NCBI GenBank assembly: GCA_026707585.1
Contig: JAPOWQ010000073.1
Location: forward strand, 1 to 32,879
Direction of reading: 5' to 3'
DNA: 32,879 nt
Source: Chloroflexota bacterium
Lineage (GTDB): Bacteria > Chloroflexota > UBA11872
The notes beneath the pieces were generated by a model. It ran no database searches, was not told the DNA's origin, and worked only from the letters and a program-made list of their open reading frames with translations. A program made the translations under genes and the position numbers. This document shows positions 1-32,879 of the stretch, in pieces (the stretch's first letter is position 1; every line of letters starts with the position of its first letter).

Positions 1-642
1 CGACACGCCAGGCCATATCCTGAGATGCGTCACGCGCTGGCCAAACTCTCTCGCTTCATCGCTACTCCGCGCGTCGCTAGGCACCGTCTGTTCGTCTGGT
101 GCCATCCGCTTGTGTGTCCCGGTAGCGCAGTAATCGCAATCGCCCGCGATGACGACACCACCTTCGGAGTGCTTCACAGCCGCTTCCATGAAATCTGGTC
201 GCTACGTCTAGGTACCTCTCTTGGCGTAGGCAACGATCCACGCTACACGCCCACAACAACTTTCCAGACCTTTCCATTTCCCGAGGGCCTGACGCCCGAT
301 ATCTCCGCCGCCGACTATGCGGACGATCCGCGGGCCATAGCCATTGCGGTGGCCGCCCGGCGTCTTGTGAAACTGCGTGACCGCTGGCTGAACCCGCCGG
401 AGTGGGTGGAGTGGGTGGATGAGCCAGTGACTGGGTATCCGAAGCGGCCTGTGCCGACTGCGGCGGCACCGCTTCGGGAGCTTCGGCGGCGGACGCTGAC
501 GAATCTGTATAACGAGCGGCCACAGTGGTTGGTGGATGCGCATGCGGCGTTGGACTCGGCTGTGGCGGTTGCGTATGGCTGGGACACAGAAATTGCCGAA
601 GACGACGCGCTCCGCAAGCTACTTGAGCTAAACTCGCCGTGA
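1..642 (+). CDS. Type IIG restriction enzyme / N6-adenine DNA methyltransferase, C-terminal part
   Basis: The reading frame is open through the left edge, so this is the 3' end of a gene that starts outside the window. The visible 213 codons match the C-terminal region of MmeI/PglX-like single-chain enzymes that combine methyltransferase and target recognition. Signs are the segment with FGVLHSRFHEIWSLR, the motif YTPTTTFQTFPFPE, and the tail RTLTNLYNERPQWL followed by an alanine-rich helix and AYGW. In this family the part seen here follows the methylase core (NPPY motif, not in the window). The enzyme would methylate host DNA and possibly cut unmodified DNA. It ends 11 bp from the convergent end of the SIR2 gene. 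Family assignment is firm; whether it is a nuclease or only a methylase cannot be seen. Confidence 0.85.
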   Translation, partial: RHARPYPEMRHALAKLSRFIATPRVARHRLFVWCHPLVCPGSAVIAIARDDDTTFGVLHSRFHEIWSLRLGTSLGVGNDPRYTPTTTFQTFPFPEGLTPDISAADYADDPRAIAIAVAARRLVKLRDRWLNPPEWVEWVDEPVTGYPKRPVPTAAAPLRELRRRTLTNLYNERPQWLVDAHAALDSAVAVAYGWDTEIAEDDALRKLLELNSP

Positions 643-653
643 CACCGCGAGAG

Positions 654-2417
654 TCAATAGAACTCGCCCCAAGATTCAGCCCACCGGGCAGCAAAGCCTT
701 CGAGTTTCTCAATATCCTGAAGTGACTTTGCGGGGTTCTCATCAAGAATGCCCGAGGACACGAACGGCGAATCTCTCTCTAGGCTGGAGAGGGAATTCTT
801 GATTTCATCCAATATACGGATTCGATTTCCCCTTCGGTAGTGGAACATTCCCAATGGACTCCAGTAGTGTCGCCCCTCATGACGTGGAGGAAACGCTAAA
901 GCGAGCAAGATTTCGAACCGGTCAAAGATCATCGAGTATTGTTCATCAGACGGTGCCACTTGACGCATTGGCTCTCTAAGCAGGTTATAAATCCAGTGAT
1001 TGAGCGTAAAGCGAGTCCAGGAGTCATCCTTCAGACTCAAACCCCACAACGCAGTTGGAAGCTTTCTCGCCGCGAATAGAGCAGACAGAATTGATACTGA
1101 TTGACCATCCATACCATGATCACTTACTCTAATGTTGAACAGTCGCCCCAGAAATGTCAATCGATCAGAAGCCAGTGCCCCAATCCCGAGCGCATAAAGT
1201 AACAGGATTGCCGGATACGTCTTCAGGGCAATCAAAATAATGTCACCGCTTCGATCCCGGTTTGTCGATAGGCGCTCCAATGCGCTGGCCCATACGTGAA
1301 AGTGATCGTCCTCCGCCCACCTTCCTGCGACGGGTGCCATAAGCAGTACGGTGGAATACGCTGATTCGTAAGCCACTAGACACTTCGCCACGCTCTCTGC
1401 AGTTGGCGTTGGCATGTTTCGAATGTCGAATTCCTCACCTGCCGTAGACGTGGCAGCCTGCCTGAGAGTCGATTCAATAAGATCTGTCAAGCGTATCCTG
1501 TAGTCGGGACTTGCCAAGAAACGTTTCATGTTCGCCACCGCTATCTCGGGCGATAGCGGGTGAGGACTGGAAAGATCCTCGATAGATTGTATCGTGTGCT
1601 TGATAGTCTCAAAAAAGTCATCGGCACCGCTTATGTAAATTTTCTCCGCACGACGATGTTTAATTAGGCGCTGAGCTTCGTCGGTCAGTCGTCCGTATTG
1701 TGCCCAGTACGTTGTAAAGCGTCGCGACGTAGCTCTGTGGATTGCATTGCGCAGCGCACCATCCCACTTTCCAGACCAGCCACACACAATTAAGCCAAAC
1801 TCATCAAATACGCGATTTAGGAATTGATTATACTCCTTTGGATAGGAATTTAGCTCTTCAGGTGAATTGCGAATTCTGGTGTCTCGATAGTCGCCGTGCA
1901 CTTTGAAGACGCAGGCCTGATTGTGAGAGAGTGGCAAGGCTCCCCGAACTTGGTCCAATGAGCTTAAAACCTGAGTTGGAACTCCTGCGTCCTCAAGTGC
2001 CGTCTCGAGTAGCCGGTCAAAGTTTGTTGTAATTATGACTTTAATGAATCCCTTGGAAACTAGATGGGCAATCGCTCTGTGGGCCTCTGTAGGTTTCTTT
2101 AGACCCTCCTCACGCTCCTGTTCAGTTGGCTCGAAGTATTGTCGCAACAGCTGCCAGCGCTCGGTGGGTGTCTTGGCAAGAGCCTTGAGGAGCCTTGAGT
2201 ACTCCGGCTCTTCATCGTATTTGCTCCGATACCAGTCTTCCAATCGTACGTCCGAATCTACGTCTGTTGCTGCCGCAAGTTTTGAAAGCAGATCCAACAC
2301 TATTCCCCATCCGGTCTTGATCCCGGCAGACGTCGATAGGCCGGATCCCAATAGGAGCGCATATACTCCTGGGTTGCTCTGCATCGAGAATGCCAACGAT
2401 TGAACAGGGTCGATCAT
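654..2417 (-). CDS. SIR2-domain protein (probable NAD-consuming defence effector)
   Basis: 587 residues. The N-terminal ~250 residues form a SIR2-like Rossmann domain: the glycine-rich NAD loop GSGLSTSAGIKTGW (24-37), TTNFD (130-134), KVHGD with the catalytic-type His (172-176) and VCGWSGKWD (211-219). The following ~340 residues are helical, have no motif I recognise, and may be the sensor part. SIR2 domains of this class in bacterial anti-phage proteins deplete NAD+ on infection; that role is inferred from the family and from the neighbouring restriction gene. Start is the ATG at 2417, with only a weak AAGAG upstream. There is no signal peptide or membrane segment. The gene is distinctly AT-richer than the region 2 kb downstream, which suggests separate acquisition. 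Confidence 0.85.
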   Translation of the reverse strand: MIDPVQSLAFSMQSNPGVYALLLGSGLSTSAGIKTGWGIVLDLLSKLAAATDVDSDVRLEDWYRSKYDEEPEYSRLLKALAKTPTERWQLLRQYFEPTEQEREEGLKKPTEAHRAIAHLVSKGFIKVIITTNFDRLLETALEDAGVPTQVLSSLDQVRGALPLSHNQACVFKVHGDYRDTRIRNSPEELNSYPKEYNQFLNRVFDEFGLIVCGWSGKWDGALRNAIHRATSRRFTTYWAQYGRLTDEAQRLIKHRRAEKIYISGADDFFETIKHTIQSIEDLSSPHPLSPEIAVANMKRFLASPDYRIRLTDLIESTLRQAATSTAGEEFDIRNMPTPTAESVAKCLVAYESAYSTVLLMAPVAGRWAEDDHFHVWASALERLSTNRDRSGDIILIALKTYPAILLLYALGIGALASDRLTFLGRLFNIRVSDHGMDGQSVSILSALFAARKLPTALWGLSLKDDSWTRFTLNHWIYNLLREPMRQVAPSDEQYSMIFDRFEILLALAFPPRHEGRHYWSPLGMFHYRRGNRIRILDEIKNSLSSLERDSPFVSSGILDENPAKSLQDIEKLEGFAARWAESWGEFY

Positions 2418-2521
2418 GTGTGTGTCATCTCTTGTGGACCCTTAGCTCAACGCCCCTGAATCATGGTCAATACCGTGCACACCGCCGACAGCACCCGTAG
2501 CTCCTGCAGAACTCAAAGGAC

Positions 2522-2707
2522 TCACCGGTGCGGCGTGTCAGCGCAACCCGGCCCACTGACGCTCAACACCGAGCTAGCATGCTTCAAGCGGTCTCCGCAA
2601 GGCCGAAGGGCTATCGTAGCGATTCCTGCCGCAAGGAACACTAGCACACTCAGAAGCGACGAAGCCACAGCGCAGACTGTAGTGATTGGTTCTTTATTTG
2701 AAGTCAA
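2522..2707 (-). CDS. possible small single-pass membrane protein
   Basis: A 61-codon frame starting at TTG with a hydrophobic stretch of about 22 residues (from AVASSLL to ATIAL) flanked by a short polar N-terminus and a Cys/Gly/Pro-rich tail. No ribosome binding site is visible and the start codon is weak. I do not recognise a family. It lies between the SIR2 gene and the small gene at 2990. It may be a chance frame; the hydrophobic segment is the only argument for it. Confidence 0.22.
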   Translation of the reverse strand: MTSNKEPITTVCAVASSLLSVLVFLAAGIATIALRPCGDRLKHASSVLSVSGPGCADTPHR

Positions 2708-2865
2708 ATGGCACTAGATTGACAACTGCACTTTATCAGAAACGTAGACTTATGTTCCGCAGAAACTCACCTATTCTTTTTCATTCCTCGACATCCATCC
2801 GTCACATCCTGGGCCCAGGATTCGGCAGCGTGAATTCGCGACATTGATTTCGACCCATCGGAAGA

Positions 2866-3000
2866 ATGAAAGAGATGGCACTTAGTGTGTACCTCGTCGA
2901 TTCAGTGGTGAAAGAAGTAGGCACAGTAGCCTGGAAAACTGCCGAAAGACACTCCGTATGGGATCTGAATCTGTCGGGTCACTTAGCTACTATTCTATGA
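2866..3000 (+). CDS. possible small protein, 44 residues
   Basis: ATG at 2866 is preceded almost immediately by GGAAGA; an internal ATG at 2875 gives a product beginning MALSVYLVDSVVKEV. The composition looks protein-like (alternating hydrophobic residues, then a charged stretch), and the frame stops inside the last codons of the opposite-strand gene 2990-3208, giving an 11-bp tail overlap. It could be a real small gene or the 5' stub of a larger gene cut off at 3000. No family recognised. Confidence 0.3.
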   Translation: MKEMALSVYLVDSVVKEVGTVAWKTAERHSVWDLNLSGHLATIL

Positions 3001-3208
3001 TCTTGATGTAACCAAATCTTACGAGAGAGTCGAAGTCACTAGCGTCAAAGCCTTGATAGGAGTCATCGAAGTCTGTGATATAGAAACCCATTCGCCGAAG
3101 CCGTGACCGAATTCCCTTCTGCTCATCTTCGTCAGCCAAATCCTTCTGTCGAAGTAACGCGCCTATAGTGTCAGCTTCACGTCGCGTAAACTCACTACGC
3201 CCTTTCAC
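2990..3208 (-). CDS. small conserved-looking protein of unknown function
   Basis: 72 residues, charged and helical in the first half (RREADTIGALLRQKDLAD), then RSRLRRMGFYITDF, then an acidic/aromatic end. From memory this resembles short uncharacterised bacterial proteins with the pattern 'xxIRxxLRxxGFYIxDF', but I cannot name a family. There is no membrane segment and no cysteine pair. Start is the ATG at 3208. It may be a DNA-binding or antitoxin-like protein by size and charge, but nothing in the sequence proves that. It stands alone, with no toxin-like partner next to it. Confidence 0.6.
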   Translation of the reverse strand: MKGRSEFTRREADTIGALLRQKDLADEDEQKGIRSRLRRMGFYITDFDDSYQGFDASDFDSLVRFGYIKIIE

Positions 3209-4770
3209 ATCTTCTCCCTACAGGAACTCATCCCAAGCTGCGCAGACAACAGATACTATCATTCTCAAGACGTCTATCCATTCCATTCGAAGCGCAGTAA
3301 CGCGTCCCGTCACTGCATTTGTTGCGTCCGTACCCTAATGAGTTCGTCTGTCCTGGAGAAGGCACCGGAAAAACGGCCGTCCCCCCATTCGGCATGCGCA
3401 GGAAAACTTAACTCTTAGCTGTGCTCATGACGAGCCAATGCCCACTGCTATCGGTCCGCAGCTGAGAGAGTGACTTTGGCGCTTGTCGATTCGGGGATCG
3501 AATAATCAGGAATTCCGGATTCGTCAGGAGTTTATTCGGGTCGCTCGAGTTACCGATGCTCGTGCGCGTTATCGCGGAGTCGAGCGCCGAGATCATCGGC
3601 CGCTTGAGCTTCAAGTGCAGATGTGCGTCAAGTGAGGAGTGCGTCGTCCTGCCAGCCCCGACTTGTGTGGCTGCAGCAGTCCTCAACACGATTGAAGAGC
3701 TCTGCAACGGTCTCCCATTCGCCGGTGAGATCGCCTTCCGCCAGAGGCAGACGAAGCCGTGGAGTGTCGAGTGGTTGGTGTGTAGCCCTTGCACGAAGGT
3801 GGTGGGCGACCGTTAGGACCATCCAGGGCCAAAGAACAGCTCCATGGTGCGCGAGTTAGCGAGCCCGTCGAACGCCGGGTGGATTGGGCCTCGCCAGATG
3901 CCCCGTTCAGTGTCGGAAACGGGCTCTGGCCCGCGGACCGGGCCGGAGCGGCCTCAGCCTCGACGCATCCATGGCCCGATCGTGTTCCAGCGCCGGACGC
4001 CGATGATGGGGTGCACGCACACGCGCCGGCGTGACTCCGTGGCGTCAGCGCTTGCCACGGCAACGGCGAGCACATTTGGCCGCATAATCGCGCCCACGAT
4101 CCGGAGCCGGCGGTATCCGCGATCGGGGTCCGCCAATCGAGTGCTGGCAGAACGCGCCGCGCCAGCGTCCGCTGGTGACTGGTGCCCCGCGCAGGCGCGC
4201 CCCTGGCCGGACCGGCCGCCAGACGGCGATTTTCAGCCCTAGGTTTCCGCCACTCCGCGACCCTTCAGGGGCCTGCCCGCCCCTTCGGTGCCCGGCTGTT
4301 CCGAGCTTCTCTGCAATCGAAGTCGAACCGTCGGCACCTGCGCAGGGACCGGCCAACGAGGACCAACGTGTCCGAAACGCAAGCCTAGGCCGCTCTCAAT
4401 CGCGCTCGACCATCGTCCCGACGGCGCCACGAAGCGTGCACGGCCCGTCGCGGCCGCCGGCCATCGAAATCCGACCAACGCCGACGATCGGGAATCCCAC
4501 CATGATTCCCAGGGCGTCTGGCTCGAGCAGGCGTTCCACTGGTGGCTCGCAGCCACAACGAACCCGTCGTGCTTCCAAGCGTCCACCAACGAGCCGATCA
4601 GGTCGCCGGCATGCGGATCTGCTCGCGGCTGGCCGTTCGGAGTAGTCTGAGGGCGCGTCGTCTCCATTGGGCGCTGGAATTCCGAGGCCCGCGTGCGAAG
4701 GGAAACCCGCGAATCGCTCACTCGCAGCGGCGTTCGGTCCCGCGATCGTGCGCCCCAGCGTGGTCGCATC
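3209..4770. other. long stretch without a recognisable gene; probably decayed DNA
   Basis: About 1.56 kb. Frames of 60-230 codons exist on both strands, but they overlap each other, are rich in Arg/Pro/Ser as expected for translated GC-rich non-coding DNA, and show no motif. GC content rises abruptly near 3.78 kb. On the minus strand between about 3.4 and 4.0 kb a single frame broken by two stops gives moderately protein-like segments (around IHPAFDGLANSRTMELFFG), which could be a dead gene of unknown identity. No RNA gene, hairpin terminator or repeat array was seen. Confidence 0.4.
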
Positions 4771-6171
4771 GTGACGCGAGAGCAGGTTTTGGCTCTTGCA
4801 GACTCGGGCGAAAACGAAGCGCTCGAGTTTAAGTCGACCACCGGCACGCGCCGTGAAGCCGCGCAGACCCTGTGCGCTTTCCTCAACCAGCGTGGCGGAC
4901 AGGTGCTGTTCGGCGTCACTCCGACGGGGCACGTGGCGGGTCAGCAAGTCGGCGAGCGCACGATCGAACAGTTGAGCGCCGAGTTTCGGCGCATCGAGCC
5001 TCCAGCGTTTCCAGAGATCAAGCGGATTCGGCTCGACGGCGGGCGCGAAGTGATTGTGGTCAGGACCAGCCCGGGGATGGCCCGGCCGTACGCCTATCGC
5101 GGCACTGCCTTTCGTCGCGTAGGGAACACCACGTTGCCAATGTCCGCCGACGAGTACAACCAGATGCTATTTGAGCGGATGCACAGTGAACAGCGCTGGG
5201 AGAATCAGCCCGCCGACGGCTGGTCGATCGACGACCTAGAGCTGGCAGAGGTCCGCGCCACGGTCGCGGAGGCGGTTCGGCGCGGTCGCCTGGCCGAGCC
5301 GCCGAGCAGCGAGCCGGTTGACCTGTTACGCGGATTGGGGCTCCTCCGTGAGGGGGTGCTGCTCCGAGCGGCGCCCGTGCTGTTCGGCAAGGCCGAACGT
5401 CTCGAAGTCGCGATGCCGCAGTGCTTGCTCCGCGTTGCTCGATTCCGGGGCGTGGATCGGATGCAGTTCTTAGACAACCGGCAATTCAATGGCCACGCCT
5501 TTGCGCTGCTCGCGAGCGCTGAGCGCTTCCTGCGAGACACCCTACCGATCGCTGGACGGTTCGAGCCGAACCGCATAGCGCGAATCGACGAGCCGCTCTA
5601 TCCACCGCTGGCCACGCGCGAGGCGCTCGCGAACGCGCTGTGCCACCGCGATTATTCGGTTGGGGGCGGCTCGGTCGGCGTGGCGATCTACGACGACCGC
5701 CTCGAGGTCACATCCACGGGCCCGCTGCACTTCGGCCTCACGCCCGCGCAGCTCTTCGAGCCCCACGCGTCCCGTCCATGGAATCCGCTGATCGCCCGGA
5801 CGTTCTACCGGCGGGGGATCATTGAGGAGTGGGGCAGCGGAACGCTCCGGATGGCGGAACTGAGCAGCCGTGCCGGGCTGCCCATCCCCGAGATTGAGGA
5901 CGCGAGCGGGGAGGTCATCGTGCGATTTCGACACGGGCAACCGGTGCCGACGCAGTCCGCTGAGGCCGTGTCCCCTACCGAGCGTCGGGCGCTGATCCTC
6001 GCCTTGCTGGAAGAAACTGTGGACGGTCTGACGTTGCGCGAGATTCGCATGCGACTTGGAGGGGCCCTCAGCGACCGGCAGGTGCGGCGGGCGCTGGAAG
6101 AGTTGAGAGACGAGGGGATGCTTCTGCCTCCAGGTCGTGGTCGATGGGGACGGTGGACGCTGGGTGCGTAG
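4771..6171 (+). CDS. AlbA_2 (Schlafen-like) / GHKL ATP-binding protein with C-terminal winged helix
   Basis: 466 residues from the GTG at 4771; an in-frame GTG at 4693 adds an Arg-rich leader that looks non-coding. The order of domains is typical of proteins annotated as 'ATP-binding protein' or, wrongly, 'RecG-like'. First is an AlbA_2 domain (about 12-125: ENEALEFKST, then GGQVLFGV, then AFRRVGNTT). Next is a GHKL-type ATPase region (about 265-375: REALANALCHRDY as the Asn/Asp-containing N box, YDDRLEVTSTG, and GIIEEWGSGTLRM). The last ~60 residues form a winged helix (LTLREIRMRL, SDRQVRRALEEL). Members are probable nucleic-acid-linked regulators, often found in mobile islands; substrate unknown. 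The gene is intact and flanked by long gene-poor spacers. Confidence 0.85.
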   Translation: MTREQVLALADSGENEALEFKSTTGTRREAAQTLCAFLNQRGGQVLFGVTPTGHVAGQQVGERTIEQLSAEFRRIEPPAFPEIKRIRLDGGREVIVVRTSPGMARPYAYRGTAFRRVGNTTLPMSADEYNQMLFERMHSEQRWENQPADGWSIDDLELAEVRATVAEAVRRGRLAEPPSSEPVDLLRGLGLLREGVLLRAAPVLFGKAERLEVAMPQCLLRVARFRGVDRMQFLDNRQFNGHAFALLASAERFLRDTLPIAGRFEPNRIARIDEPLYPPLATREALANALCHRDYSVGGGSVGVAIYDDRLEVTSTGPLHFGLTPAQLFEPHASRPWNPLIARTFYRRGIIEEWGSGTLRMAELSSRAGLPIPEIEDASGEVIVRFRHGQPVPTQSAEAVSPTERRALILALLEETVDGLTLREIRMRLGGALSDRQVRRALEELRDEGMLLPPGRGRWGRWTLGA

Positions 6172-6212
6172 GGGCGACTTGGGGGCGACTTGAGGGCGAC
6201 TTGGGAGCGACT
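6171..6212 (+). repeat. 11-bp tandem repeat directly after the AlbA_2 gene
   Basis: About 3.8 copies of GGGGCGACTTG: exact at 6171-6181 and 6182-6192, one change at 6193-6203, partial at 6204-6212. The array starts on the last base of the stop codon (TAG 6169-6171). Because 11 is not a multiple of 3, the array cycles through all reading frames, so it is not a coding repeat. Confidence 0.9.
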
Positions 6213-6645
6213 GCGAGCGTCGCTCCGTTTCGCGGGGCGGCTGGTCGACCACACGGGCCGGTAGCGTGCGGGGCAGCGTCGGCCCCTGAGGGCCACGAAC
6301 ACGCGGCCGGGACATTCAGGAATCTGCCATCTCGACGGCGCGTGCCTGACCATCGCGCCGGAGCCACGGGAGCCGCCAGACATGCCGCGGGCGACCGGGG
6401 ACATAGACCGCAGAACACGACGGAGGGCTCGATGGGATGCGTGGATCAGCGAGCCCAGGATTGCGGTCTCCACGGTGTGGCGCGATCTGGAGGTCATCAG
6501 CTGGCGATGCATCCGGCGCACCGGAATCCGGAAGCTGATGTAGGTTTCTTGATCTTCGTCCTAATGGCATCAAGCTCCTTATGTTTAGCGCCATTGGATC
6601 CTGGCAAACTGGTCGACCAGACGAGAGTCCCGGCCAGGTGATGCC
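6213..6645. other. intergenic spacer before the HEPN-like gene
   Basis: No gene is convincing here. A 53-codon plus-strand frame (ATG 6382 to TAG 6543) gives a product containing RIAVSTVWRDLEVISWR; it lacks a ribosome binding site and I do not recognise it. The last 100 bp drop in GC content and lead into the ribosome binding site of the next gene. Confidence 0.35.
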
Positions 6646-7728
6646 GTGAGATACACCTTGACCATTGTTGAGCAACTGGATCGTTCCAGCAGGGAACTGG
6701 CGACCGATCATCCAATAAGCAATCGTCTGGCTTTGATCCTGGTCGACAATGCCACCGAGCTCATGCTGCATCGTCAATGCACGGACCGGTTGGAGCTTGA
6801 CAGCATGGCATCGGGACTCTGGAAAGCGCACCAATCCCTTATTGGTGGCAGGTCGTCGGAAGACCAGCCCGAATTCTCTGAAGAATCTAAAAGAGACATG
6901 CTGACGCCGAGACAGAGATCCCAGGCTAAGGGAGTCTTCTTGGATGGCAAGCTTAAAGTCTTGGAAGGCATGGGGGACATCACGTCAAAGGAACGGCGGT
7001 TCATTGCTATTGCCCATGGCTACAGAAACGAGCTATACCACGTCGGGCTGACTCGTGACGAGATAATACGGGCCATTGCGGCGCAGTTCTTCCTGCTCTC
7101 CTGTGATCTGTTCACTCGATTGGGAAACAAGGGCTTCTTTGGCCCCTCGTTTACTTCCGAAGACCAGTACACCGATATTGCGAAACGTTATCTCCCAATG
7201 CACAACGGTCGACTGCTCTGTCTCGACGTTGACAAGGCAGACTTGGCCGCCAAACTCCGAAGCACGCTTCCTGCTGGGATGCCCGACCTGGCTGTGACGC
7301 TTGCTTCAAGCGCAACGAAATCTATCAAGTCAGTGACGGATGCGTTTGCCTTCTTGGTCCGTGACAACCCTTTCAGCTTCGACGAGGATAAGATGCTAAC
7401 ATTCGCGCAGTTGCAGCGGGACTTAACGAAAGCCCTTGAACGTGAAGATGTAGATGGCTTATGGATAGACCCCAATTACCGAGAAGGTTTCAGCCGCGTG
7501 GCAACAGAGTTGGAGGAGAATTGGCGGCAACGTCACTCCTCACTCCCTCATCAGCGATGGATGCGCCGAGCTACCGCCATTGGGCAAGAACGTGACCCCC
7601 TCACCGCCTTGGACTTGTACCAAGCTCTTCGTAACGACATGTCGTACCTCGAAGAATCGATATTGTCCGCGTCGAGTGAACTCGATAGGTGGACTCAGCA
7701 GCAGGTCGACAGGGCGCTAGGCAAATAA
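6646..7728 (+). CDS. uncharacterised protein with a HEPN-like RNase motif
   Basis: 360 residues, starting at the GTG at 6646 with CAGGTGA six to seven bases upstream as a ribosome binding site. The N-terminal ~165 residues are helical. They carry a NALILVDNATELM-like helix (about 27-40) and the sequence YRNELYHVG, in which R127-N128-x-x-x-H132 fits the R-N/D-x(3)-H signature of HEPN ribonucleases. The remainder (about 165-360) is also mostly helical and ends in acidic and Gln-rich helices. HEPN proteins act as toxins or abortive-infection RNases and usually dimerise to form the active site; that function is inferred from one motif. It stands alone with no visible antitoxin or nucleotidyltransferase partner. 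Family otherwise unrecognised. Confidence 0.75.
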   Translation: MRYTLTIVEQLDRSSRELATDHPISNRLALILVDNATELMLHRQCTDRLELDSMASGLWKAHQSLIGGRSSEDQPEFSEESKRDMLTPRQRSQAKGVFLDGKLKVLEGMGDITSKERRFIAIAHGYRNELYHVGLTRDEIIRAIAAQFFLLSCDLFTRLGNKGFFGPSFTSEDQYTDIAKRYLPMHNGRLLCLDVDKADLAAKLRSTLPAGMPDLAVTLASSATKSIKSVTDAFAFLVRDNPFSFDEDKMLTFAQLQRDLTKALEREDVDGLWIDPNYREGFSRVATELEENWRQRHSSLPHQRWMRRATAIGQERDPLTALDLYQALRNDMSYLEESILSASSELDRWTQQQVDRALGK

Positions 7729-8111
7729 GCTCAGAACAAACACGAACCATCGAGGCTTCTCGCAGGGAACCTGCGGATCGGCTGACTGTAGAGAATCGCC
7801 GAGCGTTTGATTCCTGCGTCTGCCCTTGGACCAGGGCAATCCTATTGAGCGATCACAGGCTGTCGCTGCATGGAATATACAACCAGACCCTTTCCAAGTA
7901 CGACCGTTGATTGAAAGTATGGAAACTCTAAAGTGTCGACTTAGGTGCCTGCCAAACCGGACCTTGATTCAACTACTCGACTTGCGCTGTTGGACGAGGG
8001 CACTCTAGCGGAATTGCCTTCCGACATAGCTCCCGCAAGGTGATGTGGGGGCCTTCGACAAAGTTGTAGCTGAACTCGCGAATCGCGACCGCATGGGCGT
8101 GGTACTCAATC
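7729..8111. other. spacer with a possible minus-strand gene scrap
   Basis: No intact gene. On the minus strand from about 8104 downwards there is a stop-free stretch reading YHAHAVAIREFSYNFVEG and on into PHITLREL, which looks protein-like but has no start and no identity. It may be a relic; nothing else was seen. Confidence 0.3.
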
Positions 8112-9379
8112 TCTTTCGAGTTTCGGACCCTCAGCGGCGACTTGGTCAAGAGCTTCGAGGAACTGGAGATCGCCGATTTTTCGACCCTCAGCGGCGTCGG
8201 CTTTCACCGCGAGCGACTCTATCCCGTCGAGACCGCCACCCCTAGGCATCGCCAGGACCGGCCCCACTTCTACCTCCCCGACCACGACATCTACATCGAA
8301 CATCTGGCCCTGGACCGCCACGGCCGCCCTCCTGTGGGATGGACCTGGTACGCCCAGGGCGTCGGTTGGAAGCGCGACATCCACCAGCGCTATGGCGCGA
8401 AACTGATCGAGACCTACAGCAGGCAACGGCGCGAAGGCGTCCTTCGCCTCAGGCTGCGCGAGCAGGTCGAGCAGGCGGGCGTGACCTTCCAGCGCGTCTC
8501 GATCCGCACTCTCCTCCTGGAGCTGGGACGCTGGCTGATTTCATGGCTGGCGCAGCTGATGGCCACGTTCCTGAACCACGTCACGACCAGCGGCGTCTTC
8601 GCCGAGACGCTCCGCAAGCGTGCGCGCGAATCGCGCGATCGCACCCGCGGCGAGGCCTTCCTCGACATCTTTCAGCAGGTCAGCGCGCGCTACGACCGGC
8701 TGCTGAGCGACGACAAGGACTTTCACGACCTGATCAACCACGCCGCCGCCCACATCCGCAACGGCCACTGGCGGTCGCCCTATTGTTTTTCGTGCTGGTG
8801 GACGAGTACCAGGACATCTCGGCGGCACGGATGGCCTTGCTTCGAGCGCTCAAGCGCCCCGGCTTCGCCTTCTTCCTTGTGGGCGACGACTGGCAATCGG
8901 TCTACCGCTTCGCCGGCAGCGACGTTGCCCTCGTGCGCGAGTGCGGGCAGTACCTCGGGCACGTGCGCGAGCGGGCGCTAAGCCGCACCTCTCGCTTCGC
9001 CGGCGGAATCATTGAACCATCCACCGCCTTCGTGGTGCGAAACCCCGCCCAGACGCAGCGCACGCTACGCCCGGCCGAAGGCGTGCGCGATGGCGGTGTC
9101 ACCCTCATCGCCAGCGACGCTGCTGCCCGCGGACTGCGGGACGCCCTGACAGACATCGAGGCGTGCGAAGACGCCAGCGGTGCGCCAATCTCCGTGCTCA
9201 TCCTCGGCCGCTACCGCGGTAGCGAGGTCGCGCTCTCCGCCTCAAGTCGCGGGCGCCTGCGCCTCGAGATCAGCACGGTGCATCCCGCCAAGGGCCGTCC
9301 CGGCTGGTTCCTCGGCTGCACCCAATTAGCCTCCGACCAACCCTGCACCAACACCCAGCGCGTCAGCCGCGGTCGCTGA
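8112..9379 (+). pseudogene. UvrD/Rep-like (helicase IV-type) ATP-dependent DNA helicase, broken
   Basis: The first frame (to about 8780) matches the region of helicase-IV-like proteins that precedes the Walker B motif: FRTLSGDLVKSFEE, FYLPDHDIYIEHLALD, GWKRDIHQRYGAKLIETY. A change of frame at about 8781 (net two extra or one missing base) is needed to continue into LVDEYQD (Walker B), VGDDWQSVYRFAGSD (motif III) and TVHPAKGR (motif V). After motif V the sequence diverges and stops at 9379. The N-terminal Walker A part is absent upstream, where the frame is closed at 8067-8069. The gene is therefore truncated at both ends and frameshifted, so it cannot give an active helicase. Intact relatives unwind DNA in repair or in defence islands. 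Confidence 0.85.
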
Positions 9380-9660
9380 GCCAACTCCCCCCGCCGTCCG
9401 CCCACGGCGACGCAAACACCGGCCCAGTTTCCACTTTCGCCGAATACCATCCCTCGTCAATCTCTTGTTCAACCCTCAACGCTCACTTCACTTGCGTCTC
9501 TAGTTCCGTATCCACATATCCCCAACCACCAGCGCCGCAAACATCAGCGTCCGATAGATCTCCACGTCCAGCACCATCACGCCGACTTCTCCCGACTTCC
9601 AATTCTCTGCTGTGACCAGTCTGGTTCGGAGTCGAAAGCCTAGGCGACTGGGCCCTTGGG
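9380..9660. other. short spacer
   Basis: No gene recognised. A 25-codon minus-strand frame (ATG 9577 to TAG 9500) encodes a hydrophobic peptide containing YRTLMFAALVVGDMW; it could be the tail of a lost membrane protein but is too short to claim. Confidence 0.3.
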
Positions 9661-10371
9661 TCAATGCAAGCTAACCATCTGTCGATGATATGTCCTTGGA
9701 TCGTTCTCATCGGCCGCAACTGAAGGTATTGGCTCGTCTCTTGAACATGCCTCAACAAGCCACTCCCGCTTCGTCGGCATCACGAATCCCGTGTGGTCAT
9801 GAGGGTCGAAGTGAACAAGCTTCCAGATCACATTCTCGTCCCCAAAGTCAAGATATACGGGTGATGAGGCCTGCGCCCAATTGTGAAGAAGTCTGCTTTG
9901 ACCCGACCATCCGAAGCAGTAGACAAGCGGACTAAAGCTCTCGGGCTTTCTAGTCAAGAGTCCCATAAAGAAGTACTGGGGATCCGTCGACCCTCGGTCG
10001 CCGTCGACTATCCAGATCAAGTTCTTGTAAAACTCCTCGCGACTCCGCAACTCCGCTTTCTCAATGGGCGAGTGCTGAAATTCAATCACCAAACCGAAGG
10101 GCGTCTTGACATCTGCTATGTGTCTTTCTCCGCTGATTCTATCGACGTGTACTACTTCCTGCCAAGCCGTCGGGAACTGACCTTTCCAGTTTCTATGCCA
10201 GTCCGTCTCAGACTCCCACCAAGGATCACATCTTGATCTGCTCTTGTGTGCCCAGTGCCACAATCTTACTCTGCCACATTTGGCTATCATGTCGTGTCCA
10301 CAGTAGGGGCACACTGCCCGTTGACGCGGAGATGGTTCTGATCTCTCTCCATTGACTAGCGCGATTTTCAT
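9661..10371 (-). CDS. CoiA-like nuclease family protein
   Basis: 236 residues. The start is the ATG at 10371, chosen because TGAGGTG lies just upstream and the family's N-terminal strand (MKIALVNGER) begins there; the frame is open 21 codons further but that part does not look coding. The N-terminus has a zinc-finger-like CPYCG (21-25) and WHWAHK (38-43). The core has HIADVKTPFGLVIEFQHSPI (84-103), matching the restriction-endonuclease-like active site of CoiA proteins (Asp87, Glu97 and Gln99), then FYKNLIWIVDG. CoiA was named from competence in Gram-positive bacteria, but proteins of this type are widespread and are likely DNA nucleases; here the context is a defence island, not transformation. 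The gene stands alone. Confidence 0.8.
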   Translation of the reverse strand: MKIALVNGERSEPSPRQRAVCPYCGHDMIAKCGRVRLWHWAHKSRSRCDPWWESETDWHRNWKGQFPTAWQEVVHVDRISGERHIADVKTPFGLVIEFQHSPIEKAELRSREEFYKNLIWIVDGDRGSTDPQYFFMGLLTRKPESFSPLVYCFGWSGQSRLLHNWAQASSPVYLDFGDENVIWKLVHFDPHDHTGFVMPTKREWLVEACSRDEPIPSVAADENDPRTYHRQMVSLH

Positions 10372-10878
10372 GTACACCTCAGGTGGATGGAGATTCGATG
10401 TGGATGTGCTCCCACAGCGTGAAGCGGAGGACAACTCAGTCCATTGTCCGTGAATTTGTCACCTTGACAATTGATTTCTTCTTGGGTCGTGACGGCGCGG
10501 GTCAAGACCATCGAACGAGATGCTAGAGTGTTCATAGGGTCTCTGGCCATTTCCTTCGATTCTCGGAGACGAGAGTGTTGCCGTGCGTCTCAGTCTTGAC
10601 GAAGCTGGCGGCCGATCTCAATTAGCACGCTTATACGACTATGCCAAGCCGTCTGAGTGTCGGGCCTTGGTGATCCCGTCGTTCATCGGGTCAGTGAGCA
10701 GTCCAATGCACCGCCAGTGGTTGCGTCAGGCAGTGATGTTACCGTTCACGCAAGCTGGATCTGAGATGCTATCGGTCCAGAGGTGCCTTGGGGACCGTTC
10801 GGCCATACGGTGTCGGATACTCGGGATCGTGGGATCGTAGGCTGCCCGTAGTCGTTATCCGCCGAAATCAATGTAGGT
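10372..10878. other. spacer without a recognised gene
   Basis: Short frames on both strands have no motif and no ribosome binding site. Nothing structural was seen. Confidence 0.4.
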
Positions 10879-11013
10879 ATGTCTGAACCCGCAGCTGCAA
10901 TCATAGGTGAATTCTCAAGCGTAGAAGGCGAGCCAGGCTACGTATTCCGATACCAGAGCAACACGATCCGAGTCGTTGCGGCAGACGAGATCAGAGCGCC
11001 CCAGCACTATTGA
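10879..11013 (+). CDS. possible small protein, 44 residues
   Basis: ATG at 10879 with TAGGT four bases upstream. The product begins MSEPAAAIIGEFSSVEG and continues with a strand-rich part (YVFRYQSNTIRVV). It overlaps the 3' end of the opposite-strand TIR gene by 23 bp. No family recognised. It could be a real small gene, or the beginning of a longer gene truncated by the junction with the TIR gene. Confidence 0.35.
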   Translation: MSEPAAAIIGEFSSVEGEPGYVFRYQSNTIRVVAADEIRAPQHY

Positions 11014-11854
11014 GATGTTCAAGAATGCGATCTGCGGCGTTCGTCCAATTGGTGCTCAGCGCCTGTTCCGTTGCAACCATCCCTTTCGGATCCACGCTGC
11101 CCAACTTAACAAACACTCTATGAACTCCCCTTTTGTGGGCATAGCCGATTTCTTGATCTGTCCAACCTCCGCGATGGAAGTCTTCAGTCACGAATCCGAC
11201 GAAGATATCCATCGTGTTCAGAGCATTCAGTATCTCAGACTGCCAGCTCAAACTAGGCATGACATCTTCGTGCGCGAGAAAACAGCGTAAACCTCGAGAC
11301 TCAAGGGCCGCTTTTACTTCCGACACTTCTTGGCGGTGGCTGGCACGGTGACTTAAGAAAACTAGCCTTCCCTGCCCATGCCCTGCTCCCCAAATCCTCT
11401 GCATTTGGCGACTCGTAAGTACCGTCAAGTGTCTATCGGAAGTCTGGAGCATAGTCGTAGTCAACTCAAATAGGTCGACATCTTTCACGGCCCAATGAGT
11501 CCTGCGGTTTTCATAGCGGTCAATTGCAATACCCAGAGATGCAAATATTTCGTCGCTGTTCAGACGGATTCTAGGATAATCATCGGGCAAACTGTAGACG
11601 ATCTCCAGCCCTCGTGCTCGCGGCGCGATCCGACTAATATGTCCGATCATTCCGGTAGCATCCGAACCTTCATACGTAAACAGGCATGGGAGTTCTATGA
11701 GGGCGTCGAAATCGGGCATTTCGTTCTGATTTGGACGAAACTGCTGCTCGATGGCATCATCCGTATATTCGAAAATTCGTCCACTCAAGAACGAGACATC
11801 GCATGGCCGTCCCTCGTTCGCTTCCCACTCGTTGTAGCTGATGGATGATTGCAT
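10991..11854 (-). CDS. TIR-domain protein (probable NADase defence effector)
   Basis: 287 residues from the ATG at 11854. Residues 1-160 are an N-terminal domain with ALIELPCLFTYEG, GHISRI and RRTHWAVKDVDLF; from memory a similar domain sits in front of other bacterial effector domains, but I cannot name it. Residues 163-270 are a TIR fold: RLVFLSHRASHRQEV (first strand and loop), RCFLAHEDVMPSLSWQSEI containing the putative catalytic Glu207, then DIFVGFVTEDF and GGWTDQEIGYA. TIR domains of this kind cleave NAD+ or make cyclic ADP-ribose signals in systems such as Thoeris; no Thoeris partner (ThsA) is adjacent. An ATG at 11881 would add nine residues, but the promoter-like element argues for 11854. 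Confidence 0.88.
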   Translation of the reverse strand: MQSSISYNEWEANEGRPCDVSFLSGRIFEYTDDAIEQQFRPNQNEMPDFDALIELPCLFTYEGSDATGMIGHISRIAPRARGLEIVYSLPDDYPRIRLNSDEIFASLGIAIDRYENRRTHWAVKDVDLFELTTTMLQTSDRHLTVLTSRQMQRIWGAGHGQGRLVFLSHRASHRQEVSEVKAALESRGLRCFLAHEDVMPSLSWQSEILNALNTMDIFVGFVTEDFHRGGWTDQEIGYAHKRGVHRVFVKLGSVDPKGMVATEQALSTNWTNAADRILEHLNSAGAL

Positions 11855-11860
11855 GATTAA

Positions 11861-11866
11861 GTTATA
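11861..11866 (-). promoter_or_regulatory. candidate -10 element of the TIR gene (leaderless)
   Basis: TATAAC ends six bases before the chosen ATG, with no ribosome binding site in between. That spacing would start the transcript at or next to the start codon, giving a leaderless mRNA. A convincing -35 box is not visible 17 bp upstream, so this is tentative. Confidence 0.35.
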
Positions 11867-12420
11867 CACTCGAAGTCCCATTCTGAGTATTGTGCGATGC
11901 TCACAGAGTGGATCGGTGGTTCTTCCATCGGCGAGTCCTCGATGAATGCAGGGAGGCACTAGTCGCAGGAACGTTGCCAGCGGGAAGTGTAGCGCGCTCT
12001 AGAACGGGACTTCGTGGTGGCGGCGTCCGGGGAATCTGGCTATTGCGATGCACTGACGGCAGGGCCGGAGCCCAGGCAAACGTGGGTGCCATAGGACGTT
12101 AGGCCGAAAACGTGTCGCATCCCGACCCGTGTCCGTCGCTGCACCATGACGGTCGTTCCTATACACGGAGCGGACTTGCAGCCCATTCTAGACCTAGTTC
12201 GTCGCTCCATCTCGCACCTTCTGTGCGCAATCTCGGCGTCAACAGCCTTGAGCAACGTGGAGCCGCCAGCGCCGTGACCGGTGGCTGCGGCTCATCCTGG
12301 TGAATGCCGTGATGCCGGCGGTCGACTCGCCAGCCCCCTACTAATACGAACGTGGCCGGTCCGAGTTCCGTAAATCCTCGTAGCTGCCTGCTATTACCCC
12401 ATGAAGGGACCGAACGCGCC
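11867..12420. other. spacer without a recognised gene
   Basis: About 550 bp between the TIR gene and the ABC permease, both of which are on the minus strand. Frames here are short, conflict with each other and carry no motif. Confidence 0.4.
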
Positions 12421-13185
12421 CTACGTCTCCCGCCAGGGCAGGCGCCACAGTCCAAGTCCCATGGTGACAGCCGTGTAGGCCGCCAGGACGGCAAGCTCCA
12501 GCCAGACGTCCACACGTCCCCCCAGCGAGGCGGCGATGGCGTCGGCCGCGTAGCGCAGGGGCGAGACGTAGCCGAACCACTGCAGAAGGAGAGGCGCCGA
12601 CTCCAGGGTGAAGTACACGGGCGAGATGATGACCAGCACGATGGCGATGAGGCTGGCGAGGATGTTTCCCACCGGCAGCGACGGCGCGAAGCTCATCACG
12701 AACAGCACGATGCCCGCCAGCGCCAGAACGGTCAGCAGCAGTGCAGGGGCCAGGGCCCAGGTTGGTGCGATTTCGACGCCGGCGATAAATGCGAAGCCCA
12801 GCAGAAACAGGGCGGACAGTGTTCCCGACACCGCGGTGTACAACAGCGTTCCCACAACATAGGCGGCCTTGGAGACCGGCATGGTGATGACGAGCTTCAG
12901 GTGGCCCATGAATCGCTGCGCGACGATCTGCTGCCCGACCAGCATGGCGGTGCTGAAGGCCACGCCGAAGATCAGCGTTCCAGCCAGCAGGCGTTGCCAG
13001 ACGGCCGCGTCGTCGGGGGCGATGGAGCGAAAGACGTAGAACATGGGAATCGGAAAAATCAAGGTTCCCAGCACGATGAAATACCACTGGCGAATCATGG
13101 GAAGCCCGTGGATCTCCAGCACGGCTAGCGAATCGCTCACGAATTTCCGCGGGCCGGGCGTGCGGAGGCCGTCAGTTCGAGTCAT
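12421..13185 (-). CDS. ABC-2 type transporter, permease subunit
   Basis: 254 residues from the ATG at 13185; a start at 13209 is also open. There are about six hydrophobic segments (WYFIVLGTLIFPIPMFYVF; the TLIFGVAFSTAML region; the LSALFLLGFAFIAG region; a long pair around ALLLTVLALAGIVLFVMSF; NILASLIAIVLVII; and a final LAVLAAYTAVTMGLGL). The motif SPLRYAADAI after the VYFTLES loop is typical of DrrB/ABC-2 permeases. The start overlaps the end of the ATPase gene by 14 bp, so the two are translationally coupled. Together they form a homodimer-type exporter; the substrate is unknown, but the nearby ligase and methyltransferase genes make a small product of that cluster a candidate. Confidence 0.9.
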   Translation of the reverse strand: MTRTDGLRTPGPRKFVSDSLAVLEIHGLPMIRQWYFIVLGTLIFPIPMFYVFRSIAPDDAAVWQRLLAGTLIFGVAFSTAMLVGQQIVAQRFMGHLKLVITMPVSKAAYVVGTLLYTAVSGTLSALFLLGFAFIAGVEIAPTWALAPALLLTVLALAGIVLFVMSFAPSLPVGNILASLIAIVLVIISPVYFTLESAPLLLQWFGYVSPLRYAADAIAASLGGRVDVWLELAVLAAYTAVTMGLGLWRLPWRET

Positions 13186-14065
13186 CGGTCTCGCTCTCAT
13201 CTCTGTCACCCTGGGTCATCGCCAGGTACACGTCCTCCAGGCTCGTCCGCATCACCGCGTACTCGTCGACACCCTGAGCTCGCAGTTGCCCGGCCAGGGC
13301 CAGATGGTCGTCGCCGTAGACGGTCTGTTGGCCCTCGGACGACTCGTAAACCAGCTTGTATTCGTGCCCGATGGAGGACCGCAGGTTCGCGATGGTGTCC
13401 AGGGAGATCAGGCGACCGTCCTGAATGATGCCAATGCGGTCGCAGAGCGTCTCGGCCTCTTCCATGTAATGGGTGGTCAGGAGCACGGCGCCGTCGCGCC
13501 GGCGGTAGCTCTGCAGGACCTCCCAGAGCCGCTGGCGGGACTCCACGTCCAGGCCGACCGTGGGTTCGTCCAGGATCAACACGTCAGGTTCCGCCAGCAT
13601 GGCGATGCCGACCAAGAGCCGGCGACGCAGTCCGCCTGACAGGCGTTCGCTGGAGAAGTCGCGGTGAGCCGTCAGGTCGAGTTCCTCGATTAGCTCGTCG
13701 GCCCGCGTCCGTGCATCCCGTCGCGAGAGCCCGCGCAGCACACCGAAGATGCGCAGGTGCTGGTACACCGACAGCCCGTCGAACAGCCGCGCCTCTTGCG
13801 GCACGACCCCGATCCGTGACTTGGCGGCGTCGGGATTCGAAACCGCGTCGATGCCGACCACTCGTACGTCGCCTGAGGTCGGCACAAGTTCGGTGGTTAT
13901 CTGTCGGACGAGGGTCGTCTTACCGGCGCCGTTTGGACCCAGAACGCCCAGCGCCTCGCCCCAGTTGAGGGTCAGCGAGATGTCCTGGTTGGCGTGCGGG
14001 CCGTCCTTGTAGCGCTTGTTGAGGTTGCGGACCTGGATGGGCGGAGGTCGCTTCGACATGCTCAT
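13172..14065 (-). CDS. ABC-2 type transporter, ATP-binding subunit (DrrA-like)
   Basis: 297 residues from the ATG at 14065 (alternative ATG at 14059). It has a full set of ABC motifs: Walker A GPNGAGKTT, Q-loop VVPQEARLF, signature LSGGLRRRL, Walker B VLILDEPT, D-loop VGLD and the switch His in LLTTHYMEEAE. The C-terminal ~80 residues follow the DrrA pattern and end with SLEDVYLAMTQG. It powers the permease encoded immediately downstream. Multidrug or natural-product efflux is the common role of this subclass; the substrate here is unknown. A GC-rich coding style separates it from the AT-richer ligase and methyltransferase genes further upstream on the same strand. Confidence 0.95.
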   Translation of the reverse strand: MSMSKRPPPIQVRNLNKRYKDGPHANQDISLTLNWGEALGVLGPNGAGKTTLVRQITTELVPTSGDVRVVGIDAVSNPDAAKSRIGVVPQEARLFDGLSVYQHLRIFGVLRGLSRRDARTRADELIEELDLTAHRDFSSERLSGGLRRRLLVGIAMLAEPDVLILDEPTVGLDVESRQRLWEVLQSYRRRDGAVLLTTHYMEEAETLCDRIGIIQDGRLISLDTIANLRSSIGHEYKLVYESSEGQQTVYGDDHLALAGQLRAQGVDEYAVMRTSLEDVYLAMTQGDRDESETDDSN

Positions 14066-14954
14066 GGAGTCTGCTCGCACAGTGGCTCAGCGAGATCTTC
14101 CCGCCAAGTATGCCTGAAACTGTCGTCCTCTGAAGCCGACGCGGGGAGTTTGCATTTCGGCGTCCAAGTGCGGTGCTTGAAGAAGTCCGGCGATGCTGCG
14201 GGAGGACTTGCGCCGCGTCGGTAGCCTGCCATACAGCGGCAGACGATACGAGCGACGGTAATCTAGGCAAAGTTGCAGGATTCAGGACGGCTATGCGTTG
14301 TCTGGCTCAGGACAAGAGTCTGCGCTGCGAACCTCTACTAGTCGGTGACGTTAGTGGACCGTTGAATTCACCCGAAGGGCCAGTCTTGGGGGCACAGGCC
14401 TTTCGAAGCTGTCTGGATTGACACTGCCCGGCCGTCTGAAGGGGAGTTGTGTCCAGTGGATTTGCTCTGGCCAAGTACTGGCCTATTACTCGGTCGCGTG
14501 TCGCAAGTCAAGACGGGACGTCTGAACAGCCCTTGCGCACAAGGACCACCTCGATACTGCGCTGACCCAAGCCGGTGGGGCTCCCGCGGTGTCGGGGAAA
14601 GTTGGGTCTGCTGCCGTTGAGCGACTTGCGGGTTCACAGATCTTGAACCGAGACGCCATGAAGACGTAGCTTGCGCTGTTCCCTGTGGATTGATATCGAA
14701 CCTCCACCGTCTCACCCATTGCAATCGAAGTGCCCCTTCGGTTGCACGAGTCCTTTGTCTCACCAACGTGGTAGGCCATCGCCATTGGGGCCAAGCATGC
14801 CAAGGATTTCACCTCACTGAGCAGAGACTGAAATATCCTGGTTGGAATTGGCCCCGGAACCATACTGCTTCGCGGGGCTGTGAGCCTGAATAGGGTCTGG
14901 ATGCGCACGGTCCATATCCTGACTAGACACTTGTCTGCGCTCCCCCTCGTCATT
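14066..14954. other. long spacer, one doubtful frame
   Basis: About 890 bp between the ABC ATPase and the hairpin at 14955. A minus-strand frame (14486-14953) contains a moderately protein-like part around MGETVEVRYQSTGNSAS, which faintly recalls DUF3592-type proteins, but its ends look random and it has no ribosome binding site. I do not call it a gene. The spacer makes it unlikely that the ABC genes share a transcript with the genes at 15012 and beyond. Confidence 0.35.
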
Positions 14955-14990
14955 AGCCTCGGGCTCCGGCTCTCGCCGGAGCCCGAGGCT
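14955..14990 (-). terminator. perfect 15-bp hairpin downstream of the gene at 15012-15794
   Basis: The arms AGCCTCGGGCTCCGG and its exact complement are separated by a six-base loop. It lies 21 bp after the stop codon of the minus-strand gene. There is no T-run on either side, so it is not a classical intrinsic terminator; it may stop transcription weakly or protect the mRNA 3' end. Confidence 0.55.
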
Positions 14991-15011
14991 GAGTGCCTGT
15001 CGATTCTGAAC

Positions 15012-15794
15012 TTACCGGGGATGCTTTGCCAGAACGCCCGCCTTCATCGCTACAAAGTTCCTGTCCGCAAACGCGATGCTCTCATCAATATCGCTCGTTG
15101 CGATGAACGATGCGGGTGTGTACTGAGCCGTTGCCCGGTAGTCAAAGAACCGCAATCCAGACTTCCGCGTGAGAACGGCACTCAACATCTTGTAAGACCA
15201 TACCTCATCAAAGGGCAATTCTCGGTCACCCTCGTAGAGGTACGCCCGCCGAACCGCTGAATGAAAACGCTCGCCACCCTCATTGATGATGGTCTGCCCA
15301 TAGACACTTTCGATCCTGCCTTGGGCAGCCTGTCGTAGGTATTGTGCATACCCAGGTGACCACTCTACCTCCGCAGGACCTTCGAACCATCCTTCTATTC
15401 GGGAGTGGCCCTGTAATCTCCCAGGGCTGACCTCTTCCAAGTGCCCGATTTGCTGGAATCGTCCAATCTCTGTACCGTCGGGGCGAACCATGCTGTAATC
15501 CACTTCGACGTCAAATGGAAAACCCATCACGCTGGTGAGATTGACCGCCCCGTCCTTCGCATGCAAATACACACACTTGTTCCATGACACCCACGACCCG
15601 AAGCTTGCCCGGAGAACAACACTTCCCAAGGCAGGATCGTCATCAAACTTGATGACTCCCCCGTGCACGTTCGTGTCGGCATCGTAGAATCCCTCGTAGT
15701 CACCCTGGATCTCCCGGTCATTCAGCCGAGCGCTGAGATCCAACTCCGTATACTGCGAAGCCGCAGGTTCCGAAACCCTCACTACAGTGGCCAT
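15012..15794 (-). CDS. uncharacterised protein, 260 residues
   Basis: Start ATG at 15794 with a strong AAGGAGG ribosome binding site. The protein is soluble, without a signal peptide or membrane segments, and rich in predicted strands with many aromatic and acidic residues (DYEGFYDADTNVHGG, GSWVSWNKCVYLHAKDG, EGWFEGPAEVEWSPGY). I do not recognise the family; the pattern would suit a beta-barrel or lipocalin-like enzyme. It is the third of four minus-strand genes that may work together (methyltransferase, ligase, 16035 gene, this gene), but 240 bp separate it from the gene upstream. A perfect hairpin follows its stop codon. Role unknown; a tailoring or binding protein of the cluster is only a guess. 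Confidence 0.8.
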   Translation of the reverse strand: MATVVRVSEPAASQYTELDLSARLNDREIQGDYEGFYDADTNVHGGVIKFDDDPALGSVVLRASFGSWVSWNKCVYLHAKDGAVNLTSVMGFPFDVEVDYSMVRPDGTEIGRFQQIGHLEEVSPGRLQGHSRIEGWFEGPAEVEWSPGYAQYLRQAAQGRIESVYGQTIINEGGERFHSAVRRAYLYEGDRELPFDEVWSYKMLSAVLTRKSGLRFFDYRATAQYTPASFIATSDIDESIAFADRNFVAMKAGVLAKHPR

Positions 15795-16034
15795 TCTCGC
15801 ATCCTCCTTGATGCTGGACCTTTCCGCCGTTGGAAAGGCTGAGAAAACCCTGAGGAACCTAGGCAGCCATGGTCCTACCTAGCTCCTATAGCTAAGACCG
15901 TAGCAGGGGCACTGGACCTTCGTCAAGTGAAGAAAACAACACACGGACCCACCCTGCACCACCGCATTTTCTGCGGCAAACCACGGCTGTTTTCGGTCGC
16001 CTCCGGTCCAGACGTCGACAGATGATTACGAACC

Positions 16035-16382
16035 TCAGATGGCTGCGCTTTGAATCTTTACTCTAAGGAGCAAACGACCTCCGTACGTCAGATCAGCTAC
16101 TGAATCGCCGTCGTAGGACACCGGAGCTCCCGGCGGGTATGCTGAAATCTCGATAATGGAGCTACGGTCCGGAAGCTGGCTGGATGATTCTTGACCTGGC
16201 ACTGCCGTGACGCACTGCCGAAGAAGGGCTGCCGTCATCGGAGAGTTGAGCAGCACGTCCATGTCTGCGTCCATCAACGGATCCGCAAGTGCTAGGAGAT
16301 TCGCCAAGATCTTGGTCTGACACTCTTGTGAACCAAGGCATTTCGTCTCTACAAAAGCGTGAGGCTGACACGGAGATTTCAT
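16035..16382 (-). CDS. small uncharacterised protein, 115 residues
   Basis: ATG at 16382 preceded by CGAGG at five bases; an ATG eight codons earlier has its AGG too close. The first half is helical with two cysteines (TKCLGSQECQTKILANLL, then DADMDVLLNSPM), followed by a Ser/Gln-rich linker and a strand-rich C-terminus. It lies 198 bp downstream of the ligase gene on the same strand. Its size and two-part build leave open a carrier, a chaperone-like protein or a precursor peptide, but there is no Ser in a phosphopantetheine site, no leader-cleavage motif and no recognised family. Confidence 0.5.
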   Translation of the reverse strand: MKSPCQPHAFVETKCLGSQECQTKILANLLALADPLMDADMDVLLNSPMTAALLRQCVTAVPGQESSSQLPDRSSIIEISAYPPGAPVSYDGDSVADLTYGGRLLLRVKIQSAAI

Positions 16383-16580
16383 CAGGCCTCGGCTATACGC
16401 ATCCACCTAGGACGTGCCAACCCCGTACTCGAGGAGAAGTGTTAGTCTCGCAACGTTACTATGCGCTCCCGTTGGACTGCGGCGGTACTAACGAATAGAA
16501 GGCGAACTGACTCGCATCTCCATTATTGATCTCGCTGACCAATTGCCGTGACACAAGACACAATATCTTCTGCCGTGAAA

Positions 16581-18176
16581 CTATCTGAACTGATTCCGAA
16601 GAACTTCGCGAAGTCTTCGCTTCAGTATTTTACCTTGCCTGTTTTCTGGCAAAGAATCAACCACAAAAATCATTCTCGGAACCCTGGATGGATGCCGCGC
16701 TCGCTCACGAGCGAATCGCTTAAGCTCAGAGACTTTGACTCTCCGCCGATCGTGGGCTACGACGGCCACGGCAACTTCCTCACCCAGCACAGGATCGGGT
16801 ACAGAAAATGCTGCTACTCTCTTGACCTCGCTATGCTCGTAAAAAATATCCTCCACCTCCGTGGATGATATGGCCTGCAAACCGCGGACTATGTTGTCAT
16901 CACGACGATCCAGAAGTGTGACTTGACCTTCAGAATTTTGATATCCAAAATCGCCAGTGACCACCCACTCGTCTGGCAGATATACCTTTGCCTGTCTAGT
17001 TTTATCCTGGAAATACTCACGCCCCGGCATTCCACGACAACGCATCCAAATATCACCCGCCTCGCCCTCTGGAGCTTCCTTACCATCGGACTTAACAATT
17101 CGAACTTCAGGAACAGCAAAAACGCCACCGTCTTTATCTACACAAGGCACTCCCTGTCCCACCAGCCCAAGCGGCGGCAGGTTATTCACATCAATCACAT
17201 GACAAAATTTCGGCGGTCCCAACTCACTGATGCCATAGGTGTTAACCAACTTAGTACTAGGAAACGTTTTCTGGAGCCTCGGCCAAAGGCTTGTCGGACA
17301 GTGAGAGTCACCGACCTCCAAAAGCTGCAAGGACGACATATCATCGGCTTGATGACCTAGTCTCGAACTCAACAGCGCAATTCCCTGTGGAGGCGTTATG
17401 GCAGAGTGCGTTACATTGTGTCTTGATACCATATGGCAAAACGACTCCGGATTGAAGCGATGCATTACGACGACCGTCTGGAAATTGGCGTTGGGTAAAA
17501 TGCGTCTGAATGGATGCACCACATCACCCAATCTGGGTGCAAATGCTCCGGAACAGTGCAGGAGTACAGGCATGTCGAAAGTATTACTTGTAAATTCGTC
17601 AAGAAGTGAAATGCTGTATCTTGACTTGAAAGTGATATTATCGTGAGATGCTGCAATGGCACGTGCACGACCCGTTGTACCTGAAGTTGGGGCAATCTCA
17701 GCAATCTCGTTAGGTCTGATGCCTGCCCTAGTCACGCCTCGCGATGTCGAAACTATTAGGCTGCATGGATCAGCTATCCACTGCCCCGTATAGGCAACGC
17801 CAGGTAATTCGGAGTGTACGTCTTCAGGAGCTATGATACTAAAATTCTTTAATTTAGAAAAGTCAACTGATATTTCGCCACCTGTTGTACCGCCTCTGTC
17901 GACAAAGTCAGGATGAGGCAGAAGGACTACTATTCCGCCTAATCTGTGCACAGCAAAATATGCTGCAGCACAGTCAATCCAGCGCGACCCACTAAAAACT
18001 ATCCCAATATAGTCGCCTGACTGTACACCCTTGTCTGCTAGCCCTACAGCCATTTTGTTTGAAAGCGCATTAAGATACGCAAAGGTTGCATGGTCCCCAG
18101 ACTCTTGATAGACCGCCACTGCATCTCCGTGGCTTCTTGCTGCGCTCTCAATAAGCTCAGGTGTCGTCCTTGTCAT
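16581..18176 (-). CDS. adenylate-forming enzyme (AMP-dependent ligase/synthetase superfamily)
   Basis: 531 residues from the ATG at 18176, chosen because AAGAGGTG lies at correct spacing; the frame extends 20 codons upstream into the previous gene. ANL-superfamily core motifs are present: A3 TSGTTG (164-169), A5 YGISE (314-318), A7 TGDFGY (407 on), the hinge DRRDD, A8 GLQAISSTEVED, and A10 ENRQGKILKRRLR with catalytic Lys516. It activates a carboxylate as acyl-AMP, to load a CoA, carrier protein or amine. One oddity is that A3 continues RARA where PK is usual. No carrier domain is fused or encoded nearby. It starts 22 bp after the methyltransferase stop, so the two are an operon. The substrate cannot be told. 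Composition is AT-rich for this window. Confidence 0.92.
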   Translation of the reverse strand: MTRTTPELIESAARSHGDAVAVYQESGDHATFAYLNALSNKMAVGLADKGVQSGDYIGIVFSGSRWIDCAAAYFAVHRLGGIVVLLPHPDFVDRGGTTGGEISVDFSKLKNFSIIAPEDVHSELPGVAYTGQWIADPCSLIVSTSRGVTRAGIRPNEIAEIAPTSGTTGRARAIAASHDNITFKSRYSISLLDEFTSNTFDMPVLLHCSGAFAPRLGDVVHPFRRILPNANFQTVVVMHRFNPESFCHMVSRHNVTHSAITPPQGIALLSSRLGHQADDMSSLQLLEVGDSHCPTSLWPRLQKTFPSTKLVNTYGISELGPPKFCHVIDVNNLPPLGLVGQGVPCVDKDGGVFAVPEVRIVKSDGKEAPEGEAGDIWMRCRGMPGREYFQDKTRQAKVYLPDEWVVTGDFGYQNSEGQVTLLDRRDDNIVRGLQAISSTEVEDIFYEHSEVKRVAAFSVPDPVLGEEVAVAVVAHDRRRVKVSELKRFARERARHPSRVPRMIFVVDSLPENRQGKILKRRLREVLRNQFR

Positions 18177-18198
18177 ATCAGCACCTCTTCCCAACGCC

Positions 18199-19362
18199 TC
18201 ATTTGGTAAGGCTGATGACCTCACAATGAAAGGCACGGTCTATCACCCATCTCCCGTCTCGAAGCACTTCTCTGCCAATTTGCTCATCGTGGCCGCGGAA
18301 TTCTATCTCATAGTCAGATTTGCATGGAGATCCGATATTTAACCAATCTGACTTCATGTCTTCTATAGAGCGTATACCATCGCTATTTCCAAATACTTCT
18401 TCTGAGGGTAAGTTAATGTATGCGCATCCCATAGTGCCGCGATCTAGTCCCGGCACAAAGGTGGGTATGTTATCACCATTCGATACTCGAAGTAACCGGA
18501 AATCAGGAACGGTCACGGCTAGGTAGAAAAGAAAGTCATAGATTGATGCCGTCGATTCATTAGTGAACAATCTCGTCTTGTTCAGTCCTAGTCCGCAAGA
18601 ATCTATTGAATGTTCTGTCTGCGAACCAAGGTGGTTCTTTGAACCAACACTATCTATTGATCGTCCTGCATCTCCAACTACGCGAGCGAGCACAGTGTGC
18701 CCCTTCATAAACACTCTGAGAATTGGATAGTGAAACCCATGCCGCATGGGAACCAAAATCGTCCCGCCTTGCCGCAAAGCAACAAGCCATTCTGGGTGCA
18801 CATCTTCACATCCGACGGTAACCAAGATTCGGTCAAATGGCCGAGCTGACACAAGCCCGTCAACGATCGTCCTAACTTCAGCTGAACTAAAGCCAGCTTT
18901 CGCCAAGGACCTTTGCGTGGGCCATCGCTGTGCAGAGTCTACACATACACCACAGACGTTGCGCGCCGTTCCTACCATTTCCGATAACAGAGCAAGGACA
19001 TATCCTGTTCTACTTCCAATCTCACATGCCCGCATTCCTCGTTCTACTTCCAGGGCCTCAAGCATCGTAATCAGCAATGGCTCTGGCAAGAGATGTCTGT
19101 TAGGGGGATTTCCTTGCCCGTATGAGAACGCCACAGGTCGTTCGTGTAGCATGTTGGCCAAGATTTGTAGCCTGTTGATGGACGGCCTGAACGGCTTGTC
19201 ACTTGACGCTACATCATCCAAGTCCTTGATATAAATGTTCTCCACGAAATCCTGAATGTCCACTGCAAATAGCGCTTGACGAATGAGCGGAGTGATAATG
19301 AGACCTTGCATATCCAACAACTCTATATGCTGCTTCCAAATCGAGTTCGCCGTTGAACTCAT
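18199..19362 (-). CDS. PCMT-like (protein L-isoaspartate O-methyltransferase-type) methyltransferase
   Basis: 387 residues. The central Rossmann fold has the PCMT arrangement: a region LPEPLLITMLEALEV before the SAM loop, motif I ACEIGSRTGYVLALL (112-126, canonical LEIGTGSGY), then FDRILVTVGCEDVHPEWL and RQGGTILVPM (about 176-206). About 180 residues follow the catalytic core, as in PCMT-like enzymes of peptide natural-product clusters rather than the ~210-residue repair enzyme. The substrate may therefore be a carboxylate on a peptide or small molecule rather than damaged protein; this is inference. It is the first gene of the operon with the AMP ligase. The ribosome binding site at the ATG is poor (TAGG close to the start); Met18 is an alternative. 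Confidence 0.85.
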   Translation of the reverse strand: MSSTANSIWKQHIELLDMQGLIITPLIRQALFAVDIQDFVENIYIKDLDDVASSDKPFRPSINRLQILANMLHERPVAFSYGQGNPPNRHLLPEPLLITMLEALEVERGMRACEIGSRTGYVLALLSEMVGTARNVCGVCVDSAQRWPTQRSLAKAGFSSAEVRTIVDGLVSARPFDRILVTVGCEDVHPEWLVALRQGGTILVPMRHGFHYPILRVFMKGHTVLARVVGDAGRSIDSVGSKNHLGSQTEHSIDSCGLGLNKTRLFTNESTASIYDFLFYLAVTVPDFRLLRVSNGDNIPTFVPGLDRGTMGCAYINLPSEEVFGNSDGIRSIEDMKSDWLNIGSPCKSDYEIEFRGHDEQIGREVLRDGRWVIDRAFHCEVISLTK

Positions 19363-19902
19363 CGCCTACCAACCGTACTTCTATGGCGGACCATCATGAG
19401 CCACCATTCGCTGTATCTCAGCGACGTTGCTGGGTACGGTTTCGTTTTGTCCAAGCACCGCCATTCTGTCAAGTGGCAGCGAAGAGGCCGTCGGTCAGTT
19501 GGCCTCGTTGCGTTGACTACAACATGGGCGCGGCTCTCTTCATGCCGTCGCCATGGGACCGCAACGGTGCGCAGGTGACAAGGTGATCCGAGGCTGCACG
19601 TAGCCTGTGAGCTCGGATCGCCGGTGCTACCTGCAAGTCTCTGAGCCATCCGGCCGCGGCGACCGAGTCCACCACTGGGACTCACGCGCGCCCAGCCATT
19701 GCCCTCCATGCCCTTTTCGGGTGATTCACCTGAGGCCAGCAACCCGAGGCACGGGCCAATACCCACCGCCTAGCCCGACGCCGCGCCACCCTTGGATGTC
19801 GTCGCCGGCTTCCACCCGCTCGTGGACTATCGCAGCGTCCACGCTGGCCGGGCGTGCTGGCTCGATGCTCAGGACCACGCTCGCCGCACCTGGGGAACCT
19901 GT
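19363..19902. other. spacer between the ligase/methyltransferase operon and relics
   Basis: No gene recognised on either strand; GC content rises towards the right. The promoter of the operon starting at 19362 should lie here, but I see no clear -35/-10 pair. Confidence 0.35.
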
Positions 19903-20107
19903 CTAAGGCGAGCTGTGGCTCGCGCACGTCCCCTGGTCCGCCACCTCGCCGACGCAGTACACCTTCGGTTTCAGCCCGGCATTGACGTCGCTGATCAGAC
20001 TCGGCAGCGGCCAGTACCCCGATCGCTGCCCCGCCGCCCCAGCCGACAGCCGAATCCGCCGCGAATCCCGCAGGTAGTTCTCATAGATCCCCCGCAAACT
20101 CCTTCAT
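19903..20107 (-). pseudogene. N-terminal fragment of a Type IIG restriction-methylation enzyme
   Basis: From the ATG at 20107 the product begins MKEFAG; one G too many in the G-run just after it (about 20090-20094) throws the frame, and removing it restores IYENYLRDSRRIRLSAGAA, then SGYWPLPSLISDVNAGLKPKVYCVGEVADQG. This matches the extreme N-terminus of MmeI-like enzymes, where a segment with LKPKV.CV...QG precedes the nuclease motif. The fragment then stops at 19903, so the nuclease, methylase and recognition parts are missing. It is a second, separate relic of the enzyme class seen at the left edge of the window. Confidence 0.6.
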
Positions 20108-20255
20108 CCCACCCGTCAACCGCCCCGACATTCCCAGCCACGCTTCCCCGATCTCCCGCTCAAGGAAACCTCTCCAAAACGCCCCGAGCCCTCGACGGTC
20201 CGGCGTCCCCATAATCTCTCTCCCGTGGGAGCGCAACTGCGTGGTACGTCAAGGG

Positions 20256-20648
20256 TCAGGCCACGGTAGGGTCCCGCGCAATCTGCTTGTGGCAGAGGGC
20301 GTTGCAGATCATCAGCAGCGTGCGCATGCAGGCGACGAGGGCCACCTTGGGCGTCCAGCCGATCGGTCTTGGCCAGGGTGCTGTGGGCGCGGGCCAAGTC
20401 GCGGGTCCGGCGCGGATTGACCACGACCACCGGCAACCCCTCAAGGCCGCCACCACGGCCCGTTCGTACCCGCCCGTGGCTTCCAACACGATGCGGGTCG
20501 GTTGCAGGGCCTGGAGCCGGGCCCGCAGCCGATGCAGCCCGCTGCGGGTGCGCCGCATTGTCCAGAGAGAGCCTGTACGGTGCACCGCAACGTCCACGAG
20601 TCGCTGCGCTAAATCGATCCCGACGTTCACCTCCCCTGACGGAGTCAT
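20256..20648 (-). pseudogene. IS110-family transposase, internally deleted and frameshifted
   Basis: From the ATG at 20648 the N-terminal DEDD domain is clear: VNVGIDLAQRLVDVAV (first Asp), RIVLEATGGYERAVVAAL (Glu), then in another frame LPVVVVNPRRTRDLARAH and LAKTDRLDA (the Asp pair). Directly after this the sequence returns to the first frame with VALVACMRTLLMICNAL, which is the very C-terminal helix of IS110 transposases. The C-terminal catalytic-serine domain between these is missing, about 200 residues. At least two frame changes are needed. The element is dead; no element ends were identified. Confidence 0.88.
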
Positions 20649-21088
20649 TGGGTACCCGCCACCGACGCTGGCGAGACGCTCCACCGTGCACTCGCGGGTT
20701 AATCCTAGCGGCTCCGGCAGCTGTTCGGGCTCTGCGGCAGTGTCTGGGCCGAGACCATCCTGGTCTCGCACGGACTCAAAGGAATCACGAAGCGATCGGT
20801 CTGTCCCGGCCGTTCACTGCGACTTTGGCCAATCCAAGACTCCGGGTAACGTATAGGAAGCCGTAGGCGCTGGCATGTATGAACGGATCTGTCCAGGGGC
20901 GCCCGGTAACCGGCGTCTCTACCGGGAACTCCTCAACACTGTTGACAGGGGGGATCGGCAAACTCAGACTCCGTTGCCCTCCAGATAGGCGTTGTCACGT
21001 ACCCGGCGAGAAGCGCCAGCATCCGGCGCAGTGCCGGACTCACCAAAAAGCGAATGTTTGCACGGACACACATTCTCACGCCGAGACA
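20649..21088. other. spacer between the IS110 relic and the GT32-like gene
   Basis: Nothing recognised. An ATG at 20879 is in frame with the glycosyltransferase gene, but the intervening codons are Arg/Gly/Thr-rich and unlike protein. Confidence 0.4.
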
Positions 21089-21946
21089 GTGAGCTCACTT
21101 CATATACCGCTACGCCTCAGCGCCGCGAGCATTGCCGAAGACGATAGCCTGAGGTCGCAGGTCATGCGGCAACTGCTTACGATGTCCCCTAGCATCCCCC
21201 ACGTATCCGGCCGTTCGACTACACCTCGGGTACTCCTCCAGTTCTGGGATGACGCCTCAGCCATCCCAGACGATGTACAGGAGTGCCTAGAGAGCTGGGC
21301 ACCACTTGAGGCGGCGGGATTCGAACGCACGCTGTTGGACGATAGGTCAGCGCGGCTCTTCATCGAGGATCACTTCAGCGCACGAAACGTCCGGGCCTTC
21401 GACCGCTGCAGTCATCCCGCGATGCGTGCCGACTACCTCCGGCTGTGCTTCATGTTGCGAGTCGGCGGACTGTACGTCGACGCCGACGACGAGTATCAAG
21501 GTGCAGATGTCGAGCCATTGATCGACAGCGGCCAGCTCTGGCTCCAGCCACTCTGCTACGACATCGCGTCTGACTCGATGGTCGACGTGGCGAGTGCGCT
21601 CGCGGACACGGCCGGAGAAGCGCGAATTTTCTACGTCAACAACAACCCGCTCATCGCCGGACCAGGGCACCCAGTGATAGCCGGAGCTCTGGAGCGCTCA
21701 ACAGCTCTCCTGCTTGCGGCCTGCAGGGCGAATCGTGACCTCCAGTCGCTGACTGGGCCGGGCAACCTTACGGCCAGCCTCGTGAGTCATGCCGTTCAAC
21801 AAGCTGGGGGCGGCAAGACGCGGGACTTCGAGTTCCTACCAGAGTGGGACGCAGTAGCCGTCAGCAAGTGGCCGCTCGCCTACCGAGCCGACGAGCGCAA
21901 TTGGAGGAATTGGGTTCAGGGTGACCGAGAAGTGGACCACGCCTGA
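21089..21946 (+). CDS. GT32-like (DXD sugar-binding) glycosyltransferase
   Basis: About 285 residues if started at the GTG at 21089; ATG 21164 and ATG 20879 are in the same frame and the true start is uncertain. The family core begins at PRVLLQFWDD. The defining region is HPAMRADYLRLCFMLRVGGLYVDADDE, where DAD is the metal/nucleotide-sugar DXD motif and the preceding helix matches OCH1-type (Gly_transf_sug) enzymes. A later FYVNNNPLIAGPGHP segment supports the same fold. It should transfer a sugar from a nucleotide donor to a glycan or protein in the cytoplasm. The next gene, in the same direction, is also a glycosyltransferase, suggesting joint work on a surface or secreted glycan. Confidence 0.8.
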   Translation: MSSLHIPLRLSAASIAEDDSLRSQVMRQLLTMSPSIPHVSGRSTTPRVLLQFWDDASAIPDDVQECLESWAPLEAAGFERTLLDDRSARLFIEDHFSARNVRAFDRCSHPAMRADYLRLCFMLRVGGLYVDADDEYQGADVEPLIDSGQLWLQPLCYDIASDSMVDVASALADTAGEARIFYVNNNPLIAGPGHPVIAGALERSTALLLAACRANRDLQSLTGPGNLTASLVSHAVQQAGGGKTRDFEFLPEWDAVAVSKWPLAYRADERNWRNWVQGDREVDHA

Positions 21947-22035
21947 ACAAGGTCCCGTTCGCAGACTTCCGACAGAGCCTTCGGCATCACGGGCGGTTTC
22001 GCCTCAGATGGTTCGACTGGCGCCGACGCGCAGCC

Positions 22036-24114
22036 GTGTTCTCGCGGAGCATCGAGTCCGGTGCGTTGCGTCGCATATACGTGATCAACCTCGACCGGCG
22101 TCCGGACCGCTGGCAGCGTGTCCGTCGAGAACTCGACCGCTTTCGAGACCGGCATGGGGAACGCCTGTCGGCGCTTGCCCGAAGGTTCTCTGCTGTTGAC
22201 GCACGGTATCTGAAGGCGGCGCCCGACCTTGCGATGCTCGTCCCCCGATTCACGTTGGCTGACCAGCTCACGGTTGACCCGAGCCCGCTGCTTCGGATCG
22301 ATGACGAAGCGCGCGCGCGGGAGATCAGGATGACCAAGCAGGAAGTTGCCGTGGCGCTTTCCCACATCGAGGTATGGAAGCTGATTGCCCACGGCGACGT
22401 GCCCTGCGCGCTCGTACTTGAAGACGACGTGTTCATGACCTACGGCTTCGCCCGCGATCTTGAGACAACGTGGTCGTCGCTTACGCCGCCGGGTGCCGAC
22501 GAGCCGGACTTCGACCTCCTGTACCTGGCCTTTAACGACGTCGGCAGTGCCTCGCCCACCCGAGACGGGGACCGCGCTCGAAGGCTGCAGCAGCCGGGAA
22601 TCTGGGAAGCGTCCGCCTACATTCTCAGTCGCGATGGCGCTCGAAAGCTGCTTGACGCAGCGCCCGTCTATGGCCCGATCGACCTCTGGCTCAACATGCA
22701 GTTCGGTCGGTTGCGCGCATTTGCCGCGGCGCGCCCGCTCATCGAGCAACGCATCGATGAGCCGTCGACTAATTCGTACTCGGTCCTGCCCGTGCTCTCC
22801 CAAGTGGGAGTCATCACGCGCGAGAAGCCGCTCCTGCCGAGGACGAAGCGACTGCACGGGCCGGTCGTCGCCGTGGGCGACCAAGGCTCTGGACTAACGG
22901 CTCTTGCCGTTGCCCTCTCCATGCTCGGCTATAGCTGCTGTAGCGACTTGGACCGATTACCAGCACCGGAGCAATCGCGTCTTCTCCGGGGCGAGCAAGG
23001 CCGACTGTTCAGTGCGTATGTGAACATTGGCTCGCTCTCGTTCGAGGCACTCGAGCAGATCGCCAAGGCGTCTCGCAGAGCGCGGTTCATTACCACGTCC
23101 GCCGACCCGGTCGTGCCTCCCACCCTTCACGACCGCGTCCTTCGGCTTTCGCCTGAGGTGAAGGATAAGTGGGCGGCCCTCACTGAATTCCTCGACCTCG
23201 AGTATCCGGCCTTTCCCTATCCGACCGACCGCGACCTTGGCCAGCGCGCCCTAAGCCATTGGGCGCCACGGAAGAGCGCCGGGAACTTGACCGATCTGAA
23301 GTCCGACCGTGGACCGTGGATCCTGAGGTCAGCCCGCGACTGGAGCGGCATTGCCGTCGACACCGATCCCAGTCCGCGCACGTCCCTCGTGCGCGTTGAC
23401 TGGGCCGCCGGCGACACGCTCGACGACGCAGCCTGGCGACGCCGCGACGACACGTTCCCAAGCAACATGGCACTGTTCAGGCCTGCGAACGTCCGCCAGC
23501 TCCGCGACCACGCCTTGCTGACCCTCCGTCATGAGCAGACGTCGGTGCGTGCGCTCACGTCGGGAGCGATCGCGAGCACCGCGTCCTATCGCTATGGCAG
23601 ATTCAAGGCTGAGATCCGCCCGTCGGGTATACCGGGCCTTATCACCGGTATGTTCCTGCACCGAAACGGGCCGCGCCAAGAGATCGACATCGAATTCATC
23701 GGCAAGGATCCCAGCAAGATGCTCGTCAACGTCTTCTACAACCCGGGGCCAGAGGGCACGAAGCTTGAGTACGGATACCGCGGCACGCCGACACTGGTCG
23801 ATTTAGGTTTTGATGCCACCGCCGACTTTCATACTTACGAGATCGATTGGCTACCGAACACGATCCGATGGCTCATCGACGGCGAGGTCGTCTACGAACG
23901 CATGACCTGGGATCCGACGCCGGTCCCCAACCGACGTCTTCAGTTCAACCTCAACCTCTGGCACTCGCGATCAAGGGAGTTTGCCGGCACTCTGGCTTCA
24001 GCTGACCTTCCGGCATCTGCGAGCATCCGGTCGATCGAGATCCTCGGTAACGCCCGGTCGGCGTCAGACGAACAGGTTGACTTACTCGCTGCGACCCTGG
24101 CGGGACACTCGTAG
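22036..24114 (+). CDS. three-part protein: GT25 glycosyltransferase + sulfotransferase-like + GH16 glycoside hydrolase
   Basis: 692 residues from GTG 22036. Residues 1-270 are GT25-like (LOS/LPS type): IYVINLDRRPDRW, VALSHIEVWKLI, ALVLEDDVF (126-134), SAYILSRDGARKLL, and a GPIDLWLN end. Residues 275-405 resemble a sulfotransferase with a degenerate phosphate loop, VGDQGSGLTALAVALSMLGY, and a tail DKWAALTEFLDLEYPAFPYP. Residues 475-675 are GH16: YGRFKAEIRPSGIPG, the catalytic EIDIE (549-553), YEIDWLPNTIRWLIDG, and FNLNLWHS. There is no signal peptide, which is unusual for GH16. The stop-free frame upstream back to 21925 looks coding (FADFRQSLRHHG, WFDWRRR), so the real N-terminus may lie up to 30 codons earlier, overlapping the end of the previous gene, although no standard start codon is visible there. 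Confidence 0.88.
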   Translation: MFSRSIESGALRRIYVINLDRRPDRWQRVRRELDRFRDRHGERLSALARRFSAVDARYLKAAPDLAMLVPRFTLADQLTVDPSPLLRIDDEARAREIRMTKQEVAVALSHIEVWKLIAHGDVPCALVLEDDVFMTYGFARDLETTWSSLTPPGADEPDFDLLYLAFNDVGSASPTRDGDRARRLQQPGIWEASAYILSRDGARKLLDAAPVYGPIDLWLNMQFGRLRAFAAARPLIEQRIDEPSTNSYSVLPVLSQVGVITREKPLLPRTKRLHGPVVAVGDQGSGLTALAVALSMLGYSCCSDLDRLPAPEQSRLLRGEQGRLFSAYVNIGSLSFEALEQIAKASRRARFITTSADPVVPPTLHDRVLRLSPEVKDKWAALTEFLDLEYPAFPYPTDRDLGQRALSHWAPRKSAGNLTDLKSDRGPWILRSARDWSGIAVDTDPSPRTSLVRVDWAAGDTLDDAAWRRRDDTFPSNMALFRPANVRQLRDHALLTLRHEQTSVRALTSGAIASTASYRYGRFKAEIRPSGIPGLITGMFLHRNGPRQEIDIEFIGKDPSKMLVNVFYNPGPEGTKLEYGYRGTPTLVDLGFDATADFHTYEIDWLPNTIRWLIDGEVVYERMTWDPTPVPNRRLQFNLNLWHSRSREFAGTLASADLPASASIRSIEILGNARSASDEQVDLLAATLAGHS

Positions 24115-24247
24115 TCGGCTGGCGACAGCTCCGTGGCCGCATCCCGCCTCTCGCCACGAGTAGCCGCTGCACCGCCATCGGCGAACACCCGATGGCCACC
24201 GCCACCCAGCTCCGTTGGCCGCTCACTCCCGATGATGCGTCGATCGA

Positions 24248-24556
24248 CTAAGACCCGCCGCCCAAGGGGCGGACGCCTTGTGAGCTAGGACTCCGCCCAT
24301 GATCGAGAACCGCGATCGCCGAGCCGATCAGAGTTAGCAGCTTGTGTCCCGCGTTCGCGCGGCCCGCCGCCTCACCGAGGTCGAGGTGGGCGTTCGCAAG
24401 TTCACGAAGTCCGAGCCGGAAGTCGAGCGTGGCGGGGAGCAGCAGGCCTTCGTGGGCCACGTGACGGTCGTCGTCGAAGGCGCTCCAGAGCCGGTCGGGG
24501 CTGCGTGGTACTAGTGCCAAATCGGCGCTACTTGCGTCTTGAATGTGAATCGTCAA
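24248..24556 (-). pseudogene. IS1380-type transposase, N-terminal fragment
   Basis: The frame reads RLWSAFDDDRHVAHEGLLLP, then RLGLRELANAHLDLG and AGHKLLTLIGSAIAVLDHG, which corresponds to the start of IS1380-family transposases (FDD...vsdaGL.l.atLa.rLGL..lv...vdLg...GrKvltLv.a..aGgD). Only about 85 residues remain and the catalytic DDE part is missing. A small inverted repeat (CCGCCC/GGGCGG, 24258-24272) lies at the break. It is a dead fragment between the GH16 fusion gene and the carbamoyltransferase relic. Confidence 0.7.
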
Positions 24557-24621
24557 AACCCAAGGTCCCAGGTACAGGGGAGCACCCCTTGTCAGCTACT
24601 CACGCGCTCCCCTTCGGTGGA

Positions 24622-24873
24622 TCAGGGCTTCGCTTGGAGGGAAGTCATGAGCAGATGCCTGCGATCGGTCGGCGATGCGGTGTTGGCCTGCGCAATGACA
24701 ATGTCGGAGTACTGTTCAAGGTCCCCGTCGAGGTCTTGTCTGGCTACCGGCGGATTTGGCCGCCCATCGGACGGGTACGCATTCGTCGGCAAGAATTCTC
24801 GCCGAGCGTGGTGTGATAAGGGAACGACGTCCGGTGCCGGAGTGATCAGCGGTTTTTCCGGATCGTGACTCAT
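24622..24873 (-). CDS. possible small protein downstream of the carbamoyltransferase relic
   Basis: 83 codons from the ATG at 24873, with GGAGG twelve bases upstream (three bases before an alternative GTG at 24882). It begins 61 bp after the end of the carbamoyltransferase relic, in the same direction. The product is polar, Pro/Asp-rich and without membrane segments (DPEKPLITPAPDVVPLSHH, then DLDGDLEQYSDIVIAQ). Intact carbamoyltransferase operons often have small membrane proteins next to them; this is not one of those. No family recognised. Confidence 0.3.
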   Translation of the reverse strand: MSHDPEKPLITPAPDVVPLSHHARREFLPTNAYPSDGRPNPPVARQDLDGDLEQYSDIVIAQANTASPTDRRHLLMTSLQAKP

Positions 24874-24933
24874 CGAGCTCACTGACCTCCGTCCGACCGA
24901 TACGCCCTGTAGCGTTCGGAACTCCAGAGAAGA

Positions 24934-26472
24934 TTACGCCCGCCCCTCAACCACGAATCCGTCCAATTCACGATCCACGGTGGAAAGTGCCGAGGTCCGT
25001 CAGGTTGTTGATGAATCCCTGTCCGCTGAAGTTGAGGGAGCTGTTGCAGAGGACTCCGAGTCCGGTGCGCGCCTTGAAGGCAAGGAGATGGTCGTAGAGG
25101 TCGGCGTTCGTGCGTCGGCTTACTGTTTGAAGCCGGGCCGTGCCGTTCACGTGCGTTACTGCGGCCAGCGCGTCCGTGTTGGCCCTTAAGGTGAACAGCA
25201 TGAACGGGCTCTCGTGGTCGCAGCTGAACCAGCGCGCTGCATCGGCCTCCAGACAGACTGGCGCGATGGGTCGGAACTGCTCGCACTGTCTGATCTCGTT
25301 CAGGCGCACCCGTGTGCTGTCATCGAACGGCGCAGCGAGAATGGACCTATTTCCGGGAGCGCGAGGACCGATCTCGTACCTGCCGCTGACCCACCCCACG
25401 ATCAGGCCCCGACTCAAGATGTCAGCCACCTCCTCGTAGCTCGTGTCTCGAACGTCGTAGCGGCTAGGAACGACGGGTGCGTCCGTCCTGAACGGGAGAC
25501 CGGGATAGACGTCCCATTCGATCTTGGCCTCGCCGGTGAAGTGGACCTGAGCGTCGATCGCGGTGCCGATTGCTGAACCGGAATCGTTGGCAACGGGTGG
25601 CACAAAGACTTGAGAGAAAGTCCCAGTTTCTCTCCGCTTCGTGTTTCAGTCGCAGTTCAGGCCGCAACCTCCGGCGATGACCAACGCCAGACCGTTGCGC
25701 AAGTTCGTCTTCGCAGAACGGTGGAAGGCCTCGAAAATCCTGTCGCAAAAAAGCCAGCAAAGTTGCGAAATTCTGTGTCATCCGTGTCTACGATGTAATG
25801 CGCGGACGACTCATGTCGTTCGTAGCGGTCAAGTCGAATGTGTCGAGAGGCGACGAGGAAGTCCATCAATTCCGCCTCCTTGGCTCCGTCGAGAGAACGA
25901 GGCGAGCGCCACCAACTTGCCCGCATCCGAGAATCGGGAGAAGGAGGCGTTATTCGGGAATGTCGGACTGCCAATCCGTAGATCGAGGCATACCGGTTGC
26001 CGGGTTCGTTTATCACGTCGGCGATCCATGTGATGTTCATGTCTGGATCGATCTCATAGAAGGCGCCGCTTGCCCCCTCCCACACCAGCGCACAGCAAGA
26101 CGAGCCTTTAGGAAAGGACGACATGCCAAATCCGCAGAGCAGGTGCGACCTCTCGTGGGAGGAGGAGAAGAATGAAACCAGTTTTCCGATTAAGCTGCGA
26201 CGGTCCACGCTGATTTCGTCTCTAGCGGCGCCGCGACTTCCAACGTGAGAATGTAATCCGGTCGGGCGCGCCTCGCGTGGCTACCGGTCTCCAGTGCACT
26301 CTGCGTCGGGCACTTGGTCCTGTCGGCCGAAGGCGTCGACCAAGTCGTGACTGGAGCGCGGGGTGTAGCGGTAGTTGGAGTCCATCACTGCTTCGACGGA
26401 GGAAACGAGGTGGCCGTCGCAAAGGTGGGCGACGGCTCCGTCGTGACAGGGGTTGCACGACGGGATGTCCAC
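24934..26472 (-). pseudogene. NodU/CmcH-type O-carbamoyltransferase, nearly full length but broken
   Basis: From GTG 26472 the order of the intact enzyme can be followed through several frames. It runs CNPCHDGAVAHLCDGHLVSS and DSNYRYTP (start of the N-terminal domain); then after a frame change and probable deletion GKLVSFFSSSHERSHLLCGF (26208 on), GNRYASIYGL, in another frame SFSRFSDAGKLVALASFS, and back again DTDDTEFRNFAGFF. A frame change at about 25750 gives FEAFHRSAKTNLRNGLALVI, where TGA (25646-25648) replaces the conserved Trp after GLNCD. The C-terminal domain follows (GWVSGRYEIGPRAPGNRSIL, QFRPIAPVCLE, HVNGTARLQTV). One extra C near 24980 precedes the end VDRELDGFVVEGRA. Intact enzymes move carbamoyl from carbamoyl phosphate to sugar or antibiotic hydroxyls. 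At least five frameshifts and one stop make it dead. Confidence 0.9.
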
Positions 26473-26629
26473 GCTCGCGAGACTCTCCCCGTTCGGCGAG
26501 CCAGCTGTAGTGACCACACATCTGCGAGACACCTGACAATGGCGGAGCCTCCATCGAGACTTGGGGTCATCACACGCCAGGGTCCCCACGGTGGTTCACA
26601 TGGATGACGCTACGGGACGGCCGCAACGC

Positions 26630-27487
26630 ATGCGCTATTCGTTCGAGACGCGGTGCCGCGCGGTCCACGCGATGCTGACTGGGATACGCGCGGGAGCGGG
26701 GGCCCAAGCGTTGGGCGCGAGCCGCGCGGCGGGGTATCGCGGGTAGGCGCGCCACCCGGCAGATCGGTGGACTGACCTCCAGGAACGCTGGTCCACCCCG
26801 AAGCGGAAGTCGCGGCGGCTGAGCCCTGCGGCCGAGGCGGAGATCCTGGCGGCGCGCCAGTGCAGCGGGACCGGCCCAATATCCATGGGGCCCTGCTGGG
26901 CCGCGCCGCGTCAACCGTGGGCAACGTGCTGCGCCGGTTGGGACATTCGCGCCGCCCCAGGGACCTGCGGTCCCTGTCGTGCGCTTCGAACGTGCCCAGC
27001 CGGGGACGCTGCTCCACCTAGACGCCAAGAAGCTCGGCGGCTTCTGGCACGTGGGCACGCGCATTCGCCGAGACGGCACCGCCCGCGGACGGGCTGACAG
27101 CGTGTGCATGTGGCCGTCGACGACCACTCGCGACTCGCCTATGTCGACGTGCGGCCCACGAACCGACGCGGCGATACCCTCGCCTTCCGGGAGCGGGCCT
27201 GGCGTTGTTCCTCACCCAGCGGGAGCCCCGTGCCGGCGGTGATGACGGACAGCAGCTCGGCCGATCGCACCGCCGCGCGGCGCCGCCATTGTGCCGCGCG
27301 CGGCCGGCGGCACCTGCGCACCCGGCCCTAGACGCCCCGCACCAACGGCAAAGCCGAACGCTTCATCCAAGTCCTGTTGCCCACGTGGGCCTATGCCTTC
27401 GCCCACCCGACCAGCGCTCACCGCGCACGGGCGCTCCTCGGCTGGCTGCGGTGGCATAACCGGCTGCGTCCCCACGGCTCGTCAAGC
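26630..27487 (+). pseudogene. IS481-type transposase, multiply frameshifted
   Basis: The start MRYSFETRCRAVHAML with ALGASRAAGYR is the helix-turn-helix N-terminus. Pieces in different frames follow in the right order: SRRLSPAAEAEILAARQ, STVGNVLRRLGHSRRPRDLR, VRFERAQPGTLLHLDAKKLGG (first catalytic Asp), GFWHVGTRIRRDGTARGR, VHVAVDDHSRLAYVDVRPT (second Asp region), and PRTNGKAERFIQVLL with the catalytic Glu, then ARALLGWLRWHNRLRPHGS. A TAG (27329-27331) replaces the usual Tyr in TRPYTPRTNGK, and the MTDNGS motif has decayed to MTDSSS. The pieces stop within a few bases of the truncated integrase at 27488, so this element probably caused that truncation. Confidence 0.88.
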
Positions 27488-27839
27488 GGCCTGGGTGGAA
27501 GTCGGCCAGGCGACTGTCCTCCAGGTACCCGTGGCGCCAGAGCCAGATCGTGAAGCTGCGCAGCGCCCGGCCGTGCTGGTGGATCGTGTACGGGATCAGG
27601 CCGCCCGTTGATCGCCGCAGGGCGGTCGCCTTCTGGGGCCGCTGCTGCCGGTGCTTCGGATGGCGCAGAGCGCTCTCCCGGGTGAGCTCGACCAGCGTCG
27701 GGTCGCCGCCCAGATACGCGGCGAACTTCGCCAGATTCTCACGGTCGAGGCGCCCGGTTTCCGGGGAATAGCCCTGCCCGGTGAGGGTGGCCAGATAGTG
27801 CAGGGTGGCCCTGGCCAGTGGGACCGACTCGGCGTGCAT
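27488..27839 (-). pseudogene. tyrosine integrase, N-terminal core-binding domain only
   Basis: From the ATG at 27839, with a strong AGGAGG ribosome binding site, about 117 codons match the SAM-like N-terminal domain of phage/island integrases: ATLHYLATLTGQGYSPET, then LAKFAAYLGGDP, and PYTIHQHGRALRSFTIWLWR followed by HGYLEDSRLADFHPGRL, where the catalytic domain should begin. At 27488 the sequence meets the end of the IS481-type transposase and the catalytic domain (R-K-H-R-H-Y) is missing. About 80 bp upstream of the start lies a tRNA-like fragment, the usual position of an attachment site. The gene is dead but its start region is intact. Confidence 0.85.
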
Positions 27840-27916
27840 CGCCCCCTCCTACCAAGGGGGTCCGCGCCGCGCACGCAGGCGTGGCGCGGGTGGGGAGCGA
27901 GCTTGGAGCAGGCTAT

Positions 27917-27958
27917 GCGGGGGCGTGATACGAACCCGCGACATTCAGCTTGCGAAGA
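27917..27958 (-). other. tRNA 3'-end fragment, candidate attachment site of the truncated integrase
   Basis: On the minus strand the sequence CAAGCTGAATGTC leads into a T-arm GCGGG-TTCGTAT-CACGC (27923-27939 on the plus strand), with one mismatch in the stem, followed by a C-rich acceptor-like strand. From memory the AAGCTGAATGTCGCGGGTTCG order is that of bacterial tRNA-Gly 3' halves. The 5' half of a tRNA is not present. Its place 80-115 bp in front of an integrase start suggests an att site created by integration into a tRNA gene. Confidence 0.55.
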
Positions 27959-28099
27959 CCCACGACGGGCTTCGCGGACCCGGCGACACGGCCGTTCTGG
28001 CGTCGCCGGCTACATCGCAACCCGGTGCGTCTCGCCCACCGCCACCGTCGTCTCGCGACCCCGACAAACGGCGGCACCTCGAACCTGGACGCCTACCGA

Positions 28100-28121
28100 T
28101 TGTCCGAAAATGTTCCGACAA
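28100..28121. promoter_or_regulatory. imperfect palindrome, possible operator
   Basis: The arms TTGTCCGAA and TTCCGACAA (8 of 9 pairs match) are separated by AATG. It lies in a gene-poor stretch (27959-28247) between the tRNA-like fragment and the end of the HTH gene. It could be a regulator or excisionase binding site; nothing else supports it. I see no gene in the rest of that stretch. Confidence 0.3.
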
Positions 28122-28247
28122 AACCACCGGCGTCGCCTCGCGTAACTATCAGGGGATTCCTCTGGTCTCCCCACCTGCTGCGTCCCCCGGCGGGCGGGCC
28201 CGGCCTTCGCCCGCGTCGTGCCCACCACGGGCCAACGGCCGCGGCGA

Positions 28248-28670
28248 TCACGTCGTCGCATCGACGAGGCTGCGGAGCGCCACCGCGACCGCCTCGCCCA
28301 CGGTCGGTCGGTAGACACTGGAAAGATGCGAGCGGCTCATCCCCATCTCGCGGCCAATCGCGGCAATGGACTGGCCGCTGGCGTATCGCTCAAGGAATAC
28401 GCGTTCGCGTGGGGACAGGGCGGGGAGCGAGACATCGACGGCGCGCATCACGAGTTCCTGCAGCGCGAGCACGCGGCCATGGGAGTTGTTGGGATGACGC
28501 CGGTTGGCGAACCGGAGCACGCCGGGGAGCTTGACCAGCGGGGATCGCCGCAGCTGCATGGGGCGGTCGAGATCCCGCAGACACGTATCCACCAGGCGTG
28601 TCCACTCCGCCAGCGACCGGCGACCCGGCTGGGCGCGGTGGCGTCGCCCGGTCCCCGATGTCCTTGCCAT
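28248..28670 (-). CDS. helix-turn-helix protein (LuxR / sigma-region-4-like)
   Basis: 140 residues from the ATG at 28670; no strong ribosome binding site is visible. Residues 85-120 read LSPRERVFLERYASGQ, SIAAIGREMGMSRSHLSSVY, a clear LuxR/sigma70-region-4-type DNA-binding helix-turn-helix. The N-terminal 80 residues are basic (TGRRHRAQPGRRSL, LRDLDRPMQLRR) and match nothing I know. It sits 136 bp downstream of the intact integrase and reads in the same direction, so it is probably the island's own regulator or recombination directionality factor. That role is inferred from position. Confidence 0.65.
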   Translation of the reverse strand: MARTSGTGRRHRAQPGRRSLAEWTRLVDTCLRDLDRPMQLRRSPLVKLPGVLRFANRRHPNNSHGRVLALQELVMRAVDVSLPALSPRERVFLERYASGQSIAAIGREMGMSRSHLSSVYRPTVGEAVAVALRSLVDATT

Positions 28671-28806
28671 GGCCCCGAGAATCGGTCCCGGCGGCCTGGC
28701 GGGGAATATAGGAATCCATAATCCGGGGCGCTGTCGGGGCGGGATCTGCCCGACTCGCGGGTCGCCCGGCCCGTCGGCGCCCGGTGACCCCGCGCCAACG
28801 GTCGCC

Positions 28807-29904
28807 CTAGGTGGCGATTTCGATCAGGTCGCCGCTTTCCGTACGCAGCACCAGGTGCCCGCCCTTGACGGCGTCGATGCGGGCGCTGGCGGCGCGGCGC
28901 CCCGTGCGCGCCGCCCGGCGGAAGGTGCGCCCGTTGGGCAGCCGGTCCAGGGGCGAGTGCGCCCGGTGGCGGCTCACCACATCGGACGAGGCGAGATGGA
29001 GGTAGTGGTTCACCATGGTCAGGGTCGTGTGGCCCAGGATGCGCTGCAGCGTCAGCACGTCGCCGCCGGCACGGAGGTAGGTCACGCCGAAGGTGTGGCG
29101 AAAGCGATGCGGGTGGATGTTCGCCACCTTGGCCCGCGCCGCCAGTCGCTTGAGCACGCGCCCCAGGGTGTAGCGCGTCAGCGGTCGCCGCTGGCGCGTC
29201 AGAAACACCCGGTCCGCGTCGGTGTGCGGGTCGTCCGGCCAGGGGCGCGCCAGCTGCAGGTAGCGATCCACCATGGACCGCGCGCGCTGGCCCAGCGCCA
29301 CGGTGCGGTCGCGGGCGCCCTTGCCGCCGCGCACCCGCACCTCGCCGGAGGCCAGATCCAGATCCGCCACCCGCAGACGGCAGAGCTCCGAGGACCGGAG
29401 CCCGTTATCGAGCAGCACGCTGAGGATGGCCAGGTCGCGGAGGCCCAGCGGCGCGCGCGGATCGCAGGCGTCCAGCAGGCGCTGCTGGTCGTCCGCGGCG
29501 ATGGGCTCGACCTCGCGCGTCGGCAGCCGCCCCGGGCGAAACTTTTCCAGGGGATGGGCGTCCACGTACGCCGCCTCGGCCAGCCAGCCGGCGAAGGCGC
29601 GCAGCACGCGGCAGTAGCCGTTGACCGTGTGGGCGGCTCGACGCTCGCCCTCGTGGCCCGGCGTGCGCCGCGGGCGCGCCATCGGGGCCGTGCGCCGGTG
29701 GCGCTGCCAGCGCCGGGCCAGCTCGAGCGTCAGGGCGCCGACGTGGCCGGCCGCCTCACCGTCGGCGTGCTCCGCGAAGCGGCGCAACACGGCGTGTTTC
29801 CAGCCCAGCGTGGCGCGCGACTGGCCCTCGGCCTCGCAGGCCGCCAGGTACTCCGCGATGGCCTCGGCCAGCGGCGCGCTGGTCCCAATCGGCATGTCAC
29901 CCAT
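28807..29904 (-). CDS. tyrosine recombinase / site-specific integrase
   Basis: 365 residues from the ATG at 29904, chosen for its GGAGG ribosome binding site seven bases upstream. The N-terminal SAM-like core-binding domain covers about 10-125. The catalytic domain is complete: Arg170 in GLRSSELCRL, Lys195 in GGKGARDR, His266 and Arg269 in HPHRFRHTF, His292 in LGHTTLTMV and the nucleophile Tyr301 in NHYLHL. About 60 residues follow the active-site Tyr, with a basic stretch and a short strand-rich end. It should integrate or excise a genomic island. A tRNA-like fragment lies about 220 bp upstream of its start, the expected place for its attachment site. It is intact, unlike the integrase at 27488. 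Confidence 0.95.
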   Translation of the reverse strand: MGDMPIGTSAPLAEAIAEYLAACEAEGQSRATLGWKHAVLRRFAEHADGEAAGHVGALTLELARRWQRHRRTAPMARPRRTPGHEGERRAAHTVNGYCRVLRAFAGWLAEAAYVDAHPLEKFRPGRLPTREVEPIAADDQQRLLDACDPRAPLGLRDLAILSVLLDNGLRSSELCRLRVADLDLASGEVRVRGGKGARDRTVALGQRARSMVDRYLQLARPWPDDPHTDADRVFLTRQRRPLTRYTLGRVLKRLAARAKVANIHPHRFRHTFGVTYLRAGGDVLTLQRILGHTTLTMVNHYLHLASSDVVSRHRAHSPLDRLPNGRTFRRAARTGRRAASARIDAVKGGHLVLRTESGDLIEIAT

Positions 29905-30121
29905 GATCCTGCCTCCGCTGTCGGCGGTGCCCTGCAAGCGTCCGCCGACCGTTGGCCGGACGTTGGGAAGTGCGGGGGAGCGTGTGGCAGGCGTTGGATG
30001 TCGCGGGCCAGGCTAGTGCCCCTGGTCCCGACCTTGGAAAAGCTAGTGACCCTTCGCCCGCCCCGCCGCGGGGGCGGGCGATGCCGCCCGCGCGCCGTCC
30101 CATCAGGTTTGACGGGGGTGG

Positions 30122-30152
30122 GTGGGGGGCCAAGGGCGGGACTCGAACCCGC
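30122..30152 (-). other. tRNA 3'-end fragment, candidate attachment site of the intact integrase
   Basis: The minus strand carries a perfect T-arm GCGGG-TTCGAGT-CCCGC (plus-strand 30136-30152), followed by CCTTGGC and a C-rich end like an acceptor strand. No matching D-arm or anticodon arm could be folded at normal tRNA distance upstream, so only the 3' end is present. Short tRNA 3' ends left by island integration next to an integrase gene look like this. Confidence 0.6.
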
Positions 30153-30576
30153 ACACACTAGCCCCTTGCACAACACTCGTGCGTTATCCGTCTGAAGCGG
30201 CCGATCGGGCCAGATTGCCGGCAGGCTCGACGCGATTGGCCCGTTGTCCCTTATCCGATTCGATACATGGGCGAAGCGACTGTGGTTTCGCCGCCTAACT
30301 AGAGTCTTGATCACGGGCCGGAAGTGTGGAGCTAGGGCAAGCAACGATTCCGGTCGACTTAGCTGGACATAAGAGGGATTAGCTCTACCAGCTTCGAGAG
30401 TTCCGTCTACGCCAGCGGCTTCGCTGATCGAAGCCATCGTGGCAGTGGGCTGCGGCGCCGATGGTCTTCGACTGAGTTTCCAACGCCATCCGTTCTCGGC
30501 CCGCCGGCGACGTGAACTGGTCTTCCGACTCCCGGTACATCGAGCGTGACGACACCACGACAGCCTGATCTTGTAA
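30153..30576. other. spacer between the integrase att-like site and the abiE promoter
   Basis: About 420 bp, AT-richer to the right. Minus-strand frames here are rich in Arg and Ser with no motif. No gene recognised. Confidence 0.4.
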
Positions 30577-30618
30577 ATGTCGGTACTTATTGACATTTTC
30601 CGACATATCCGTGAGTAT
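30577..30618 (+). promoter_or_regulatory. abiE promoter with overlapping inverted repeats (candidate AbiEi operator)
   Basis: TTGACA (30590-30595) is a consensus -35; 17 bp later GAGTAT (30613-30618) is a weak -10. The predicted start of transcription falls at the ATG at 30625, so the mRNA is probably leaderless. A 7-bp perfect inverted repeat ATGTCGG (30577-30583) / CCGACAT (30600-30606) brackets the -35 box, and a second overlapping one, AAATGTC (30575) / GACATTT (30592), shares its bases. AbiEi antitoxins of known systems bind inverted repeats in their own promoter. Confidence 0.65.
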
Positions 30619-30624
30619 TGGCGT

Positions 30625-31227
30625 ATGCGATCCGAACGCCGAACCCAGGTTCTCGACCTAGTCCAGAGAGCCGGGCTGGCCCGTCCGCGCGACCTCGAGG
30701 CTCATGGGATACCTGGCCGATATCTCGGTCAACTCGCGCGCGAGGGACTGCTGGAAAAGGTGGGTCGAGGTCTTTACGCTCCTGCTGACGCCGCCGTAAG
30801 CGAACACCGCTTTCTGGCTGAAGTTGCGAAGCGCACACCTCACGGAGTGATCTGCCTGCTCTCCGCGCTGAGCTTCCACGGCCTGACGACGCAGTCTCCG
30901 TTTGAGGTTTGGCTGGCGATTGGTCCAAAGGACCGGGCACCGCGGCCAGCCGGCGTCGGACTGCGGGTCGTGCGCTTCTCGGGCAAGGCGCGAGACGCCG
31001 GGATTCAGACGGAGGTCATCGACGGGGTGTCGGTGCGCGTGTACGGGCCGGCAAAGACCGTGGCGGACTGCTTCAAGTTCCGGAGCAAAGTAGGAGTGGA
31101 TGTCGCCATCGAAGCCCTCCGGGACTGCGCGGCCCAGAAGCTCAGCTCCGCGGATGAGCTTGCCGCGTATGCGCGCATCTGTCGCGTGGCGCGGGTAATG
31201 CAGCCCTATATGGAAGCCGTCCTGTGA
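30625..31227 (+). CDS. abiEi: AbiEi-family antitoxin (type IV toxin-antitoxin)
   Basis: 200 residues from the ATG at 30625; an upstream in-frame ATG (30577) would run through the promoter and is rejected. The N-terminal winged helix-turn-helix covers about 1-65 (TQVLDLVQRAGLARPRDLEAHG, YLGQLAREGLLEKVGRGLYAP). The C-terminal domain follows with TPHGVICLLSALSFHGLTTQ, EVWLAIG, VRVYGPAKTVADCFKFRSKVG and DVAIEALRD, the family's most conserved parts. The protein represses its own operon and counteracts the toxin without binding it directly in studied members. It overlaps the toxin start by four bases (GTGA). Intact. Confidence 0.93.
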   Translation: MRSERRTQVLDLVQRAGLARPRDLEAHGIPGRYLGQLAREGLLEKVGRGLYAPADAAVSEHRFLAEVAKRTPHGVICLLSALSFHGLTTQSPFEVWLAIGPKDRAPRPAGVGLRVVRFSGKARDAGIQTEVIDGVSVRVYGPAKTVADCFKFRSKVGVDVAIEALRDCAAQKLSSADELAAYARICRVARVMQPYMEAVL

Positions 31228-32144
31228 CACGTCGGCGACCGCGGAACATTGCCGCGTCAGTCCGGCAACGCTTGTTGAACCTCGCGCGCGATGAGGGGGA
31301 GGACTTCAACCACGTCCTTATTCGCTACGCGAACGAGCGCCTGCTGTACCGGCTCGGTAAGTCTGGCTTTCGCGACCAGTTTGTGCTCAAGGGGGCGGTC
31401 CTCTTCGAGGTGTGGTCAGCGTCGCCTCACCGAGCAACTCGCGATGTGGATCTGCTCGGCTTTGGGGAGCCGGCAGAGGAGGCTGTGCAGTCCGTCATTC
31501 GGACTCTTTGCGCGATGGAGGTGCCCCCAGATGGCATACGTTTCCAGGTTGGCTCCGTGCGGACCGAGCCGATTCGTGATCGGCAGGCGGCCATTGGGAT
31601 CCGCGTTCGGCTCACAGCCGATCTCGACGGTGCACGAATCAGCCTTCAGGCAGATATCGGCTTTGACGATGTAGTGACGCCAGGCGTCGTACAAGCCGAC
31701 TTCCCGACGCTACTCGACTTCCCAGCCCCTCGGTTGCAGACGTATCCGCGCGAAACGGTCGTGGCGGAGAAGTTTGAGGCGCTGGTGCGACTAGGCATTG
31801 CCAACACTCGAATGAAGGATTTCTACGACCTCTGGTTCATGGCAACGACGTTTGCTTTTCGGGGCAATACGTTGGCTAGGGCGTTGGCGGCCACGTTTGA
31901 TTGTCGCGGGACGCCGCTGCCTCTCGAAGTCCCGGTGGGTCTGAGCCCGGAGTTCAGCGCGGACGCTGGAAAGCAGGCGCAGTGGCTGGCGTTTGGGAGA
32001 CGCTCGGGCCTGCAGACGTTGCCCACGCTGGATACTGTCGCGGCGATGCTCCGGCGTTTTCTTCTCTTGCCCGTTTCAGCTGCCCTGAAGGGCGACAAAA
32101 CCGAACGAGACTGGCCCGCTGGCGGCGATTGGAGCGACGCCTAA
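31224..32144 (+). CDS. abiEii: AbiEii-family nucleotidyltransferase toxin
   Basis: 306 residues from the GTG at 31224, translationally coupled to the antitoxin. It belongs to the DNA polymerase beta-like nucleotidyltransferases: FVLKGAVLFEVW (53-64) with the Lys-Gly motif, TRDVDLLGFG (72-81) with the metal-binding Asp-x-Asp, QADIGFDDVV, then VVAEKFEALVRLG (179 on) and NTRMKDFYDLW with the conserved Lys and Asp pair. Known AbiEii toxins are bacteriostatic and transfer nucleotides, halting growth on phage attack. All motifs are present, so the toxin should be active. Length is normal for the family (about 290-310). Confidence 0.95.
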   Translation: MTRRRPRNIAASVRQRLLNLARDEGEDFNHVLIRYANERLLYRLGKSGFRDQFVLKGAVLFEVWSASPHRATRDVDLLGFGEPAEEAVQSVIRTLCAMEVPPDGIRFQVGSVRTEPIRDRQAAIGIRVRLTADLDGARISLQADIGFDDVVTPGVVQADFPTLLDFPAPRLQTYPRETVVAEKFEALVRLGIANTRMKDFYDLWFMATTFAFRGNTLARALAATFDCRGTPLPLEVPVGLSPEFSADAGKQAQWLAFGRRSGLQTLPTLDTVAAMLRRFLLLPVSAALKGDKTERDWPAGGDWSDA

Positions 32145-32879
32145 CGCTCACGAGGCAGTTCGTATCGAAAGCGAATCCGCTTCACCGTTCTGAGACTCCG
32201 AGGGACCAATTCCAGGCCCCTGTCGCTTGGCGAGCGCTCTCCGGACTTCGCAGCGGTCCCCCGTCATACATGCAGTGCCTAGAGACAGGCCTTCCTACGA
32301 GAGCGGCGCGACCGATGGTGCTAGCAGGGTGAGACGAACACCAGTGGTAGTCACTTCGACCTGTCACCGGGCTGCTCGGTCAATCGGACCCAACCTCTCG
32401 CTTCTTGAAGGTAGACGACTGCCATCTCGGCCCTTGAGAGGTGACACCCAGCAATCAACTTCTCTCTGATACCGAGGCGACAACCGCGACTGCGCGTGCG
32501 ACCGTGCGGCCTATCACCTGCCCCTGGCGGCGGGCTTGTGGTCACAGAGGCCCCACATTTACAGAAACCTGGATAGGCGATCCAGCCTGTCGCGGCCAGA
32601 CTAGCCCTGTCGCGCACCCGCGCACCACCAAACCGACGCGGGCCCGCGACAGCGTTTGTAATGACTGGGCGCTGGGAGGGTGCCCACGTCACAGGTATCA
32701 GGACGACGACGCGCTGGGAGGTCGCAATCGTCGTCGGTTGGCGAATGCCCGAGCGACGGAAGGTCGCGTTGGGCGAGAGGTTTCATTGTCGGCGGCATGC
32801 GCCGCCGGCGGGTATGCCACCCCATGGTGGTTCGCGGCCCGCCGGCGACGCCACGCGGCGGGCCTTGGCCGTCCTGCGA
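32145..32879. other. window end without a recognised gene
   Basis: About 735 bp. A minus-strand frame ending at 32351 has a protein-like last 40 codons (REKLIAGCHLSRAEMAVVYL, then QEARGWVRLTEQ) that might be the tail of a decayed gene, but its upstream part looks random. The far end has GC-rich short hairpins, for example GGCGGC/GCCGCC at 32791-32806. No terminator with a T-run was seen after abiEii. Confidence 0.35.
32587..32721. repeat. short direct and inverted repeats
   Basis: CTGTCGCG occurs at 32587-32594 and 32607-32614, and its complement CGCGACAG at 32645-32652. Just beyond, the 11-mer GCGCTGGGAGG occurs at 32669-32679 and 32711-32721. The repeats are exact but short, in a gene-free stretch; they may be chance in GC-rich DNA or a protein-binding/recombination region. 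Confidence 0.5.

Follow-up and report, generated by a model that had tools for sequence, protein, structure and literature searches.

Cyclic beta-glucan synthase (Cgs), which is described as acting on beta-1,2-glucan, combines a GT84 domain, a GH189 domain for cyclisation and a GH94 domain for chain-length control in one polypeptide (PMC10834661). The fusion protein described here resembles Cgs in uniting, within a single polypeptide, a glycosyltransferase and domains of a kind that would cut and re-join its product. It differs from Cgs in the identity of these domains, which by Pfam are GT25, Sulfotransfer_4-like and GH16, with no GT84, GH189 or GH94 domain. Cgs is not known as cargo of defence islands.

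Other described systems share individual parts with the fusion. ExoK and ExsH of the Sinorhizobium succinoglycan clusters are GH16 beta-glycanases tied to glycan synthesis, and exoK loci are among the sequence matches of the fusion GH16 part. Unlike the fusion, however, ExoK and ExsH are separate proteins that are not fused to a transferase, and the NCBIfam ExoK model matches the fusion GH16 part (E = 8.9e-15) with a score of 54.8 against an equivalog cut-off of 350. The Bacillus lichenase BglS is closest to the fusion GH16 part in its fold and its EIDIEF-GKD active site but is a stand-alone enzyme (NCBIfam score of 93.9 against a cut-off of 300), and lichenases are secreted. COLGALT1 and the GT25 enzymes of LPS synthesis (LgtB type) have a GT25 domain with a conserved EDD, as does the fusion, but have no GH16 partner, and their acceptors are collagen or LPS core. 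Prophage gtr-type seroconversion cassettes are mobile sets of glycosyltransferases that alter surface glycans and can exclude phages. The operon encoding the fusion differs from these cassettes in that it has no GtrA or GtrB membrane proteins and consists of soluble GT32 and GT25 enzymes, GH16 and a carbamoyltransferase, and in that it also occurs in hosts without LPS. The third gene belongs to the NodU/TobZ/GdmN O-carbamoyltransferase family, but its linkage here is to the operon and not to clusters for Nod factors or antibiotics.

Every domain family is known individually. The fusion and its operon match no defence system described in PADLOC or in the papers searched. Nucleases, depletion of NAD, membrane pores and nucleotide signals are the usual means of known intracellular defence systems. 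No description of the fusion or the operon was found in a literature search of openly available main texts, and glycosyltransferases go unmentioned in the main text of DefensePredictor. The locus lies in a window (the whole stretch of DNA that was analysed) of 32,879 nucleotides from a Chloroflexota bacterium and contains the following features:

20879..21946, + strand: first operon gene, a glycosyltransferase of GT32 type (Gly_transf_sug, Och1-like; Pfam, Och1 profile match)
21943..22035, + strand: probable true N-terminus of the fusion, a basic segment (31 codons from CTG 21943)
22036..24114, + strand: GT25 - pseudo-sulfotransferase - GH16 fusion gene (692-codon open frame)
22066..22800, + strand: GT25 domain, residues ~11-255 (Pfam, COLGALT1 match, alignment)
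22825..23373, + strand: degenerate, shortened sulfotransferase-like domain, residues ~264-446 (Sulfotransfer_4, SgdX2 8y9p, Cpz8 9kf2, loop table)
23398..24045, + strand: GH16 domain of lichenase type, residues ~455-670 (Pfam, PDB sequence matches, fold, alignment)
24147..24830, no strand: extra segment of ~685 bp between the fusion and the carbamoyltransferase, absent from the closest relative, L002 (blastn)
24882..26520, - strand: NodU/TobZ-type carbamoyltransferase, convergent and frameshifted (Pfam Carbam_trans_C, E = 5e-46)

Domains and N-terminus of the fusion protein

An earlier note on this DNA had proposed that GT25, sulfotransferase-like and GH16 parts lie in one frame. We found 692 codons with zero interruptions at 22036-24114, with Pfam and fold matches to the parts, and all of the motifs that the note quoted (ALVLEDDVF, VGDQGSGLTAL, YGRFKAEIRPSG and EIDIE) are present. 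The frame is open as claimed but its start probably lies 31 codons earlier. Alignment of the upstream frames from four relatives (L002-L005) revealed 31 extra N-terminal residues that are conserved in homologues and are homologous to window positions 21943-22035. Because of this conservation, the true start is probably CTG 21943, giving a protein of 723 amino acids. The codon at this position is CTG in the window and L002 and ATG or GTG in seven relatives, being GTG in L009 and ATG in most. CTG 21943 overlaps the stop codon of the GT32 gene as CTGA in the window, and in L005 and L008 there is a four-base overlap between the fusion ATG and the stop of the preceding glycosyltransferase gene.

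The 31-residue N-terminus is basic both in the window and in 11 relatives (net charge of +5 to +9) and is mostly amphipathic, with a weak amphipathic signal in some Actinomycetes rows (moment of 0.35-0.37 versus a background maximum of 0.59). This conserved basic segment suggests that the fusion is peripherally attached to the membrane. The protein has no signal peptide, as the earlier note stated, but the description as a cytosolic-looking chain leaves out this suggested membrane attachment.

The GT25 and GH16 assignments both rest on Pfam matches above curated cut-offs, and the null result that the note had considered was obtained for neither domain. PF01755 (GT25) matches residues 13-209 of the window protein (E = 3.4e-14, 53.6 bits versus a cut-off of 24) and 13 of 14 relatives at E <= 0.1 (best 6.8e-20). 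The EDD motif (E129, D130 and D131) is invariant in 15 aligned rows. This part of the fusion resembles the corresponding domain of procollagen galactosyltransferase 1 (COLGALT1; E = 4.4e-10) as well as giant-virus GT25 enzymes. PF00722 (GH16) matches residues 492-650 (E = 3.9e-26, 92 bits versus a cut-off of 22), and the RefSeq product name is 'family 16 glycosylhydrolase'. In an AlphaFold2 model of the fusion (mean pLDDT of 73.8), Foldseek identified the C-terminal part as a lichenase fold (3wvj, E = 6.5e-20, TM of 0.86 by target), so that this part has both a beta-jelly-roll fold match and a profile match.

It is quite improbable that the GH16 part is a non-hydrolytic glycan-binding module, making the protein a GT25 transferase with a lectin-like tail. 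Non-catalytic GH16-like binding domains exist, and loss of catalytic residues has already occurred in the adjoining middle domain. However, the catalytic residues E549, D551 and E553 (EIDxE) are invariant in all 15 rows, which span several phyla, and dN/dS is as low in the GH16 domain as in the GT25 domain. Values of 0.12-0.30 in every one of the three domains indicate purifying selection.

In the middle domain, Sulfotransfer_4 matches residues 371-398 of the window protein with an E value of only 0.065 (17.3 bits, below the cut-off of 22.8), whereas all 13 of 13 members of the family have a match there (best E = 1.5e-9). A model of this domain alone shows a fold of the P-loop type that weakly matches two sulfotransferases, Cpz8 and SgdX2. 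Its phosphate loop is GxxGSG or similar, where SgdX2 has GRTGT. The rows that keep the loop have no lysine or arginine at the position of the SgdX2 arginine, and the loop is lost altogether in L016 and L017. These data support a shortened, non-catalytic sulfotransferase fold, in agreement with the earlier suggestion that this domain is catalytically dead, and an active sulfotransferase was rejected given the missing phosphate-loop residues. Modification by sulfation appears unlikely because the arginine or lysine of the PAPS loop is missing from every row, and the NodU-type carbamoyltransferase is the likelier modifier.

Operon partners and distribution

The gene upstream of the fusion matches PF04488 (E = 3.8e-5, 24.7 bits versus a cut-off of 23) and the Och1 profile 9n3s (E = 4.8e-7), and its DxDD motif is invariant in 16 rows. 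Its true start probably lies downstream of 20879, because most relatives align only from about residue 53-92. The note had asked whether a GT32-like gene always precedes the fusion. When the same domain order was searched for in other genomes, a GT32 gene was found immediately upstream in 20 of 22 non-redundant loci, the exceptions being L008, where a remnant is present, and L009, where it is absent.

A NodU/TobZ-type carbamoyltransferase gene adjoins the operon in 10 of the 22 loci, in upstream, downstream, divergent or convergent positions. The copy in the window has at least two frameshifts, located within about 25744-25975 and near 24983 (tblastn with the L002 protein, three frames). The gene is intact in L002, and full-length copies are found in L002, L013, L016, L017, L037 and L058. 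The DNA similarity between the window and L002 covers the three operon genes only and ends at their borders, and in L002 the two blastn blocks (20885-24146 and 24831-26520) adjoin without a gap. Inspection by eye revealed no obvious insertion-sequence ends at the cassette borders. Judged from this arrangement, the operon is small and mobile, and the fusion is encoded by its second gene.

The GT25-sulfotransferase-GH16 order recurs at full length, with 36-89% identity, in Chloroflexota, Actinomycetota, Pseudomonadota and Campylobacterota, and about 20 independent records have the identical architecture. The closest relatives are from MAGs titled Chloroflexi and Dehalococcoidia (89% and 80% identical), followed by Actinomycetes (58-72%) and by complete plasmids of Rhizorhabdus, Citrobacter, Klebsiella, Aliarcobacter, Sphingobium and Rhizobium (36-44%). 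The note had also considered that the join between domains could be an assembly artefact. The same contig does hold broken genes (the carbamoyltransferase and a helicase), but the identical order in complete plasmids, E. coli chromosomes and many independent records, together with the stop-free open frame of 729 residues at the fusion gene, makes the chance that an assembly or gene-calling error joined three unrelated genes negligible, and we rejected it.

Judged from its occurrence, the operon is rare and patchy and moves horizontally. The fusion was found in one of 41 genomes of the window's class, two of 350 genomes of its phylum, three of 395 genomes in an Actinomycetes-class sample, one of 369 genomes in a sample centred on Thiogranum and four of 5,426 E. 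coli genomes. Its hosts include both monoderm and diderm bacteria. We also considered vertical inheritance, which was ruled out as the fusion is missing from the 40 other genomes of the class.

No matches were found among 50,697 phage records when the fusion was considered as a phage gene proper, and a single-protein scan of viral contigs returned nothing. An alignment scan of viral contigs identified four copies, complete or partial, and phage genes accompany three of these. These three phage-like contigs (L037-L039, with terminase, portal or integrase genes) carry all three operon genes as cargo; the L039 contig ends inside the fusion.

Defence islands, mobile elements and possible function

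The operon is recurrently located in defence islands and on mobile elements. We compared proteins of at least 200 amino acids against PADLOC at a threshold of E <= 1e-15. The 81 operon-near proteins from 11 genomes matched 142 PADLOC families, while 111 proteins taken from elsewhere in nine of these genomes matched eight and 118 proteins around tyrosine integrases in the same genome set matched 20; these counts are of models, many of them redundant, so the ratio of operon to control overstates the effect. Neighbouring genes include HmaB and HmaC (L003), Gabija GajA (L004 and L006), type I restriction genes (L006), Wadjet JetC and PDC-S46 (L008), and AbiE and a PDC-S65 SIR2 protein in the window. 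PDC-S06 adjoins the operon in L005 and L007 and is close by in L012, Shedu with TIR or Lit is found near the operon on Aliarcobacter plasmids, and the E. coli ICE that carries the GT32 and fusion genes (NZ_AP021893) has ABC-three-component and ArdC genes. Three of the 11 neighbourhoods tested (L009, L057 and L058) have no clear defence gene. PADLOC has zero models for the fusion, the GT32 gene or the carbamoyltransferase.

Guilt by association does not distinguish defence genes from mobile cargo of other kinds. The operon could be a conversion cassette that alters surface properties, biofilm formation or a secreted glycolipid or glycoside to ends that have nothing to do with phages, with defence islands acting as insertion hot spots. 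ICEs, plasmids and prophages do carry the operon beside varied cargo, and the carbamoyltransferase of the prophages falls in the PHROGs category 'moron, auxiliary metabolic gene and host takeover'. We consider this explanation unlikely, as defence genes are far fewer at integrase neighbourhoods of the same genomes and as sugar-nucleotide, flippase and secretion genes do not travel with the operon. Membership of an ordinary EPS or LPS cluster was also considered, and none was seen at the annotated loci.

The same defence-island evidence would fit an intracellular anti-phage system whose enzymes would act after infection on a component of the phage or the host (nucleic acid, protein or a small signal) by glycosylation, carbamoylation or trimming, with the surface uninvolved. 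The presence of the operon in monoderm and diderm hosts means that the acceptor need not be a surface polymer, and there are no export genes nearby. This reading is nevertheless rather unlikely, given that the conserved basic N-terminus suggests membrane attachment, that the operon encodes no sensor, nuclease, NTPase or toxin domain, and that lichenase-type GH16 enzymes act on beta-glycans.

The two or three genes probably form a cassette for glycan modification, uncharacterised so far, that serves in conflicts with phages. Our preferred reading, which we hold tentatively and at somewhat less than an even chance, is that the operon directs the synthesis of a single modified oligosaccharide on the inner side of the cell membrane and that its likely benefit is surface glycans that block phages. 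The basic N-terminus would hold the fusion at the inner face, where the GT32 and GT25 enzymes would add sugars to a lipid-linked or envelope acceptor common to many bacteria. The tethered GH16 domain would cut or re-join the beta-linked product and set its length or architecture, the dead sulfotransferase domain may serve as a spacer or binding module, and the carbamoyltransferase would cap the product. Changed surface glycans could block phage adsorption or DNA entry, giving superinfection exclusion when the operon is prophage-borne. Under this model a short glycan is assembled and trimmed on a shared acceptor, and phage exclusion would be the selected effect. The annotated loci show no genes for a flippase, a polymerase or nucleotide sugars beside the operon, so an envelope product would need host pathways.

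GT25 enzymes are inverting and form beta-linkages, and the substrates of GH16 enzymes are glucans and galactans with beta-linkages. The GT25 and GH16 ends of the chain are thus chemically matched, and we infer that the first could make a bond that the second would cut or transfer. The earlier proposal that the protein builds, modifies and trims one glycan appears to fit the invariant active sites. A single polypeptide with a transferase and an opposed endo-glycanase would be a natural model of product-length control. A stronger interpretation, which we regard as somewhat unlikely, is that the operon is an anti-phage system of a biochemically new class. As a mobile module for glycan assembly, it would protect bacteria with unrelated cell walls through a membrane-bound acceptor that they have in common: one chain would add and cut sugars, GT32 would prime or branch and the carbamoyltransferase would cap the product. 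If true, a carbohydrate-enzyme cassette found repeatedly in defence islands and prophages of at least four phyla would suggest that glycan chemistry is a portable defence strategy. The E. coli chromosomal relative, which is 85% identical to a plasmid copy, makes the defence idea easily testable.

Other genes in the window and on related contigs

The window contains several other genes of interest. A SIR2-domain protein (654-2417, - strand) matches the PADLOC candidate PDC-S65 (E = 1e-198), and a complete AbiEi/AbiEii pair (type IV toxin-antitoxin / abortive infection) is located at 30577-32144 (+ strand). A protein at 10991-11959 (- strand) has a C-terminal TIR domain (E = 2.8e-13) with weak ThsB-like PADLOC matches. 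The gene at 4693-6171 (+ strand) encodes a Schlafen AlbA_2 domain with a RecG-type C-terminal domain, a common architecture of conflict-associated regulators or nucleases, and an apparent UvrD-like helicase at 8142-9379 (+ strand) is split over two frames and probably broken (by eye). A PCMT-like methyltransferase gene adjoins an AMP-binding ligase gene at 16581-19362 (- strand) and is matched below cut-off by models of FxLD and ATP-grasp peptide-maturation methyltransferases; together with an ABC transporter pair at 12421-14080, these genes possibly form a peptide-modification cluster. The operon closely follows an IS110 transposase remnant (20256-20771, - strand), and a tyrosine recombinase gene (28807-29937, - strand) lies downstream of it.

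In L057, which is from the window's phylum, a gene for a 2,206-residue protein without a PADLOC match (8955-15572, - strand) is located directly downstream of the operon. An Actinomycetes MAG (G352 contig 91, L070) has a second, degenerate copy of the fusion at 12052-13179, ~12 kb from the intact one. Two viral contigs encode a stand-alone GT25 gene about 26% identical (L040 7830-8717 and L041 4315-5202), which adjoins GroEL/GroES-like and small heat-shock-like genes.
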